Origin: Cyanobium sp. PCC 7001
GTDB taxonomy: Bacteria; Cyanobacteriota; Cyanobacteriia; PCC-6307; Cyanobiaceae
DNA: 64,000 nucleotides
Direction: 5' to 3'
NCBI RefSeq assembly: GCF_000155635.1
Contig: NZ_DS990556.1
Location: forward strand, 2,676,607-2,740,606
The first letter of the stretch is position 1; every line of letters starts with the position of its first letter. The notes under the pieces are model-generated. The model had not been told where the DNA came from, did no database searches, and saw nothing but the letters and a program-made list of their open reading frames with translations. Positions 1 through 64,000 of the stretch are shown one piece after another. The position numbers and the translations under genes are program-made.

Positions 1-859
1 GTTGCAGCAGGCCGTCCTCGGAGGCCCGTGCCACCCCAGCCAGATTGCCATCCGGGCCCAGCACGGCCACCGGCTGCCCGGCCGGATGGCTGCTGGTGGC
101 CTCCAGGGTGCGGCCACAGCGCCAGCCCGCCAGCTCCTCGGGCTGCAGCTGGCGGCGGGGCAGGTGTCCCAGCGGTCCGAGGGGGTCGATCAGGGCCGGG
201 GCTGGCGGCTTGTCGATGGCGTCCAGGGGCACCGCCTGGGCCAGCGTGAAGCCGAGGGCCTCCGTGCGCCGCAGCTCCGCCAGGCAGCCGCCACAGCCCA
301 GAGCTGCGCCCAGATCCCGAGCCAGGGAACGGATGTAGGTGCCGGCCGAACACGTCACCCCCAGCCTCAGCCGGCCAGTGGTGGCATCCCAGTGCAGCAG
401 CTCCAGGGATTCGATCGTCACGGGGCGGGGCTCCAGCACCAGCTCTTCGCCGCGGCGGGCCCTGGCATAGGCCCGCTCGCCGGCCACATGCACCGCAGAG
501 ATCTGCGGCGGCACCTGGGTGATGGCGCCGCGGAACGGAGCCAGGGCCTGCTCCAGCTGGTCCCGCTCCAGTGCGGGCCAGGCCCGTTTCTCCAGCAGCC
601 TGCCGGTGAGATCGTCGCTGTCGGTGCGCACCCCCAGCTGCAGCGTGCCCTCGTAGCGCTTGGCGCCGGCCAGGTAGGGCAGCAGCCGGGTGGCCGGCCC
701 CAGGGCCAGGGGGAGCACGCCGGTGACCGCCGGATCCAGGGTGCCGCCATGGCCCACGCGCCGCAGGCCGTAGGCACGGCGGGCCCGGGCCACACAGGCC
801 TGGGACGTGAGCCCGGCTGGCTTGTCCAGCACCAGGAACCCGCAGCACTGGTCAGCCAT
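1..859 (-). CDS. truB: tRNA pseudouridine(55) synthase TruB (3' end cut by window edge)
   Basis: TruB converts U55 in the T-loop of tRNAs to pseudouridine. Read on the minus strand, the protein opens with FLVLDKPAG and carries the family signature GHGGTLDP, in which Asp42 is the expected catalytic aspartate. About 286 codons are inside the window with no stop, so the C-terminal PUA-like end is missing to the left. The ATG at 859 is chosen because the LDKPAG motif follows within 12 codons. It is divergent from the transporter gene that starts 42 bp away. Family assignment is secure; only the end is unknown. Confidence 0.93.
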   Translation of the reverse strand, partial: MADQCCGFLVLDKPAGLTSQACVARARRAYGLRRVGHGGTLDPAVTGVLPLALGPATRLLPYLAGAKRYEGTLQLGVRTDSDDLTGRLLEKRAWPALERDQLEQALAPFRGAITQVPPQISAVHVAGERAYARARRGEELVLEPRPVTIESLELLHWDATTGRLRLGVTCSAGTYIRSLARDLGAALGCGGCLAELRRTEALGFTLAQAVPLDAIDKPPAPALIDPLGPLGHLPRRQLQPEELAGWRCGRTLEATSSHPAGQPVAVLGPDGNLAGVARASEDGLLQ

Positions 860-901
860 GCCCCCACCCATCAGCCTGGAAGCGTCCCATGTTCCGCCCC
901 G

Positions 902-1603
902 ATGACCCTGCAGCAGCGTCGCGATCTGGCGTTTCTGGTGCTGGCGGGCCTGTTCCTGGGCAGCATGGCCATGCTGAACATCCTGGGGCTCACCCGCTTC
1001 CTGCAGCTGGGGGCCATCGGTTCCTGGCCGATCGTCGTGGCCGTGGGGGCCCTGCCCTACCCCGTCACATTCCTGTGCACCGACCTGATCAGCGAGATCT
1101 GGGGGGAGGAGAAGGCGAGCCAGCTGGTCTGGGTGGGACTGGCGCTGAACGGCTGGGTGGTGCTGGTGCTCTGGCTGGGTGGAGCGCTGCCGGGGTTGGC
1201 GGGAGCGCCGGAGGCCACCTTCTTCGAGGTGCAGCGGCTCGCCTTCGGCGCGGTGGGAGCCTCGATGCTGGCCTACCTCGCCGCCCAGTTCACCGACGTG
1301 CGGCTCTTCCATTTCTGGAAGCGGTTCAGCGGCGGCAAGGCCCTCTGGCTTCGGAACAACGGCTCCACCCTGGTGAGTCAGCTGGTGGACACCACCGCCG
1401 TGGTGCTGGTGAGCCACTACGCCAACCACCTGCTGCCCATCCGCCCCGGGGAGGCGGTGCTGCCCCAGCTGGCCAGCTACATCGCCAGCGGCTACCTGTT
1501 CAAGGCCCTGGCCGCCCTGGTGGACACCCTGCCCTTCTATGCCCTCACCGGCTGGCTGCGGCAGTGGCTGGAGGTGCCGGGTCCGGGCAGTGAGCTCGGC
1601 TGA
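902..1603 (+). CDS. Queuosine precursor transporter (YhhQ/VUT family)
   Basis: A 233-residue, very hydrophobic protein with about six membrane segments. Conserved-looking features are the N-terminal LNILGL stretch, PYPVTFLCTDLISEIWG in the second segment and FHFWKR in the middle, all typical of the VUT/YhhQ family, whose members import queuosine precursors (preQ0/preQ1 or queuine). The reading frame stays open far upstream, but that part is only the shadow of truB; the ATG at 902 sits directly before the first hydrophobic segment. The window also has queA at 36 kb, which uses preQ1-modified tRNA, so salvage of a queuosine precursor fits. The substrate is inferred from the family. Confidence 0.85.
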   Translation: MTLQQRRDLAFLVLAGLFLGSMAMLNILGLTRFLQLGAIGSWPIVVAVGALPYPVTFLCTDLISEIWGEEKASQLVWVGLALNGWVVLVLWLGGALPGLAGAPEATFFEVQRLAFGAVGASMLAYLAAQFTDVRLFHFWKRFSGGKALWLRNNGSTLVSQLVDTTAVVLVSHYANHLLPIRPGEAVLPQLASYIASGYLFKALAALVDTLPFYALTGWLRQWLEVPGPGSELG

Positions 1604-1652
1604 GCTCTCCTCTGGCACGCCCTAGGTTTGGCCCGAACGATTCGGACGGTCA

Positions 1653-2414
1653 GTGGTCACGGCAGCAGAACCCAGGCAGGGAATCCTCGACGTGGACCAT
1701 TTCCTGGCGGATGGTTTCGATCTCCGGCAGCACCTGGCCGACTACCTCGCCATCGACCTGGCCGAACTGGAGCGGCGCTTGCCCTCCAGCACCGCCGAAC
1801 TGGCGGCGCTCCACCCCGGGGTCTTCGAGCTGGAGCAGGCCGGTCGCTTCTATGAGGACATGGTGGGCACGGCCCATCTGCTCGAGCTGGCCGCCTGGCA
1901 TCTGGGCAGTGCCGAGTACATCGCCGACACCCTGCGGCTGCAGCAGAGCTTCGCCCATGGCCAGGTGCTCGATTTCGGTGGCGGCATCGGCAGCCATGCC
2001 CTGGCGGCCGCGGCGCTGCCGCAGGTGGAGCGGGTGTGGTTCGTGGATCTCAACCCCCACAACCGCGGCTGTGTGTGGGCCCGGGCGGCCCGCCTGGGCC
2101 TGGCCGACAAGCTCTCCTGCCATCGCGACCTGGAGGATCGCCAGCTGCCCGAGCGCTTCGACACCCTGGTGTGCCTGGATGTTCTGGAGCACCTGCCCGA
2201 TCCCGCAGGTCAGCTCGAGCAGTTCGCCCAGCGCCTCGCCCCCGCTGGCACGGCCCTGCTCAACTGGTATTTCTTCAAGGGGCACCGGGGCGAGTACCCC
2301 TTCCATGTGGATGACCCGGTGCTGGTGGAGCGTTTCTTCCGCACGCTCCACGCCAGGTTTCTGGAGGTGTTTCACCCCTTCCTGATCACCACTCGCGCCT
2401 ATCGCCTGGCCTGA
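1653..2414 (+). CDS. Class I SAM-dependent methyltransferase, substrate unknown
   Basis: About 253 residues. The SAM-binding glycine loop reads [11 protein letters not shown] near residue 110, followed by an acidic residue at the next strand (WFVDLN) and a [11 protein letters not shown] motif typical of Methyltransf_11/23 folds. The N-terminal 90 residues form a helical region I do not recognise. The frame has no ATG in the N-terminal part; GTG at 1653 gives the longest protein and GTG at 1692 is an alternative. It stands alone between the transporter and a hairpin shared with the convergent ribosomal protein genes. The substrate cannot be told from sequence. Confidence 0.75.
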
Positions 2415-2426
2415 GGCCCAAGGCAA

Positions 2427-2459
2427 AGCCCCTCCCGACAGCGGCTGCGGGGAGGGGCT
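2427..2459. terminator. Hairpin between convergent genes, probable bidirectional terminator
   Basis: A 10-bp perfect stem (AGCCCCTCCC / GGGAGGGGCT) with a 13-nt loop lies 13 bp after the methyltransferase stop and downstream of rpmA on the other strand. No strong T-tract follows, so intrinsic termination is plausible rather than certain. Confidence 0.55.
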
Positions 2460-2460
2460 C

Positions 2461-2520
2461 GATGCCGGCTGACTTGGTGCCGTCTGACTCGGTGCCGTCT
2501 GAGTCGATGCCGTCCGAGCT
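2461..2520. repeat. Four imperfect tandem copies of a 15-bp unit
   Basis: Exactly 60 bp made of four 15-mers close to GGTGCCGTCTGACTC (starting at 2461, 2476, 2491 and 2506). The two middle copies differ at one position and the outer ones at a few more. It sits between the hairpin and the end of rpmA, outside any gene I accept. Confidence 0.8.
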
Positions 2521-2556
2521 GTCAGGGGCCTGGGGCCCTGTCAGCCGATGGCCAGC

Positions 2557-2820
2557 TCAGCCCAGGGCCACGTTGATGCGCTTGCGGTTGCGCAGGCCAC
2601 GCTTGATCGAGTCGAAGCTCACCACGCCGTCCACCAGGGCGAAAAGGGTGTCATCGGAGCCGCGCCCCACGTTCACGCCGGGAAGCACGGAGGTGCCGCG
2701 CTGGCGCACCAGGATCGAGCCGGCGTTCACGGCCTCGCCGCCGTAGGCCTTGACACCCAGGCGCTTGGCGTTGGAGTCGCGGCCGTTGCGGGTGGAGCCT
2801 GTGCCTTTCTTGTGGGCCAT
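2557..2820 (-). CDS. rpmA: 50S ribosomal protein L27
   Basis: 87 residues, the usual length of bacterial L27. It begins [20 protein letters not shown], the conserved start that reaches toward the peptidyl transferase centre, and continues with the VRQRGT and [10 protein letters not shown] blocks. It follows rplU on the same strand after 49 bp, the standard rplU-rpmA operon order. The cleaved N-terminal extension known from Firmicutes is absent. Confidence 0.98.
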
Positions 2821-2869
2821 GGTTCGGAGGTTGAAGGAGAGGGGGAATGCGGAAGGGACTGAAGCAGCC

Positions 2870-3268
2870 TCAGGCCAGAGGCTTGCCGGCCACGGTGATG
2901 GACTGCACCATCACGCGGGTGAGCTCCTGACGGTGACCGTTCTTGCGGCGTGTCTTCTTCTTCGGGCGCATCTTGTAGACAATGATCTTGGGCCCGCGGC
3001 GGTGGGCCATGACCTTGAGCTCCACGCTGGCGCCGCTCACGTAGGGCTGGCCCAGGGTGGTGGCCTTGCCGTCGTTGACGAGCAGCACGTTCTCCAGGGT
3101 CACGGTCTCGTCCACCTCGGCCCCGATCCGGTCCAGGTCGTAGTACCGGTTGGGCTGCAGCCAGAACTGCTGGCCTGAGGCCTCCACGATGGCGTAGGGA
3201 GCGGCGGGAGGAGTGGCCGCGGCAGGGGCGGCGCCGGTGCCGCTGGCAGCGGTAGTGGTCGGGGTCAT
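2870..3268 (-). CDS. rplU: 50S ribosomal protein L21
   Basis: The L21 core starts at [13 protein letters not shown] around residue 25 and runs through [16 protein letters not shown] and the basic [12 protein letters not shown] segment that contacts 23S rRNA. A roughly 24-residue Ala/Pro/Thr-rich N-terminal tail precedes it, longer than in most bacteria; the ATG at 3268 is the only start that includes this tail, and a shorter product cannot be excluded. First gene of the rplU-rpmA pair, divergent from kaiA with 176 bp between the start codons, which must hold promoters for both directions. Confidence 0.96.
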
Positions 3269-3444
3269 GGCGGTGGTGCGTGGACAGGCTGGTGGTTTCG
3301 AGATGCGGACCCGAAGGTCTGCAGATCACCGATTACGCCTGGCTCACAATCGAAAGACAATGCCAAATCCTCCGATTTCGAGCTGCCTTTCGTCAACATT
3401 GGGGCACGTTTCCGTCGGGCTGTCCACGCCGGCGGGGCTGTTCC

Positions 3445-4347
3445 ATGCCCGAATCGGTTCTCACCGTTGCCTCTCTCGTCCATGACCCCGCACTCCAGGC
3501 CGCCGTCGCCCGCTGGCTGGCGGGTGGGAGGTATGCCCTCGTGCGGGTCGATCCCAGTGACGACCCGGTGGCTGCCCTCGAGCGGCTGCGGGAGGACTTC
3601 GATGCCCTGCTCATCGAGGAGGGCAGCGTGGATCCCAGCGTGTTCGCCGGCCTGAACCAGCGGGGGCTGGTGCTGCCAGCCGTGGTGATCGGCGCGGTCA
3701 CGGGGGAGGTGACCGTGCACGAGGCGGAGGTGCGCCTGCCCCCCGACCAGCTCGAGCAGCTGCCCTACAGCCTCGATGCGGCCCTGTCCCGGTTTCTGCG
3801 CCGGGGGGTGATGAACCCGGCCGATGGTGAGGAGGCCGCCGAGGCGGGGCCGGCGTCCGGCGACGCGGCCGCCGGACGCGAAGCTGGCGAGGCAGGGGAG
3901 ACCGGTGCCCCCGTGCCCATGCCCTGGCGGCTCGATGACCGCCTCAGGGAGCGGCTCGGTCTGCTGGGGGTGTTCTACAAGCGCGATCCCTCCCGCTTCC
4001 TGCGCAACCTGCCGCTCACGGAGCAGAACGAACTCAGGCGCTCACTGGAGAGGAGTTATCGCGATCTCCTGCTCAATTACTTCCGCAATCCATCCGCAGC
4101 CAACCAGGCCCTGGAGAGCTTTGTGAACACTGCCTTCTTCAGCGATCTTTCGATCACCACCACGGTTCAGATCCACATGGATCTGATCGACTCCTTTTCC
4201 GATCGGCTACGTCTGGAGGGCCACAAGACGGACTTCCTGCAGGACTACCGCCTGGCGTTGCTGGATGTGATGGCCCACCTGTGTGAGATGTATCGGCGCT
4301 CCATACCTCCCGACGTGCCATTGATTCGCTTTTCCGCATCAACTTGA
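3445..4347 (+). CDS. kaiA: Circadian clock protein KaiA
   Basis: KaiA stimulates KaiC autophosphorylation in the cyanobacterial clock. The 300-residue protein has an N-terminal pseudo-receiver domain (about 1-130; [18 protein letters not shown] onward, with no clear phospho-acceptor Asp) and a C-terminal helical KaiA domain containing [16 protein letters not shown] and a [18 protein letters not shown]-like end (here [10 protein letters not shown]). A 45-residue Ala/Glu/Gly-rich linker lies between them. The frame is open upstream to 3280, but the ATG at 3445 fits the family start. Full-length kaiA here separates this genome from Prochlorococcus, where it is lost. It is followed by kaiB after 19 bp. 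Confidence 0.96.
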
Positions 4348-4366
4348 ATCCATTCTTCTCAGTCTT

Positions 4367-4777
4367 ATGTCACCACGAAAAACCTACATCCTGAAGCTTT
4401 ATGTGGCTGGAAATACGCCCAATTCCATGCGTGCGCTCAAGACCTTGCGCAATATTCTGGAAATGGAATTCAAGGGTGTCTATGCTCTCAAGGTGATCGA
4501 TGTGCTTGTGAATCCCCAGTTGGCGGAGGAGGATAAGATCCTCGCCACCCCCACGCTGACCAAGATCCTTCCGCCTCCCGTGCGGCGCATCATCGGTGAT
4601 CTGAGTGATCGTGAGCGGGTGCTGATCGGCCTCGATCTTCTCTACGACGAACTCACTGATGATGAGGGCTTCGATGCTCTCCCTCTGGCATCTCCGGCCT
4701 CAGAGCCCGATGCCAGCCTTCCCGCCGTTCCTTCGGAGGGAGCCCGTTCGGTGGATGGGCTCAACCCTCCAGCCTGA
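4367..4777 (+). CDS. kaiB: Circadian clock protein KaiB with extended C-terminus
   Basis: KaiB binds phosphorylated KaiC, sequesters KaiA and drives the dephosphorylation phase. The thioredoxin-like core is intact ([18 protein letters not shown] at the start, [17 protein letters not shown] in the middle, [19 protein letters not shown] at the end of the core). The usual protein is about 102 residues; this one has 136, with a Pro/Ser/Ala-rich, acidic tail of roughly 34 residues after the core. The gap to kaiA is only 19 bp and to kaiC 45 bp, so a kaiBC-specific promoter, if present, must lie inside kaiA. Confidence 0.97.
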
Positions 4778-4822
4778 GCCCTGCGCCTGAATTCTTCACC
4801 GTTCTCCTCTCGTTCCACGGCG

Positions 4823-6361
4823 ATGCAGCAACCCAGTTCCCCCGATACTCCCTTGATGCAGGTGCAGAAACTGCCCACGGGCATCGAGGGCTTTGATGAT
4901 GTGTGCCACGGGGGGCTTCCGATCGGCCGTTCCACCCTGATCAGTGGCACCTCGGGAACCGGCAAGACGGTGTTGTCGTTGAACTTCCTCTACAACGGCA
5001 TTCGCCAGTACAAAGAGCCTGGGATCTTCGTGACCTTCGAAGAGTCTCCCCTGGACATCCTCCGCAATGCCGCCAGCTTTGGCTGGAATCTCCAGGAGAT
5101 GCTGGAGCAGGACAAGCTGTTCATTCTGGATGCCTCTCCCGATCCGGACGGGCAGGATGTGGCCGGGAGCTTTGATCTGTCCGGCTTGATCGAGCGAATC
5201 AATTACGCCATCCGCAAGTACAAGGCACGCCGGGTGGCGATCGATTCGATCACGGCCGTCTTTCAGCAGTACGACGCCGTTTCCGTGGTGCGCCGCGAGA
5301 TCTTCCGGCTGATCGCCAGACTGAAGGAAATCGGCGTCACCACTGTGATGACCACCGAGCGCATTGATGAATACGGGCCTGTTGCGCGCTATGGCGTGGA
5401 GGAGTTCGTGTCCGATAATGTTGTGATCCTGCGCAACGTTCTGGAGGGCGAGCGCAGGCGCCGCACGGTGGAAATCCTCAAGCTGCGGGGCACGACCCAC
5501 ATGAAGGGCGAGTTCCCCTTCACGATGGGAAGCCATGGGATGAGTGTGTTCCCCCTGGGAGCCATGCGGCTCACCCAGCGCTCCTCCAACATCCGGATCA
5601 GTTCGGGTGTGCCCAAGCTCGACGAGATGTGCGGCGGCGGTTTCTTCAAGGACTCCATCATCCTGGCCACGGGTGCCACCGGCACCGGCAAGACCCTGCT
5701 GGTCTCGAAGTTCGTGGAAGACGCCTGTCGCAGCAAGCAGCGGGCCATTCTGTTCGCCTACGAGGAATCCCGGGCCCAGTTGCTGCGCAACGCAACCAGC
5801 TGGGGCATCGACTTCGAGCAGATGGAGCAGGATGGCTTGCTCAAGATCATCTGTGCCTATCCGGAGTCCACCGGGTTGGAAGATCACCTTCAGATCATCA
5901 AGACGGAGATCAGCCAGTTCAAGCCCTCCCGGATGGCCATCGATTCCCTGAGTGCCCTGGCCCGAGGGGTGAGCCACAACGCCTTCCGGCAGTTCGTGAT
6001 CGGGGTGACCGGCTATGCCAAGCAGGAGGAGATCGCCGGTTTCTTCACCAACACCTCAGAGGAGTTCATGGGCAGTCACTCGATCACTGACTCCCACATC
6101 TCCACGATCACCGACACGATCCTTCTGCTGCAGTATGTGGAGATCCGTGGGGAAATGGCCCGTGCCTTGAATGTGTTCAAGATGCGGGGCTCCTGGCATG
6201 ACAAAGGCATCCGTGAGTTCGTGATCACGGGCAACGGCCCGGAGATCAAGGATTCCTTCTCCAACTTCGAGCGCATCATCAGCGGCGTTCCCCATCGGGT
6301 CACCACCGACGAGCGCAGCGAGCTTTCCCGCATCGTGCGCGGCGTGTCGGACGACCGCTGA
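4823..6361 (+). CDS. kaiC: Circadian clock ATPase/kinase KaiC
   Basis: 512 residues with two RecA-like halves. The CI P-loop GTSGTGKT is at residues 42-49 and the CII P-loop GATGTGKT at 284-291. The autophosphorylation pair is present in SHISTITD as Ser427-Thr428 (equivalent to S431/T432 of Synechococcus elongatus). The C-terminal A-loop/tail region (KDSFSNFERIISGVPHR) that KaiA grips is also present. All parts for an oscillating phosphorylation clock are therefore encoded together. Start ATG at 4823 gives the N-terminus MQQPSSPDTP before the conserved VQKLPTGIEGFD. Confidence 0.98.
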   Translation: MQQPSSPDTPLMQVQKLPTGIEGFDDVCHGGLPIGRSTLISGTSGTGKTVLSLNFLYNGIRQYKEPGIFVTFEESPLDILRNAASFGWNLQEMLEQDKLFILDASPDPDGQDVAGSFDLSGLIERINYAIRKYKARRVAIDSITAVFQQYDAVSVVRREIFRLIARLKEIGVTTVMTTERIDEYGPVARYGVEEFVSDNVVILRNVLEGERRRRTVEILKLRGTTHMKGEFPFTMGSHGMSVFPLGAMRLTQRSSNIRISSGVPKLDEMCGGGFFKDSIILATGATGTGKTLLVSKFVEDACRSKQRAILFAYEESRAQLLRNATSWGIDFEQMEQDGLLKIICAYPESTGLEDHLQIIKTEISQFKPSRMAIDSLSALARGVSHNAFRQFVIGVTGYAKQEEIAGFFTNTSEEFMGSHSITDSHISTITDTILLLQYVEIRGEMARALNVFKMRGSWHDKGIREFVITGNGPEIKDSFSNFERIISGVPHRVTTDERSELSRIVRGVSDDR

Positions 6362-6372
6362 GCGCCCTTGGC

Positions 6373-8415
6373 TCAGCCAGGTAGAGCGGCTTCGGCCATG
6401 GCCTGGGTGGCCCGTTCGGCCGCATCCGCCCGCCGTTCCGCCGTCAGTCGCAGCTCATCCTGGTCGGAGTCCTCCAGGGGAAGCTCGAACCAGAAGCTCG
6501 TGCCGATGCCCGGCTCGCTGACCATCCGGATCTGGGTGCCGTGCTTGTCGAGAATGCCGCGCACGATCGAAAGACCGAGCCCGGTGCCCGCTTCGAAGTG
6601 CACGGCGTTCTCCACGCGGAAAAACCGTTCGAAGATCCGGTCCTGATCGGCTTCCGAGATGCCGCAGCCGCTGTCGCCGATCTCGATCCTCAGCCGTGGC
6701 AGTGGGGAGGTGAGATCGCAGTGGGGCAGATCCCCGCTGGGCAGGGCATCGGGATCGATCAGGCAGCGGTCTGGCCAGGGATAGGCCCGCAGCACGATCT
6801 GACCCCCTTCCGCTGTGAACTTGAGGGCATTGCCCACCAGATTGTCGAACACCTGGAGCAGCAGATCCCAGTTGGCGAGCACGCGCGGCAGCGGTTCCTC
6901 GGACTCGAACAGCAGCTTCACCCCCTTGTCCTCGGCATTGAGCCGGTAGGTGCGGAGTGTCTGTTCGATGGCGGGGCCCACCTCGAGCGGTTCAAAGCTC
7001 CAGGCACGGTCTGATTCCAGTCGGGACAGGTCGAGCACATCGTTGACCAGCCGGGTGAGCCGGTCGGTTTCCGCATTGGCGATGCCCAGGAATTCCTTCT
7101 TCTCCTCCTCGGAGAGTTGATCGCCCAGGTCGTGGAGCGTTTCCACGTAGCTCTTGATGTTGAACAGCGGCGTGCGCAACTCGTGGGACACGTTGCTGAT
7201 GAAGCGGCTCTGGGCCGCATTGAGTTCCACCTCCCGCGTGAGGTCCTGAACGGTCATGGCGATCCCCTTGAGGGATTCGCCGCTGGCATCCCGTACGGGT
7301 TGCAGAACGATGCGCAGGGTGCGGGGCGGCTCGCCGACGTTGCAGCGCACATCGGCCGCCTCCTGCTGGCCGATCATCACGTTTTCCAGGGCGGAGTGGA
7401 GTTCAATCGCCAGCCGCTCCGGCAGCTCGGTGATCAGCTCCTGGCCCTCCAGCTTGCGGCCCTCCCAGCGGAACAACCGGCGCGCCGTGGGGTTGGCCAG
7501 CACGATGGCGCCATTGGCGTCGAGCAGAACGGCCCCATCGGCCATGGTGGCGATCAGGGATTCCTGCTTCACCTGGGCGGCGGTGAGCTCCTCGATGTTG
7601 GCGGCCTTGTAGACCTCCAGCTCGGCCGTCATGGCGTTGAAGCCTTCGAGCAGTTCCCCCAGCTCCCCGCCGATCGGCAGGGCGATGCGGGCGCCGAAGT
7701 TGCCGCCGGCCACCTGGCGCACGCCACGCAGCAGTTCCTTCACCGGCTGGGTGATGGTGAGGGCGTTGAACACGGCCCCCAGGATCACCAGCACCCAGAT
7801 CGAGATGAACACGGCCACGGTCACCTCCCGGGTGAGGGCGGCACTGGCCAGCAGGGTTTCGTTGGGATTGATGCCGAGGGCGAGCACGCCGAAGTAGCGG
7901 CCCTCACTCACCATCGGCACGAACACGTCCGTCACCTGTCCGTCGGGGGTGAGGTGATGACGGATCAGGGGATTGTCCGGACGCTTCTGGATGTCTGGCG
8001 GCAGTTCCAGGCGGCGGCTGAGCAGCAGCTCGCTGCTCCCGGAGGTGCCGCCGATCGGAATGCCCAGATAGATCACCCCATCGGGATCGGCGAAGAAGAT
8101 GTAGCGGAGGCTGCGGCTGGAGCGCCAGAACCGTTCCGCCACCGAGGCCAGTTCCCTGTCGTTCCCTTCCGCCACCAGGGGAGTGACGTTGGCGGAGAGC
8201 AGCAGGCCCAGATCCCGTGCGTAGCGGGTGTCGCTCATGCGGGCATCCCGCTGGATCCCGTTGAGCGCGAAGAAGGTGATGCCCGTCATCAACAGGCTCA
8301 CCACCAGGGTGGCCACCGCCAGCAGCTTGGTCTGGAGGCTGAATTCCGCCCACCAGCGGTCCAGGGCCCGGCGCCAGGCTGCCAGGGTGCCGGAGCCGTA
8401 TGGGTGCTCACTCAT
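6373..8415 (-). CDS. nblS: NblS/Hik33-type membrane sensor histidine kinase
   Basis: The cyanobacterial NblS/Hik33 kinase responds to high light and other photosynthetic stress and signals to RpaB-type regulators. Order of parts in 680 residues: a first membrane span at about 30-52, an extracytoplasmic sensor region with PDGVIYLGIPIGG, a second span near 195-218, a HAMP linker, a PAS domain (about 285-390), a dimerisation domain with SHELRTPLFNIKSYVETL (phospho-acceptor His411), and an ATPase domain with NLVGNALKFT, DSGCGI and GTGLGLSIV. Location directly downstream of purD, with a 4-bp ATGA overlap, matches the arrangement in marine picocyanobacteria. It is convergent with kaiC, 11 bp apart. 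Confidence 0.93.
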   Translation of the reverse strand: MSEHPYGSGTLAAWRRALDRWWAEFSLQTKLLAVATLVVSLLMTGITFFALNGIQRDARMSDTRYARDLGLLLSANVTPLVAEGNDRELASVAERFWRSSRSLRYIFFADPDGVIYLGIPIGGTSGSSELLLSRRLELPPDIQKRPDNPLIRHHLTPDGQVTDVFVPMVSEGRYFGVLALGINPNETLLASAALTREVTVAVFISIWVLVILGAVFNALTITQPVKELLRGVRQVAGGNFGARIALPIGGELGELLEGFNAMTAELEVYKAANIEELTAAQVKQESLIATMADGAVLLDANGAIVLANPTARRLFRWEGRKLEGQELITELPERLAIELHSALENVMIGQQEAADVRCNVGEPPRTLRIVLQPVRDASGESLKGIAMTVQDLTREVELNAAQSRFISNVSHELRTPLFNIKSYVETLHDLGDQLSEEEKKEFLGIANAETDRLTRLVNDVLDLSRLESDRAWSFEPLEVGPAIEQTLRTYRLNAEDKGVKLLFESEEPLPRVLANWDLLLQVFDNLVGNALKFTAEGGQIVLRAYPWPDRCLIDPDALPSGDLPHCDLTSPLPRLRIEIGDSGCGISEADQDRIFERFFRVENAVHFEAGTGLGLSIVRGILDKHGTQIRMVSEPGIGTSFWFELPLEDSDQDELRLTAERRADAAERATQAMAEAALPG

Positions 8416-9710
8416 CGCGTCCGCACCTGGTGGCCGATGTCACGCCGGTAGGTCATGCCGCGGAACTGCACCTGCTCCAGCCCGGTATAGACCCGATCGA
8501 AGGCGGCATCGAAATCCTCGGCCTGGGCCACCACCGCCAGCACCCGTCCGCCGCTGCTGACGCAGCTGCCGTCCGCCTCGCGGCGGGTACCGGCGTGGAA
8601 CATCTGCAGGTCCGGGGCGGGGGGCTGCACCCCCTGGAGCACGTCACCCTGCCGGATCGTGCCGGGATAGCCCTCGGCGGCGGCGATCACGCAGGCACTG
8701 CAGCCCTGGCGGATGCTGAGCGGGGGTGCGGCATCGAGCCGGCCCTGGGCGCAGGCGAGCAGCACGGCCGCCAGTTCCGGACCGAGCAGCGGCATCAGGG
8801 TCTCGCACTCCGGGTCGCCGAAGCGGCAGTTGAACTCGATCACGCTCGGGCCGGCGTCGGTGAGCATCAGCCCGGCGTACAGCACGCCGCGGTAGTCGAT
8901 GCCACGGCTCTGCAGGGCCCGCAGGGTGGGTTCGAGCACGTCCCGCCGCACGCGATCGAGAGCCTCCTCATCCAGCAGGGGCGCAGGCGCGTAGGCCCCC
9001 ATGCCGCCGGTGTTCGGCCCGGTGTCCCCCTCGCCGATGCGCTTGTGGTCCTGGGCGGGGGGCAGGAGCACCAGGCGCTTGCCATCGGTGAGGGCGAACA
9101 CCGACACCTCCGGGCCGTGGGTGCGCTCCTCCAGCACCAGGGAGGCGCCGCCCCCGAAGCGGCCGGCGAAGATCTCCTCGACGGCATGGCGGGCCTCCTC
9201 GAGGGTCTCCGCCACCGTGACCCCCTTGCCGGCGGCCAGACCATCGGCCTTCACCACCAGCGGCCGGCCCTGCTCCTCCAGGATCGCGAGGGCCCGGCTG
9301 AGGCTGTCGGCCGGCCAGAAGCCCGCCGTCGGCACCCCGGCCTCCTGCATCAGGGCCTTGGCCCACTGCTTGCTGGCCTCGAGGCGGGCCCCATCGGCCC
9401 CCGGCCCGAACACCGCCAGGCCTGCCTGGCGCAGCCGGTCCGCCAGCCCCGCCGCCAGAGGGGCCTCCGGTCCCACCACCACCAGATCGATGGCGAGCTC
9501 GCGGCACACCTGGAGCAGGCCCTCCGGGTCGCTGTCGCTCACCGCCAGCTGCAGGCAGCCGGGCAGATCAGCCGTGCCGCCGTTGCCGGGTGTCACCCAC
9601 ACCTGGGTCACGCCGGTGCTGCGGGCCAGGGCCCAGCCCAGGGCGTTTTCCCTGCCACCGGAGCCCACCACGAGGATGTGGCGGGCTTGGCGTGAGACCT
9701 CTGGCTCCAT
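8412..9710 (-). CDS. purD: Phosphoribosylamine-glycine ligase
   Basis: GARS catalyses the second step of purine synthesis, joining glycine to phosphoribosylamine. The 432-residue protein has the N-terminal VVGSGGRENALGWAL motif, the ATP-grasp region with PLVVKADGLAAGKGV, and the late block NTGGMGAYAPAP followed by EFNCRFGDPE. Length matches the family. Its stop overlaps the nblS start (ATGA), which suggests translational coupling of a housekeeping enzyme with a stress sensor. It is divergent from the secreted helical protein at 9901. Confidence 0.97.
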   Translation of the reverse strand: MEPEVSRQARHILVVGSGGRENALGWALARSTGVTQVWVTPGNGGTADLPGCLQLAVSDSDPEGLLQVCRELAIDLVVVGPEAPLAAGLADRLRQAGLAVFGPGADGARLEASKQWAKALMQEAGVPTAGFWPADSLSRALAILEEQGRPLVVKADGLAAGKGVTVAETLEEARHAVEEIFAGRFGGGASLVLEERTHGPEVSVFALTDGKRLVLLPPAQDHKRIGEGDTGPNTGGMGAYAPAPLLDEEALDRVRRDVLEPTLRALQSRGIDYRGVLYAGLMLTDAGPSVIEFNCRFGDPECETLMPLLGPELAAVLLACAQGRLDAAPPLSIRQGCSACVIAAAEGYPGTIRQGDVLQGVQPPAPDLQMFHAGTRREADGSCVSSGGRVLAVVAQAEDFDAAFDRVYTGLEQVQFRGMTYRRDIGHQVRTR

Positions 9711-9900
9711 CGGAACAGGACGGGTGGAAGGGGACGGGGGCGTGGCAGTGCCCGGACCGGGAGTGCCGCCTCGGTTGAGCTTGAACCAAGATGGTGCCGG
9801 CCGATGCTCGCCCCGGCGCTCGACCCAGCAGCGGTTTGCCCCGCCAATCTTCCTTCACGCCTGCCCTGTCCATGGGAGCCCGTTTCCCTGCAACCACGTC

Positions 9901-10860
9901 ATGACGCCGCTGCGGGCCGCCCATCCCTGGAGGGTTGCACTGGCTGCCGTTGCGGCCACCACCTGGGCGGCCGCCCTCGGCCATGCCACGGCGGCGCCGA
10001 TCGGGCTGCGGCCGGATCCGGAGAGCGTGGAGCGGCGCTGCCGGGCGGCGCGGGCCGCCGGGGACACCGGCCAGCTCCAGCTGCTCCAGGACGAGCTGCT
10101 GGCTCAGCGCCCCGCCGGTCCCAGCAGCACCGAGGCGGTGCTCGCCACGGCCGAGGCCCTGTTGGTGTGTGAGGCTCCCGATGCTGCCCTGGCGGTGCTG
10201 GCGCGCCACAGCCCGGCCCCGGGCCCCGACCGGCAGGCCTGGCTGCTGCTGCAGTGGCGGGCGGCCGATGCCGGGCAGGACCACGAACGGGCCGCCCGCG
10301 CCCTGCGCTGGATGGCGGCCGGCGACCTGGCCCGCCTGGAGTCGATCGCGCTGCCGCGCCAGTCCGGCCAGTCCGGAGTTGCGTTCACCCGCCCGGCGCT
10401 GGATCAGCTGGCCGACCACCTCGAGAGCCTGGGGCGCAACGACGAGGCCGCCGAGGTGCTCCTGGCAGGCCGCACGCCCGGAGAGCCGCAGGCCCGCCGC
10501 TGGGCTCGGGCGGTCGCCCTGGCCGAGGGCCTGGACGCCTCCACACGAGAGGCCCTGCTGGAGCAAGCGCTGGATCAGGCGGCCGCCAGTGGTGCCTGGG
10601 GACTGGTGGCTGCCCTGCTGGATCAGCAGCTGGCGGCCGTGGCGGCCGGACCGGGATCCAGCCTGTCGCCCGCGGCGGCGCAGGCCCTGCGGCGGCGGCT
10701 GCGGCTCAGTGGCCGCATCGACGATGCCTACGGTGAATGGCTCCTGCAGCGCCGCTTCGGCGTGGATCCCGAGCGGGCCGCTGAGCTCGAACGCCAGCTG
10801 CGCTCGCCCCGCGATCCCGGTGGCCATGCCACCACCCCTGACCCCAGCACCCAGCCATGA
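9901..10860 (+). CDS. Secreted helical-repeat-like protein of unknown function
   Basis: 319 residues beginning with a signal-peptide-like segment ([24 protein letters not shown]) and then almost entirely Ala/Leu-rich amphipathic helices resembling TPR or SEL1-type repeats, without a clean consensus. The C-terminal 20 residues are Pro/Thr-rich. ATG 9901 is picked because it precedes the hydrophobic signal; the frame is open further upstream only as a purD shadow. It overlaps purC by 4 bp (ATGA), and bamA and the lipid A genes follow, so an envelope or periplasmic role is likely. The function is not recognised. Confidence 0.7.
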
Positions 10861-11624
10861 GCGCCTACGCCCTCGCTTCCCTCCTGCATGAAGGCAAGGC
10901 CAAGCGGGTCCACGCCACCGACCGTCCCGATCTGGTGGCCGTGGAGTTCAAGGACGACGCCACGGCCTTCAATGCGCTCAAGAAGGCCCAGCTGAGCGGC
11001 AAGGGCTGGCACAACTGCCAGATCTCCGCCCTGCTGTTCGAGCAGCTGGCGAGCCAGGACATTCCCACCCACTACCGGGGCCTGGCGGAAGCAGAGCACG
11101 GCGGCAACTGGATGCTCGTGCGGCCGGTGCGAATCATTCCCATCGAGGTGGTGATCCGCAATCGCGCCGCCGGATCGCTGTGCCGGCAGATGCCGATCCA
11201 TGCGGGCACCCCTCTGGAGCCCCCGCTGCTCGATCTCTACTACAAGGACGACGGCCTGGGAGATCCCCTGCTGACCGAAGCCAGGTTGGAGCGCCTCGCG
11301 CTGCTGACCGCGGAGGAGCGCGCAGACGTGGAGCGCCTGGCGCGGGAGGTGAACACGGCCCTGGTGAAGGTGTTCGATCGGGTGGGGCTGATCCTGGTGG
11401 ATTTCAAGATCGAACTGGGCTACACGGCGGACGGGCAGCTGGTGGTGGCCGATGAAATCAGCCCCGACACCTGCCGGCTGTGGGATCGGGCCGTCGAGGA
11501 TGTCAACGAACGGATCCTGGACAAGGATCGCTTCCGGCAGGACCTCGGAGGAGTCGTCGAAGCCTATGGGCAGGTTCTCAAACGGCTCCAAGGGGTGTGT
11601 CCCGAACCCTTGATCTACCGGTAA
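10857..11624 (+). CDS. purC: Phosphoribosylaminoimidazole-succinocarboxamide synthase
   Basis: SAICAR synthetase ligates aspartate to CAIR in purine synthesis. The 255 residues contain the start [11 protein letters not shown], the FKDDATAFN segment, [12 protein letters not shown] (substrate loop) and VDFKIELGY followed by [12 protein letters not shown], all hallmarks of PurC. The start codon overlaps the preceding stop by 4 bp. bamA follows after 44 bp. Purine and envelope genes are thus in one transcription unit or closely adjacent units. Confidence 0.98.
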
Positions 11625-11668
11625 GGTCACCGCACATTGGCGGTTCATCCGCCCCATTCGTCACAGGC

Positions 11669-13930
11669 ATGGTGGGTTCGCTCGGCTTGAAGGGTGTGTG
11701 GCCACTGCTGGGCGTAGCTCTCCTGGCCGGCGCTCCTGCTCTGGCGCAGGAGTCCCCTGCTCCCGATCCGTCCGCGGAATCCCCTCCGGCCGATCAGCCT
11801 GCCCCTGTGGAGCAGCCTGATCCTGCGGAGCCGTCCGAGGAGCCATCCGAGCCTGCTGATGCCCCCGCGCCGGGCTCTGAAGCCTTCCCCACCCCCGCGC
11901 CGGAAGCCACCCCCGACCCCGGCGCCTTCTCTGCTCCGGAGGAATCGGCGGCTCCCGAGGAGCCCAGAGTGCAGATCGCCGAGATCGTGGTCGAGGGACT
12001 GGACGGCCATCCCGAGCAGGAACGTCTCGAGCTGGCCGCCTATGACGCCATGGCGGTGCGGCCCGGCACCCGGGTGACCCGCAGCGAGCTGCAGACCGAT
12101 CTCTCGGCGGTTTACGCCACCGGCTGGTTCTCCGATGTGCGGATCCAGCCCGTGGATGGCCCCCTGGGCGTTCGGCTGATCGTGGCGGTGGTTCCCAACC
12201 CGGTGCTCCGCCAGGTGAGCCTCGAGCCGGCGGACCTCAAGGTGCCCGAGCAGGTGGTCACCGATACCTTCGCGCCCGATTACGAGAAGACGCTCAACCT
12301 CAACACCCTGCAGACACGCATGCAGGAGCTGCAGCGCTGGTATGCGGACGAGGGCTACTCTCTGGCCCGCGTCACCGGCCCCAGCCGGGTGAGCCCTGAC
12401 GGCACCGTGGAACTGCTGGTGCGGGAGGGGATCGTCAACGGTGTCGAGGTGCAGTTCCTCGACAAGGAGGGATCCGCCACCAACGACAAGGGCGAGCCGA
12501 TCCGCGGCAAGAGCAAGCCATGGGTGGTGACCCGGGAGATCTCGATGAAGCCCGGTGATGTCTTCAACCGCCGCAAGCTGGAGGAGGACATCCGCCGCCT
12601 CTACGGAACGGGTCTGTTCGGCGATGTCAAGGTGACCCTCCGTCCCGTGCCGGCCGAACCGGGGCAGGTGGTGATCGTGCTCGGCATGGTGGAGCAGTCC
12701 ACCGGCTCGGTGTCCGGCGGTGTGGGCTACAGCCAGAACCAGGGCGTGTTCGGTCAGATTCAGCTGCAGGAAAGCAACCTGCTCGGCCGTGCCTGGAGCC
12801 TGGGCACCAACTTCTCCTACGGCCAGTTCGGTGGCCTGGGTGACATCACCTTCACCGATCCCTGGATCAAGGGGGACCGCTTCCGCACCTCCTTCCGGAC
12901 CCGCGTGTTCTTCAGCCGGGAGGTGCCCCAGATCTTCCAGAGCGAGAACACCGAGACCACCTTCAACGGCAAGGACTTCGACGGGGCCGACTTCGACGTG
13001 GTCACCAACAGTCCGGTGAACACCTCGGGCCCCTTCTCGGAGGTGCGCACCAACTTCGATTCGGTCGCGATTCAGCGCATCGGCGCCAACGTGCAGTTCG
13101 TGCGTCCCCTCAATGGCGGCGACCCCTACAAGAAGGCGCCGTGGAACCTCATCCTCGCCTTCGGCGGCCAGGAGGTGACCCCCATGAACTTCTCGGGCAC
13201 GAAATATTCCCAGGCCGTGGTTGGTGTGGATAACGACGACCGCCAGCCCGTCAGGGTGCCCAGCGAGAACGTGATCTGTCTCGCGTTCAACTGCGCCTCC
13301 GAGAACCAGCTGCTCAGCTTCCGGGTGGGGGCCACCTACAGCAGCCTGGACGACCCCCGCAACCCCACCCGCGGCAACTTCTTCAGCATCGGCTCCGAGC
13401 AGTTCCTCTCCGTGGGCAACGACTCGCCCACTTTCAACCGGGTGCGCTCGACCTTCACCCACTACATCCCGGTGGACTGGCTGAAGATCTACAAGGGCTG
13501 CCGGCCCAAGCCGGGCGAGACGCGCGACTGCAAGCAGGCGCTGGCCTTCCAGGTGTCGGGCGGGGCTCTGATCGGTGACGAGATTCCTCCTTACGAGGCC
13601 TTCTGCCTGGGTGGCGGCAACTCCGTGCGCGGCTATGCCGACTGCGATCTGGGCGTGGGCAAGGTCTTCGGGGAATTCACGGCGGAATACCGCTTCCCCC
13701 TGTTCAGCATCGTGAGCGGCTCGGTGTTCTTCGATGCCGGCACCACGTTCGGCACCCAGGGCGACATCCCCGGCAATCCGGGTGGTCTGCTGGGCAAGAA
13801 GGGCGAGGGCTTCTCCCCGGGGATCGGCCTGATCGTCACCACGCCGGTGGGCCCGCTGCGGCTGGAGGTCGCCACCGAGGATTTCACCGACAACTGGCGC
13901 TTCAATCTCGGTGTGGGCTGGAAGTTCTAG
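11669..13930 (+). CDS. bamA: Omp85/BamA outer-membrane assembly protein
   Basis: Inserts beta-barrel proteins into the outer membrane. The 753-residue product starts with a signal peptide (LLGVALLAGAPALAQ), then a Pro/Glu/Ala-rich low-complexity stretch to about residue 100 that is typical of cyanobacterial Omp85, then POTRA domains beginning at VQIAEIVVEGLDGHPE, and a C-terminal barrel with GGNSVRGY (the conserved VRGY/F strand motif region) and a terminal Phe in GVGWKF. The frame is open upstream to 11480, but ATG 11669 directly precedes the signal peptide. The stop shares one base with the lpxC start. Confidence 0.93.
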   Translation: MVGSLGLKGVWPLLGVALLAGAPALAQESPAPDPSAESPPADQPAPVEQPDPAEPSEEPSEPADAPAPGSEAFPTPAPEATPDPGAFSAPEESAAPEEPRVQIAEIVVEGLDGHPEQERLELAAYDAMAVRPGTRVTRSELQTDLSAVYATGWFSDVRIQPVDGPLGVRLIVAVVPNPVLRQVSLEPADLKVPEQVVTDTFAPDYEKTLNLNTLQTRMQELQRWYADEGYSLARVTGPSRVSPDGTVELLVREGIVNGVEVQFLDKEGSATNDKGEPIRGKSKPWVVTREISMKPGDVFNRRKLEEDIRRLYGTGLFGDVKVTLRPVPAEPGQVVIVLGMVEQSTGSVSGGVGYSQNQGVFGQIQLQESNLLGRAWSLGTNFSYGQFGGLGDITFTDPWIKGDRFRTSFRTRVFFSREVPQIFQSENTETTFNGKDFDGADFDVVTNSPVNTSGPFSEVRTNFDSVAIQRIGANVQFVRPLNGGDPYKKAPWNLILAFGGQEVTPMNFSGTKYSQAVVGVDNDDRQPVRVPSENVICLAFNCASENQLLSFRVGATYSSLDDPRNPTRGNFFSIGSEQFLSVGNDSPTFNRVRSTFTHYIPVDWLKIYKGCRPKPGETRDCKQALAFQVSGGALIGDEIPPYEAFCLGGGNSVRGYADCDLGVGKVFGEFTAEYRFPLFSIVSGSVFFDAGTTFGTQGDIPGNPGGLLGKKGEGFSPGIGLIVTTPVGPLRLEVATEDFTDNWRFNLGVGWKF

Positions 13931-14793
13931 TGGGGCCCTGGCCAGCTGATTACTCTCAGGCCTGGACTCTGGCCTCCGCCGTGGACCGCAGCGGCGTGGG
14001 GCTGCACAGCGGCAGCACCGGGCGGGTGCGTCTCGAGCCCTCGGAGCGGCCGGGCTACTGGCTCGGCTGGCTCGATCAACCTTCCCTGCCGCTGGTGCGC
14101 CTCACCCCGGCCGCCGTGCACAGCACCACCCTGTGCACGGCGCTCCAGCTGGGTGGCCGTCACGTGTCCACCGTGGAGCACCTGCTGGCGGCCCTGGCGG
14201 GCACGGGGGTGAGCCAGGCGGTTCTGCTGGTGGAGGGGGAGGAGATTCCCCTGCTGGATGGTTCCGCCCTGCCCTGGGTGGAGGCCATCGCCGAAGCGGG
14301 CCTGGAGGCCCTCTCCTCTCCAGTGGCCGCACCGGCACCGCAGGCGCCGCTCACGCTGCACCAGGGGGACGGATTCGTCACGGCCCTGCCCGGTTCCGGC
14401 CTGCGCCTGGGAGCCGCGATCGACTTCAGCGATGCGGCGATCGGCAGGCAGATGCTGTCGCTGGCGCTCACTCCGGCCACGTTCGTGGCCGAGATCGCCC
14501 CGGCCCGCACCTTCGGCCTGCGCTCCCAGGTGGATCAGCTGCGGGCCGCCGGCCTGATCCGGGGGGGATGTCTCGACAATGCCCTGGTCTGCGACGGCGA
14601 CCGGTGGCTGAATCCACCGCTGCGGTTTGCCGATGAACCGGTGCGCCATAAAATCCTGGATCTGTTGGGCGACCTGGCACTGGTCGGTCTGCCAAGGGCC
14701 CAGGTGTTTGCCTTCCGCGGCTCCCATGGTCTTCACATCGCCCTGGCTGCCGCCCTGGCGGAGCTGCCCTGCCCGGCCTCCCACCCTGCTTGA
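13930..14793 (+). CDS. lpxC: UDP-3-O-acyl-N-acetylglucosamine deacetylase
   Basis: LpxC carries out the committed, zinc-dependent step of lipid A synthesis. Visible metal and catalytic motifs are [12 protein letters not shown] near residue 77, [14 protein letters not shown] near 237 and the late SHGLHIALA. The length of 287 is normal. The start is GTG at 13930, sharing its first base with the bamA stop (TAGTG); no other start would keep the conserved [11 protein letters not shown] block. It ends overlapping fabZ. Coupled translation through the cluster is likely. Confidence 0.95.
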
Positions 14794-15287
14794 TCGTCTT
14801 GCCTCCCATCGCACCCTCCGGCCCCGATTCCTCCGCTCCGCCTGCCCCTCCGGCCTGTGTGCTCCAGGCGGAGCAGATCCAGGGTCTGCTGCCCCACCGC
14901 TACCCTTTTGCGCTGGTGGACCGGGTGATCGCGCATGAGCCCGGCAGGCGCGCGGTGGCGATCAAGAACGTGACCCTCAACGAACCCCACTTCCAGGGGC
15001 ACTTCCCGGGTCGCCCGCTCATGCCCGGGGTGCTGATCGTCGAGGCGATGGCCCAGGTGGGGGGATTGATCGTCACCCAGATGCCCGATCTGCCCAAGGG
15101 GCTGTTCGTCTTTGCCGGCATCGACGGCGTGCGCTTCCGCCGCCCCGTGGTGCCGGGCGACCAGCTGCGCATCAGCTGCGAGCTGATCAGCCTCAAGCGC
15201 AAGCGCTTCGGCAAGGTGGCGGCCGAGGCCACGGTCGACGGGGAACTGGCCTGCTCCGGTGAACTGATGTTCTCACTGGTGGACTGA
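14790..15287 (+). CDS. fabZ: 3-hydroxyacyl-[ACP] dehydratase FabZ
   Basis: Dehydrates beta-hydroxyacyl-ACP in fatty acid elongation and competes with LpxA for the same substrate pool. Catalytic His in [13 protein letters not shown] and the Glu in [12 protein letters not shown] are present. The product is 165 residues with a 30-residue Pro/Ala-rich lead before the hot-dog fold. The start is TTG at 14790, overlapping the lpxC stop; the frame has no ATG before the conserved core, so a shorter form from an internal codon is possible. The lpxC-fabZ-lpxA-lpxB order is the classical one. Confidence 0.95.
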
Positions 15288-16093
15288 TGGCCACCACCAT
15301 CCATGCCACGGCGGTGGTCGATCCGCGGGCTGAGCTGGCCGCCGGGGTGCAGGTGGGGCCCTATGCCGTGGTGGGGCCCGAGGTGACGATCGGCGAGCAC
15401 TGCCGGATCGGCCCCCATGTGGTGCTGGACGGGAGGGTGCGGATGGGACGGGGCAACCGGATCTTTCCGGGCGCCTGCATCGGCCTCGAGCCCCAGGATC
15501 TGAAGTACACCGGGGACCCCACCGAGGTGGTGATCGGAGACGACAACACCATCCGCGAGTGCGTCACCATCAACCGCGCCACCACCGGCCGCCAGCAGAC
15601 GCGGATCGGCGACGGCAATCTGCTGATGGCCTACAGCCATCTGGGCCACAACTGCCAGCTGGGGGATCGCATCGTGATCGCCAACGGCGTGGCGGTGGCG
15701 GGCCATGTGGTGATCGGTGACCGGGCCGTGGTCGGCGGGGTGCTGGGCATCCACCAGTTCGTGCAGATCGGCACCCTTGCCATGGTGGGCGGCATGAGCC
15801 GGATCGAGCGGGATGTGCCCCCGTACACGCTCGTGGAGGGCCATCCCTCCCGGGTGCGGGCTCTCAACACCATCGGCCTGCGCCGCAGCGGGCTCACCGA
15901 ACTGGATGGGGGGCGTCAGTATGCCGACCTCAAACAGGCCTGGACCGTGCTCTACCGGCAGCGACGCACCCTGGCGGAGGCCCTGCTGCAGCTTCGGGCC
16001 GCTCCCCTCACGGCGGCGGCCGAAACGCTGGTGGCCTTCCTGGAGGCCTCGCTGGAGCCCTCCCGGCGGGGCCCGATTCCAGGAGCCCGCTGA
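15287..16093 (+). CDS. lpxA: UDP-N-acetylglucosamine O-acyltransferase
   Basis: First enzyme of lipid A synthesis. The 268 residues fold as a left-handed beta-helix: repeated hexapeptides run from about residue 5 to 190 (for example [20 protein letters not shown]), with the catalytic His in [14 protein letters not shown] and [13 protein letters not shown] later. The C-terminal helical part is normal. The start ATG shares a base with the fabZ stop (TGATG). Confidence 0.97.
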
Positions 16094-17298
16094 TGCTCCG
16101 GTTGCTGGTCAGCACCGGTGAGGTGTCCGGCGATCTGCAGGGGGCTCTGCTGGTGCAGGCCCTGCATGAGGAGGCCCGCCGACGGGGGCTGGCTCTGCAG
16201 GTGGTGGCCCTGGGGGGTGAACGCATGGAACGGGCGGGCGCCGAACTGCTGGCCAACACCACCCGCATGGGGGCGATCGGCCTGCTGGAGGCCATTCCAT
16301 TCGTGGTGCCCACCCTGCTCCTGCAGCGGCGTCTGAAACGCTGGTTCCGCCTGGCACCGCCCGATGGGGTGGTGCTGATCGACTACATGGGCCCCAACGT
16401 GAACCTGGGCCTGCGGCTCAAGCGCCGGTTCCCCCAGGTGCCCGTGACGTACTACATCGCTCCGCAGGAGTGGGCCTTCAAGTTCGGCGCCGAAGGACGC
16501 ACCAACCTGATCCGCTTCTCGAACCAGATTCTGGCGATCTTCCAGGAGGAGGCCCGCTTCTACGGCTCCCGTGGGGCGAACGTGATCTACGTGGGCCACC
16601 CGCTGGTGGACACGGTGGAGCACCTGCCCCAGCGCCGCCAGGCCCGCGCCGAGCTGGGGCTCGAGCCGGGGGCTCCGGTGCTGCTGCTAATGCCCGCCTC
16701 CCGCCGCCAGGAGCTGCGCTACATGCTGCCCCACATCGTGGCGGCGGCCGCCGCCCTGCAGCGGGCCCGTCCTGACCTGCAGGTGGTGGTGCCGGCCGGC
16801 CTCTCCGGGTTCGAGGGCCCGCTCAGCCGCCAGCTGGATCAGGCCGGTGTGAGGGCCCTCGTGATCCCGGCCGCCGAGGCCGACCGGCTCAAGCCGGCCC
16901 TCTGCGCCGCCGCCGACCTCGCCCTGGCCAAGTCCGGCACCGTCAACCTGGAACTGGCGCTGCGGGGGGTTCCCCAGGTGGTGGTGTACCGGGTGAGTGG
17001 GCTCACGGCCTTTGTGGCCCGCCATCTCCTCCGCTTCAGTGTGCCCCACATCTCGCCGGTGAACCTGGTGCTGGGTGAGCGGCTCGTGCCGGAGCTGCTC
17101 CAGGCCGACCTCACCGCCGAGGCGATCGTGCGGGAAGCCTTGCCGCTGCTGCAGCCCGGCAGCGCCGCCCAGACGGCCATGCTCGAGGGTTATGCCCGTC
17201 TGCGGGAGGCCCTGGGACCACCCGGCGTGACCCAGCGGGCCGCCGCGGCGATCCTCAACCAGGTGCAGGAACCGCCGGTGCAGGAGCCGCCTCCATGA
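16093..17298 (+). CDS. lpxB: Lipid-A-disaccharide synthase
   Basis: Peripheral-membrane GT19 glycosyltransferase joining UDP-diacylglucosamine to lipid X. The 401 residues show the N-terminal [14 protein letters not shown], the middle [11 protein letters not shown] (typically PSVWAW in proteobacteria), the [16 protein letters not shown] block and the donor-site [11 protein letters not shown]. The start ATG overlaps the lpxA stop and the end overlaps msrA by 4 bp. A short Pro/Val/Gln tail ends the protein. Confidence 0.96.
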
Positions 17299-18011
17299 AG
17301 AACGCCACGGGCCATGCGGCCACTCCGGGCCGGCCCCCCGCAGCCTCGGCTCCTCCGGCGCCTGGTCGCCCCCCGCAGCGCTGGCGGGTCTGGCTGGCGT
17401 GGCTGCTCTTGGCGGGGCTGCTGCTGGGCGTGGTGCTCACCCCACGGCCGGCCCTGGCCGTTGCCCCGCAGGAGGCCGTGTTCGCCGGCGGCTGTTTCTG
17501 GTGCCTGGAGCATGACCTCGAGACCCTGCCTGGGGTGGTGGAGGTGATGAGCGGGTACAGCGGCGGCCACCTGGAGAACCCTCGCTACGAGCAGGTGTCT
17601 GCCGGTGGCACCGGCCACCAGGAGGCGGTGCGGGTGCGCTTCGATCCGGAGCTGCTGCCCTACCCCACGCTGCTACGGGCCTACTGGCGCAACGTTGATC
17701 CCTTCGATGGCAGCGGGCAGTTCTGCGACCGCGGATCCTCCTACCGCCCGGTGATCTTCCCCCGCGGGCCGGAGCAGCTCCAGCAGGCTGAAGCGAGCCT
17801 GGCGGCGGCGGCCCAGGTTCTGCGGCAACCCGCCGAGGCCCTGCAGGTGGTGATCCAGCCGCTCGAACGGTTCTGGCCAGCCGAGGACGACCACCAGAAC
17901 TACGCGGAGCGCCATCCGGTGAACTACGGCTATTACCGCTGGGCCTGCGGCCGCGATCGCCGCCTCGATCAGGTGTGGGGAGCTGCGGCCCGCAGCGCGG
18001 CGCCCTGGTGA
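17295..18011 (+). CDS. msrA: Peptide methionine-(S)-S-oxide reductase, membrane-anchored or exported
   Basis: Repairs oxidised methionine. The catalytic motif GGCFWCLE gives Cys67, and the later GYSGGH, DQRGSSYRP-like [11 protein letters not shown] and [10 protein letters not shown] blocks are all MsrA. Residues 1-56 are an extra N-terminal part: a Pro/Ala-rich stretch and one hydrophobic segment ([16 protein letters not shown]) ending in a possible signal cleavage site (RPALAVA). The enzyme therefore probably acts in the periplasm or lumen, or is tethered to a membrane. It is translationally coupled to lpxB by a 4-bp overlap, fitting an envelope-protection role. Confidence 0.93.
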
Positions 18012-18148
18012 GGGCCCTGGAATCGGAGCAGATTCTGCAGTTTTCCCGGCGGTGGTCCAGAGCGAACCAAGCGCCCCGAAAATGAAGGTAGGTTCCCAGA
18101 CCGATGCATCCGCCTTACCGTGAGACGCGCAGCCGAGCAGAGCCCTGT

Positions 18149-18358
18149 ATGTATCTGCTGACCATTCGCGAAGGCCTGCAGACCCGCCACATCGGCCCCT
18201 ACGAGAGTCCGAAGCAGGCCGCTGACGATCTCGATCGCCTGCTGCCCCTCTGCAGCGAGCGGGCCCGCTGGCAGATCCATGCCCTCGAGTCGCCGCAGGC
18301 CCTGCGCGGCGCCCATGGCTCCGCTGTGATGGCCGCATCCGGGCCGATCGCAGCCTGA
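18149..18358 (+). CDS. Small conserved-looking protein, function unknown
   Basis: 69 residues if started at ATG 18149 (MYLLTIREGLQTRHIGPYES), 84 if started at ATG 18104. The sequence is soluble and balanced, with a pattern of beta strand (YLLTIREG..TRHIGPY) followed by helix (SPKQAADDLDRLL), as in small cyanobacterial proteins of the DUF1816-like size class, though I cannot place it in a named family. The shorter start is preferred because the extra 15 residues are Arg/Pro-rich and unstructured. It stands alone after msrA. Confidence 0.55.
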   Translation: MYLLTIREGLQTRHIGPYESPKQAADDLDRLLPLCSERARWQIHALESPQALRGAHGSAVMAASGPIAA

Positions 18359-18393
18359 GGTTTGGCCTGGGGAGTCCTCATCGGAGGCTCCCC

Positions 18394-18648
18394 TCAGGGC
18401 TGGCGCGGATAGCCCCGGAGCAGGCCGCTCTCCACCATCAGCCCCACGCCGGCGTTGATCAGGACCAGGCCCAGGGTTCCGTACCAGAACCATGGCCCGG
18501 GGTCGGTCATGCCTTCAACCCGGCTGGTGGCGGCCAGCACCTGGATGCCCCGGCGAATCACGGCTTCGCCGAACAGACAGAGGCCGGCCGGCAGAAGGAG
18601 CACGCCGAGCTGAGCCTTCACGTACCAGCGAATCTTCTTCACGGCCAT
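18394..18648 (-). CDS. Small membrane protein, two spans, function unknown
   Basis: 84 residues. After a basic start (MAVKKIRWYVKAQ) come a hydrophobic segment (LGVLLLPAGLCLFGEAVI) and a second one (WYGTLGLVLINAGVGLMV), with a short polar loop between and a basic C-terminus, so the termini are probably cytoplasmic. The frame is open further upstream but only as antisense to pepA's end. ATG 18648 gives a clean start. It lies downstream of pepA on the same strand, 31 bp away. Not recognised. Confidence 0.6.
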   Translation of the reverse strand: MAVKKIRWYVKAQLGVLLLPAGLCLFGEAVIRRGIQVLAATSRVEGMTDPGPWFWYGTLGLVLINAGVGLMVESGLLRGYPRQP

Positions 18649-18679
18649 GGGGGCCAGCCTCCGGACATGGCCCCCAAAC

Positions 18680-20230
18680 CTAGGTGGCCTCCAGGGGAGC
18701 ACCGCCGCACACCCAGGCCACCAGGGTGCGCACGCCGAAGCCGGTGGCTCCGGAGGGGTCCAGGCTGCGGCCCTTGTCGGTCCAGACGGTCCCGGCGATG
18801 TCGATGTGGGCCCAGGGGATGGCGCCACTCACGAAGTCCTGGAGGAACAGGGCTGCAGTGATCGAGCCACCCGGGCGGGGGCCGGTGTTCTTGAGGTCGG
18901 CCACGCCACTCTTGAGGCCCTTCTTGTAGGAGGAACGCAGCGGCATCGGCCACAGGCTCTCGCCGCTGGCCTCGCCCGCTTCGACGAGGGCGCCCGACAG
19001 GCCGTCGTGGTTGCTCCACAGGCCGGCCATCTCATCGCCCAGCGCGATCACGCAGGCTCCGGTGAGGGTGGCCAGATCCACGATCGCATCGGGCTCAAGC
19101 CGGCAGGCGTACACAAGGGCATCGGCCAGGGTGAGGCGCCCTTCCGCGTCGGTGTTGTTGATCTCGATCGTCTTGCCGTTCGAGGCGGTGAGGATGTCAC
19201 CGGGGTGAACCGCACCGCCGCTGATCATGTTTTCGCAGCTGGCCACGATCACGTGCACCTCCACGTCCGCGGGTTTCAGCTGGGCGATCGCCCGAGCCGC
19301 CCCCAGCACCGCTGCGCTGCCTCCCATGTCGTACTTCATCATCTCGATCTGGGAGCCGGCGGTCTTGAGGTTGTAGCCGCCGGAATCGAAGGTGAGTCCC
19401 TTCCCGACCAGCACCACCCGCCGGCTGGCGCCGGCTTCCGGGCGGTAGGTGAGGTGGATGAATTTGGGCGGCAGATCGGACCCCTGGGCCACCCCCAGGT
19501 AGGCCCCCATGCCGAGGGCTTCGCAGTCCGCCCGCTCCAGCACCTGCAGGCTGAGGCCGAAGTCCTTGGCGATGGCCCCGGCGGTGTCCGCCAGGTGCTG
19601 GGGGGTGGCCACGTTGGGGGGCGCGGCCACCAGCTGGCGGGCCAGTTCCACCCCTGCGCAGGTGGCCTCCATGGCGCTCAGGCCAGCCGCGGCGTCGGCG
19701 GGCAGACCCACCAGGACCACCCGCTCGGGCTGCCGGCCGGGCTTGGGCTCGCTCTTGAAGCGCTGGTCCTCATAGAGGCTGAGGCGCACGGCTCCGGCGA
19801 TGGCCTGGGCTGCGGCCTCCAGCGGCAGGGGACCGGCGGGAATGGCCAGCCCCATCGTCGTGGCGCGGCTGTCGGCGGCTGCACGGGCCCCTGCGGCGGC
19901 GGCCTCCTGCAGGCTGGAAAGCCCGTAGGACGCTTCCTCTCCGAGTCCCACCAGAATCACGGTGCCGGGGCTCTGGCCAAAGCGTTGCAGGCTGACGCAC
20001 TCTCCCGCCTTGGCCTTGAACCCGCGCCGTTCCAGCCAGCCGGCCAGATCCGCACCCAGCGCCTCGCCCAGGCCCTCAGGCATGGCCGGGGCAGCCTCGG
20101 CCGCGGCGAACAGCCCCACCACCAGCGCATCCAGCGCAAGGCCTTCGCCAAGGGCTCCCTCGGTTCCCGCCCCCTCACCCATCCCTTTCAGCAGGCTGCT
20201 CAGTGGGTCAGGGATGCAGCGAAACTCCAT
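18680..20230 (-). CDS. pepA: Leucyl aminopeptidase (M17)
   Basis: Cytosolic metallo-aminopeptidase that removes N-terminal residues from peptides; some homologues also bind DNA at recombination sites. The signature NTDAEGRL is present, with other metal-ligand blocks [15 protein letters not shown] and [11 protein letters not shown] upstream. Length 516 is normal. First 170 residues form the variable N-terminal domain. It follows the GIY-YIG-like gene after 34 bp, so all four genes from 21557 down to 18394 may be one leftward transcript. Confidence 0.96.
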
Positions 20231-20264
20231 GGATCGGCCTTGGGAACGCCGATCGTAGCCAGGG

Positions 20265-20849
20265 TCAGGACTGGGATCCGGCCGTGAACGGGGTGGCCCA
20301 GCGGCTGCGGGTCTCCTTGTTGAACGGTGGCTGCCAGTGCCGGATCAGAGCCTGTTCCAGGGCCCGGCGGGGGCGGACCGCGGCGGGCACATCGAGGTCG
20401 AACCGGATGCTGAGCACCCCGTGAAGCCCGGCCTTGGCCAGGGCTTCGCCGTAGGCCGCCAGGTAGCCCTTGCAGTCGTGATCCCCCTTCCAGCGCCGTC
20501 CGGCCTGGCCGGTTTCCCCCACGTAGAGCAGCAGCGGCGCGGGAAGATCCGCCGGCGCATCGGTGACGAAGTAGAGGGCGGCCCCCCGCTGGGGCGGCTC
20601 GGGCCAGCGCCAGAACTGCAGCGATTGCGGCTGCAGCCGCATCGGATCGGGCAGCGCAGCAACGGGCTCTCCGCCGAACAGTGAGGGCTGGGCCAGGGCA
20701 GGCGCCGCCTGCTGGAAGAGCGGAGCCTGGAAGGCCGCGATCTGAAGCCGCCAGGCCTGCAGCTGGTGCTGCTGGATCGGCAGCGACTCCCCGGGAACCG
20801 CGCCCCCGAGCGGGGTCGCCGCCGCGAACAGATCGCCCTGACGTGCCAT
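20265..20849 (-). CDS. GIY-YIG-like nuclease-fold protein
   Basis: 194 residues. The C-terminal half has the layout of a GIY-YIG domain: ALYFVTD, then [15 protein letters not shown] (the YIG-like strand followed by the conserved Arg position), then [17 protein letters not shown], which would supply the catalytic Glu and the terminal Asn. The first GIY strand is replaced by LYF, so activity is uncertain. The N-terminal 90 residues are Gln/Pro-rich. The gene lies 3 bp after a helix-hairpin-helix protein on the same strand, an arrangement suggesting joint work on DNA. No family name beyond the fold is claimed. Confidence 0.6.
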
Positions 20850-20852
20850 CGC

Positions 20853-21557
20853 TCAGCTGCGCCTGGCCAGGGGCAGCACGGGCCCGGTGGGGCCTGCACT
20901 GAAGCGCACCCGGCCGATCCAGCCTTCCACCAGGGACGACGGCAGCTGCAGGCGCTGCTGCAGCTCGGCCAGATCGCGGAAGGGGCGGCGGGCCCGCTCG
21001 CGCTGCAGGCGCAGGCGCTGGTCCGGGCTGAGCCCCAGGGCCTCCAGGGCCGTGCCCGTCGCCCGGTTCACATCGATCGGCGAGGCCCCCGCCGCCGGGG
21101 GGGCTTCGCCGTACCAGCGGAACTCCAGCACCGGCAGCCAGGCGGCGACCCGATCGGCCGGCCATTCGAGGGCCTCATGCAGATCGTCCGGGCCGCTGAG
21201 CTGAATCCCGCCGGCCTGGAGACGCAGCAGCAGGTCCACCTGTTGGGCCTGGATGCCGGGCAGCCGCCCCCAGTCGGCCGCGGTGGCCCGGTTCACATCC
21301 AGCCGCCAGCCCAGGGCCGCCGCCCGCCGGACCTCCACGGCATCGAGGAGCGGCCGATGCGGGTCCTGGCGCAGCTTGAGGGCCAGCAGCTCCAGCTCCA
21401 CGGCCTCTTCTGTGCTGCCCTCCTGAGCCGCCGCCTCGTCTGCGGCGTTCCCGTCCGCCAAGGTCTTGTCTGAGGCGGGTCGCGGGCTGGGTGGAATCTG
21501 CCCTGTGGCCACGAGCAGCTGCCGCGCCAGGGGGTCCAGCCAGTGGCGTCGGGCCAT
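20853..21557 (-). CDS. ComEA-like helix-hairpin-helix protein
   Basis: 234 residues. Two helix-hairpin-helix modules are visible: one around RLDVNRATAADWGRLPGIQAQQVDLLLRL (spread over residues 90-118) and one around PIDVNRATGTALEALGLSPDQRLRL (about 160-185), each with the DVNRAT start seen in ComEA-type DNA-binding domains. There is no clear signal peptide, so it is probably cytoplasmic, unlike true ComEA. An acidic, Ala-rich segment precedes the first module. It is placed directly upstream of the GIY-YIG-like gene. Double-strand DNA binding is inferred from the fold. Confidence 0.6.
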   Translation of the reverse strand: MARRHWLDPLARQLLVATGQIPPSPRPASDKTLADGNAADEAAAQEGSTEEAVELELLALKLRQDPHRPLLDAVEVRRAAALGWRLDVNRATAADWGRLPGIQAQQVDLLLRLQAGGIQLSGPDDLHEALEWPADRVAAWLPVLEFRWYGEAPPAAGASPIDVNRATGTALEALGLSPDQRLRLQRERARRPFRDLAELQQRLQLPSSLVEGWIGRVRFSAGPTGPVLPLARRS

Positions 21558-21602
21558 GGGTGGAAACGCTCTGGGGTCGTGGGGCCGAAGCTAGCGGCAG
21601 CT

Positions 21603-22304
21603 TCAGGGGTCGGGCCAGCCGATCAGCCCCCAGCACACCCCGAGCACGGCGGCGTGGGCCCGGTCCCTGGCCGGCAGCTTGCGCAGAACGTTCTGCAGAT
21701 GGGTCTTTACCGTGTCAACGCTCAGGTAGAGGCTGCCGGCGATCTCGACGTTGCTGCAGCCCCGGGCCACCTGGGCCAGCACCTCCAGCTCCCGTGGCGT
21801 GAGCGGCTCCAGGGGGCGCTGGTTCTGGGGGATGCCCTGCACCACCGTGCGCAGGGTCTGGTCGATGTAGACCCCACCGCAGCACACGGCCTGCACGGCG
21901 GCCAGCCCGCAGCCCTGGCCGAAACGGGATTCGGCCACCAGACTCTCGCAGCCGGCCGCCACCGCCTCCTGCAGCCGATGCCAGCGCTGCTCGCGGCTCA
22001 CCAGCAGCACCGTGGCCAGCTGCGGGCGTCGGGCCTTCAAGGTCAGCAGCAGGTCGATGCCGTTGCCCTGCTCCAGCGCGTCGCTCACCACCAGCAGATC
22101 CGGCGAGAGGCGCTCCACCAGCTCCAGCCCCTCGCTCGCCGTCGTGGCGGCTCCCACCACCGCATCCTGGGCCAGGGAACCGGCCAGGAAGGCCCCCAGA
22201 CTCACCCGGTTGCCGAGGCAGAGCACCATCCGCCGGTTCTTCAGCAGGGCGGCGGTCTGGCGGCCCCGATCCCGGAGCGCCGTCAGCAGGGGGGTGTAGT
22301 TCAC
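21603..22304 (-). CDS. LuxR-type response regulator with degenerate receiver
   Basis: 233 residues from GTG 22304. The C-terminal 65 residues are a clear LuxR/NarL helix-turn-helix (LTPRELEVLAQVARGCSNVEIAGSL, then VDTVKTHLQNVLRKL). The N-terminal 120 residues have receiver-like spacing, but the acidic pocket after the first strand is missing (VLCLGNRVS) and the phospho-acceptor position reads VSDALEQGNG, placing Ser where Asp is expected. It is therefore likely a pseudo-receiver, controlled by something other than classical phosphotransfer. The frame stays open to 22547, so a longer N-terminus with a hydrophobic patch is possible. Confidence 0.7.
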   Translation of the reverse strand: MNYTPLLTALRDRGRQTAALLKNRRMVLCLGNRVSLGAFLAGSLAQDAVVGAATTASEGLELVERLSPDLLVVSDALEQGNGIDLLLTLKARRPQLATVLLVSREQRWHRLQEAVAAGCESLVAESRFGQGCGLAAVQAVCCGGVYIDQTLRTVVQGIPQNQRPLEPLTPRELEVLAQVARGCSNVEIAGSLYLSVDTVKTHLQNVLRKLPARDRAHAAVLGVCWGLIGWPDP

Positions 22305-22633
22305 GGTGGCTGGGCGCAGAACCGGAGGCGAAGGCCCGGAACTGCCGCCCAGGCCACTGCGCCCATGGTGGCTGCGATCGCCGCGGATGACCGCACCCCC
22401 GGATCCGCAGGGCCAACCGTGCCGGACGCCATGGCTGGCATGGTTCCCTGGGCCGGCCCCGTGCAATGGCTGATCCAATGGCTGATCCGCCGCCGGTTCA
22501 CCCGCTCTGACCGCGCTCCAAGGACGCCCTGATGACGCCCTGATCACGCCCCGATTACGCCAATCCGCACTCCCGCAGCCGTGAGCGGCCGCTCACAATT
22601 GATCCTGTGCAGTCTTGTGGTGGTCGCCTGCTG
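22305..22633. other. Divergent intergenic region
   Basis: 329 bp between the LuxR-type gene and the DUF1825 gene. No RNA gene or convincing short ORF was found. It should contain promoters for both directions; near 22,595 the less GC-rich stretch CTCACAATTGATCCTGTG lies about 25 bp upstream of the rightward start and is a possible promoter or leader, without a clear -35/-10 pair. Confidence 0.4.
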
Positions 22634-22957
22634 ATGGCCTTCTTCGATTCCGAGATCGTGCAGGACGAAGCCAAACGGCTGTTCCTGGACTATCAGCAGC
22701 TGATGCAGCTCGGCAGCGACTACGGCAAGTTCGATCGGGAGGGGAAGAAGCTCTACATCGAGCGCATGGAGGAAATGATGGAGCGCTACCGCGTGTTCAT
22801 GAAACGCTTCGAACTCTCCGAGGACTTCCAGGCCAAGCTCACCATCGAGCAGCTGCGCACCCAGCTCGGACAGTTCGGCCTCACCCCCGAAACGATGTTC
22901 GCCCAGATGGAGCAGACCCTGGAGCGCATGAAGGGGCAGCTGGAAGCCCAGCCCTGA
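22634..22957 (+). CDS. DUF1825 family protein
   Basis: 107 residues starting MAFFDSEIVQDEAKRLFLDY, characteristic of the cyanobacterial DUF1825 family, followed by a long charged helix (EGKKLYIERMEEMMERYRVF) and an RTQLGQFGLTPE segment. It is soluble, mostly alpha-helical and probably oligomeric. The in-frame GTG upstream at 22607 adds nine residues that do not look conserved, so ATG 22634 is chosen. Function of the family is unknown. tyrS begins 48 bp downstream. Confidence 0.8.
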   Translation: MAFFDSEIVQDEAKRLFLDYQQLMQLGSDYGKFDREGKKLYIERMEEMMERYRVFMKRFELSEDFQAKLTIEQLRTQLGQFGLTPETMFAQMEQTLERMKGQLEAQP

Positions 22958-23005
22958 ACGGGGCCGTCGGCCCTCCCCTGCCTACGATCCGCCGCTGAGC
23001 AGGGC

Positions 23006-24319
23006 ATGCCGATGGCAGAGGGCAGAGCGAATCTTCCGGCCTGGCTGGAGCGCGGCATCGCCGATCTGTTCCCCGACGCCGACCCCCCGCCGCTGGAGAG
23101 TGAGTCCGCCGGGCAGGAGGTTATGGGCGTCGCCGACCCTGGCGATTCCGCCCTGGCGGCCCGGCTGGCGGAAGCCAGCAGGAACGACCGCCCGCTGCGG
23201 GTGAAGCTGGGCATCGATCCCACCGGCGCCGACATCCACCTCGGCCATTCCCTGCTGTTCCGCAAGCTGCGGGCCTTCCAGGATGCCGGCCACACGGCCG
23301 TGCTGATCATCGGCGACTTCACCGCCCGCATCGGCGACCCCACCGGCAAGAGCTCCACCCGGGTGCAGCTGAGCGCCGCCGAGGTGGAGGCCAACGCCGA
23401 AACCTATCTGCTGCAACTGGGCCTGGGGCAGTCGAGGGATCAGTCCCTGCTCGACTTCGAAACCCCTGGAAGGCTCGAGGTGCGCCGCAACAGCGAGTGG
23501 CTGGCGGGCCTGGCCCTGCCGCAGGTGATCGAGCTGCTGGGCACCTCCACGGTGGGGCAGATGCTGGCCAAGGACGATTTCTCGAAACGCTACGGCTCCG
23601 GCACGCCCATCTCCCTGCATGAGTTTCTCTACCCGCTGCTGCAGGGCTACGACTCGGTGGCGATCCAGGCGGATGTGGAACTGGGTGGCACCGACCAGAA
23701 GTTCAACGTGGCCATGGGCCGCGACCTGCAGCGGCATTTCGGCCAGCGGCCCCAGTTCGGCCTGCTGCTGCCGATCCTGCCGGGCCTCGATGGGGTGCAG
23801 AAGATGAGCAAGAGCCTCGGCAACACCGTGGGGCTGCGTGAGGATCCCCTCTCGATGTATTCGAAGCTGGAGAAGGTGCCTGATGCGGTGGTGGACACCT
23901 ATCTGACGCTGCTGACGGATCTCGATCTGCGTGCCCTGCCCCCCAATCCCCGCGAGCGCCAGAAGGCGATGGCCCTCGACATCACCCGCCAGCGCCATGG
24001 CGCCAGCGCCGCCGACCAGGCCCAGCGGGATGCGGCCACGCTGGTGGGCGCCGCCGCCGGGCAGCACGCAGCGGCGGCGGCGGTGCCGGAGGCCTCCCTG
24101 GCGGCGGTGAACTTCCCGGCCCGGGCGTTCTACCTGCTCAGTGCCCTCGGTCTCTGTGGCAGCAGCAGCGAAGCCCGCCGCCAGATCCAGGGGGGCGGGG
24201 TGCGGCTGGACGGAGTGAAGCTGGTGGACCCGAACCAGACTTTCGCCTCGGCCGCCGACCTGGAGGGCAAGGTGATTCAGCTGGGTAAGAAGACCTTTCG
24301 CCGTCTGGTCGGGGGGTGA
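23006..24319 (+). CDS. tyrS: Tyrosyl-tRNA synthetase
   Basis: Class I aminoacyl-tRNA synthetase of 437 residues. The HIGH-type motif is [12 protein letters not shown] and the second ATP motif KMSKS lies in [11 protein letters not shown]. Binding-site blocks [12 protein letters not shown] and [14 protein letters not shown] are typical of the TyrZ-like (group 2) enzymes. The C-terminal S4-like RNA-binding part ([18 protein letters not shown]) is present. An N-terminal 60-residue acidic lead precedes the catalytic core. The end overlaps pyrF by 4 bp. Confidence 0.96.
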
Positions 24320-25068
24320 CACCTAGGGTGCGCTCAGCTGCGCCGGTGCCGGGGGCCTTGGATAGCGCCGATCGCCTCATCCTGGCCCTCGACGGCATGG
24401 AGCCCGACCGAGCGGGGCGGCTGGTGGCGGCCATCCCCGACCTGCGCTGGGTGAAGGTGGGCCTGGAGCTGTTCGTCAACGCAGGCCCCTCCGTGGTGCT
24501 CCGGCTGCGCGAGGCGGGCCTGCAGGTGTTCCTCGATCTGAAGTTCCACGACATCCCGGCCACCATGGCCGGGGCCTGCCGCCGGGCGGCAGCCCTCGGT
24601 GCCCAGTTGATCACCGTGCATGCCGCGGCCGGCAGCGAGGCCCTGGCGGCCGCCCAGGCCGCCGCCGACCAGGGGGCTGCGGAGGCTGGACTCCCCTGCC
24701 CATGCCTGCTGGCCGTGACCGTGCTCACCAGCTGGGATCCCCACCGCTTCCAGGCGGAACTGGCTGTGCAGGAACCGGTGGAGCGGCATGTGCCCCGCCT
24801 CGCCGCCCTGGCGGCGGAAGCGGGAATCGGAGGTGCCGTCTGCTCACCGCTGGAGGTGGCGCTCCTGCGCCAGGCCCATCCCGAGCCGTTCCGGCTGGTG
24901 ACCCCGGGGATCCGGCCGGCCGGCGTCGCCAGCGGCGACCAGCGGCGCACCATGACTCCCGGCCAGGCCCTGGCCGCCGGGGCGAGCCAGCTGGTGGTGG
25001 GCCGGCCGATCACGGCGGCGCCCGATCCGGCGGAGGCCTTCGCGGCCTGCTGCGCCGAGCTGGGCTGA
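24316..25068 (+). CDS. pyrF: Orotidine 5'-phosphate decarboxylase
   Basis: Final step of UMP synthesis. The catalytic Lys lies in [13 protein letters not shown], preceded by the LALDGME opening strand and followed near the end by VTPGIRP, the phosphate-binding segment. Length 250 is normal for PyrF. Start is GTG at 24316 in a 4-bp overlap with tyrS; a second in-frame GTG at 24328 is also possible. An acyltransferase-like gene follows after 15 bp. Confidence 0.96.
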
Positions 25069-25083
25069 AGGAGGTACCCGGCC

Positions 25084-26466
25084 ATGCCGCGCCTGCGTCT
25101 GGCGGAGGCCCAGCCCCCCCTCAGCTTCATCCCCCCGGCCCGGCGGGGCTGGGTGCGCTGGTTGGTGCGTCTGCTGCTGCCCGTGCTGCTGCGCAGCCAT
25201 GGGGTGGCGCGGCTGCAGGCCGAGGGTGTCGCTGAGCTGGCCGGCTGGTTCGAGGCGCAGCAGCAGGGTCGGGTGCGGCTGTTTCTGGCCTTCCGGCACC
25301 CCAGCACCCGGGATCCCCTGGTGCTGGCCTGGCTGTTCTGGTGCGCGGTGCCGAGCCTGGCCCGCCGCCTGGGCCGGCCCCTGAGGCCTCCGGTGCATGC
25401 CCAGTTCCTCTACGACCGCGGCATCCCCCTCTGGGCCGGCGCCCTGGTGGGATGGGTGCTCTGCAGCCTCGGCGGGGTGCCGATTCAGCGCGGCAAGCTC
25501 GACCGCCAGGCGCTTCGCATGGCCCGTGAGCTGGCGGTGGACGGCCCCTTCCCCCTCGCCATCGCCCCGGAAGGGGCCACCAATGGCCATGGGGAGTTGA
25601 TCAGCCCGCTGGAGCCTGGCCTGGCCCAGCTCGCCTTCTGGGCCTGTGAGGATCTGGAGTCCGCCCGCCGCTGCGAGCGGGTGGTGATCGTGCCGATCGG
25701 CCTGCGTTACCCGCTGCTGCGCCCCAGCTGGCCGCGGATCGAGCGGATCCTGACGCTCCTGGAGCGGCGGCTCGGCCTGCCTGCCCCGGTCCCGGTGTCA
25801 CCCGGGCCGGGGCCCGAGTCCCGGACGGAGGCGACGCGCGAGGAGGACCGCCGCTACGCCCGGCTGGTGGCCCTGGCCGAGGTGATGCTGAGCGAGCTGG
25901 AGCGGTTCTACCGGCAGGCCCACGGCCTCCAGTTCGATGCTGCCGCCCCCTTCCAGGACCGCATGGCGCGGCTGCGCGATCAGGTGCTGGAGCTGGTGGA
26001 GGCCCGCTTCGGCCTCCGCTCCCAGGGCACCCTGCAGGAGCGCTGCCGTCGCATCGAGCAGGCTGGCTGGGAGCGCATCTACCGGGGCGACCTGCCGGCC
26101 CTCTCCCCGGTGGGTCGGGGCCTGGCCGACTGGACCGCGGCCGAGGCGAGCCTCTGCCTGGACCACATGCGGCTGGTGGAACCGTTCACCGCCATCAATG
26201 GACGCTATGTGGCGGAGAGGCCCACGCCGGATCGCTACGCCGAGCTGCTGCAGATCCTGTGGCAGTCGGTGGCCTGGCTCGAGGGCCGCCCGGATGCCCG
26301 CCCTCCTTCGCTGGGCCCCTGCCGGGCCGTGCTGCAGGTGGGGCCGGCCATCGATGTCACCGGCCGCCATGGGGCCTACCGCCAGGATCGACGCGCCGCC
26401 GTGGAGGCCCTCACCGCCGCGGTGGCCGATGGCCTGCAGGACACCCTGGACCGGGGCCTGACCTAG
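25084..26466 (+). CDS. PlsC-like 1-acylglycerol-phosphate acyltransferase
   Basis: 460 residues. A hydrophobic N-terminal segment (RWLVRLLLPVLLR) precedes the acyltransferase domain. The HX4-5D-type motif appears as FRHPSTRDPLV, and a downstream block GGVPIQRGKLD with IAPEGATNGHGE corresponds to the family's acceptor-binding EG motif. After residue 200 comes a long region without recognisable domain, roughly half the protein, which most PlsC enzymes lack. Role in phospholipid or galactolipid acylation is inferred. It ends 29 bp before the convergent glycosyltransferase. Confidence 0.75.
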   Translation: MPRLRLAEAQPPLSFIPPARRGWVRWLVRLLLPVLLRSHGVARLQAEGVAELAGWFEAQQQGRVRLFLAFRHPSTRDPLVLAWLFWCAVPSLARRLGRPLRPPVHAQFLYDRGIPLWAGALVGWVLCSLGGVPIQRGKLDRQALRMARELAVDGPFPLAIAPEGATNGHGELISPLEPGLAQLAFWACEDLESARRCERVVIVPIGLRYPLLRPSWPRIERILTLLERRLGLPAPVPVSPGPGPESRTEATREEDRRYARLVALAEVMLSELERFYRQAHGLQFDAAAPFQDRMARLRDQVLELVEARFGLRSQGTLQERCRRIEQAGWERIYRGDLPALSPVGRGLADWTAAEASLCLDHMRLVEPFTAINGRYVAERPTPDRYAELLQILWQSVAWLEGRPDARPPSLGPCRAVLQVGPAIDVTGRHGAYRQDRRAAVEALTAAVADGLQDTLDRGLT

Positions 26467-26495
26467 CCCCAGTGCCGCAGGTGCCTGGCGCTGGC

Positions 26496-27779
26496 TCAAG
26501 CCGCCACGGTGCGGCTGCCCACCAACTCGGCGTAGAGCTGCTCGAGGGTGTTGAGGTTGTTCTCCAGGGTGTAGCGCTCCAGGGCCCGGGCCCGGGCCCG
26601 CCGCCCGAGTTCGGCGGTCAGCACCGGCTGGTCATGGAGCACCGGCAGCAGGGTGCGCAGCTGGGTGGTCACGCCCTGGGTGCTGATCACGATGCCGGCT
26701 CCCCCCTCGAGCACCTCGCCGTCGGCTCCGGCATCGGTGGCCACGCAGGCGGTGCCGCTGGCCATCGCCTCCAGCAGGGCCAGCGACAGGCCCTCCACCA
26801 GCGAGGGCAGCAGGAACACCTCAGCCAGCTGTTGCAGGGCCACCCGCGTGGCCAGGTTCGGCTCGTAGCCCCACCACACCACATCCGACTCCTCGCTGCT
26901 GCCCTGGAGGGCGGAGCGCAGGGGGCCATCGCCCACGATCACCAGCACGCAGCCGGCCGGCCGCACCAGCCGCCAGGCCTTGAGCAGGGCCTCCACGTTC
27001 TTCTCGGTGGCGATCCGCCCCATGTAGAGAAACACCCGTCGCCCGGCGAACCGCTGCTGGAGGGCCGCCAGTTCCGCCGAGGGTGGCCCGCTGGCCGGCT
27101 GCCAGAGGGCCGTGTCCACGCCGTTGGGAATCACGGCCAGGCGCTCGGCCTGCACCCCCAGCCGCAGCAGGACGTCGGCCTGCAGCTCTGAGAACACGAT
27201 CACCCGGTCGAAGCGGGCCAGGGTGGGGGCGTAGAGCTGGTAGGTGAGTTGCTGGGTGCCGGCTGTGAGGTTGCGCAGTCCGGCGTCGAAGGCGGGATGG
27301 AATGTGGCCACCAGCGGCAGCTGCAGCTGCTGGCAGAGATCGGGCAGGCGGAAATCGAGCGGCGAGAGGGTGAGGCTGGCGTGCACCAGATCCGGCCGCA
27401 GGCGCTCCAGGGATTCCCGCAGCTCCCGCTGGGCCCCGGGGGAGGGGATGGTGTAAACCTGCGACTTCACCAGGTAGGGCAGCGTCACCTCCGGGTCGGC
27501 CGACTCGGTGGCCGGCGCGTCGGTCCGGCTGCGCCGCCGCAGGGTGCCGGCTCCGGGGCCGGAGCTGGAGCCGGCGCCCTGGCGCAGCCGGCGCGGGCGA
27601 CCCTTTCCACCGCTGGCCGCCACCTCCACCGGCTGGCGCCCCATCTGGCCGGGGGGGGTGTCGAAGTGGATGAAGCTGATGCTGTGGCCCCGCTCCCTGA
27701 GGGCGTGCGTCGTGGTGAGGCCGTAGGTGACGTTGCCGCAGAAAGGAGATTTCTTGCCTAGCCAGGCAATGTGAGCCAC
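26496..27779 (-). CDS. Family 4 glycosyltransferase
   Basis: 427 residues with the GT-B fold of GT4 enzymes. The N-terminal domain opens AHIAWLGKKSPFCGNVTYG; the C-terminal domain shows FLYMGRIATEKNVEALL, VIVGDGPL and the donor site PSLVEGLSLALLEAMASG. A 45-residue Gly/Arg-rich, low-complexity insert (about 60-105) interrupts the N-terminal domain. Acceptor unknown; a role in glycolipid or surface polysaccharide synthesis is the likely choice given its lone position beside an acyltransferase. Not assigned to sqdX, dgdA or any named enzyme. Confidence 0.8.
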   Translation of the reverse strand: MAHIAWLGKKSPFCGNVTYGLTTTHALRERGHSISFIHFDTPPGQMGRQPVEVAASGGKGRPRRLRQGAGSSSGPGAGTLRRRSRTDAPATESADPEVTLPYLVKSQVYTIPSPGAQRELRESLERLRPDLVHASLTLSPLDFRLPDLCQQLQLPLVATFHPAFDAGLRNLTAGTQQLTYQLYAPTLARFDRVIVFSELQADVLLRLGVQAERLAVIPNGVDTALWQPASGPPSAELAALQQRFAGRRVFLYMGRIATEKNVEALLKAWRLVRPAGCVLVIVGDGPLRSALQGSSEESDVVWWGYEPNLATRVALQQLAEVFLLPSLVEGLSLALLEAMASGTACVATDAGADGEVLEGGAGIVISTQGVTTQLRTLLPVLHDQPVLTAELGRRARARALERYTLENNLNTLEQLYAELVGSRTVAA

Positions 27780-27804
27780 CCAGCCTCGTGCGACCAGTCC
27801 GACG

Positions 27805-29193
27805 CTAACAGCGCCGCCATGGACGCTCCGCCAGAGCCGCCAGCAGGGCGATGGAGGCCAGGGCCCAGAGCACCGGCAGCAGGCCCCAGCGGCTCACCAC
27901 CGTGCCCGCCAGCACCAGGGGAAGACTCAGGGCGATGTTGATCAGGTTGTTCTGCAGGCCGAAGACCTTGCCCCGCATCGCTTCAGGAGTGTCTTCCTGG
28001 ATGGTGGTCTGGGCCGGGATGGCCAGCATGGCGGCCCCCACCCCCAGCACGGCGCAGAGCAGCAGGGTGAAGGTGAGATTGCCCCGCAGCTGGCCCAGCA
28101 GCAGCAGACTCCAGCCGATCGTGGCCAGCCCGGCTGCCGCCAGGTGTCGCCGGTTGAGCAGCTGCCCCAGCTGGGCCACCGCCACGGCCCCGACGGCCAG
28201 GCCCAGCCCACTCATGGCCAGGAGGGTGCCGAACCGGGTGGGACCCAGGCCCTGCACCGCCGAGGCCAGGCTGATCGCCAGCACGTAGAGGGCCGCCAGC
28301 AGGCTGTAGAGCAGCACCAGCTGTCCCATGGCACTCGCCACCCTGGGGCGCTCCCGCAGCACGGCCACACCCTGCTGGATCTCTTCCCACACCGAGCTGC
28401 GGCTGGTCTGGCGGGGAGATTCCTGCCAGCGGATTCGCGAGATCGTCACGGCGGCCAGGCCGTAGCAGGCCGGCAGCAGCAGGAACTCGCCCCCGTCGAT
28501 GCCGAGACCCGCCAGGGCGCTGCGCAACAGGCGCAGGATCGGATCGCCAAGGGCGAACCCCACGATCGTGGCGGCCATGCTGGTGGCCTGGTAGAGCGAA
28601 TTGGCCGCGAGCAGATGCTGGGGTGGCACCAGCTTGGGGATGGCCGCCTGCTCCGCCGGCGCGAAGAACTGGGTGAGCACCGACTCCAGGAAGGTCATCA
28701 GCACCAGCCCCCAGTAGCCCACGCTCAGTCCCAGCCAGAGCGGGCTCTGCACCAGGCAGAGCGGCACGGCCAGCACGAGAGCGGCCCGCAGGCCGTTGGA
28801 GGCCACCATCACGGTGCGCTTGGGCCAGCGATCCGCCCAGACGCCGGCAACAGTGCCGAGCAGCATGGCCGGCACGGTGTTGGCCACGTAGATGCCGGTG
28901 GCCAGCAGAGTGATCATCTGGGCCCGGGTCTCGGGAAGATCCATGCGGATCGCCGAGGCGGCCTCGGCCAGGGCGGGATTGGCATCCGGCACTCCCTGCA
29001 CCCAGGTCTGGGCGATCAGGAACACCATCAGCACGATGTAGAACTTGTCCGCCAGCTGGGAGAAGATCTGCCCCAGCCAGAGCAGGCGGAAGTCCGGCAG
29101 GGCCAGCACGGCCTGCAGGCCGCTGGCCGCTGCGGGTGCGGAGCCCTGAGGACGGCCGGACAACCTGGACCTGCCACGGGAAGGGGTGCTCAT
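27805..29193 (-). CDS. MFS-type transporter, substrate unknown
   Basis: 462 residues with about twelve membrane spans, starting MSTPSRGRSRLSG and entering the first span at FRLLWLGQIFSQL. The loop AGVWADRWPKRTVM is the MFS motif between spans 2 and 3 (G-x-x-x-D-R-x-x-[KR]-[KR]). Overall similarity in style to the enterobactin-exporter-like/DHA3 group. ATG 29193 overlaps recO's stop by 4 bp; the longer frame upstream is antisense to recO and rejected. The substrate cannot be deduced. Confidence 0.8.
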   Translation of the reverse strand: MSTPSRGRSRLSGRPQGSAPAAASGLQAVLALPDFRLLWLGQIFSQLADKFYIVLMVFLIAQTWVQGVPDANPALAEAASAIRMDLPETRAQMITLLATGIYVANTVPAMLLGTVAGVWADRWPKRTVMVASNGLRAALVLAVPLCLVQSPLWLGLSVGYWGLVLMTFLESVLTQFFAPAEQAAIPKLVPPQHLLAANSLYQATSMAATIVGFALGDPILRLLRSALAGLGIDGGEFLLLPACYGLAAVTISRIRWQESPRQTSRSSVWEEIQQGVAVLRERPRVASAMGQLVLLYSLLAALYVLAISLASAVQGLGPTRFGTLLAMSGLGLAVGAVAVAQLGQLLNRRHLAAAGLATIGWSLLLLGQLRGNLTFTLLLCAVLGVGAAMLAIPAQTTIQEDTPEAMRGKVFGLQNNLINIALSLPLVLAGTVVSRWGLLPVLWALASIALLAALAERPWRRC

Positions 29194-29984
29194 GATGACG
29201 CAGGGGCGGACTGCAGCCCCAGGCGCAGCAGACGGAAGGCGCGCGGCCGCCGTTGCAGGTGCTCCCCGCACCAGCACTCCACCAGTTCCAGCAGATGCAG
29301 CCACACCGCCTCCGGGCCCATCAGGGACCCGTCGCGGCGGCGGGGCAGGGCCGGCCGGGGCAGCCGCTGCAGCAGGGCCAGTTCCGAGGCATTGAGCACC
29401 ACCCGCGCTCCGGCCACGGCACCGAGCACGAACCCTTCGCTGGGCACCAGGCTGCACCGCCAGTCCCAGTTGCCCAGGGGAGGATCGAGCCTCTGGCCTG
29501 TGCGGCTGCACTGCACCAGCGGCAGCGCGTAGCCGCCGAGGGCCAGCAGGTGCACCGACCCCTGCACGGCCAGGGCCAGGGCCTCGAGGCTGTCGGAGCG
29601 TTCGCGCACCTGCTGCTCGAGCCTGCCCAGCTGCATCAGCATCGAGCCCAGCATCCCCGGGGCCGGGGCGTCGCCCGGCACCAGCCCCAGACAGAGCTCG
29701 GCCAGGGCCTGGGCGGCGGCCAGGGTTTCGAGCCGTTCCGCCAGCTGGCTGTAGTTGCGCACCACCCGCAGCTGGCGCACCCGCCGCAGCCCGGAGCGTC
29801 CCCCCACCTGCAGGCGGAGGTGGGCCAGAGGCACGGCCGCGGCGAGGCTGCTGCGGGGCTTGCGGGCCCCCGGCACCGCCAGGCGGGTCAACCCGTCCTC
29901 TTCGCTCAACAGGGTGAGCAGCCGGTCACTCTCCCCGAGGGGCCTGCAGCTCAGCGCCAATCCTTCCAGCTGGGTCTCGGGCAC
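29190..29984 (-). CDS. recO: DNA repair protein RecO
   Basis: Recombination mediator that helps load RecA onto SSB-covered gaps. The 264 residues begin with the OB-fold start EGLALSCRPLGESDRLLTLL and continue with AVPGARKPRSSLAA, a typical RecO pattern; the helical C-terminal part lacks an obvious four-cysteine zinc site, as in many cyanobacterial versions. It is placed between deoC (7 bp upstream) and the MFS gene (4-bp overlap) in a leftward operon with hpf. Confidence 0.9.
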   Translation of the reverse strand: MPETQLEGLALSCRPLGESDRLLTLLSEEDGLTRLAVPGARKPRSSLAAAVPLAHLRLQVGGRSGLRRVRQLRVVRNYSQLAERLETLAAAQALAELCLGLVPGDAPAPGMLGSMLMQLGRLEQQVRERSDSLEALALAVQGSVHLLALGGYALPLVQCSRTGQRLDPPLGNWDWRCSLVPSEGFVLGAVAGARVVLNASELALLQRLPRPALPRRRDGSLMGPEAVWLHLLELVECWCGEHLQRRPRAFRLLRLGLQSAPASS

Positions 29985-29991
29985 CGGGGCA

Positions 29992-30666
29992 TCAGGTCCG
30001 CAGGGCCTGCATCAGCGCCACCCCGCGGCTGGTGCCGAGCCGGCTGGCGCCTGCCTCCACCAGCTCCAGAGCCTGCTCCAGCGCCGCGATGCCACCGGAG
30101 GCCTTCACCCCGGCCCGGCCCCGGGCCAGCTCCTGCAGGTGCTTCACCTGATCGATGGTCACGGGCGGTCCGAAGCCGCTGCCGGTCTTGAGGAAGCGGG
30201 CCCCGGCATCGATGCTGATCTCCACCAGCAGGGCCAGCGGCTCCGGCTCCAGCCGTCCGGCCTCCAGGATCACCTTCACGGCCGGGCCCAGTTCGCAGAT
30301 GGCGGCGAGCTCATCGAGCACCGCCGTGCTGTTGCCGTCCACCAGGGCGCCGAAATCGGGAACCACATCCAGCTCATCGGCCCCGGCGTCGGCGGCGGCC
30401 TCGGCCTCGGCCCGCTTCACCGCGCTGGGAACGGCTCCGAACGGGAATCCCACCACGCTGATCAGCCGGGGCGTGGTGCCCCGGCCCTGGGCCTCGATCG
30501 GCAGGCGTCGCCGCGCTTCGGCGACCCAGCGGGAGGCCACGCACACCCCGGCGAAGCCGTAGTGGCGGGCCTCATCACAGCAGCGGTGGATGGCCTCGGC
30601 CCCCTGCAGGGGGTCCAGCAGGGCGTGGTCGATCAGGGGAGCCAGGTCGGGGAGGTCGCGGGTCAC
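29992..30666 (-). CDS. deoC: Deoxyribose-phosphate aldolase
   Basis: Class I aldolase cleaving deoxyribose 5-phosphate to acetaldehyde and glyceraldehyde 3-phosphate. Schiff-base lysine lies in ARFLKTGSGFGPP, with the proton-relay Lys of VKASGGI further on and the early LIDHALLDP strand. Length 224 is normal. It overlaps hpf by 4 bp and precedes recO by 7 bp. Confidence 0.95.
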   Translation of the reverse strand: MTRDLPDLAPLIDHALLDPLQGAEAIHRCCDEARHYGFAGVCVASRWVAEARRRLPIEAQGRGTTPRLISVVGFPFGAVPSAVKRAEAEAAADAGADELDVVPDFGALVDGNSTAVLDELAAICELGPAVKVILEAGRLEPEPLALLVEISIDAGARFLKTGSGFGPPVTIDQVKHLQELARGRAGVKASGGIAALEQALELVEAGASRLGTSRGVALMQALRT

Positions 30667-31250
30667 GCATCCTTCGGTTGGATCACCCCGAATCCTCCAT
30701 GGTTGCGGTGGTACACCACCTGGATCTGTCCGCTCTCGGCCTCCCGGAACACGTAGAAGTCATGGTCGATCAGCTCCAGCTGGTGCAGGGCCTCATCCAG
30801 GCTCATGGGCGGCATGGCGAAGTACTTGCGTCGCACGCCCCGGCTGGGCAGCTCGGGCTCCTTGCCATCGGTGAGGCTGCTGCCGGGCGGCGGCAGGCTG
30901 GCGGCGCCGGCCTCCTCATCCCGCGCCGAGCGGTGCACCGGACCCTGGTGCCGCTCGTGCACCCGTTCCTTGTAGCGGTTGAGCTGGCGGGTGAGCTTGC
31001 TCGCCACCAGATCGATGCTGGCGTAGAGGTTGTCACTGTGCTCCTGGGCCCGGATCACGGTGCCGTTGGCGAACATGGTGACCTCGGCGATCTGCTGGGG
31101 AACCCGCGGATTGCGGGCCACGGACAGGTGCACGTCAGCTTCCTTGACCATCCCCTCGAAGTGGGTGATGGCGCGGGTGAGTTTGGTTTCGGTGTACTCC
31201 CGGATGGCGGGGGTCACCTCCAGATTGCGGCCATGAATCAGCAGTTTCAT
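30663..31250 (-). CDS. hpf: Long-form ribosome hibernation factor HPF (LrtA)
   Basis: 195 residues: an N-terminal ribosome-binding domain (MKLLIHGRNLEVTPAIREY, KEADVHLSV) and a C-terminal dimerisation domain (MSLDEALHQLELIDHDFYVF, then VVYHRNHGGFGVIQP), joined by a basic, low-complexity linker. This is the long form that pairs 70S ribosomes into 100S dimers; in cyanobacteria it is the light-repressed LrtA. ATG 31250 is chosen because the domain begins at once; the open frame upstream is antisense to lipB. First gene of the leftward hpf-deoC-recO-MFS run. Confidence 0.94.
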   Translation of the reverse strand: MKLLIHGRNLEVTPAIREYTETKLTRAITHFEGMVKEADVHLSVARNPRVPQQIAEVTMFANGTVIRAQEHSDNLYASIDLVASKLTRQLNRYKERVHERHQGPVHRSARDEEAGAASLPPPGSSLTDGKEPELPSRGVRRKYFAMPPMSLDEALHQLELIDHDFYVFREAESGQIQVVYHRNHGGFGVIQPKDA

Positions 31251-31304
31251 CAGTTGGCAGCTACCTCCGTTGCTGGCCTGATCCAACGCTAGGAACGCCG
31301 GCCC

Positions 31305-31985
31305 GTGGTCTCCCAGCTCGACGCAATCCTTTTCGAAGCGCCGCGGCCCGTGGCCTTCGAGCCCGCCTGGCAGGCCCAGCGGCAGCTTCAGCAGCGCCTC
31401 CTCGCCACTCCCCAGGGGCCGGATGCGGTGATGCTGCTGGAGCATCTGCCCTGCTACACCCTGGGCCGCGGCGCCTCCGAGGCCTTCCTCCGCTTTCCTG
31501 CCCAGGCCTCGCCCCTGCCGCTGCACCGGATCGACCGGGGCGGTGAGGTGACGCACCACGCTCCGGGCCAGCTGGTGCTCTATCCGGTGCTCAACCTGCG
31601 GCGCCACGGGGAGGATCTGCACCTCTACCTGCGGGCGCTCGAACAGGTGGTGATCGACCTTCTGGCCGGCCTGGGACTCCAGGGAGAGCGCATCGACGGT
31701 CTCACCGGGGTGTGGCTGCAGGGGCGCAAGGTGGCGGCGATCGGCGTGGGCGCCCGCCGCTGGATCAGCCAGCACGGCCTCGCCCTCAACGTGGAGGCCG
31801 ACCTGTCGGGGTTCCAGGCGGTGGTGCCCTGCGGCCTGGCGGACCGGCCGGTGGGCCGCCTGGTGGATGTCCGCCCCGGACTGACGGCCCAGCAGCTGCG
31901 GGTTCCCTTGCTGCAGGCCTTCGCCCGGCAGTTCCATCTGACGCTGCGGCCCCCCCGGCACCACGAGCAGCTGGAAGGGTGGTAA
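31305..31985 (+). CDS. lipB: Octanoyl-[ACP]:protein N-octanoyltransferase
   Basis: Transfers octanoate from ACP to lipoyl domains, the first step of lipoate synthesis. Motifs: [17 protein letters not shown] (substrate pocket), GRKVAAIG (catalytic Lys region) and VVPCGLADR (catalytic Cys). 226 residues, GTG start at 31305, with no ATG before the core. It is divergent from hpf. The lipoylated E2 subunit pdhC lies 3 kb downstream on the same strand. Confidence 0.95.
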
Positions 31986-32013
31986 CCGTGGTGGCAATCT
32001 CCCCATCCCTGTC

Positions 32014-34023
32014 GTGGCGCCAGACACCGCTGTGGCCGCTTCCGCCCCCCGGCGCCTCGCCGGCGCCGGGGGCCTGGCTGAGATCCACTGGAGCGGCAGT
32101 CACCGCGACCAGCAGGCTCTGGCCCTGCGCACCGACTGGAGCGGGCTCACAGCCATCCATGGCCTCTGGGCTCCCCTGGCCCGGCTCTACGGCGATGCCC
32201 CGGCGCTGGAGGCGCCCCATGTCCCCACGCCAGCCACGCTGAGCTTCCGCCAGCTGCACCAGGCCATCGAGCAGAGTGCGGCTGGCTTGGCGGCCCTTGG
32301 GGTCGGCCCCGGTTCGGTGGTGGCCCTCTTCGCCGAGAACAGCCCCCGCTGGCTGCAGGTGGACCAGGGGGTGATGCGCTGCGGTGCCGCCGATGCCGTG
32401 CGGGGCAGTGCCGCGCCGGTGGAAGAACTGCGCTACATCCTCGACGACTCCGGGGCGATGGGTCTGGTGGTGGAGACCGTTGCCCTGCTCAAGAGGCTCC
32501 AGCTCGATGGGGCCCAGCGTTCGGCTCTGGCCTTCGTGCTGGTGCTGGAGGGTGACCTCCCCTCCGCTGCCGCGCTTGAGGGGGCGGAGGGGTTGGTGCT
32601 GCTGGACTGGGAGGCGCTGATGGAGCGCGGCCGGGCAGCGCTGGCGGCAGGTCGAGCCGCTCCCCAGCCCCCGGCCGACCCCGGCCAGCTGGCCACCATC
32701 CTCTACACATCGGGCACCACCGGCCAGCCCAAGGGCGTGCCGCTCACCCACGCCAACCTGCTGCACCAGCTGCGCCACCTCGGCGTGGCGGTCACCCCCC
32801 ACCCCGGCGACCGGGTGGTGAGCGTGCTGCCGATCTGGCATTCCTACGAGCGCAGTGCCGAGTACTTCCTGCTGGCCTGCGGCTGCCATCAGAGCTACAC
32901 CACCCTCAAGCACCTGCGCCCCGATCTGCAGCGGGTGCGGCCCCATTACCTGATCAGCGTTCCCCGGTTGTGGGAGGCGATCCTCTCCGGCTTCGAGGAC
33001 GCCCTCCGGGCCATGCCCACTTCCCGCCAGCGTCTGCTGCGCGCTGCGCTCGCCAACAGCCGCGCCCAGGCCCTGGCCCGGCGACGGGCCCGGGATCTCA
33101 CCCTGCGCCATGAGCCCCTGCCCACCCGGGTGTGCGCCGCGGTGGAGGCGCTGCTGCGCTGGCCGCTGCACCGCCTGGCGGAGGCCGTGCTCTGGCCGAA
33201 GGTGCGCAGCCAGCTGGTGGGGGGGCGGCTGCGCACGGCCATCAGTGGCGGCGGTGCCCTGGCCCTGCACGTGGACGCCTTCTTCGAGGCGATCGGCATC
33301 GAGCTGCTGGTGGGCTACGGCCTCACCGAAACCAGCCCGGTGCTCACCTGCCGGCGCCCCTGGGCCAACCGGCGCGGCAGTGCGGGCCAGCCCCTGCCCG
33401 GCACGGCGATCCGCATCGCCGATCCCGAAACCCATCAGCCCGTGGCGGTCGGCCGGCGCGGCCTGGTGCTGGCCCGCGGTCCCCAGGTGATGGGCGGCTA
33501 CTGGCGCAAGCCCGAGGCCAGCGCCAAGGTGCTCGATGGGGAGGGCTGGTTCGACACCGGCGATCTCGGCCATCTCCTTCCCGACGGCTCCCTGGTGCTG
33601 ACCGGTCGGGCCAAGGACACGATCGTGCTCAGCAGTGGCGAGAACATCGAGCCGGGGCCGCTCGAGGACGCCCTGGTGGCCAGCCCCCTGATCGAGCAGG
33701 TGATGCTGGTGGGGCAGGACCGCAAGCAGCTTGGGGGGCTGCTGGTGCCCAGGCCCGAGGCTCTGGAGGCCTTCGCCTCGGCCGCCGGTCTGGGCTGGAA
33801 CGCCGAGGCCCCTGCCGAGCCTGCCCTGCTGCGGGCCCTGACCCGGGAGTGCAACCGGCTGCTGGCGGACCGACCCGGCTCCCGGCCCGATGAGCGCCTG
33901 GGCGGGGTGGCCCTGGTGGAGCCCTTCAGCCTGGAGAACGGTCTGCTCACACAGACCCTCAAGCAGCGGCGCGACCGGATTGCCAGCCGTGATGCGGCCG
34001 TGATCGAGGCTCTCTACAGCTGA
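32014..34023 (+). CDS. Long-chain acyl-ACP/acyl-CoA synthetase (AMP-forming)
   Basis: 669 residues of the ANL adenylating superfamily. ATP-binding loop ILYTSGTTGQPKGVPLTH, the middle motif GYGLTETSPV and the hinge region GWFDTGDLG are all present. Cyanobacteria have a single such enzyme, Aas, which re-activates free fatty acids to acyl-ACP; that is the best functional guess, but CoA as acceptor cannot be ruled out from sequence. The start is GTG 32014, 28 bp after lipB. The first 45 residues are Ala-rich and may not all be translated. Confidence 0.88.
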   Translation: MAPDTAVAASAPRRLAGAGGLAEIHWSGSHRDQQALALRTDWSGLTAIHGLWAPLARLYGDAPALEAPHVPTPATLSFRQLHQAIEQSAAGLAALGVGPGSVVALFAENSPRWLQVDQGVMRCGAADAVRGSAAPVEELRYILDDSGAMGLVVETVALLKRLQLDGAQRSALAFVLVLEGDLPSAAALEGAEGLVLLDWEALMERGRAALAAGRAAPQPPADPGQLATILYTSGTTGQPKGVPLTHANLLHQLRHLGVAVTPHPGDRVVSVLPIWHSYERSAEYFLLACGCHQSYTTLKHLRPDLQRVRPHYLISVPRLWEAILSGFEDALRAMPTSRQRLLRAALANSRAQALARRRARDLTLRHEPLPTRVCAAVEALLRWPLHRLAEAVLWPKVRSQLVGGRLRTAISGGGALALHVDAFFEAIGIELLVGYGLTETSPVLTCRRPWANRRGSAGQPLPGTAIRIADPETHQPVAVGRRGLVLARGPQVMGGYWRKPEASAKVLDGEGWFDTGDLGHLLPDGSLVLTGRAKDTIVLSSGENIEPGPLEDALVASPLIEQVMLVGQDRKQLGGLLVPRPEALEAFASAAGLGWNAEAPAEPALLRALTRECNRLLADRPGSRPDERLGGVALVEPFSLENGLLTQTLKQRRDRIASRDAAVIEALYS

Positions 34024-34100
34024 GCTGGCGGGGGTGCGGGCAACCGCCGGTTGACCTGCACCCCGGCCGCTGAGAGCCTGACCATTGCTTTTCTCCCCGC

Positions 34101-34544
34101 ATGGCCAACGGCAGTCTGTCGATCAAGCGCTCCATCACCGTGCGGGCGGTGGTCACCCCCCGCTGGAAGGAGGATGCCGAGCGCGAGCTCAGTAACGCCC
34201 TGGTGGCCAGCGATGGCCAGCTGGCCCAGCTGGAGCAGGAGGGCCAGCAGCTGGTGGACGAGATCCGCCGCCAGAGCATCAACCCCCTCGATCCGCGGGT
34301 GCAGGACCAGGTGGCCTCGGTGCAGCAGCAGGTGGCCGCCAAGCGCGCCGAGCTCGAGGATCAGAAGCGGCAGATCCTCGAGCAGCAGCGCCAGGTGCGC
34401 GAACTGGAGATGGAGCAGATCGTGGAGCAGGGGCAGCTGGAGAGCTTCTGCGAGGTGCAGGTGGGCGACAACCTGGTGCAGAAGCTGCAGGCTTCCGTGC
34501 TGGTGCGCGACGGCGTGATCGAGGCGATCGAAGGCGCCTCGTAA
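34101..34544 (+). CDS. YlqD-like coiled-coil protein
   Basis: 147 residues. A short N-terminal strand region (LSIKRSITVRAVVTPRWK) is followed by a long coiled coil from about 30 to 110 (QLAQLEQEGQQLVDEIRRQ and similar), then a small C-terminal beta part (CEVQVGDNLVQKL). This matches the YlqD family, common in Firmicutes and cyanobacteria and of unknown function. It precedes pdhC by 29 bp, perhaps in one transcript. Confidence 0.75.
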   Translation: MANGSLSIKRSITVRAVVTPRWKEDAERELSNALVASDGQLAQLEQEGQQLVDEIRRQSINPLDPRVQDQVASVQQQVAAKRAELEDQKRQILEQQRQVRELEMEQIVEQGQLESFCEVQVGDNLVQKLQASVLVRDGVIEAIEGAS

Positions 34545-34573
34545 AATCCGCCCAAACCGCGCGGCGCACTCCG

Positions 34574-35953
34574 TTGGCCACCCACGAAATCTTCATGCCC
34601 GCCCTCTCCTCCACGATGACGGAGGGCAAGATCGTGGAATGGCTCAAGCAGCCCGGCGACCGCGTCGAGCGCGGTGAGTCGGTGCTGGTGGTGGAGAGCG
34701 ACAAGGCCGACATGGACGTGGAGGCCTTTCAGGAGGGCTTCCTCGCCGCCGTGCTGATGCCGGCCGGCGGTACCGCCCCCGTGGGCGAGACGATCGGCCT
34801 GATCGTCGAGACCGAGGAGGAGATCGCCGCCGCCGCCGCGGCAGCTCCTGCAGCGCCGGCCGCCGCCCCGGCGCCGGTTGCCACCACGCCGCCGCCCGCG
34901 GCTCACCCGGCGGCGCCCCCGGCTCCGGTGCCCACACCCGCCGTCACCCCTGCACCATCTCCGGCTCCGGCTCCGGCTCCGGCCGCTCCAGCCCCGCTGG
35001 CGGTCCCGGCGATGGCCCCGGCCTCCACCGCCAGCGGCCGCGTGGTGGCCACCCCACGGGCCAGGAAGCTGGCCGGTCAGCTCGGGGTGGATCTCGGAGC
35101 CCTGCGGGGCAGCGGCCCCCACGGCCGCATCCAGGCCGAGGACGTGCTGGCCGCGACCGGCCAGCCCATCACCGTGCCCCGGGTGGCCGAGGGGTCGGCG
35201 CCGGCTGCCGCGGCGTCTGGAAACGGTGCCGCTGCTCCGGCCCCCGCCCCCGCCGGGCAGACCTTCGGCCGCCCGGGTGAGGCCGTCGCCTTCAACACCC
35301 TGCAGAACGCGGTCAACCGCAACATGCTCGCCAGCCTGGCGGTGCCCACGTTCCGCGTGGGCTACACGATCACCACCACCAAGCTGGATGCCTTCTACAA
35401 GCAGGTGAAGAGCAAGGGGGTCACGATGACGGCTCTGCTGGCCAAGGCGGTGGCGGTGACCCTGGCCCGCCACCCCCAGGTGAACGCGGCCACCGCCGCC
35501 GACGGCAGTGCCATGGCCTATCCCACGGCCGTGAACGTGGCCGTGGCGGTGGCCATGGAGGACGGGGGCCTGATTACCCCGGTGCTCGCCAATGCCGACA
35601 GCACTGACATCTATGCCCTGGCGCGCAGCTGGGCCGATCTGGTGGCCCGGGCCCGCAGCAAGCAGCTGCAGCCCGAGGAGTACAGCACCGGCACCTTCAC
35701 CCTTTCGAATCTGGGGATGTTCGGCGTGGATCGCTTCGACGCGATCCTGCCCCCCGGCACCGGGGCGATCCTGGCTGTGGCCGCCTCCCGGCCTTGCTTG
35801 GTGGCAGGCAAGGATGGATCGATCAGGGTGGCCAACCAGATGCAGGTGAACCTCACCTGCGATCACCGCACGATCTACGGGGCCCACGCGGCCGCCTTCC
35901 TCAAGGATCTCGCCCAGCTGATCGAAACCAGCCCCGAAAGCCTCGCCCTCTGA
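34574..35953 (+). CDS. pdhC: Pyruvate dehydrogenase E2 (dihydrolipoyl acetyltransferase)
   Basis: Core of the pyruvate dehydrogenase complex. Domain order: lipoyl domain with the target Lys in VESDKADMDVE (about residue 45), a long Ala/Pro linker (90-155), a peripheral-subunit-binding domain (ATPRARKLAGQLGVDLGAL..GPHGRI), a second linker, and the acetyltransferase domain with LTCDHRTIYGAHAA holding the catalytic His. The start is TTG at 34574 giving the conserved MATHEIFMPALSSTMTEGK; the next ATG would cut into this motif. 459 residues. Confidence 0.96.
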   Translation: MATHEIFMPALSSTMTEGKIVEWLKQPGDRVERGESVLVVESDKADMDVEAFQEGFLAAVLMPAGGTAPVGETIGLIVETEEEIAAAAAAAPAAPAAAPAPVATTPPPAAHPAAPPAPVPTPAVTPAPSPAPAPAPAAPAPLAVPAMAPASTASGRVVATPRARKLAGQLGVDLGALRGSGPHGRIQAEDVLAATGQPITVPRVAEGSAPAAAASGNGAAAPAPAPAGQTFGRPGEAVAFNTLQNAVNRNMLASLAVPTFRVGYTITTTKLDAFYKQVKSKGVTMTALLAKAVAVTLARHPQVNAATAADGSAMAYPTAVNVAVAVAMEDGGLITPVLANADSTDIYALARSWADLVARARSKQLQPEEYSTGTFTLSNLGMFGVDRFDAILPPGTGAILAVAASRPCLVAGKDGSIRVANQMQVNLTCDHRTIYGAHAAAFLKDLAQLIETSPESLAL

Positions 35954-36035
35954 AGCGGGCCGGCAGCACCACCGGCGGTTCTCGTCAGTGCGCTAGTACT
36001 GGCCTGCCTGATCGGCCATCCCCGGCCCGCTGTGC

Positions 36036-37214
36036 TTGTCCAGCGATTGCGCACCCCCTTCGCCTGCCGCCGGCCTCGGGGATCCCGATGACCTGAAGCT
36101 CTCCAGCTACGACTTCCCGCTGCCTCAGGAGCGGATCGCCCAGCGGCCGGTGGAGCCCCGCCATGCGGCCCGGCTTCTGGTGGTGGATCCGGAGCCCGAC
36201 TGCCGCCACCGGCAGGTGTGGGATCTGCAGCAGGAGCTGCGGCCGGGTGACCTGCTGGTGGTGAACGACACCCGGGTGCTGCGCGCCCGGCTGCAGGCCC
36301 GCCGCCCCAGCGGTGGTGCCGTGGAACTGCTGGTGCTGGAACCCTGGACCGGGCCCGGTGCGGCAGCCGGACAGTGGCTCTGTCTGGCCCGGCCCGGCAA
36401 GCGGCTCCATCCCGGCGATGGCCTGGAGGTGGTGGCGGAGGGCCAGCCTCCCCTCACCGTCACGGTGGTGGCCCGGGATGGAGACACGGGCGGGCGCGTG
36501 ATCCAGTTCCCGCCGGACTGCGACCACGCCGCGACGCTCGAGCCGCTGCTGGTGCGCTACGGGGCCATCCCGCTGCCGCCCTACATCCACGAGCACCACC
36601 CGTCCGACAGCGACCGCTACCAGACCCGCTATGCCTCCCGTCCCGGGGCTGTGGCCGCTCCCACGGCAGGCCTGCACCTGAGCGATGAGCTGCTCGCGGC
36701 CATCCGCCGCCGCGGCGTGGAAATCGCCACCACCACCCTGCACGTGGGACTGGGCACCTTCCGGCCGGTGGAAACGGAAGACCTGCGCGGCCTGGAGCTC
36801 CACAGCGAGTGGGTGGAGGTGAGCCACGAGCTGGTGGCGGCGGTGCAGGCCTGCCGTGCCCGCGGCGGCCGGGTGATCGCCATCGGCACGACCAGCGTGC
36901 GCAGCCTGGAGGGGGTGGCGGCGCTGCATGGCGGCGAGCTCAAGCCCCACACCGGGCCGGTGAACCTGGTGATCCAGCCCGGCTTCCGCTTCGCGGTGGT
37001 GCAGGGCCTGCTCACCAACTTCCACCTGCCGAAGAGCTCGCTGCTGCTGCTGGTGAGCGCCCTGCTGGGGCGTCAGCGGCTGCTGGCGCTCTACGCCGAG
37101 GCGATCGCGCGGGAGTACCGCTTCTTTTCCTACGGCGATGCCATGTGGATCGCGCCGGAGGCGGTGCTGGCCCAGGCCAGGCCCGCGGTGTGGCGGAGCA
37201 CAGGCCTGGGGTGA
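36036..37214 (+). CDS. queA: S-adenosylmethionine:tRNA ribosyltransferase-isomerase
   Basis: QueA moves the ribosyl part of SAM onto preQ1 in tRNA to make epoxyqueuosine. The product shows [36 protein letters not shown], the central [11 protein letters not shown] and late [19 protein letters not shown]. The start is uncertain: TTG 36036 gives 392 residues with an irregular first 20; a shorter protein starting just before the LSSYDF block is possible. It is convergent with sodB, 10 bp apart. Confidence 0.95.
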
Positions 37215-37224
37215 GGGCCGTTGC

Positions 37225-37824
37225 TCAGGCGGCAGCCAGGTTGGCGGCCACGAAGTCCCAGTTCACCAGCTTCTCGAGGTAGGTGGTGATGTAGTCGGGA
37301 CGGCGGTTCTGGTAATCCAGGTAGTAGGCGTGCTCCCACACGTCCATGGTGAGCAGGGCCTTCTGGCCATGGGCCAGGGGCAGATCGGCGTTGGCGGTCT
37401 TGGTCACCTTGAGGGTGCCGCCATCGAGCACCAGCCAGGCCCAGCCGCTGCCGAACTGGGTGGCGCCGGCAGTCTTGAACTGCTCCACGAAGGCTTCGAA
37501 GCTGCCGAAGTCGGCGTTGATCTTCTCGGCCAGGGCTCCGGTGGGCTGGCCGCCGCCACCTGGCTTCATGCACTGCCAGTAGAAGCTGTGGTTCCACACC
37601 TGGGCCGCGTTGTTGAACACGCCGGCCTTGCCCGCGTCCCCTGCCACGGCTGTGATGGTGTCCTCCAGGCTCTTGCCGTCGAGGTCCGTGCCCTCCACCA
37701 GCTTGTTGAGGTTGGTGACGTAGGCGTTGTGGTGCTTGCCGTGATGGAACTCGAGGGTCTGACGGGAGATATGGGGCTCGAGCGCATCGAGGCCGTAGGG
37801 CAGCGCGGGCAGCGTGTGGGCCAT
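37225..37824 (-). CDS. sodB: Superoxide dismutase [Fe]
   Basis: 199 residues. Metal ligands are His in [13 protein letters not shown] (first ligand and neighbours), His in VWNHSFYW, and Asp/His in [12 protein letters not shown]. The AAQVWNH block with Gln before the WNH His, and the FGSGWAWLV segment, are those of iron-type rather than manganese-type enzymes. No signal peptide, so a cytosolic enzyme. Monocistronic by position. Confidence 0.95.
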
Positions 37825-37967
37825 GGATGTGATTGACGTACTGAATGTTGCCCGCCGGTGTGCCTGGCGGGTGGGGCGATCCTAACGATCGCTACAGAAT
37901 CCCTGGAACGGGCGTGGGAACGGGGGCAGGCCGGCAGGCGTTGGACCAGGGGCCGATCAGGGTTCGA

Positions 37968-38594
37968 TCAGCGGCCGATCTGGAGCAGCTCCACCTCGAA
38001 GATCAGGGTGGCGTTGGGGGGGATCACGCCGCCGGCGCCGCGTTCGCCATAGGCGAGGTCGGGTGGGATCACCAGCTTGCGCTTGCCGCCCACCTGCATG
38101 CCGGCCACCCCTTCGTCCCAGCCCTTGATCACGCGGCCGGCGCCGAGGGGAAACGAGAACGGACCGCGGCCGTAGCTGCTGTCGAATTCCTTGCCGTTCT
38201 CCAGGGTGCCACGGTAGTTCACGCTCACGGTCTGGCCGGATGCGGCCTCGGGGCCATCGCCGATCACCAGATCCGTGATGCGCAGGCCGCTGGGGGTCAC
38301 CCGCTCCTTGGCCGCGACCATGTCGCCGCCGAGGGCGCTGGCCTGGGCGATGTCGGTGCCGGAGTCGGGAGCCATGGCGAAGAGGGTGGGGTTGGGGTCG
38401 TCGGGGTCGAGTTCAAAGCTGGCCGCCTGCTGCGGGGCCGGGGTGGCCATGGCAGGGGACATTGCAGGGGCCGCGGCCTGGGTGGCGGCTGCGGGTGCGG
38501 CGGCCTCCACCGTGGTGGGGTGCACGAGCTGACTCACCAGCGCCAGCAGCAGGCAGGCCACGCAGACGGTGGTGCTGATCAGGATGTCGCGCAT
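37968..38594 (-). CDS. FKBP-type peptidyl-prolyl isomerase, membrane-anchored or exported
   Basis: 208 residues. A hydrophobic N-terminal segment ([20 protein letters not shown]) acts as signal or anchor, then an Ala/Pro-rich linker of about 45 residues, then one FKBP domain from about 100: [42 protein letters not shown] and [20 protein letters not shown]. This is the usual form of lumenal or periplasmic FKBPs in cyanobacteria. ATG 38594 directly precedes the hydrophobic segment; the longer frame upstream is antisense shadow. Confidence 0.9.
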
Positions 38595-38622
38595 GTCGGA
38601 CCCGCGGGGGGCTCGATTCTGC

Positions 38623-38973
38623 CTACTCGCCCGATCTCTCGACGGACGCTTCGCCATTGCGCTGGCGCTGGGCCTGCTCCAGCCGGTCGATGCGGCCCCG
38701 CAGTTCGTCGAGTTCCCGCTGCAGGGGGATGCCGAGATCCTGGAGCAGCTGGTCGCGGTTGCGCTCCAGCTGCCGGCCGGCCTGCTCCTCCAGGCCCGGG
38801 GTGTCACCCCGCAGGGCCCTGAGCACGTCTTCCACCAGGGCGGAGGCGTGGCTGGGGTCCAGCTTGCCGCTGCGCACCCACTCCTGGGTGACGTAGCGCA
38901 GCCGGTCGCTCACCAGGGAGGTGGTGCCCAGGCCCCGCAGCAGCAGCTGGTGCAGGGGGTTGGAAGAGTCCAT
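38623..38973 (-). CDS. Small helical protein, phasin/UbiK-like pattern, function unknown
   Basis: 116 residues, all-helical. The middle has [27 protein letters not shown] and the C-terminal half is a charged coiled coil ([19 protein letters not shown]). The same layout occurs in poly(3-hydroxyalkanoate)-granule-associated and UbiK-type accessory proteins, but no signature is decisive. ATG 38973 is divergent from lnt (50 bp between starts). It lies 28 bp upstream of the FKBP gene on the same strand. Confidence 0.6.
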
Positions 38974-39023
38974 CGCAGTGGTCGGGTCTGGTTCAACCTT
39001 GGCGCTTCCTACGTTGGATCGCC

Positions 39024-40580
39024 ATGGCGGTCGAAGGACGGTTGGCCTGGATCGTGGTGGGAGGAGCCGGCCTGCTGGCGGGGCTGGCGCTGCCGCCCCT
39101 GGGCTGCCCGCCCCTGGCCTGGCTGGCCCTGGCGGTGCTGTGGGCCGCCTGCGCCCAGGGGCCATCCCGGCCGCTGCTGCTGGGCTCCGGCCTCTGGGGC
39201 GGGCTGGCGGTGCTGCTGAGCCATCACTGGCTGCTGGGGCTGCACCCGCTGGACTGGATCGGCGTGCCCCTGCCCCTCAGCCTGCCGCTCTGCGGGCTGC
39301 TGCTGCTCTTCTGCGCCGCGCTCGGGGGCCTGCTGGTGGCGGGATGGGCCTGGTTGGCGGCCTGGCTGGGACCCCACCGGGGCAGCACGGTCCTGCTGCT
39401 CAGCGGGGTCTGGGGCCTGGCGGAGGTGCTGCTGGCCCAGGGCCCCCTGTTCTGGCTGGGTCTCGGTGCCGCGCCCCTGCCCCACGACCGTCCCCTGGCC
39501 GGGCTGGCGGTGCTGGGCGGTGGCGGTCTGCTGGCGGCGGTGCAGGTGCTGCTGGGCTGGGGGCTGTGGCGGGTGGTGGTCCCACCCACCAGGCGCCTGA
39601 GGCGCCTGGCCGGCTGGCTGCTGCTGGTGCTGGTGCTCCACGGGGCCGGTGCGGCGTTGCTGGCCGGCGAACCCTCAGCCGCCGAGGCCAGCGAGCGCGT
39701 GCTGGTGCTGCAGCCCGCCATCCCCACCCGCGAGAAGCAGAGCGCGGCCGCTCGCCGGCGCCTGGAGCTCCTGCTGCAGGGGGCCATGGAGGAGGCCGTT
39801 CGCCGGCAGGCGGCCGTGGTGGTGCTGCCCGAGGGGGCCCTGGGGCTTGAACCCCGGCTGGCCCGGCCGGCGCCGGTGGAGCTGCTCAGCGGCGGCTTCC
39901 GCTGGCACGAAGGCCCCGGCGGACCCGAACAGCGCAGTGCCCTGCTGCGGTTCGCACCGGGCGAGCAGCAGGCCAGCGGCGGCGTCGACAAGCACCGCCT
40001 GGTGCCCCTGGGGGAGTGGGTGCCGCTGGGGGGCTGGTGGCGCTGGAGCGGCCTGTCGGCCGTGGGCGGGGTCGAGCCCGGTGCGCCGTCCCGGTTGCTG
40101 CCGCGGCCCGATGGGAGCGTGGCTGCGGCCATCTGCTACGAGATCTCCGATGGCCACGCCCTCGCGGCCGCCAGCCGGCAAGGGGCCATCTGGCTGCTGG
40201 CCAGCGCCAATCTCGACCCCTATCCGCTGATGCTGCAGCGGCAGTTCGAGGCGCTCGTTCAGCTGCGCGCCATCGAAACGGGGCGCTGGCTGGTGAGCGC
40301 GGCCAACACGGGGCCCAGCCTGCTGGTGAACCCCCAGGGCCGCGTCACGAGCAGCCTGGCTCCGGGTCGTGCGGGGATGGCGCTGTTCGAACCGCGGCTC
40401 AGGGCCGGACTCACCCCCTATGGGCGCTTCGGGGAAGCCCTGCTCATCGGCCTGGTGGGGGTGTCGGCGCTGCTGCGCTGGAGAACCGGCCGACCAGGCG
40501 GCAGAGCGGAGTCAGCCAGCGAAGCTGAGGGCCAACTCCACCAGGGTGAAGCCCAGAAGCCCGACCAGGGCGAGGAGTGA
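39024..40580 (+). CDS. lnt: Apolipoprotein N-acyltransferase
   Basis: Adds the third acyl chain to lipoproteins at the inner membrane. 518 residues: about six membrane spans in the first 200, then a nitrilase-fold domain. The catalytic triad is visible as Glu in VVLPEGAL, Lys in VDKHRLVPLGEWVPL and Cys in AICYEISDG. A final span (EALLIGLVGVSALLR) and a polar tail end the protein. Its last 69 bp overlap, on the opposite strand, a short ORF for a membrane peptide. Confidence 0.93.
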   Translation: MAVEGRLAWIVVGGAGLLAGLALPPLGCPPLAWLALAVLWAACAQGPSRPLLLGSGLWGGLAVLLSHHWLLGLHPLDWIGVPLPLSLPLCGLLLLFCAALGGLLVAGWAWLAAWLGPHRGSTVLLLSGVWGLAEVLLAQGPLFWLGLGAAPLPHDRPLAGLAVLGGGGLLAAVQVLLGWGLWRVVVPPTRRLRRLAGWLLLVLVLHGAGAALLAGEPSAAEASERVLVLQPAIPTREKQSAAARRRLELLLQGAMEEAVRRQAAVVVLPEGALGLEPRLARPAPVELLSGGFRWHEGPGGPEQRSALLRFAPGEQQASGGVDKHRLVPLGEWVPLGGWWRWSGLSAVGGVEPGAPSRLLPRPDGSVAAAICYEISDGHALAAASRQGAIWLLASANLDPYPLMLQRQFEALVQLRAIETGRWLVSAANTGPSLLVNPQGRVTSSLAPGRAGMALFEPRLRAGLTPYGRFGEALLIGLVGVSALLRWRTGRPGGRAESASEAEGQLHQGEAQKPDQGEE

Positions 40581-40595
40581 TCCGAAGCTGCTCAT
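40512..40595 (-). CDS. Possible 27-residue single-span membrane peptide
   Basis: Minus-strand ORF of 28 codons from ATG 40595: MSSFGSLLALVGL... continuing through LLGFTLVELALSFAG. It is hydrophobic throughout except one Glu, the size and style of the small photosystem, cytochrome b6f or NDH subunits of cyanobacteria, yet it matches none that I know (PsbM, PsbT, PsbX, PsaI, PetG, PetL, PetM and PetN compared by memory). It overlaps the end of lnt antisense and starts 72 bp past the hairpin that ends the peroxiredoxin transcript. The coding status is unproven. Confidence 0.35.
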   Translation of the reverse strand: MSSFGSLLALVGLLGFTLVELALSFAG

Positions 40596-40667
40596 CTGTC
40601 AGACGCGCCAGCGGCGCGGCGGGTGAACCGGAAGGGTTGTTCGCGCAATTCTGACGAAATCCTTAAG

Positions 40668-40699
40668 GCCGTGCCCGTGGCGGTTGCTACGGGCACGGC
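40668..40699 (-). terminator. Strong hairpin after the peroxiredoxin gene
   Basis: An 11-bp perfect stem (GCCGTGCCCGT / ACGGGCACGGC) with a 10-nt loop, 42 bp beyond the peroxiredoxin stop. On the minus strand it is followed by CTTAAGGATTTCG, a weak T-containing tail. It could also end lnt transcripts from the left. Confidence 0.6.
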
Positions 40700-40741
40700 A
40701 ATCGTTACAAGCCGGCCGTCGGCTGCTCAGCCCTCAGCTGC

Positions 40742-41314
40742 TCAGCCCTCGAAGGCCAGGGCCGGTTCCCTCACCCCCTGGGGCTGCTGCCCCCGCAGGT
40801 AGGCCAGCATGGTGTCGGCATCGGAGACCTCGAAGGGGTCGAGGGGGCAGTTGTCGCCGAAGTCGGGCTCCACGAAGATCTTCTCGATCCGGCCGTCGTT
40901 CACCAGCATCGAGTAGCGCCAGGAGCGCAGCCCGAAGCCGAGGTTGGACTTGTCCACCAGCATCCCCATCTTGCGGGTGAACTCACCGTTGCCATCCGGC
41001 AGCAGGAACACCTTGTCGGCGCCGACGTGCCGTCCCCACTGGAACATCACGAAGGCATCGTTCACCGAGAGGCAGATGATCTGGTCGATGCCCTCGGCGC
41101 GGAAGTCCTCGTAGAGCTCCTCGTAGCGGGGCAGGTGGTTGGAGGAGCAGGTGGGGGTGAAGGCCCCCGGCAGGGAGAACACCACCACCCGCTTGCCCGC
41201 GAAGATGTCCTCGGTGGTGAGGTCCTGCCAGCGGTAGGGGTTGGGGCCGGGCACGGAGGTGTCCCGCACCCGGGTCTTGAAGGTGACGCTGGGAACGCGT
41301 TCGATCACGGCCAT
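40742..41314 (-). CDS. Type II peroxiredoxin (Prx5-like)
   Basis: Thiol peroxidase of 190 residues. The peroxidatic Cys is Cys56 in [16 protein letters not shown]; further cysteines lie in QIICLSVND and DNCPLDPF. The motif [17 protein letters not shown] is typical of the PrxII/Prx5 group. No glutaredoxin domain is fused. It is monocistronic with a candidate promoter (41,376-41,405) and a strong hairpin downstream. Confidence 0.93.
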
Positions 41315-41375
41315 GGAAACTCTGGTGATTCAGGACAACGGTCGGGGCCGGAGTGCCGGCCACCGCTTGTAACTC

Positions 41376-41405
41376 ATAATGACTCCGCCTTGCATTAACT
41401 GGCAA
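41376..41405 (-). promoter_or_regulatory. Candidate sigma-70 promoter of the peroxiredoxin gene
   Basis: On the minus strand TTGCCA (41405-41400) and CATTAT (41381-41376) are spaced by 18 bp, close to the -35/-10 consensus, about 62 bp before the peroxiredoxin ATG. The region is distinctly AT-richer than its surroundings. Confidence 0.45.
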
Positions 41406-41475
41406 TAGGTGTTTCTGCTCACTGGATGCGGCGGAAACCGGCGCACGCCAGCGGCTGCTCCGGCATCCTGGTCCG

Positions 41476-42144
41476 ATGGACCGTGATACCGCCGCCGTTG
41501 CCGAGGCCTGGGATGCCCGCTACCGCGAGCAGCGCGACGGCTGGGAACTGGGCCGGCCTGCTCCGCCGCTCGAGGCCTTCCTGCGCCGCCATCCCCTGGC
41601 GCCCTTGCCGCCCGCTCGGGTGCTGGTGCCCGGTTGCGGCCGGGGCCATGAGGCGGCGCTGCTGGCGGAGCTGGGCTTCGCGGCGGTGGGGCTGGATGTG
41701 AGCGGCGAGGCCGTCCGCCGGGCGCGGCAGCTGCACGCGTCGCGCCATCCCGCCATCCGCTGGCTGCAGCAGGATCTCTTTGATACGGAGGGTCTCCACC
41801 GGCAGGGGCTGGGCCCAGGCAGCTTCGACGGCGTGCTGGAGCACACGTGCTTCTGCGCGATCGAGCCTGCCCAGCGCCCCGACTACATCGCCACCGTGAG
41901 CAGGCTGCTGCGACCCGGCGGCTGGCTGCTGGGCCTGTTCTGGTGCCATGGGCGGCCCGGCGGTCCCCCCTGGGGCAGCGACCCCGAGGCCGTGGCGGCC
42001 CTCTGCCGTGCGGCGGGTCTGGTGGAGCAGCTGTGGCAGCCCGCGGAGGGCTCGGTGGCCCAGCGCCAGGACGAGTGGATCGGCCTGTGGCGCCGCGAGC
42101 TCCTCAGCGGGCCTGACGCCACCACCGCCAGCCCTCCAGGTTGA
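41476..42144 (+). CDS. Thiopurine S-methyltransferase-like SAM methyltransferase
   Basis: 222 residues. The start WDARYREQRDGWELGRPAPPLEAFL and the SAM loop RVLVPGCGRGHEAALLAELG match the TPMT family; later blocks are GLDVSGEAVRRAR, FDGVLEHTCFCAI and LFWCHGRPGGPPW. Bacterial members methylate halides, thiols or selenium/tellurium compounds, but the substrate is not predictable here. The end overlaps the convergent membrane protein gene by 41 bp. Confidence 0.8.
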   Translation: MDRDTAAVAEAWDARYREQRDGWELGRPAPPLEAFLRRHPLAPLPPARVLVPGCGRGHEAALLAELGFAAVGLDVSGEAVRRARQLHASRHPAIRWLQQDLFDTEGLHRQGLGPGSFDGVLEHTCFCAIEPAQRPDYIATVSRLLRPGGWLLGLFWCHGRPGGPPWGSDPEAVAALCRAAGLVEQLWQPAEGSVAQRQDEWIGLWRRELLSGPDATTASPPG

Positions 42145-42541
42145 TCGCCAGCCCGATGGCGGTGAGCACGGCCATCAGCACGATCTGATCGGCTCGGGCA
42201 TCCGGCACGAGGATGTCGGCGAGCAGGTGCGGCACGTTGGTCACCGAATACACCACGCTGAACCAGAAGTGCAGCCGGCGCCAGGCTCTCCAGCTCCGCT
42301 GCGGTTCGGCTGAGCTGGCGGCATAGCCGATCAGCACCAGGGCCAGCAGCGGCAGCAGGAAGTAACCCAGCATCGCCCCGTAGAGCCAGGGCAGCAGCTC
42401 GGTGGGCACGTGACCGTGGATCTCGGCCGACTGCCCGTGGAACAGCGGCATCAGGCCGAGATCCACGTGGAAGAGCATGGCCAGAAGCCAGGCCAGCCAG
42501 AGCACGATCAACCGTTGACCATGGTGGACCGCCTGGGTCAT
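42104..42541 (-). CDS. Four-span membrane protein, function unknown
   Basis: 145 residues. Hydrophobic segments: LIVLWLAWLLAMLFHVDLGLM, LLPWLYGAMLGYFLLPLLALVLIGY, an amphipathic FWFSVVYSVTNVPHLLADI and IVLMAVLTAIGLAINL. His and Trp residues sit at segment ends (FHVDLG, HGH, NVPHLL), which may bind a cofactor or metal; this is speculation. ATG 42541 is chosen because the longer frame runs antisense through pdxH. It starts 19 bp after pdxH ends. Confidence 0.6.
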   Translation of the reverse strand: MTQAVHHGQRLIVLWLAWLLAMLFHVDLGLMPLFHGQSAEIHGHVPTELLPWLYGAMLGYFLLPLLALVLIGYAASSAEPQRSWRAWRRLHFWFSVVYSVTNVPHLLADILVPDARADQIVLMAVLTAIGLAINLEGWRWWRQAR

Positions 42542-42560
42542 GGTGCTGCCGCCGCTGCTT

Positions 42561-43217
42561 TCAGGGTGCCAACCGTTCGATCCGCCAGCAGCCCTCGCGG
42601 CGGCGGTAGAGGAAACGGTCATGCAGCCGGTTCTCGCGGCCCTGCCAGAACTCGATGCTCTCGGGCACGACCCGGAATCCTCCCCAGCTGGGCGGCAGGG
42701 GCACCTCCCCATCGGCGAAGCGCCGCTTCATCTGCTCCCACTGCATCTCGAGGATCCGGCGGGAGCTGATCACCGCGCTCTGCTGCGACACCCAGGCGCC
42801 GAGGCGGCTGCCCCAGGGCCTGGAGCTGAAGTAGGCCAGGGATTCGGCTGCCGAGATCTTCTCGGCGCGGCCCTCGATCGCCACCTGGCGTTCGAGGGGG
42901 TACCAGGGGAACAGCAGACCCACCCACGGATGGGACCCGATCTGCCGGGCCTTGCGGCTGCCGTAGTTGGTGAAGAACACGAAGCCGCGCTGGTCGTAGG
43001 CCTTCAGCAGCACCGTGCGGGAGCTGGGGCGTTCCCCATCGGTGGTGCTCAGCACCATGGCGTTGGGTTCGGGCAGGGCGGCACTCCTGGCCTGCTCGAA
43101 CCACAGGCGGAACTGCTCCACGGGATCGTCGGCCAGGTCGGCGCGGCGCAGGCCGCCGCGGCTGTAGTTGCGCCGCAGGGTCGCCAGGTCGGCCTGTGCT
43201 CCGGGGGGGTCCGTCAT
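42561..43217 (-). CDS. pdxH: Pyridoxamine 5'-phosphate oxidase
   Basis: FMN enzyme forming pyridoxal 5'-phosphate. The 218-residue product shows [48 protein letters not shown] and the C-terminal signature region [21 protein letters not shown] 43217 gives the normal length; an ORF extension of 33 residues upstream is Arg/Gly-rich and unlikely. It is divergent from the DUF1499 gene by 134 bp. Confidence 0.95.
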
Positions 43218-43351
43218 GGGCGGGGAATCCTGCGTGAGGACATGGCTGCCGGAGAGGCGAGGCGACCGGCCTGGCCCGATCCTGCCCCGGCTCGCCAGGC
43301 TTTGCCCGCCGCCCACCGGTTCCCCGAGGATGGAACTCCCCGATCGCGCTG

Positions 43352-43777
43352 GTGGTGATGGTGCTCCTGCAGTCCTGGTTCCTGGCCCTGTGCCTCGGAC
43401 TGTTTCACCTCATCGGTCCGGTGCCGACGGAGCTGGGGGTGCACCAGGGGGGGCTGGCTTCCTGCCCGTCCCCGGCCCACTGCGCGCGGGTCGACTGGCC
43501 GGTGGCCGAGCCCGAGGCGGCCCTGGCCGCGGCGCTGGCGGCGTTGACGGCCGAGCCCCGCGTGAACGTGGTGGAGCAGACCCCGGGCTACGTCCACGCC
43601 ACGGTCAGCAGCGCCTTCTTTGGGTTTGTGGACGATGTGGAGATTTACGCCGATGTCGGTGGTGGCGTCCTTCAGGCCCGATCGGTGTCCCGGCTGGGGG
43701 ATTCCGATCTGGGCGTGAACGCGCACCGGCTGGAGGCCCTGGCTGCCGCTGCTCAGAGGCCTGCCGAGCCGAGCTGA
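43352..43777 (+). CDS. DUF1499 family exported or membrane-anchored protein
   Basis: 141 residues. An N-terminal hydrophobic segment ([18 protein letters not shown]) is followed by the DUF1499 domain: [34 protein letters not shown] and [20 protein letters not shown]. The paired Cys residues (CPSP..HC) are conserved in this family, whose function is unknown. Start GTG 43352 (GTG GTG ATG); the ATG two codons on is an alternative. It overlaps the convergent gene at its 3' end by 25 bp. Confidence 0.8.
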
Positions 43778-44166
43778 TCCTGCACGCGCCGCTTGAGATC
43801 CCGCAGGCGCGCCCCCAGCGACTGGAGCATTTCCAGGGCGAACATCGGCGTTTCCTGCACGGCGAACAGAAACTGCTGCTGGTTCATCACCAGCAGCTTC
43901 CCCTCGGTGAGGGCCCGGGCGGTGCCGAAGCGCCGGTGCTCCGGATCGAGGAAGGCGCCGATGCCGAAGGTTTCGCCAGGGCCGATCCGCTCGGTCATGG
44001 TTCCGGCATTCCACTCCAGTTCCACCGTGCCTTCGAGCACCCCATAGAGGCAGTCACCGCGGTCGCCGCTGCGGAAGAGCACCTGGCCAGGTTCGATGGT
44101 CAGCAGTGCCTGGTGCCGTGCCAGGGCCTGGATGGTGTCCAGAGCGTTTTTCGACGTGAGATGCAT
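43753..44166 (-). CDS. Cyclic-nucleotide-binding-domain protein without DNA-binding domain
   Basis: 137 residues forming one CAP/Crp-type beta-barrel: GQVLFRSGDRGDCLYGVLEGTVEL, then GPGETFGIGAFLDPEHRRFGTARAL, where the phosphate-binding cassette would be. The family's usual Arg-Ser/Thr pair after this helix reads RRFGTARA, so nucleotide binding is doubtful. The C-terminal helix ends without helix-turn-helix, so it is not a transcription factor by itself. Similar stand-alone domains act as regulatory adaptors. ATG 44166 chosen. Confidence 0.7.
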   Translation of the reverse strand: MHLTSKNALDTIQALARHQALLTIEPGQVLFRSGDRGDCLYGVLEGTVELEWNAGTMTERIGPGETFGIGAFLDPEHRRFGTARALTEGKLLVMNQQQFLFAVQETPMFALEMLQSLGARLRDLKRRVQDQLGSAGL

Positions 44167-44424
44167 GGAGGCGGCTGGAGGCGAGGCCCTGACGTTCCAG
44201 CTTGCCAAGCAAGGGTTAAGGACAGGGGTAAAGGAGCGGGGCCGGCCTGGAGCGGCCTTGACAGGCCTGCGGCTGGTGGAGAAACGCTCCTGGCGCAGGT
44301 CCGACATCCATGGGAGCGACGTTGCGGATCTCTGGGTTTCACCATCGGTCTCGCCAGGGTTCGGCGCGGGTGGTTCAAGGTGTTCGGGGAGAACAGGTTC
44401 GTGCCCCGTCTGGGCCGGAGTGAG
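44167..44424. other. Non-coding stretch upstream of the cNMP-domain gene
   Basis: About 260 bp (545 bp up to frp, counting the remnant that follows). It should contain the leftward promoter of the cNMP-domain gene. No convincing ORF or RNA gene is seen. Confidence 0.4.
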
Positions 44425-44609
44425 CGCCACACGATCATCGATGAGATCGGCCACGTCTTCGGCCTGACTCATCCACCTGAATCATCGATTTGGCTGCGGA
44501 TTCAACGAGCTGTCTGACACTTCGGACGCGATGCAGTCGGTCAACCAACGATGCCCCTAACAGCACCTTCACGTCATCGGAGAGTCGCGTCCTCGAGGTT
44601 CTCTGGTGA
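44425..44609 (+). pseudogene. Remnant of a zinc metallopeptidase with HExxH-like motif
   Basis: Frame 1 (from 44425) reads RHTIIDEIGHVFGLTHPPE, closely resembling the HEIGHxxGLxHP zinc site of serralysin/astacin-like peptidases but with Asp for the first His. After a +1 shift near 44,498 the sequence continues GFNELSDTSDAMQSVNQRCP and, across a further in-frame stop (44,558), NSTFTSSESRVLEVLW. Three broken pieces in the right order look like a decayed gene 3' end. The upstream part is unrecognisable. Identification rests on the motif alone. Confidence 0.4.
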
Positions 44610-44711
44610 ACCTGACGACATCTCCGACGACCTCTCAGACGACCCGTGCGACGACAGGTTCGACCTCACGTGCGTCGGCAACGGCTCAGCAACTGCACAA
44701 CTGTTCAGTCC

Positions 44712-45038
44712 TCAGAAGCGGGACATGGCCTTCACCTTGGCCAGTTTGTCGGCTTCGAGGCCCTCCAGTTCCTCCATCGCCAGCAGCTCGTCCTTCACCA
44801 GCCCCGCGAGCACGAACAGGATGCCGCCGAGGCGGAAATCGAAACGCCCCTCCATCGTGTGCCGTTCGATGCTCAGGAAGTCGTGCAGCTGCCACACCTC
44901 GTCGGCGGAGGCGAGCGCCTCGATGCTGGTGCGCAGCCGTGCGATCAGGACGTCCACAGCTCGGGTTCTGGCGCGCTCGAGAGCAGCCCGCGCGATCACC
45001 TGTTCGCGGTCGGTCCAGCTGTCAACCATCGTGTCCAT
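44712..45038 (-). CDS. frp: Fluorescence recovery protein (FRP)
   Basis: FRP turns active red OCP back to its orange form and so ends phycobilisome quenching. The 108-residue product matches the family core: DEVWQLHDFLSIERHTMEGRFD (split here across residues 55-76) and the C-terminal LEADKLAKVKAMSRF. An in-frame ATG at 45062 would add eight residues; ATG 45038 matches the usual length of about 109. It is the last gene of the leftward ocp-crtW-frp set, 54 bp after crtW, which supports the assignment. Confidence 0.88.
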   Translation of the reverse strand: MDTMVDSWTDREQVIARAALERARTRAVDVLIARLRTSIEALASADEVWQLHDFLSIERHTMEGRFDFRLGGILFVLAGLVKDELLAMEELEGLEADKLAKVKAMSRF

Positions 45039-45092
45039 GGGCTGCGTGCCCCTCCATGTCATCCCCTCTCGAAACTAGGGGGAGGCCCAAGG

Positions 45093-45854
45093 TCAACGAG
45101 AGCGCGCTGTTGCGAATGTTGGCGGTGGCCCGTCCTGCCCGGCGCTGGCCACCATGCGGGGCAGGTCATACCAGGCCAGCTGGGGAGCCCGGTGGTGCTC
45201 CTGGTGGTAGCCGAAGTGGTAGCAGGCCAGCAGCGACAGCCAGGGCGGCAGCCGCAGGCTCTGAATGTGGTGCCGGCCATCGCCGGAGTGGCTGCAGCGG
45301 TGGGGCAGGTAGGTGCCGAAGGTGAACAGCTGGGCGGAACTGAGGATCAGGGGCAGGGTGCAGAACACCAGCACGTTGCCCCACCCCGCCGATGTCACCA
45401 GGCTCGCCGCGGCTGCCAGCAGGGTCCAGCCAGCGAGAAGGACTCCCATCTGCGCCAGGCTCAGATAGCCCGCCATGAAGCGGGCGTACCAGGCCAGCAC
45501 CCCGGCCCCTGGGTCTGGATGGACATCGGGATCGGCAGTGGTCGCCGGCGCCTGGTGGTGAATCCGATGGTTGCGCCGGCATTGCCGGTAAGGAAGGGCT
45601 GCGTACAGCCCCAGGGCCAGGGTGCCGATGCTGTCATTGAGACCCCTTTGCCGGGGAAGCAGCACACCGTGCATGGCGTCGTGGCCCACGATGAAGAGCC
45701 CGGTCTGCAGGAAGGTGCGCACCAGAACGGCCAGCACGATCAGGTGAGGAGAGAGCTGCTGCAACGGCTGCAGCAGCCCGGCCGTCAACGTGAGCAGCCA
45801 GCCCAGAACGATCCCGGTGGCCAGAATGATTCCGCGCCAGGGGGTTGCACTCAA
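45093..45854 (-). CDS. crtW: Beta-carotene ketolase CrtW
   Basis: Makes keto-carotenoids such as echinenone or canthaxanthin, the pigments bound by OCP. Histidine clusters of the membrane di-iron fold are present: HDAMHG, HRIHH and HQEHH, between four hydrophobic stretches. From TTG 45854 the product is 253 residues (SATPWRGIILATG near the start). The TTG overlaps the OCP stop (TTGA), so translation is probably coupled to ocp; the longer frame upstream is an ocp shadow. Confidence 0.93.
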   Translation of the reverse strand: MSATPWRGIILATGIVLGWLLTLTAGLLQPLQQLSPHLIVLAVLVRTFLQTGLFIVGHDAMHGVLLPRQRGLNDSIGTLALGLYAALPYRQCRRNHRIHHQAPATTADPDVHPDPGAGVLAWYARFMAGYLSLAQMGVLLAGWTLLAAAASLVTSAGWGNVLVFCTLPLILSSAQLFTFGTYLPHRCSHSGDGRHHIQSLRLPPWLSLLACYHFGYHQEHHRAPQLAWYDLPRMVASAGQDGPPPTFATARSR

Positions 45855-46804
45855 CGGCGAAACTTCAGCAGTTCGGCCGGGGAGGCGAGCAGGTCGATGG
45901 CCACGAAGTAGATCTTGCCGTCCGGATCGAGTAGGAAGCGCCAGGCCACATTCATGCCCACGCCAGCCCCGAACCAGGGGGTCTGCACCTTGCCGGTCAC
46001 CTTGATCTGGGTGAAGTTTCCTTCGGTAGGTTCGGCATAGCCCCGCTCCGGCAGCAGCCGGAGGTTCTGACAATCCTGACGGAAGAAATTCAGGATCGCA
46101 TCCTTGCCCACAATCGGCTTCTGGAAGGGAGGCTGCAGAGCGCCGTCGGGCAGGAACAGCTCAATGAGTTCATCGAAGTCATTGGCATTGAGCAGGTCCA
46201 TGTAGTTGTTCACCGTGGGGTTGATCACCCCCTCGATGAACACCTTGGTGCGCTTTTCCTCAGGAGTTGGCGCCACCACGGGCTCCATCACCTGCTGGCC
46301 CAGACCCTTGGCCGGGTCGAAGCCCATGTCTTCCACGAAGTTGCGCAGCAGCGTGATCTGCTGGCCCTGATCCACGGCCTTGAGGGAGTCGAGCACGGCC
46401 AGGGCATTGGCGGACAGCTGATAGCCTTCGGGGATCGGTGCCACGATGCCTTCGGCCATCCACTCGCCGAGCTGATACCAGAAGCCCAGCTTGATGTTCA
46501 CCGACCATTGGGCGTAGGTGCGGCAGATCTCGGAGTCGGTGCGGTTGGCCAGATCGCACATCACCTGGCTCTGCTCGGGAAAGCTCATCCCCCGGATCTG
46601 CTGGAGCACGCCCTCGGCAAACTGCATCCTGGCGGCACCCGGAGCGGCAATGGTGATGGTCTTGCCCATCTCCAGATAGGCAAACCAGATCAGGGCGAGT
46701 TGATCTTCGGCGCTCAGAAGCAGGAACCGTGCCGTGATGGCTGGAACCACATCAGCGCGGAGAGTTTCCGGGAAGATCTGGCTGGCTTTCTGGAGCGTGA
46801 ACAT
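45851..46804 (-). CDS. ocp: Orange carotenoid protein (OCP)
   Basis: Photoactive carotenoprotein that quenches phycobilisome excitation in strong light. Exactly 317 residues, the canonical OCP1 length. The N-terminal helical domain (LALIWFAYLEMGKTITIAAPG, CDLANRTDSEICRTYAQW) is joined to an NTF2-like domain (NNYMDLLNANDFDELIELF, GKVQTPWFGAGVGMN). Tyr201 and Trp288, which hold the carotenoid keto group, are both present; the interdomain Arg is Arg154 and its partner position 244 is Asp rather than Glu. ATG 46804 is chosen over an extra seven-residue lead. Confidence 0.97.
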   Translation of the reverse strand: MFTLQKASQIFPETLRADVVPAITARFLLLSAEDQLALIWFAYLEMGKTITIAAPGAARMQFAEGVLQQIRGMSFPEQSQVMCDLANRTDSEICRTYAQWSVNIKLGFWYQLGEWMAEGIVAPIPEGYQLSANALAVLDSLKAVDQGQQITLLRNFVEDMGFDPAKGLGQQVMEPVVAPTPEEKRTKVFIEGVINPTVNNYMDLLNANDFDELIELFLPDGALQPPFQKPIVGKDAILNFFRQDCQNLRLLPERGYAEPTEGNFTQIKVTGKVQTPWFGAGVGMNVAWRFLLDPDGKIYFVAIDLLASPAELLKFRR

Positions 46805-47020
46805 GGGCTGCTCTCGCAAGGGCAAATCAATAACGGTCTAGCCAGGCAAGGCAGCGCACTGACGAGGGATTCTCAATTCTTCAACAGACTGGCGTGGCTA
46901 TACCGTGCTGAGGGTGTCTCTGAGTAAGGTGCTGAATGGTAGCCAGAGGCTGGGGACGCCTGTGGGTATTCCGGTCTTCATCGTGGTCTGTGCGAGACGT
47001 CTGTGTGTGACGTCGGCGCG

Positions 47021-47350
47021 TCAACGCTGCCTCGTAGTTACTGGGGTTGGGCTGTTTTCACGGATCACGGCTAACCATTCAGGCACCTGAATTGTTGGAG
47101 TCGTTGGTTTCGGCTCTGCCTGCAGGGCCGCCGCTGCGGTGTCATGCCGTGGGCCAGGCGGGGCCGGTGGGGGCAGGGGCCAGCGCAACAGGGGCAACAG
47201 GCTGTTCACCCCAAGCATCACGAAGGACAGGGCACCCACCAGGGCAAGGATTCGCAGGCCCAGAGGCAGGCCCCGTTCCTCGGGCATGTCGTCGTGCTCT
47301 GTTGGCAGGCCGCAGTCCGGATGGTCGCGGTGAGGCGGGGGAGGCGTCAT
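47021..47350 (-). CDS. Single-span membrane protein, function unknown
   Basis: 109 residues. A polar His/Pro-rich N-terminus (MTPPPPHRDHPDCGLP) leads to one hydrophobic segment (RILALVGALSFVMLGVNSLLPLL) and a Pro/Thr/Ala-rich C-terminal half. Topology suggests a tail outside the cytoplasm. ATG 47350 preferred; the longer frame would run through the tRNA remnant. It is the last backbone gene before the putative attachment scar. Not recognised. Confidence 0.5.
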   Translation of the reverse strand: MTPPPPHRDHPDCGLPTEHDDMPEERGLPLGLRILALVGALSFVMLGVNSLLPLLRWPLPPPAPPGPRHDTAAAALQAEPKPTTPTIQVPEWLAVIRENSPTPVTTRQR

Positions 47351-47487
47351 CAGCTTCTCTCCCGACCGGAGGCGTGGCCAGCAGTCAACATGTTCATCGC
47401 CACTCAGAGGCATTGCGGCAAGCACAACGCAACCAAATACAACGCAACACTGCTGCAGCCGGAGTGAGACAGAGACAGTGTGGTGAA

Positions 47488-47534
47488 TGGAGCCAAGGAG
47501 ACTCGAACTCCTGACCCCCTGCATGCCATGCAAG
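47488..47534 (-). tRNA. tRNA-Ala(GGC) 3' half only, putative attachment-site scar
   Basis: On the minus strand the segment reads as the anticodon arm CTTGC-ATGGCAT-GCAGG (anticodon GGC), variable loop, T-arm AGGAG-TTCGAGT-CTCCT, acceptor 3' strand TGGCTCC and A. The matching 5' acceptor strand, D-arm and rest of the gene are absent from the sequence to the right. A tRNA half that ends near the anticodon loop is the classical product of integration by a tyrosine recombinase. It cannot make a functional tRNA. Confidence 0.8.
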
Positions 47535-48015
47535 AAAGATTTCTGCAACAAGCCTTCTGCTGCAGTGGCCTGAAGTTTTAAGTCCTCCTGGAGTGCGCAG
47601 AAATGTGCGCACTTTTGTCGTGGCACCTGTTCCAGTGAGCTGTCTCAATTGGGAGCTGGCTGCGGCAATCAGGCCCATCAGTGCTTTGCTGATGGCCTTC
47701 CGGCGGAAGCGGCCAGGCCCTTTCAATGGACGGCCTCCCACTGAGAGGCAGATCCTGTTGGCCTGCCCGGCTCCGCAAGCGCACCGGCTGGTGGCCCCTG
47801 GTGGGGTGGCGACGCTCGAAGCTCACCTCTGCGCCATGCCTAGCGGGTGGGAGTGATGGCAGCACCTCGGCGCACTGCTCCGAGCATCACAACCGCCTTT
47901 TGGAGCCGCCAAGGCCGTGTTCAAAATCCTCTTCACTGCCATTCGAGTTCAACAGGTCGCCAGGCGCCAAGAACCCAGTGTTTCTATGCGCGCGCGCGTG
48001 AAGTGCCGTGTGGAG
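47535..48015. other. Element left end without a convincing gene
   Basis: About 480 bp between the tRNA scar and the iteron-like repeats. Several overlapping frames of 80-115 codons are open on both strands, but none has a recognisable domain, plausible start or consistent composition. An alternating CGCGCGCG run lies at about 47,989-47,998. No integrase is visible here. Confidence 0.4.
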
Positions 48016-48202
48016 GTGTGCGGGCTACGAGACTCATTGCACTGGAAGGGTTAAGCCCGCACTCGGGGTGTGCGGGCTGGAAAGACGATTTGGCAGGGCG
48101 TTTCAGATCCCTTGCGGCGGAAGGGTTTAGCCTGCACAAAGCGGAAGACTGGAATCAGTAGCAAATGTTAAACCCTGTGCCTGGAACGGTTTAGCCCGCA
48201 CA
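48016..48202. repeat. Iteron-like repeat cluster
   Basis: Three direct copies of a roughly 20-bp unit close to GGAAGGGTTTAGCCCGCACA start at 48044, 48119 and 48183. Inverted half-copies GTGTGCGGGCT lie at 48016-48026 and 48068-48078, and a TAAACCCT half at 48169-48176. Copy one and the second half-copy form a perfect 9-bp inverted repeat (48054-48062 with 48070-48078). The array lies just past the end of the primase-helicase gene. Repeated Rep-type binding sites and an origin are the simplest reading. Confidence 0.7.
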
Positions 48203-48408
48203 GTCGCAGGGCTGTCTCAGAAGGAGATCAGGGGGGCGTTGACGGGGACGTATGATCCGGATGGAGGGGTGTGTGGCTGGGCCCGTCTGCGTAAGCAGAG
48301 AATAGCAAGGGTGAAGGTGTATCTCGGTTCAGGATGAACCTCGATCCACGGGGTTCAGATCCATCGGAGCAGGATGAAGGTCGCCCGGGATCGTGATCCG
48401 AATCAGGA

Positions 48409-50880
48409 TCAGAGGTCGTCCCAGATGGACGGGTTCGCTTCGCTCTGCCGGTCGGGATCGGCATCGAGGATGGCGCTCAGCACGGCGAAGCGGTTGGCCT
48501 TGGGCATCCTGTCGATCAGGCCTTCGCCCCTGAGTTCCTCGATCAGGTCATTGCGGCCGGCCCTCACCTTGATGGCATTGGGATGGCCGTGCCGTCCCAG
48601 AAAGCGGCGGAGGTCATCACGCTTCAGGCCCTGGTAGGGGCCCGGATTGGCCTTGGCCTTGTGGGCTTCGTAGTGCTCCTGCATGAAGCCGAGCAGCAGC
48701 CTGCGGGCTTCGTCCTGCTGGTCCTCGTCGTGGAGGGTCTTCACCTCGCCCATCTCGATGCTGTAGGGGATCTCGCGCTGCGGGCCAAGGCGGGACTTCT
48801 CGACAATGAAGAAGCGCTGGCCGTCGCGCACTTCCAGGCGGAACACACCGGCCGTGAGTTCGCTCAGGGCCGCAACGCCCTGGGCGTGGTCGGCACCTTT
48901 GGCGCTGTGGTGCACGATCAGCAAGGTGATGCCCTGGGCTGAGCAGAGGCGGATCAGCAGGTCGACGTAGTCGCTCACCACCTGCTCGCCGACACGGACG
49001 CCGGGCGGGAGGATGGTCTTGAGCGAGTCGATCACCAGCAGGTCGTAGGGTTCGCCTCGATCCCTGGCGGCATGGATGGTGTCCATCAGCCGCTTGAGGC
49101 CCGCCAGCGTCATGCGCCAGGAGCCAACGCCAGCGCTGATGCTCTCGAAGCGAACATCGACGTACTGCTGGGCCCACTCCTGGGTCAACATGCCGTGGCT
49201 GCGGGCGTAGTTGCGGATGTCGCGGGCCGCATCAGAGGCGCCATCGGAGGCGATGATCAGGGCGCGGCGGTGGCGGTAGTGGTTTGGACTCACGGCGCCG
49301 AAGTCCATGAACTGGGTGTAGCCGGGTGCTCCCAGCGCCGCCCTGGCGATGAACAGGGCCATGGTCGTCTTGCCGGCGCCGGCCTTGGCGTGAATCATGT
49401 AGGTGCGGCCCTGGTCCAGCAGGCCCGGGATCAGGGGGCGCGTCACCGTCTCGGGAATGTCGGCCAGCTTCACCACCGGGAAGGCGTGCTGATCCAGGCG
49501 CGGCAGGCCCTGGTCATCGGAGAAGAAGCGGAGCAGGGCCGCATCGATGCGCCACGGCTCGCGGTTGTAGAGGTTCCACTCGAAGAGGTTGCTGCGGTAG
49601 TCATCGATCAGCTGCTCGGCCTCTTGGGCGCTTACCTTGCGCTCGCCGCGATCGGTGACGTGCACCTGGTCCACCGTCAGGCGGTAGAGCCGCCAGAGCA
49701 TCAGGTGGGTAGGGCGGTCACCGGCTGAGCCGCCTGGCTGGGTGGAGCGGTCGTTCTTGAGCTTCTGCAGCTCTGAGGTCGAGATCGCATCAGGGGCCCG
49801 ATCGCCCATCAGGCTGCGGCCGCGGGGCCGTGGCTCCTGAGGTTCCGGCGCCGCGGGGCGGGGCATCGGGTCGGGTTCGCCCAGCACCGGCGCCTCCGGC
49901 GGCCGGGAGCTGTAGAAGCTGCGCGGCAGCTTGCGGGTGGGGCCGCCGCCTCCGCGCAGCTCCTCGGGCATCAGTCGCCACCAGCCCTTGCCGTGCTGCT
50001 CGGCCACCAGCTTGAGGATCTTGCCGGGGCCTGAGCGGCGGCCGCTCCTGGCCCAGCGGCCAGCACTCAGCTGCTGGGTCTTGCTGTGGTGGCAGCGGTC
50101 ATGCCAGAGCTGGAAGGCCAGCTTGACGTCCTCATCAGCTGCGCCGGCCGCGGCCTGGAAAACGCTGTGCCAGTACTCGTACTCGCCGTCCTCGCTGGGG
50201 CGGAGGATGCCGGGGGTGCGCAGGGCCCAGGCGGCGCGGGCGCAGTCGCGGCGGTGATCTTCGGGGCTGACGTCCACCTTGGCCGCGGCGGCCTCAGCCT
50301 CCTTGCGCTTGAGCAGCTCGCGGGCGTCTTCGGTGAACTCCCAGCCGAAGGGCTCGGCGTCGCCGTACTGCAAGTCAGCAGCGTCATTGCCGAACCAGAT
50401 CTGCAACGGCTTGGCGCCGCAGGCATCCCTGACCTTCAGGTCCAGGCGCTGCACCAGCAGCTCGGTGCGGGCGCGGTGCAGCTCCGGGTCGTCGATCGGC
50501 TCCGCGATGAACACCGCCCGGAAGCGGTGGGCGCTGGGGCTGCCGGTGCTCTGCTGCTTCTCGAGCGAGCCGTGGGACGGGGTGGTGTAGGTGAAGGCGC
50601 AGTGGCGCTGCACCATCGGGTGGGCCCACCAGTCCTCCAGATCGAGATCGCCGTCGATGTCGAGGGCCATCAGGTTGCTGCGCTGATAGTTCTCGTTGCA
50701 GCGCTCGCCCTGGAACTGGCAGCTCGTCCAGGCCTTGCCGGCCTTGATGTGGTTGACCAGCTCCTCTGGTGTGAGTTCTGCGGGGATCCAGGAGCAGCTG
50801 TTCTCCACCTCGGAGAACGCATCCTTGGGGGTCTTGTTGTGATGGCCCTGGTGCAGGGAGACGAGGAGTATCGGGGTCAT
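48409..50880 (-). CDS. Primase-helicase of a mobile element
   Basis: 823 residues. The N-terminal part carries archaeo-eukaryotic primase-like motifs: MALDIDGDLD (acidic pair Asp74/Asp76) and AHRFRAVFIAEPID (His118). A PriCT-like region follows (YWHSVFQAAAGAADEDVKLAF, near 235). A Pro-rich linker occupies about 320-390. The C-terminal half is a RepA/RecA-type ATPase with Walker A AKAGAGKTT (Lys504), Walker B LLVIDSLK and LLIVHHSAKG. Such fusions replicate plasmids, satellites and tRNA-integrated elements. ATG 50880 begins right at MTPILLVSLHQGHH. An iteron array lies downstream and a palindrome upstream. Confidence 0.8.
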   Translation of the reverse strand: MTPILLVSLHQGHHNKTPKDAFSEVENSCSWIPAELTPEELVNHIKAGKAWTSCQFQGERCNENYQRSNLMALDIDGDLDLEDWWAHPMVQRHCAFTYTTPSHGSLEKQQSTGSPSAHRFRAVFIAEPIDDPELHRARTELLVQRLDLKVRDACGAKPLQIWFGNDAADLQYGDAEPFGWEFTEDARELLKRKEAEAAAAKVDVSPEDHRRDCARAAWALRTPGILRPSEDGEYEYWHSVFQAAAGAADEDVKLAFQLWHDRCHHSKTQQLSAGRWARSGRRSGPGKILKLVAEQHGKGWWRLMPEELRGGGGPTRKLPRSFYSSRPPEAPVLGEPDPMPRPAAPEPQEPRPRGRSLMGDRAPDAISTSELQKLKNDRSTQPGGSAGDRPTHLMLWRLYRLTVDQVHVTDRGERKVSAQEAEQLIDDYRSNLFEWNLYNREPWRIDAALLRFFSDDQGLPRLDQHAFPVVKLADIPETVTRPLIPGLLDQGRTYMIHAKAGAGKTTMALFIARAALGAPGYTQFMDFGAVSPNHYRHRRALIIASDGASDAARDIRNYARSHGMLTQEWAQQYVDVRFESISAGVGSWRMTLAGLKRLMDTIHAARDRGEPYDLLVIDSLKTILPPGVRVGEQVVSDYVDLLIRLCSAQGITLLIVHHSAKGADHAQGVAALSELTAGVFRLEVRDGQRFFIVEKSRLGPQREIPYSIEMGEVKTLHDEDQQDEARRLLLGFMQEHYEAHKAKANPGPYQGLKRDDLRRFLGRHGHPNAIKVRAGRNDLIEELRGEGLIDRMPKANRFAVLSAILDADPDRQSEANPSIWDDL

Positions 50881-50933
50881 GGCGCATGGCCTTCGCTACA
50901 TCGGGGGTATGTGGAGTCGGTTGCGGTTGACTG

Positions 50934-50948
50934 AATCGGGGCCCGATT
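50934..50948. promoter_or_regulatory. Palindrome upstream of the primase-helicase, possible operator
   Basis: AATCGGG-G-CCCGATT, a perfect 7-bp dyad around one base, 54 to 68 bp upstream of the start codon at 50880. It has the size of a dimeric repressor site. No regulator gene is visible nearby other than the sigma factor. Confidence 0.4.
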
Positions 50949-51103
50949 GGGGCCAATTCCACAAGTGGCTGCATGCCCTGCCAGTAATGGCATGGCGGGC
51001 CGGAGCGCCCGCCTCAGCCGCCCAGCGCGGATGGCCAGAGGGTGGTGAGGGCGCCGTTGCGGAGCCCTTGTCCTCTGGCCGTTGGCGGTCGATCAGCCGC
51101 TGT

Positions 51104-51724
51104 TCAGCACGGCGCTGCGGGCTGCTCCAGGAACAGCTGCCGCAGACGCTCCAGGCCGCGCTGGCGATCGCGGCTGACGGTCATGGGGCTGAGGCCAAGG
51201 AACTCGGCGGCCTGGCGCAGCGAGCGGCCGTCGAGCACGGTGAGGCGCAGGACGGCAGCCTGGCGCTGCGGCAGCGCCTTCAGCAGCTGGACGATCGGCT
51301 TCTCCGGTTCCAGCGCCGGCTGGATCGGGGCTGGGGCTGGCAGGCAGTCCAGCCAGCTGGGCGCAGGGCCAGAGTCGGAGTGGGCGCTGGTCGCCGGGGC
51401 GTCGAGGCTGAGGTGGCGCCAGGGGGCATGGCCTCGGGCCCGGGCCGGCAGCCGCACCATCAGAGCGCGATCGCGCAGGTGATGGCTCAAGGCGCCGTCG
51501 ATGCAGCGCTTGAGGTAGGCCGGTGCAGTGCGTTCCTCCCGCAGGCGGGCTGTGGCCTGCACCAGGGCAAGGCGGGCCACCTGGATGCAGTCGTCCTGCT
51601 CCAGCAGATCCGGCATGCGGTGGTGGAACCGCCGGGCCCTGGCATCGGCCAGGGGGAGGAAGCGGCGGATGAGGGCGTCACGGCTGTGGGCATCACGCCG
51701 TGAACGGGAGAGGAGGGGAGCCAT
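51104..51724 (-). CDS. Small sigma-70-family RNA polymerase sigma factor
   Basis: 206 residues from ATG 51724. Region 2 is recognisable as RRFLPLADARARRFHHRMPDL followed by LEQDDCIQVARLALVQATARL (the DL-Q core-binding helix). Region 4 is LPQRQAAVLRLTVLDGRSLRQ, then AAEFLGLSPMTVSRDRQRGLERLRQL, a helix-turn-helix for -35 recognition. Between them is a Pro/Ala-rich linker without region 3. This is not one of the housekeeping cyanobacterial group 1 or 2 factors. It may drive the element's own genes, several of which share an upstream box. Confidence 0.75.
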   Translation of the reverse strand: MAPLLSRSRRDAHSRDALIRRFLPLADARARRFHHRMPDLLEQDDCIQVARLALVQATARLREERTAPAYLKRCIDGALSHHLRDRALMVRLPARARGHAPWRHLSLDAPATSAHSDSGPAPSWLDCLPAPAPIQPALEPEKPIVQLLKALPQRQAAVLRLTVLDGRSLRQAAEFLGLSPMTVSRDRQRGLERLRQLFLEQPAAPC

Positions 51725-51835
51725 GGAAGGGGTGTCAAGGCGGTGCAAGACAGCCCCCGGGAAGAGTGCGGGGAGGGGTTGGGACGTTCCCGAATTGGGC
51801 TCCATACCCTCACCTGCAGGAGCACCAAGAAGGTG

Positions 51836-52483
51836 ATGGGACGACAACGACACGCCGCCAACCCAGCTGGCTGGAACGCCCTGATGGCCCAGGTGGCGAA
51901 CAACCGCTTCACGCACAGCTGGAACGATGCGGTGACGGACGGATTGATCGCTCCGGCTGAACGGTTGCTGCTGGGGCAGGCCGCTCAATCACGGGACACG
52001 CAGATGCGGCTGGCCCGTGCGGTGGAGGCCGATCTGGCCGCCCACGGCGGTGTGCTCTCCGCCGGCATGCAGCGGCTGCTGCAGGAGCATGTGGATCCGG
52101 CGGTGGATCTGGCGCGGCTGGACCGGGCCAGTGCCGTGATGGATGCCGCCGGCCTGCAGGGGGAGGAGAGGGTGGTGCAGCTGACCACGCTGCTGGCCCA
52201 GGGGAGGTACCGGCCCGGCCTGGTGGAGCGGGGCGATGTGGACGCCAGGCGGACGCGGCAGCTGCGCGAGGCGGTGCTGGCGGGCCAACCCCGGCGGGCG
52301 AGCACGGCGACGGGAGAGCTGGTGCGCCAGTACGGGTTGGGTTCACCGCTGGCGGCCTACGGCGCGGCTGGAGTGGCCGCGGCGGGGCTGCTGGCCGCGG
52401 CCGCGGCTCTGCATGAGGATGCGCCGCAGGCCCGAGCCGGGGAGCAACCCCCTGCTGCTCCAGGGGGGATGCCATGGGCATGA
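51836..52483 (+). CDS. Element-encoded protein with C-terminal hydrophobic segment, function unknown
   Basis: 215 residues from ATG 51836, divergent from the sigma factor gene (111 bp between starts). Mostly helical: NPAGWNALMAQVANNRFTHSW near the start, then repeated Ala/Leu-rich helices, and a C-terminal hydrophobic stretch AAGVAAAGLLAAAAAL. Ala content is high, but the charge pattern and the GGTG spaced before ATG support coding. No family recognised. The frame is open further upstream without a better start. Confidence 0.5.
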   Translation: MGRQRHAANPAGWNALMAQVANNRFTHSWNDAVTDGLIAPAERLLLGQAAQSRDTQMRLARAVEADLAAHGGVLSAGMQRLLQEHVDPAVDLARLDRASAVMDAAGLQGEERVVQLTTLLAQGRYRPGLVERGDVDARRTRQLREAVLAGQPRRASTATGELVRQYGLGSPLAAYGAAGVAAAGLLAAAAALHEDAPQARAGEQPPAAPGGMPWA

Positions 52484-52602
52484 CGGCATCAAGGAGCCTT
52501 GGCCTGGCTGCCCGCGGCACCGCCGTGGGGGTTGGGGGCAGAACGGGAAAAGGCACCCCCGGAGGAGGTGCCGATGCGCTGGAGCTGGAGGTGGCCGAGC
52601 GA

Positions 52603-52911
52603 TCAGATCAGCAGGTTGGCGGCATAGCGATGCGCGATGTGATCACTGCGCAGGTAGATGCCGATGCCGGAGCGCTGCTGTTGATCGCCGCGGCCGGTGG
52701 AGAAGCCGACTTCGAGCGAGAGATCGCCGGCGATGCCGGTGCCGACGTACGCCGGCCCGTAGGTGCGATAGGCACCGTTGCATTCGGCAGCAGCGATGGC
52801 GGCCAGGCCCGGCTGGCTGGCATCCGATCCAGGGGTGATGGCGGCACTGCCATCGCCCGCCATGGGTTGCACGGCCGGCGGGGACTGGATCAGGGCGGAG
52901 GGGTTCTGCAT
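52603..52911 (-). CDS. Small element-encoded protein, function unknown
   Basis: 102 residues from ATG 52911. The first 45 are Ser/Pro/Ala-rich; the rest is ordered-looking, with CNGAYRTYGPAYVGTGIAGD and GRGDQQQRSGIGIYLRSDHIA, a beta-rich pattern. A CCCCCGGGAAGA box lies 34 bp upstream of its start, as for the sigma factor. A longer start 28 codons upstream is Arg/Pro-rich and would include the box. Not recognised. Confidence 0.45.
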   Translation of the reverse strand: MQNPSALIQSPPAVQPMAGDGSAAITPGSDASQPGLAAIAAAECNGAYRTYGPAYVGTGIAGDLSLEVGFSTGRGDQQQRSGIGIYLRSDHIAHRYAANLLI

Positions 52912-53158
52912 GGGGAACACCAAGAGTGGACGCAGCACCCATCTCCCCCGGGAAGATCCCCGTGCCAGTCGTGGAGGGAAGACGGGTGGCAGCACCGTGG
53001 TGCCGATCTCGCCCCCGGGAAGACCAGTGGCAGAAGATCCCAGATTGGAGGTTCCAGGCGTTGGATCCTCCCCGGTTGGCCGCCTGTTATGCGGGGAGCC
53101 TTAGGACAGGCAGATCACCAGGGCGCGAATGGCACCTGTCATCGCCGGGGCGTGACTG

Positions 53159-53293
53159 GTGCCAGGGCAGGACGACAACAACCCAGTGCTGTCCTGGCTT
53201 CTGGGCTGGATGGCCGCAGCAGAGCCTGGACTGCGGCTGCTGTTCCGGACCACGCAGACGACGCTGTGCCTGTTCACTGTCGCCAAGGATTGA
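53159..53293 (+). CDS. Possible 44-residue protein
   Basis: GTG-started ORF: VPGQDDNNPVLSWLLGWMAA, then AEPGLRLLFRTTQTTLCLFT and VAKD. It has balanced composition and an amphipathic middle, but no homologue known to me and no good ribosome site. Listed because the surrounding kilobase has no other rightward candidate. Confidence 0.25.
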   Translation: MPGQDDNNPVLSWLLGWMAAAEPGLRLLFRTTQTTLCLFTVAKD

Positions 53294-53813
53294 GGCTTGG
53301 TGAGGAGCCCGCGCCAGGTCTGCACACGTGCATGGAGAGGATGACCTGGTTGGGGGTGAAGTTCTCACTGCTGCCACCTACCCCGGGGAGGCCTTTTCTC
53401 CCAGGGGGTCTGATCCCAAGGGGGTATTGGGTGGGCCTCCGAAATTTTCTGGCGCTGATCACGCGCACGTGAGGGCAGCCCTGCCACCGAGTAGGGAGGG
53501 CTGAGTCAGCAGCATCGACATGCAACTGGAAGATGAGGAGGATCCGGGGCCGACGCTTCAGGCGGGCTGCGAGTTGCGGTCAGGGCTTCCGTTACGGCTC
53601 TTCCCGTGACACTGGTGCTGAAGCGCCTGCGATCAAGAGATTCCAGGGACAGGGGCGCAGGGTTGAATCGTCTGCACGTCTGCGCTGCCGGTGTCCCGAT
53701 TGAAAGGCCGTGGCCGCGCTCATTGCGCTCTGATGGCTGACGAGGGCGGCCTCAACGGCCCCTGCTGCCTGAGACTGGCAGGGGGAATGGTCGATTGCGG
53801 GATGGCCGGGGCT
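53294..53813. other. Gene-poor stretch within the element
   Basis: About 520 bp without a supported gene. It contains G/C-rich runs near 53,376-53,435, including CCCCGGGGAGG and two GGGGG(T) runs. This could be decayed sequence or a long leader; no hairpin terminator is convincing. Confidence 0.35.
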
Positions 53814-53981
53814 TCAGGTTGTCGCTTCCAGCATCAGCCGCTCGCCATCGGTGGCCTGTCGGATCGCTCCTGCATCCCGCTCAAGAAGGAGCCGGATACG
53901 GAACTGATCGGGATCCAGCCCTGAGGCGGCCAACAGGGCGTGCTCGGAAAGGGCGCCACAGTCACCCAGCAGGTTGGAGAG
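53814..53981 (-). pseudogene. Orphan 3' end of an hsdS-like gene
   Basis: The minus strand encodes LSNLLGDCGALSEHALLAAS, GLDPDQFRIRLLLERDAGAI and RQATDGERLMLEATT, then a stop (53814). This aligns along its whole length with the C-terminal segment of HsdS at 55.06-55.21 kb (about three quarters of residues identical by eye). No start or upstream domains are present. The copy is separated from the intact hsdS by the Mrr gene, so it is a relic of gene insertion or allele exchange. Confidence 0.75.
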
Positions 53982-54077
53982 GTGTTATGAACACAGCTCG
54001 TGAGAGCACATCCGGATAGCTCGAATGGGGAGATCTAATCGGGGGGATGGGATCCCGGAATGAACAGTGGTTAGGCC

Positions 54078-55004
54078 TTAGTCCTCGTCGCCAAAGTAGT
54101 CGGCATCGATCTTGCAGATCTTGATCACTTCCTTGGTCTGTATCCCCACGCCATGCTGGATCATCAGATCCGCGAGCTGTTCCCCGTCGATCAGGATGAG
54201 TCGCGGATCTGGGATGTTCCTGGCGAATTGCATGGCCGTGGCTGTGAAGCGGCTGGTGGTCACGAACACGCCCTTGCGGCAGCCGCTGGAGGTCATGGCG
54301 CCGACGAAAGCCTGGACCTTCTCGCTGGAGACTGAATGCTCTGAATAGCGTTTCGCCTGCATGTAGACCTGGTCGAGGCCCAGGTGATCTTCGTTGATCC
54401 TTCCATCGATGCCTCCGTCGGGGCCTCGCCCCACGCCCTGCATGGCTTGTCTGGAGCCGCCGCCATAGCCCATGGCTGCCATGAGATCGAGGACGAGGCC
54501 TTCAAAGCCATGGGGGTCCATCTTCTTCATCTGCTCGAGCAGGTCGGCAACCAGCTGCTCCTTGATGAGCTTGACGCCGGCGTCAATCAGGTCTTCCGGG
54601 GTGCTGTCTTCTGCGTTGACGGCAATGCTGGATTGCAATGCCGATTCCTGCTTGGCTTGCTTCTGTGCATGGTGGTCTTGCCACTCTTTGAATCCTTTGA
54701 GATCGGACACCTTGATGGGCCGATTCAGGGACAGCAGTGCTGAAGCATTCGGCCCCAGGGCAAAGTATCCGCGCTTTGGCCCAGTCAGCGCCCCGGCAAC
54801 ACGGAGATAGGACGACGCCCAGCCGATTCTTCCGCGAACAAGGCTCTTGCCGTTGCTTTCTTGCGTGATCGCAAGTTGCTCTTTGGTAATCCCTGTCTTC
54901 TCGACAACAGCGTCGATGGCGGCTCGACGTGGAAGCTCGCCATGCTCATGGAGAACCTCCAGCAGCGGTCTCAAGAACTGATGGAACTTGGGAATGTCGG
55001 TCAT
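54078..55004 (-). CDS. mrr: Mrr-type restriction endonuclease
   Basis: 308 residues. An N-terminal winged-helix Mrr_N domain (FLRPLLEVLHEHGELPRRAAID, then GRIGWASSYLRVAGALTGPKRG in outline) precedes the catalytic PD-(D/E)xK domain: MDPHGFEGLVLDLMAAMGYGG, then GPDGGIDGRI and VYMQAKRY, giving the Asp and Gln-x-Lys active site. The C-terminal FVTTSRFTATAMQFA is typical. Mrr enzymes cut modified DNA. It overlaps the hsdS stop by 4 bp (ATGA), so it is translated as part of the type I operon. Confidence 0.88.
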   Translation of the reverse strand: MTDIPKFHQFLRPLLEVLHEHGELPRRAAIDAVVEKTGITKEQLAITQESNGKSLVRGRIGWASSYLRVAGALTGPKRGYFALGPNASALLSLNRPIKVSDLKGFKEWQDHHAQKQAKQESALQSSIAVNAEDSTPEDLIDAGVKLIKEQLVADLLEQMKKMDPHGFEGLVLDLMAAMGYGGGSRQAMQGVGRGPDGGIDGRINEDHLGLDQVYMQAKRYSEHSVSSEKVQAFVGAMTSSGCRKGVFVTTSRFTATAMQFARNIPDPRLILIDGEQLADLMIQHGVGIQTKEVIKICKIDADYFGDED

Positions 55005-56644
55005 TTCCCTGTCGCCTGGTACCGCATGGATGAAGCAGTGTCGGAGCGGGAGGTGGTCGCTTCCAGCATCACCCGCTCGCCATCGGCAGCCCGCCGGATC
55101 GCTCCTGCGTCCTGTTCTCGGATGAGCTGGACACGGAACTGATCGGGATCCAGCTCTGAGGCGGCCAGCAGGGCCCGTTCACTGAGGGCACCGCATTCAC
55201 GCAGCAGGCCGCTCAGCAGATCGGGGGGCACAGGGGCGGCGGCCAGAGGGAGCTGATTCGGGTTGGCTGCAGCCTTGCACCGGCCGCGCCGCGAGGCTTT
55301 GCCCGCCGCGGCCTCCGCCTGCCGGGCTGCCCGGATCCGCTCCAGCAGCACACTGGCCGGTTCGTCGTTGGGGTCCTGGGGCACCAGCGCGCCGCGGAAG
55401 GCCTTGGCCAGGAGCGCTGGCGTGAGGCGATCGACGAGCTTGCGGGCGGCGCTTAGGCGGGATTCCAGTTGGTCGGCGAGTGTGAATAGGGCCTGAACTT
55501 GATGCACAATTTCAATTTGTTCTTCAATGGATGGCAAGGGAAAGAATATGTTTTTCAGGTCTGTGCCTGAGATGCCTTTTTGCCCGGCCGATGATTTAAC
55601 TAAGCCTTCTATGTGATCGCGAATCTCGACAGAGGAAAATGAGATTTCTACATAAGCAGGCAGTGCTCTGCTGGTGTCGCAGCGCACCCTGATCAACTTG
55701 TCTGGGTAAACATAAACGTCTGGGATACTGGTTGCATTCGCGCAGGCTCCAACAAACTCTAGTGTGCCATTGTATCTGGTGAAAATCAGATCTCCTGCTT
55801 CTAGCCTGAAAGCCGCGAGATCTTTGTCGCTTAGTTCGAGGTATCTGTGATCTGTCCAGTCAATGGTGCCAGGTCTTACGGCCCCGATCCTTAGTATTTT
55901 CACGCCTGGTGGATTAAGCGATGGCTTTGGAGACAGTCCATTCCGCATCTCATGTATGACTTCACCTAGGGGGATCTTTCTTGGCAGGCTCTCTATCCCC
56001 CTCGCCTCCCTCCACTCCCGCGTCAACTCCCCCGAGGTCGCCGCCGCCAGCACCGCCTGGCGAAAGCGCTTGAGGATCGCCGCCACGCCATCGAGCCGCT
56101 GGCGGCAGGCATCGACAGCAGCGAGAGTGGTGTCGAGCTTGGCGGTGATGCGTAGTTGTTCAGTTGTTGGGGCTATGGCTAAACACATAGCACTCAAGGT
56201 CTTCAAGTAAATACCCTTCTGTGCCGTTCCCTTAGCGTTATCCAGCATGTATTGCTGAGCCTCAGGGGATTCAAGTGCGTAGGCCAGGAAGGCGCTTGCA
56301 ATGCCTGTTGCAGGCCTAAGCACGGCCACACTTCTCTGAAGGGTCAATGAAGCCGCCCCTTTGGGCACAACTGCTGTCCTGCCAATTGCCCCAACAATTG
56401 TAAGCAGGACATCTCCTGCGGCGATGCAAGTCCTCCTATTCTCTCTTTCAAAATCTTCTAAGCTGACAAGCCTGTAATCGGCCTCATAGGATATATTCCG
56501 TCTCTCAATATTTCTAGCACTGAGCATTGGCAAGCCGCTAGTGCTTGCTTTTGGTGGATTGTGTGATCCGTCGACAACTTTGCTACAGATCTCTGAGATT
56601 GCGCCGACTGCCCACCCAACCGGCAACTCCCGTTCCTCCATCAA
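55001..56644 (-). CDS. hsdS: Type I restriction-modification specificity subunit
   Basis: 547 residues with two target-recognition domains (about 1-150 and 215-370), each followed by a conserved helical spacer (KLDTTLAAVDACRQRLDGVAA and HQVQALFTLADQLESRLSAARK with a RQAVLAAA/PALLAKAF pattern after each). They set the two halves of the recognition site. The DNA coding the two target domains is clearly AT-richer than its surroundings, as expected for swapped modules. A C-terminal 110-residue extension (ASRRGRCKAAANPNQLPLAA onward) is duplicated as a relic at 53.8 kb. It overlaps hsdM by 4 bp. Confidence 0.93.
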   Translation of the reverse strand: MMEERELPVGWAVGAISEICSKVVDGSHNPPKASTSGLPMLSARNIERRNISYEADYRLVSLEDFERENRRTCIAAGDVLLTIVGAIGRTAVVPKGAASLTLQRSVAVLRPATGIASAFLAYALESPEAQQYMLDNAKGTAQKGIYLKTLSAMCLAIAPTTEQLRITAKLDTTLAAVDACRQRLDGVAAILKRFRQAVLAAATSGELTREWREARGIESLPRKIPLGEVIHEMRNGLSPKPSLNPPGVKILRIGAVRPGTIDWTDHRYLELSDKDLAAFRLEAGDLIFTRYNGTLEFVGACANATSIPDVYVYPDKLIRVRCDTSRALPAYVEISFSSVEIRDHIEGLVKSSAGQKGISGTDLKNIFFPLPSIEEQIEIVHQVQALFTLADQLESRLSAARKLVDRLTPALLAKAFRGALVPQDPNDEPASVLLERIRAARQAEAAAGKASRRGRCKAAANPNQLPLAAAPVPPDLLSGLLRECGALSERALLAASELDPDQFRVQLIREQDAGAIRRAADGERVMLEATTSRSDTASSMRYQATGK

Positions 56645-58104
56645 ACCAACTCCTCTACTTCTTCCCCCAGCTCCGCCAGGATCGCCCGCAGATCCTCCAG
56701 CGCCCCTTCCAGCTCCACCATCGCCTCCTGGGCCAGCACTGCAGGCTCCGGCAGATCGGCGCCATCTTCAGCGGAGTCGTCCTTCAGCCAGGCCAGATCG
56801 AGGCTGTCGCCCCTCTCGGCAATCTCCTCGCGGCAGAAGCACTGCCAGCGGCCCTCGGGCCCGGTTGCTGTGCGAGGGGCCAACCCGAGCGGATCAGAGC
56901 CGTAAGCCTCCTCGAACACCGCGAAATGCTCGCGGGTGAGGGGGGTGCGCTTGCCAAAGGCCGGCATGTTGGCCCGCAGGTCATACACCCACACCGCCTT
57001 GGTGTTGCCCTTCGCGCTCGTGCCGCGGGAGAAGAAGAGCACGTTGGTCTTCACGCCCTGGGCGTAGAAGATGCCGGTGGGCAGGCGCAGGATCGTGTGC
57101 AGGTTGCACTTGTCCATCAGATCCGCCCGGATCTGCTTGCCCACGTTGCCCTCGAACAGCACGTTGTCGGGCAGCACCACCGCCGCCCGGCCGCCGGGCA
57201 CCAGGGCCCGGTAGATGTGCTGCAGAAAGCAGAACTGCTTGTTACTGGTGGGGAAGGTGAAGTCGTTGCGGCCGGGCAGGCCGCCACCCTTCTTGGTGCC
57301 GAAGGGTGGATTGGTGAGGATCAGGCTCGCCTTCGGTAGGCCCTCGCCGTCGCTGCTCATCGTGTCGCCATAGCGGATGCCGCCTTCGCCGCTCACCGAA
57401 TCGAGGCCGTGCAGCATCAGGTTCATCAGCGCCAGGCGGTGCGTGTCCTGCACGTGCTCCATGCCGTAGAACGTGCGCTGGTAGAAGCGCTGCTGCTGCG
57501 CCTCATCCAGCTCGCTGATGTCCTGATGCTCGCGGATCCAGCGCTGGGCGGCGATCAGAAAGCCACCCGTGCCGGCCGCGGGATCCTGGATCACATCCCC
57601 CAGCTGGGGCTGCATCACGGCCACCATCGCATCGATCAAAGGCCTCGGCGTGAAGTACTGGCCGGCGCCGGACTTCTTCTCCTCGGCGTTCTTCTGCAGC
57701 AGGCCCTCGTACAGATCCCCCAGCCCTTCCTGGCGGGCGCTGTACCAATCGAGCTTGTCGATCTCCTCCACCAGCTTGTTGAGGGTCACCGGCTTGCGGA
57801 TGAAGGAGCTGGCGTTGGCGAAGATCTCCTGCACCAGCGCCGAGCTGCCGCTGCTCGAACTGCCCAGCTCCAGCAGCAGCAGCTTGTAGTGCTCCAGCTG
57901 CTTGAGGCCCTGCCGCGTCTCCAGCTCGTCCCAGCGCCACTCCTCCGGGATCCCGGCCTCCGTGCCGGTCTCCTTGGCCATCTTCAGGAACAGCAGGTAG
58001 GTGAGCTCACTCACGTACTGGTGGTACGTGACACCGTCGTCCTTGAGGACGTTGCAGAGGTTCCAGAGCTTGGCGACGATGTCGCCGGTGGTGTGGCCCG
58101 CCAT
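56641..58104 (-). CDS. hsdM: Type I restriction-modification methyltransferase subunit
   Basis: N6-adenine methyltransferase of 487 residues. An N-terminal helical domain (KLWNLCNVLKDDGVTYHQYV) is followed by the SAM site DPAAGTGGFLIAA and the catalytic NPPFGTKKGG. The C-terminal tail is a charged helix ending EEVEELV that likely packs on HsdS. Its ATG shares a base with the upstream small gene's stop (TGATG) and its stop overlaps hsdS. Confidence 0.95.
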   Translation of the reverse strand: MAGHTTGDIVAKLWNLCNVLKDDGVTYHQYVSELTYLLFLKMAKETGTEAGIPEEWRWDELETRQGLKQLEHYKLLLLELGSSSSGSSALVQEIFANASSFIRKPVTLNKLVEEIDKLDWYSARQEGLGDLYEGLLQKNAEEKKSGAGQYFTPRPLIDAMVAVMQPQLGDVIQDPAAGTGGFLIAAQRWIREHQDISELDEAQQQRFYQRTFYGMEHVQDTHRLALMNLMLHGLDSVSGEGGIRYGDTMSSDGEGLPKASLILTNPPFGTKKGGGLPGRNDFTFPTSNKQFCFLQHIYRALVPGGRAAVVLPDNVLFEGNVGKQIRADLMDKCNLHTILRLPTGIFYAQGVKTNVLFFSRGTSAKGNTKAVWVYDLRANMPAFGKRTPLTREHFAVFEEAYGSDPLGLAPRTATGPEGRWQCFCREEIAERGDSLDLAWLKDDSAEDGADLPEPAVLAQEAMVELEGALEDLRAILAELGEEVEELV

Positions 58105-58295
58105 CAGCAGCTCTCCACGTTGAGGGCCTCCACCTGGGAGAAGGCCCGATCAGGCGTCCCCAGTGCACAGCCTTCGCTGAGGGTGTGGCTGCGGACCTGG
58201 GCCGGCAGGCGCACCGGCTGGCTGCGGCCCTTGCGAAAACACTTGGCGCGCATCAGATCCAGCTGATCGCTCGTGAGCGTAGTGCGCTTGGCCAT
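58104..58295 (-). CDS. VapB/MazE-like small protein between hsdR and hsdM
   Basis: 63 residues from ATG 58295. Residues 15-35, MRAKCFRKGRSQPVRLPAQV, strongly resemble the AbrB-fold start of VapB antitoxins (typically A-K-x-F-x-N-G-R-S-Q-A-V-R-L-P). The remaining 28 residues (SHTLSEGCALGTPDRAFSQ and on) do not resemble the toxin-binding tail of VapB. No VapC toxin is adjacent. It could be a truncated antitoxin or a reused DNA-binding regulator of the restriction operon. Coupled to hsdM by TGATG and 2 bp after hsdR. Confidence 0.55.
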   Translation of the reverse strand: MAKRTTLTSDQLDLMRAKCFRKGRSQPVRLPAQVRSHTLSEGCALGTPDRAFSQVEALNVESC

Positions 58296-58297
58296 CC

Positions 58298-61200
58298 TCA
58301 GGCCGCCTCCCACACCGCTTCGTTGAAGCGCTGCAGCACCTGCTCCAGCTCGCCGCCGAACAGCTTGTTCAGCCGCGGCCAGCCGCCGCCCTCGCGGCGG
58401 AACAGCAGGGCGTCGTCATCGATCGCCTCCCGGTCCACGATCGTGATCGCCTTGGTCTGGTTGGCGATCCGTTGCAGCCACTGCCGCTGGGGTGCGGTCC
58501 AGTTCCGTGAGGCCAGGATCCGCTGCAGGGCGCGCTCCACCCGCTCTGCGTAGGGCACCAGCGGATCGCCCAGGGCGGCCTGGCGGATGTAGCCCATGAT
58601 CGAGGCGGCCATCTCCTGGTTGGTGGTGTGCCGCCATGCCGCGGCCAGGCTGGTTTCGCTGTAGCCCCGGGCATCGAGGGCCAGCTTCAGGGCGCGCAGA
58701 TCCTGGCGGCTGAGTTCCCAGGGGCGCTGCAGCACCGTGGTGAGGGCCGGCAGGTCGTTGCCGGCATCGCGGATGAAGGCGGTGAAGCCCTCCAGGTAGT
58801 CCTGCGGCCGCTGGCCCTCGCCGTAGGCCGGCTCCACGCCCAGCAGCTGATCCTCCTGGTCGGCCACGAACACCGGCTGGGGCGGCCCGCTCCAGCTCTG
58901 ATCCAGCAGCTCCCCCAGCCCCGGCAGCCGCCCGATCCACCCCGAGGCTTCGGTGATCGGCAGCGTGCGCAGCCGCTCCAGGAAGGCCTCGGGTTCCTCG
59001 CCCGTGAGCTCGCGGAAGTGGGCCTCGGCCTGCTCGGTGGCCCCGCTCAGCTTGCGGCGCAGCCTGGCGATCAGCTGATCGCGCACCAGCTCCCGCTCTC
59101 CTTCTCCGGGCGTTTCGATCAGCTCGCGCACCAGCTGGCTGAGGGGGATCTGGGGGTTCTGCACCACCGGCTTCATCGCGGTGTAGTCCTGCAGCGCCTC
59201 GTAGATGCCCACCGCATCGAAGATGCGGAAGAGGGTCTTGCCGATCTCCGGGCAGAGCCGGGTGGCCCGGCCGACCATCTGGTCGTAGAGGATGCGGCTG
59301 TTCATCCGCCGCAGGAACACGATCGTGCTGATCGCCGGCACATCCACGCCGGTGCTGAGCAGATCCACCGTGACGGCCACGTTGGGGCGCGCTTCGTTCT
59401 TGTAGCGGCGGATCAGCTGCTGAGGGCGGTCGCTGGCACCCGTGATCTTGGCTACCACGTCGTCGTCGATGTCGCCATAGCGCTCCTGCAGTGCCTGCTT
59501 GAGGAGATCCACCACCAGGTCGGCGTGGGCATCGCTGGCGCAGAAGATCAGGGTCTTGTGGGGGGAGAGCACATCGAGCTGATCCGCCAGGGCGCGGCAC
59601 ACCTCCCGGTTGAAGGGTTCGGTGAGCACCCGGCGGTTGAAGGCCTCCACCTCGAAATCGAGGGCATCGGGGGTGTGGAACAGGGCCATCTGGCCCGTCT
59701 GCGGATCCAGCACCGGCACCTGCTCCCCCGCCTGCCAGTGGATGCCGTCGCGGGAGAGTTCGGTGTGGATGCGCTGGGCGGGTTCGTGGTCCACCAGATA
59801 GCCGTCCACGACCGCCTCGCGGTAGCTGTAGACGAACACCGGCTCCCCGAAGATCTCCACGGTATGCAGGGCCGGGGTGGCGGTGAGGCCGATCTTCACC
59901 GCATCGAAGCGCTCCAGCACGCGGCGGTACTTGGACACGTAGTCGTTGAAGTCGCGGAAGCGCAGCTCCCGATCGCTCAGCTCCCGATCGAGCAGATAGC
60001 CCCGGTGGCATTCATCCACCACGATCAGGTCGTAGGTGTCCACTGTGGGCCTGGTGTCGTCGTCGCCCAGCAGCACCCGCTGCACCATCGCCTGCACGGT
60101 GGCGATGTGCACGCGGGTGTCGGATTCGGCCTCGCGCTCGCCCAGTTCCTTGATCCCGAAGATGTCGGCGAAGGTCTGCAGGCTCTCCATCCGCGTGTCT
60201 TTGAAGGCATCGGCGGCCTGGTTGCCCAGTTCGGAGCGATCCACCAGGAACAGCACCCGCCGGAAGCGGCCGGTTTTAAGCAGGCGGTAGATCAGGGCCA
60301 CGCAGGTCTTGGTCTTGCCGGTGCCGGTGGCCATGGCCACCAGCAGCTCCCGCTGTCCGGCGGCGATGGCCCCTTCCACGGCCTGGATGGCCCGCCGCTG
60401 GTACGGCCGCAGCCCGAAGCCGTAGGTGAAGGGCTCCCGTTGCAGCTGCGCATCGGCCTCGGCGGCGTTCTGGCGCGCCAGCTGGCTGAGTCCATCCGGG
60501 GAGTACCAGCCATCCAGGGGGCCGGCGAGGTTCTGGGCCCGGCGCAGATCGCGGAACCAGATGCCGCTGCCGGTGCGCAGCTGCGGCAGGAAGGGCCGGC
60601 CGTTGGTGGAGAAGGCGAAGGGCAAACGAAACTCACCCGTCGGCCCCCAGCCGCCGCTGCTGAGCTCGGCATCCCCGCTCGGCTGGAGGTCACGGCAGTA
60701 GCGCTCGGCCTGAGCCAGCACCCCGGCCACGTTCTTGTGGATGGCTTTGGCCTCCACCGCTGCCAGGGGCGTGAGCCCCGCGAACAGCACGTAGTCAGCG
60801 GGGCCGCTGCTGGTGGGCCATTCGGCAATGGCGAGGTTTCGGTTCTTCTGGGGCCGGGTGCCTTGGCTGTAGCGCAGCTGCTGGGTGTCGGCTTCCCATC
60901 CCACCGCGCGCAACTGTTCATCGATGAGCTGGCGGGTGGCGGCCTCATCGAGATGGATGGCCTGGGCCGCCTGCTGGGCCGCCTGCCGCAGCCCGGTCAT
61001 CACTGCCGGGGTCTGCTGGCTGGCGGCGTTCTGCAGCTCCTGCAGCCGCTCCGCCAGGGCCGCCTTGTCGGCCTCCACCTGCTCGGCCAGCTGCTCCCAC
61101 TGCTGCTGTTCCGCCAGCGCCGCCTGCAGCTGCTCCTCCATGGCCTTGAGCTGCTGGGCCTGGGCGGCGTCGTCGGCCTGAAACGCCGTCACGGCGGCCT

Positions 61201-61657
61201 GCAAAGCCGCTAGCTCCTGCCGCAGGGCCTCGCTTTCATCCAGCGGAGCCTGGGGCGGGCGGAATGGGCCGCTGCGGAACGCCGGATCCCCGAAAGTGCG
61301 GTGGAACCACAGCCCCAGCTGCCAGGCGATCTTGAGGTTGGAGAGGGCCATGGCATGGTCCCCGGCCAGGTCGTGGGCGGCGCGGTTGCCGCTGCGGCGC
61401 AGGTTGTGGAACAGATCCGCTACGTCCCGCTCGATCTGGCCGTCGAGCTGCAGGCGCCGGATCAGGGCCTGCTGGGTTTCCTCGAGGCCGCCGTAGACGC
61501 CAAAGCGGGAGGCCACTTCCTGGGCCAGCCGCTCCCCCAGCTGCCTGAGCTTGATCAGACAGGTGTTGGGATCCTCCGGGAAGTAGCGCTCGGCCAGCAC
61601 GCCCAGTCGGAACAGCTGTTCGTCGTAGGGGCGGAGGTGGAGGAAGTTGGTGCTCAT
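58298..61657 (-). CDS. hsdR: Type I restriction endonuclease/translocase subunit
   Basis: 1119 residues. The N-terminal 150 form a DUF4145-like domain (HNLRRSGNRAAHDLAGDHAMA), followed by a Gln/Ala-rich coiled coil (about 150-215). The nuclease core has PADYVLF and VEAKAIHKN (PD-ExK). The motor has ATGTGKTKTCVALIYRLLK (Walker A), VVDECHRGY (DEAD-like box), GLTATP and later VDLLSTGVDVPAISTIVFLR and GRATRLCPE. The C-terminal helical region binds the HsdM/HsdS core. First gene of the leftward hsdR-vapB-like-hsdM-hsdS-mrr set. Confidence 0.95.
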   Translation of the reverse strand: MSTNFLHLRPYDEQLFRLGVLAERYFPEDPNTCLIKLRQLGERLAQEVASRFGVYGGLEETQQALIRRLQLDGQIERDVADLFHNLRRSGNRAAHDLAGDHAMALSNLKIAWQLGLWFHRTFGDPAFRSGPFRPPQAPLDESEALRQELAALQAAVTAFQADDAAQAQQLKAMEEQLQAALAEQQQWEQLAEQVEADKAALAERLQELQNAASQQTPAVMTGLRQAAQQAAQAIHLDEAATRQLIDEQLRAVGWEADTQQLRYSQGTRPQKNRNLAIAEWPTSSGPADYVLFAGLTPLAAVEAKAIHKNVAGVLAQAERYCRDLQPSGDAELSSGGWGPTGEFRLPFAFSTNGRPFLPQLRTGSGIWFRDLRRAQNLAGPLDGWYSPDGLSQLARQNAAEADAQLQREPFTYGFGLRPYQRRAIQAVEGAIAAGQRELLVAMATGTGKTKTCVALIYRLLKTGRFRRVLFLVDRSELGNQAADAFKDTRMESLQTFADIFGIKELGEREAESDTRVHIATVQAMVQRVLLGDDDTRPTVDTYDLIVVDECHRGYLLDRELSDRELRFRDFNDYVSKYRRVLERFDAVKIGLTATPALHTVEIFGEPVFVYSYREAVVDGYLVDHEPAQRIHTELSRDGIHWQAGEQVPVLDPQTGQMALFHTPDALDFEVEAFNRRVLTEPFNREVCRALADQLDVLSPHKTLIFCASDAHADLVVDLLKQALQERYGDIDDDVVAKITGASDRPQQLIRRYKNEARPNVAVTVDLLSTGVDVPAISTIVFLRRMNSRILYDQMVGRATRLCPEIGKTLFRIFDAVGIYEALQDYTAMKPVVQNPQIPLSQLVRELIETPGEGERELVRDQLIARLRRKLSGATEQAEAHFRELTGEEPEAFLERLRTLPITEASGWIGRLPGLGELLDQSWSGPPQPVFVADQEDQLLGVEPAYGEGQRPQDYLEGFTAFIRDAGNDLPALTTVLQRPWELSRQDLRALKLALDARGYSETSLAAAWRHTTNQEMAASIMGYIRQAALGDPLVPYAERVERALQRILASRNWTAPQRQWLQRIANQTKAITIVDREAIDDDALLFRREGGGWPRLNKLFGGELEQVLQRFNEAVWEAA

Positions 61658-61924
61658 GGAATCAGAACACTCCCCCGGGCCTCTGCCTTGAGCTGGTAGG
61701 TGGGAGGGGATTGGTACCGTTTAAGACTGTTGACGGCCTGGTGCGATCCACCAACTGGCGAGAGAGACAGCACGGGCTGGATGCGGCGACTCAATCCCAG
61801 AGCCACGTTCAGGGCAGCTGCTTAGTCAGCACATGATCACCTGTCTGGTCAGCTGTCGCCAACTGCAGTCACCCCTACGAGCAAGTCCAGGTTCTGGCAA
61901 GGAGGGGCTGCCACCTGTTGGTGA

Positions 61925-62482
61925 TCAACCGTAGGTGGGTCGCGAGCTCTGCGCCGAGGCGCTGTGCAGACCCATCCGTTTCAGGCGTTGGCGCTCACCA
62001 AGGATGCGCAGAATGGGAGTCCTGTCCAGAATCTTGCCATCACTTCCCCGGCTGTCACTGACATAGACTTCCACACTTCTCTGGTCACCGAAGGGCTGGT
62101 AGTGCGCCAGGCTAAATGCGTTGAACAATGGGTAGTACAAGCCGTGGGCCAGGACAAAGTTGTCATCCATGGTGAGCAGCCAGAATGGAACCTCCTGCCA
62201 CCAATTCATTTCATGCTGAAAACGCAGTGTATCCGGCGGCAGGAAAAAGCCAGGATCATCTTGTTGGAAGAGGCTCAGTCCTGCAAAAGAGCTCTGTGTT
62301 TCGTCTGATACAGTCTCTTCGCTGGTATATGCTCCTCTCTCGTAAATCACCATCAGCTTTGGATGGCCATTTAGGAACTGCTGCCGGAGCCTCTCTGCGG
62401 GGTCGCCGAGCATCTGCGTGGCAACAGTGAAGAGGCGTTGCACTCCTTCCGGAAGGGATTCTTGTGTATTGGGCTGGGTCAT
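61925..62482 (-). CDS. Hypothetical soluble protein
   Basis: 185 residues. Mixed alpha/beta composition with an aromatic middle (FQHEMNWWQEVPFWLLTMDD, then FVLAHGLYYPLFNAFSLAHY) and a final basic stretch (RTPILRILGERQRLKRMG). No signal peptide or membrane span. ATG 62482 is chosen as the only plausible start. AT-richer than the backbone, like its neighbour on the other side. Not recognised. Confidence 0.6.
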   Translation of the reverse strand: MTQPNTQESLPEGVQRLFTVATQMLGDPAERLRQQFLNGHPKLMVIYERGAYTSEETVSDETQSSFAGLSLFQQDDPGFFLPPDTLRFQHEMNWWQEVPFWLLTMDDNFVLAHGLYYPLFNAFSLAHYQPFGDQRSVEVYVSDSRGSDGKILDRTPILRILGERQRLKRMGLHSASAQSSRPTYG

Positions 62483-62710
62483 GATTGCGACGAGGTAAGT
62501 GTGGAGCTGCTGTCAATCTGTGCGGCAGTGGTGCTGCCCCCCAGGCCACCGCATGCCTGGTCCTTCATGACAGTCTTGCTTGCAGGACATCGATCTATGC
62601 CTAGCTGTTGCAGGGCGGGGATTGAGGGCTTTCCCAGGTGGACTTTCCGCAACCTATCTTCTTGATTAAAAGAAGTGGAAATTTTGGCATGTGCTCTCTA
62701 AAGGCTTGCT

Positions 62711-63619
62711 ATGTCGTCTGTAGAAGCAGCCAGGCAGCCCAATTCTGTCCTGGAGATTCAGAGAATTTCCGGTATTCAGCGAGCCATGTCACATGAACTT
62801 GTTGCGTCCTCAGGCATGGACGCAGATCTGCAGAGGGCAATGGATAATGCAGTTCTGATGGCGGGGAAGATCACGTGTAAGCGCGATCATGGCTGGTACA
62901 CGGTGCTGACAATTCTCACTGATCACAGAATCGCTCGTGAGGTGGCGTACTGGGATGACAGTGCGATTGCCGCGAGCCTTGACCGGTACGGCGTCGGTGA
63001 TACGATCTTGTGCGAGGTTTATCCATACTTGAATCCTAAGTATCCTGACTGGAAGGTCTGGGACCTTCTCGAGTTTGACGAGCAAACATCTCGGCGTCTT
63101 GCGGAGCGTGTTTTCAGGGCTGATCAGTCGGCCCGATCTTTGCGTCAACAATTTGATGCATTGACAGGCGAGGTGACTCACATTCGTGAGCTCAGCAATG
63201 CGATTGGTCATGCCAAGCACATCGAGCAGCAGGCCAACGGTCTCATGGCAATAGCCGGCGCCTCGCTTCTGGTGGCTGGCTTGCCGTTGGCCTTGTCAAT
63301 TGGCGGAATGGCAGTTGCCCTGCCGGCCGCCGGTGTTCTTTGCCTTTGCGCTTCACGCCAGCAAACTCAATCTACTTCGGCCACAACGCTGAATCAGCGC
63401 ATGAGTGAGTTTACTGGACGTCGCAGTGAAATTCGAGTGCTGGCGAATAGGACGCTCAACGACCTGCAACAGATTGAGGGGTTGGTCAAGCGTGGCAAAC
63501 TACAACCGTGGAAACGGCCTACGAATGAGGACTATCGGATCTTTTTTCCGCCGGCGTTGGCCATGGTTGAAACAATCGCAAAGAATGAAAGGAGTCTGAG
63601 ATTGCCGTATCACAGCTAG
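62711..63619 (+). CDS. Hypothetical membrane protein with central hydrophobic hairpin
   Basis: 302 residues. An N-terminal soluble domain (HGWYTVLTILTDHRIAREVA, GVGDTILCEVYPYLNPKYPDW) is followed by a charged helix (about 130-180), a hydrophobic hairpin (ANGLMAIAGASLLVAGLPLA, LSIGGMAVALPAAGVLCLC) and a second helical region with RMSEFTGRRSEIRVLANRTL. The plan, soluble head, coiled coil, two spans and coiled coil, recalls membrane-associated effectors, but no family is recognised. Codon use is less GC-biased than in the backbone. ATG 62711 chosen. Confidence 0.6.
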   Translation: MSSVEAARQPNSVLEIQRISGIQRAMSHELVASSGMDADLQRAMDNAVLMAGKITCKRDHGWYTVLTILTDHRIAREVAYWDDSAIAASLDRYGVGDTILCEVYPYLNPKYPDWKVWDLLEFDEQTSRRLAERVFRADQSARSLRQQFDALTGEVTHIRELSNAIGHAKHIEQQANGLMAIAGASLLVAGLPLALSIGGMAVALPAAGVLCLCASRQQTQSTSATTLNQRMSEFTGRRSEIRVLANRTLNDLQQIEGLVKRGKLQPWKRPTNEDYRIFFPPALAMVETIAKNERSLRLPYHS

Positions 63620-63838
63620 TCGGTATGTTGTGACTCCGAAAACCAGCTTGGGCTGGCTGGGGTCATGGATGAGTCATGGCGCGTTTGAACTCTGCGCATA
63701 GCTCTCAATTGAAATGTTGTGTTATTCATGAGATCTACGTGCCAGAGTCGGTGTCTGATTGTCGATCGATTCCCAAGCATTGTCAGTTCCCATCGATCTG
63801 GGGATAGATGGGCCTCGTCCTGCCCGTAGGTCAGACCA

Positions 63839-64000
63839 TCAACGGCAGCGCCCTTGCCGGCTAATGGCCTCCAGGCACTTCGGGATGTTCCAGACCAGCG
63901 GGCTGTTGACATACGGCCCCCGACGCCAGTGCGTGCCTTCGACCAGGAATTCATCGCGGTAGGCATACCGCTTCAACGTGTGGGTGCTGCAGCCCACTGC
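63839..64000 (-). CDS. 3' fragment of a small DNA-binding-like protein (cut by window edge)
   Basis: 53 codons before the stop at 63839, open to the right edge. The sequence reads GCSTHTLKRYAYRDEFLVEG, THWRRGPYVNSPLVWNIPKC and LEAISRQGRCR. The beginning resembles the recognition helix of excisionase/MerR-type domains (a Cys-Ser-x-x-Thr-Leu-x-Arg-Tyr pattern) and the middle the wing. Such small genes are common near the recombinase in integrated elements. The start lies outside the window, so length is unknown. Confidence 0.5.
   Translation of the reverse strand, partial: AVGCSTHTLKRYAYRDEFLVEGTHWRRGPYVNSPLVWNIPKCLEAISRQGRCR

Follow-up and report, generated by a model that had tools for sequence, protein, structure and literature searches.

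The 64-kb window analysed here (contig 2676607–2740606 of a 2.83-Mb Cyanobium genome, G000 in our set) contains one half of a tRNA gene, which a first-pass annotation read as the left end of an integrated element. The locus raises the question of where such an element ends, what moved it and how it was assembled.

The half tRNA gene, its intact counterpart and an integrase

The 47-nt string at 47488–47534 on the minus strand corresponds to positions 27 to 73 of tRNA-Ala(GGC). It occurs once in the 64-kb window, and none of 100 dinucleotide shuffles contained a match to it at three or fewer mismatches. The 5′ half is absent, as the annotation had noted: the D-arm and the 5′ acceptor strand are missing, and ARAGORN found no complete tRNA in the window. 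Compared with the intact gene described below, the half gene has a T in place of C at position 28 but agrees with it at position 27. All five pairs of the anticodon arm are possible, one of them being a G-U wobble, so the earlier description of this arm as perfect was slightly too strong.

A full minus-strand tRNA-Ala(GGC) had been predicted beyond 64 kb. ARAGORN located it 12.2 kb past the window end, in the same orientation as the half gene (contig 2752829–2752902, minus strand; window-equivalent 76223–76296; L009:12830–12903). No second intact tRNA-Ala(GGC) was found in the whole 2.83-Mb genome, where the other match, at 1634820, is 81% identical. The proposed search to the right of the window for a repeat of 47488–47534 thus succeeded, but the exact repeat is 45 bp long: minus-strand 47488–47532, tRNA positions 29–73, is identical to the intact gene. 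This segment is the distal attachment-site copy and the left end of the island, and the two cores lie 28,736 bp apart, delimiting a 28.7-kb interval.

Just inside the 3′ end of the intact tRNA, with its start 120 bp away, lies an integrase gene on the strand of the tRNA (L009:11441–12709, minus; 422 aa; PHROG_1 integrase, E 1.2e-14). On the outer side of the tRNA are genes that we take, from their translations, to be lexA, argF and ftsH. The situation that the annotation had named as contrary to its reading, an intact gene elsewhere with nothing element-like adjoining it, was therefore not found, and the half gene holds as the left end of an integrated element, given the intact tRNA, the 45-bp repeat and the integrase. 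In six aligned integrases R252, K272, Y356-x-x-R359, H385 and Y394 are invariant; we take these to be the catalytic R, K, [H/Y]-x-x-R, H and Y of tyrosine recombinases, with a tyrosine presumably occupying the first catalytic histidine position in the integrase studied here. This integrase scored 16.1 bits against Pfam PF00589 and that of the relative G147 scored 23.9, both below the curated cut-off of 27.1 bits, which is a curator's threshold and not a defining trait, so membership among the tyrosine recombinases is based on PHROG_1 and the residues. No PF00589 match was listed for the integrase of G165, and a sequence search of the PDB with the integrase gave no match. In how it works as in what it is, the island belongs to a known kind, the tRNA-targeted genomic islands that a tyrosine recombinase mobilises.

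We are confident that a 28.7-kb element integrated at the anticodon arm of tRNA-Ala(GGC) by means of a tyrosine integrase, that the half gene is its left scar and that the island is composite. We propose that the integrase opened the tRNA-Ala(GGC) gene within its anticodon arm and inserted an element in circular form. The copy of the tRNA 3′ part that this element carries, its attachment core, would have restored a complete tRNA gene on the right, while the 3′ part of the host gene would have been moved 28.7 kb away, to persist as the half gene at 47488. For core binding the integrase would probably use the inverted repeat of the anticodon stem, and the paired repeats of 12-bp period just inside both ends would probably serve it as arm sites. 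The island may still be able to excise today.

Island genes and composite structure

The switch in gene content that the first-pass annotation saw at the half gene stands: a helicase/primase-like gene, a sigma factor and restriction genes lie to its right, and a photoprotection cluster, as we read it, to its left. Inside the left end, three iteron-like repeats GGAASGGTTWAGCCYGCAC, spaced 75 and 64 bp, and a 9-bp hairpin form a candidate replication origin at 48044–48201 (plus strand). These are the only three matches to the repeat in the genome at two or fewer mismatches; the fold of the segment is not unusual, 19 of 200 shuffles being as good. The adjacent minus-strand gene at 48409–50880 encodes an 823-aa replication protein that has a helicase-type AAA_25 domain (PF13481, E 1.5e-13) and a putative N-terminal primase-like domain, judged from motifs that we take to be those of a primase. 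A PDB sequence search with this protein gave no match, and its structure prediction from a 3-sequence alignment (mean pLDDT 42) was too poor for use.

Also on the minus strand are a sigma-70 family sigma factor (51104–51988; TIGR02937, scoring 69.8 bits where the cut-off is 42.9) and, from family scans, an Mrr-like type IV restriction enzyme (54078–55004) and the type I specificity subunit HsdS (55001–56644), methyltransferase HsdM (56641–58104) and restriction subunit HsdR (58298–61657). The Mrr gene lies between two direct copies of the HsdS 3′ part that are 82% identical (53816–53973 and 55051–55208), just as the copper half described below lies between copies of the integrase 3′ end. Two further proteins belong to no known family: for one of 185 aa (61925–62482, minus strand) the family scans were empty, as they were for one of 302 aa (62711–63619, plus strand), for which Pfam gave only E values above 0.1. 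Past the window, a remnant of an integrase 3′ end is followed, in order, by a FitA-type antitoxin, a PIN toxin, a small protein that we read from its translation as a membrane protein, a DUF305/CopM protein, a MerR regulator, a TPR protein, a P-type ATPase, a cupredoxin, a multicopper oxidase, a DUF411 protein, a glutaredoxin/MauE protein and then the integrase. Such a set probably handles copper.

Parts of the left half recur in relatives. Homologues of the 823-aa protein were found at 1e-10 in 5 of 151 family genomes, this one included, two of them over the helicase part only. The homologue in G096 adjoins an integrase of the same superfamily and a tRNA-Val(TAC), and that in G006 lies about 16 kb from such an integrase; no tRNA-Val fragment was found in either stretch. 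In both genomes a weak homologue of the 185-aa protein stands beside the replication protein (tblastn E 1e-7 to 1e-6; 24–28% identity in alignment A4), and G006 also has a sigma factor homologue that is 63% identical. G006 has ATCGCGCCC in triplicate past its replication gene, with spacings of 77 and 66 bp that come close to those found here (75 and 64 bp); a tripled 9-mer appeared in 3 of 1000 shuffles. The iterons of the island are looser than the G006 copies, with no exact 8-mer common to all three. These comparisons suggest that a replication module may be shared.

The two halves of the island, replication/restriction and toxin–antitoxin/copper, are divided by a 209-bp direct repeat of 96% identity (64149–64357 and 74757–74965). 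The repeat includes the integrase 3′ remnant (contig 2740835–2740966; residues 379–422 at 91%) and continues for another 77 bp beyond the stop codon of the integrase; from there on the two cargoes are different. Two tRNA-Ala fragments stand in tandem downstream of the intact gene in G147, G162, G029 and Synechococcus AG-670-B23, so stacking at tRNA-Ala happens. We consider that the composite island probably arose from two related elements that stacked at one tRNA and were fused by deletion. In the order of events that we envisage, elements with near-identical integrase 3′ ends, one bringing the replication and restriction genes and the other the toxin–antitoxin and copper genes, would have come to lie side by side, and the fusing deletion would have removed the 5′ part of one integrase together with the inner attachment site and its tRNA fragment.

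A different history is conceivable, though less likely: a single element entered, and a later recombination, homologous or illegitimate, added the copper/toxin–antitoxin half and in doing so duplicated the integrase 3′ end. Consistent with this, there is only one intact copy of this integrase, the copper half is flanked by the 209-bp repeat, a similar 3′-end repeat, that of HsdS, flanks the Mrr gene, and BLAST found no inner tRNA-Ala fragment near the 64.3-kb junction, where the tandem model predicts an inner attachment site. The tandem fragments in the four relatives argue for stacking instead, as does the repeat itself, which includes 77 bp beyond the integrase stop and then gives way to different cargo, as expected of two related elements.

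tRNA-Ala(GGC) as an insertion site in picocyanobacteria

Searches of two overlapping sets of 60 and 151 genomes gave tRNA-Ala 3′ fragments, of which at least 11, a lower bound, were read in at least 8 genomes (G000, G007, G024, G029, G033, G147, G162 and G165). All 11 fragments read begin, among the matches listed, at tRNA position 27–32. The count leaves out a G011 match at a contig end (positions 43–74), a G145 match of 87% over positions 11–73 about 45 kb from its intact gene, and rows of 85% over positions 8–74, taken as other tRNA genes. Integrases of this family accompany the fragments in five of the eight genomes listed (G000, G007, G147, G162 and G165); none of this clade was found in the fragment-bearing stretches of G024, G029 and G033. 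In alignment A3, which comprises 18 copies (2 intact genes and 16 fragments, the one in L110 being called a whole tRNA by ARAGORN), the sequence is nearly invariant from tRNA position 31–32 onwards, and it is in the 5′ strand of the anticodon stem that the copies differ. This pattern agrees with an exchange located in the anticodon loop, where TGCATG and CATGCA stand as inverted repeats on either side. The anticodon loop is one of the subsites tabulated in PMC4383910, and it is discussed in PMC8371274.

Six such integrases, used as queries, led to 15 loci in named genomes of Cyanobium, Synechococcus, Aphanothece, Vulcanococcus and Prochlorococcus, two of them apparently from genomes already in the set (G145 and G036). 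At 11 of the 15 the integrase match starts less than 200 bp from tRNA-Ala(GGC) or its 3′ part; at the other four (L109, L111, L113 and L120) no tRNA-Ala copy was found beside the integrase. In L114 the match of a second fragment begins as early as tRNA position 21, and on a Prochlorococcus contig (L122) a piece of the same integrase family lies beside tRNA-Ala. In a tree of 33 integrases, built without L122 (about 110 residues read) and G007 (integrase in two pieces), all 16 tRNA-Ala-labelled rows fall with four unlabelled ones on one side of a 100/100 branch, a clustering that is partly due to selection because many of these rows were found with a tRNA-Ala query. Nine rows lie beside tRNA-Val(TAC), tRNA-Pro(TGG) or tRNA-Arg(TCT), with neither the Val rows nor the Arg rows forming one group, and eight rows in all are unlabelled. 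The integrase is on the strand of the core in 6 of 16 cases and on the opposite strand in 10, with at least four changes on the tree. We conclude that tRNA-Ala(GGC) is a repeatedly used insertion site across relatives in Cyanobium, Synechococcus and Prochlorococcus.

Some loci show other arrangements. L098 (G148; 1143–1216 and 5280–5321) carries a 5′ tRNA-Ala fragment (positions 1–42) 4 kb upstream of the intact gene, with an integrase fragment between them, a mirror-image kind of insertion. In L116 (3852–6736) and L092 (11133–13181), integrase genes or pieces lie on both sides of one tRNA-Ala fragment and face apart. The genome studied here has another integrase of the superfamily, beside tRNA-Arg(TCT) (contig 1342950–1343423; L090), which possibly marks a second island.

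Next, the stretches downstream of tRNA-Ala(GGC) were compared in 18 relatives. The tRNA end carries lexA in 14 of them, and an integrase of this family is present in one (G007). G006 has lexA and the tRNA followed, about 2.3 kb on, by DNA matching window 44148–40001 (a cNMP-type gene, pdxH and others); neither an integrase nor a tRNA fragment lies between these flanks of the island. The comparison with an empty site that the first-pass annotation had proposed is thus answered in part: G006 has the flanks without the island, but the 2.3 kb of other genes means that this is not a clean empty site, and none of the relatives was found to lack precisely this island and nothing more. In G002 the tRNA is followed by DNA 76% identical to 66964–65310 (MerR, CopM and a neighbour), then by a 256-bp piece 79% identical to HsdR DNA at 60964–60710, and then by the left flank known from this genome; one 82-bp match to 67043–67123 lies out of order and inverted within that flank. 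On this sequence evidence we read the G002 locus as a shortened, collinear relic of the island. If that is right, the composite would already have existed before G000 and G002 diverged, and we may be dealing with an old island instead of one that is freshly mobile.

The left flank itself holds, at window 44712–46825, genes that we read from their translations as OCP, ketolase and FRP; these photoprotection names are our presumption, and two of the proteins have no NCBIfam match. The three genes are together in all 11 loci of the genus. Among the 11 genus genomes with OCP, G000 and G002 are the two in which the cluster neighbours the tRNA-Ala site; in the other nine it lies on another contig (seven) or more than 450 kb from the tRNA (two). 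The OCP cluster may itself have moved to this site.

Paired repeats at the island ends and comparison with known systems

A GTGCGCA pair of period 12 at 47593–47611 (plus strand) is a candidate arm site for the integrase and has its partner at window-equivalent 76122–76140. The pattern GTGCGCA-N5-GTGCGCA has three matches in the 2.83-Mb genome, of which two lie just within the two ends of the island, one 60 bp from the left core and the other about 80 bp from the tRNA. The third is upstream of a small ORF elsewhere, whose translation looks to us like an antitoxin, and the pair could alternatively be a regulator site. Among the 15 pairs of element ends read, 10 have an exact string of at least 11 bases in common, compared with 6 of 208 mismatched pairs; the latter set excludes two comparisons of G147e1 with G162e1, which are like elements. 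In a permutation test, none of 10000 permutations reached the observed matched mean. No common arm-like repeat was found in the remaining five pairs (G162e2, AG311, G033, G024 and AG673F03). For 20 of the 30 ends the best tandem repeat, in a search over periods 10–14 only, has period 12 and a single-base-shuffle frequency below 0.05. The end motif often differs between elements with the same core; G147e1 and G162e1 have one in common, and TTCTGCGCA-like strings are common to G147e2, G000 and AG673F03. We interpret the paired repeats as putative integrase arm sites. They are the most interesting part of the island, and, if they are arm sites, they allow the ends of stacked islands to be paired from sequence only and provide a testable model of how neighbours avoid cross-excision.

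One tentative extension, which we offer as speculation, is that each element's own arm repeat of 12-bp period acts as a lock-and-key code, by which stacked elements would excise singly and an integrase would spare its neighbour. If so, two neighbours with the same code would be unstable and collapse by deletion, as we propose for this window. In the three stacked arrays in which both elements are matched (G147, G029 and AG-670-B23), the motifs of the neighbours differ in all three, which proves little because most unrelated pairs differ too and motifs are shared across some genomes.

With these data, two other origins of the half gene and its surroundings can be weighed. A bare tRNA fragment can come from erosion or duplication, and the half gene might be a decayed pseudogene or duplicate unrelated to any integrated element. 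That no excised circle has been observed would agree with this, as would the three relatives (G024, G029 and G033) whose fragments have no detected integrase of the clade. Against it, 45 bp are unchanged and on the strand of the intact gene, the integrase adjoins that gene, island content lies between the copies, all 11 fragments read start at tRNA positions 27–32 among the matches listed, and arm-like repeats match at both ends; we give the pseudogene origin almost no credence. The element could also be a reduced integrative conjugative element or prophage, since both kinds carry an integrase and a replication protein. We judge this improbable. The scans, which cover part of the island ORFs, found no relaxase, type IV secretion or virion family in 20 translations (Pfam) and no such family in 7 (PHROGs), with no virion or packaging gene among them. 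No phage record matched a 1.6-kb stretch at the left end, the replication protein had no match in viral contigs (a single-sequence query that detects close relatives only), and the integrase alignment gave one partial match there, at 35%.

Integrases of the Tn916, L5 and lambda types use attachment sites with a core and, on both sides of it, paired direct repeats that serve as arm sites. The ends described here resemble these sites in having a core and paired direct repeats, about 45–125 bp from the core, but differ in that the arm-like motifs often change between elements with one core sequence. Our literature search found no paper on integration at the tRNA-Ala anticodon in Synechococcus, and the word 'integrase' is absent from the available text of PMC7522525, which belongs to the literature on Cyanobium genomic islands. 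In the literature surveyed, some of it available in part, we found no description of this island, its composite build or its matched arm-like repeats, which may nevertheless be in print.

A close general counterpart is the tRNA island as catalogued by Islander (PMC4383910): an intact tDNA closes one end, a displaced 3′ fragment with matching orientation closes the other, and an integrase lies between them. According to that paper, 3760 of 3919 such islands have a 3′ fragment and 2083 of 3919 an anticodon-centred crossover. The present island differs in being a composite of two halves, and its integrase falls below the PF00589 cut-off, whereas Islander, as described there, finds integrases with PF00589; island finders that rely on this family may miss the present integrase group. 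Tycheposons of Prochlorococcus, which are quoted in PMC10872708 and PMC11389934 and whose original list names seven tRNA genes, have, as quoted in the former, a tRNA at the border, a tyrosine recombinase and 4–200 kb of cargo. The island shares with them, so far as quoted, a picocyanobacterial host, the tRNA border, a tyrosine recombinase and, at 28.7 kb, a size within 4–200 kb, but unlike theirs its cargo is restriction and copper handling and not nitrogen. The exact ends are now fixed for a picocyanobacterial island with restriction and probable copper-handling genes.
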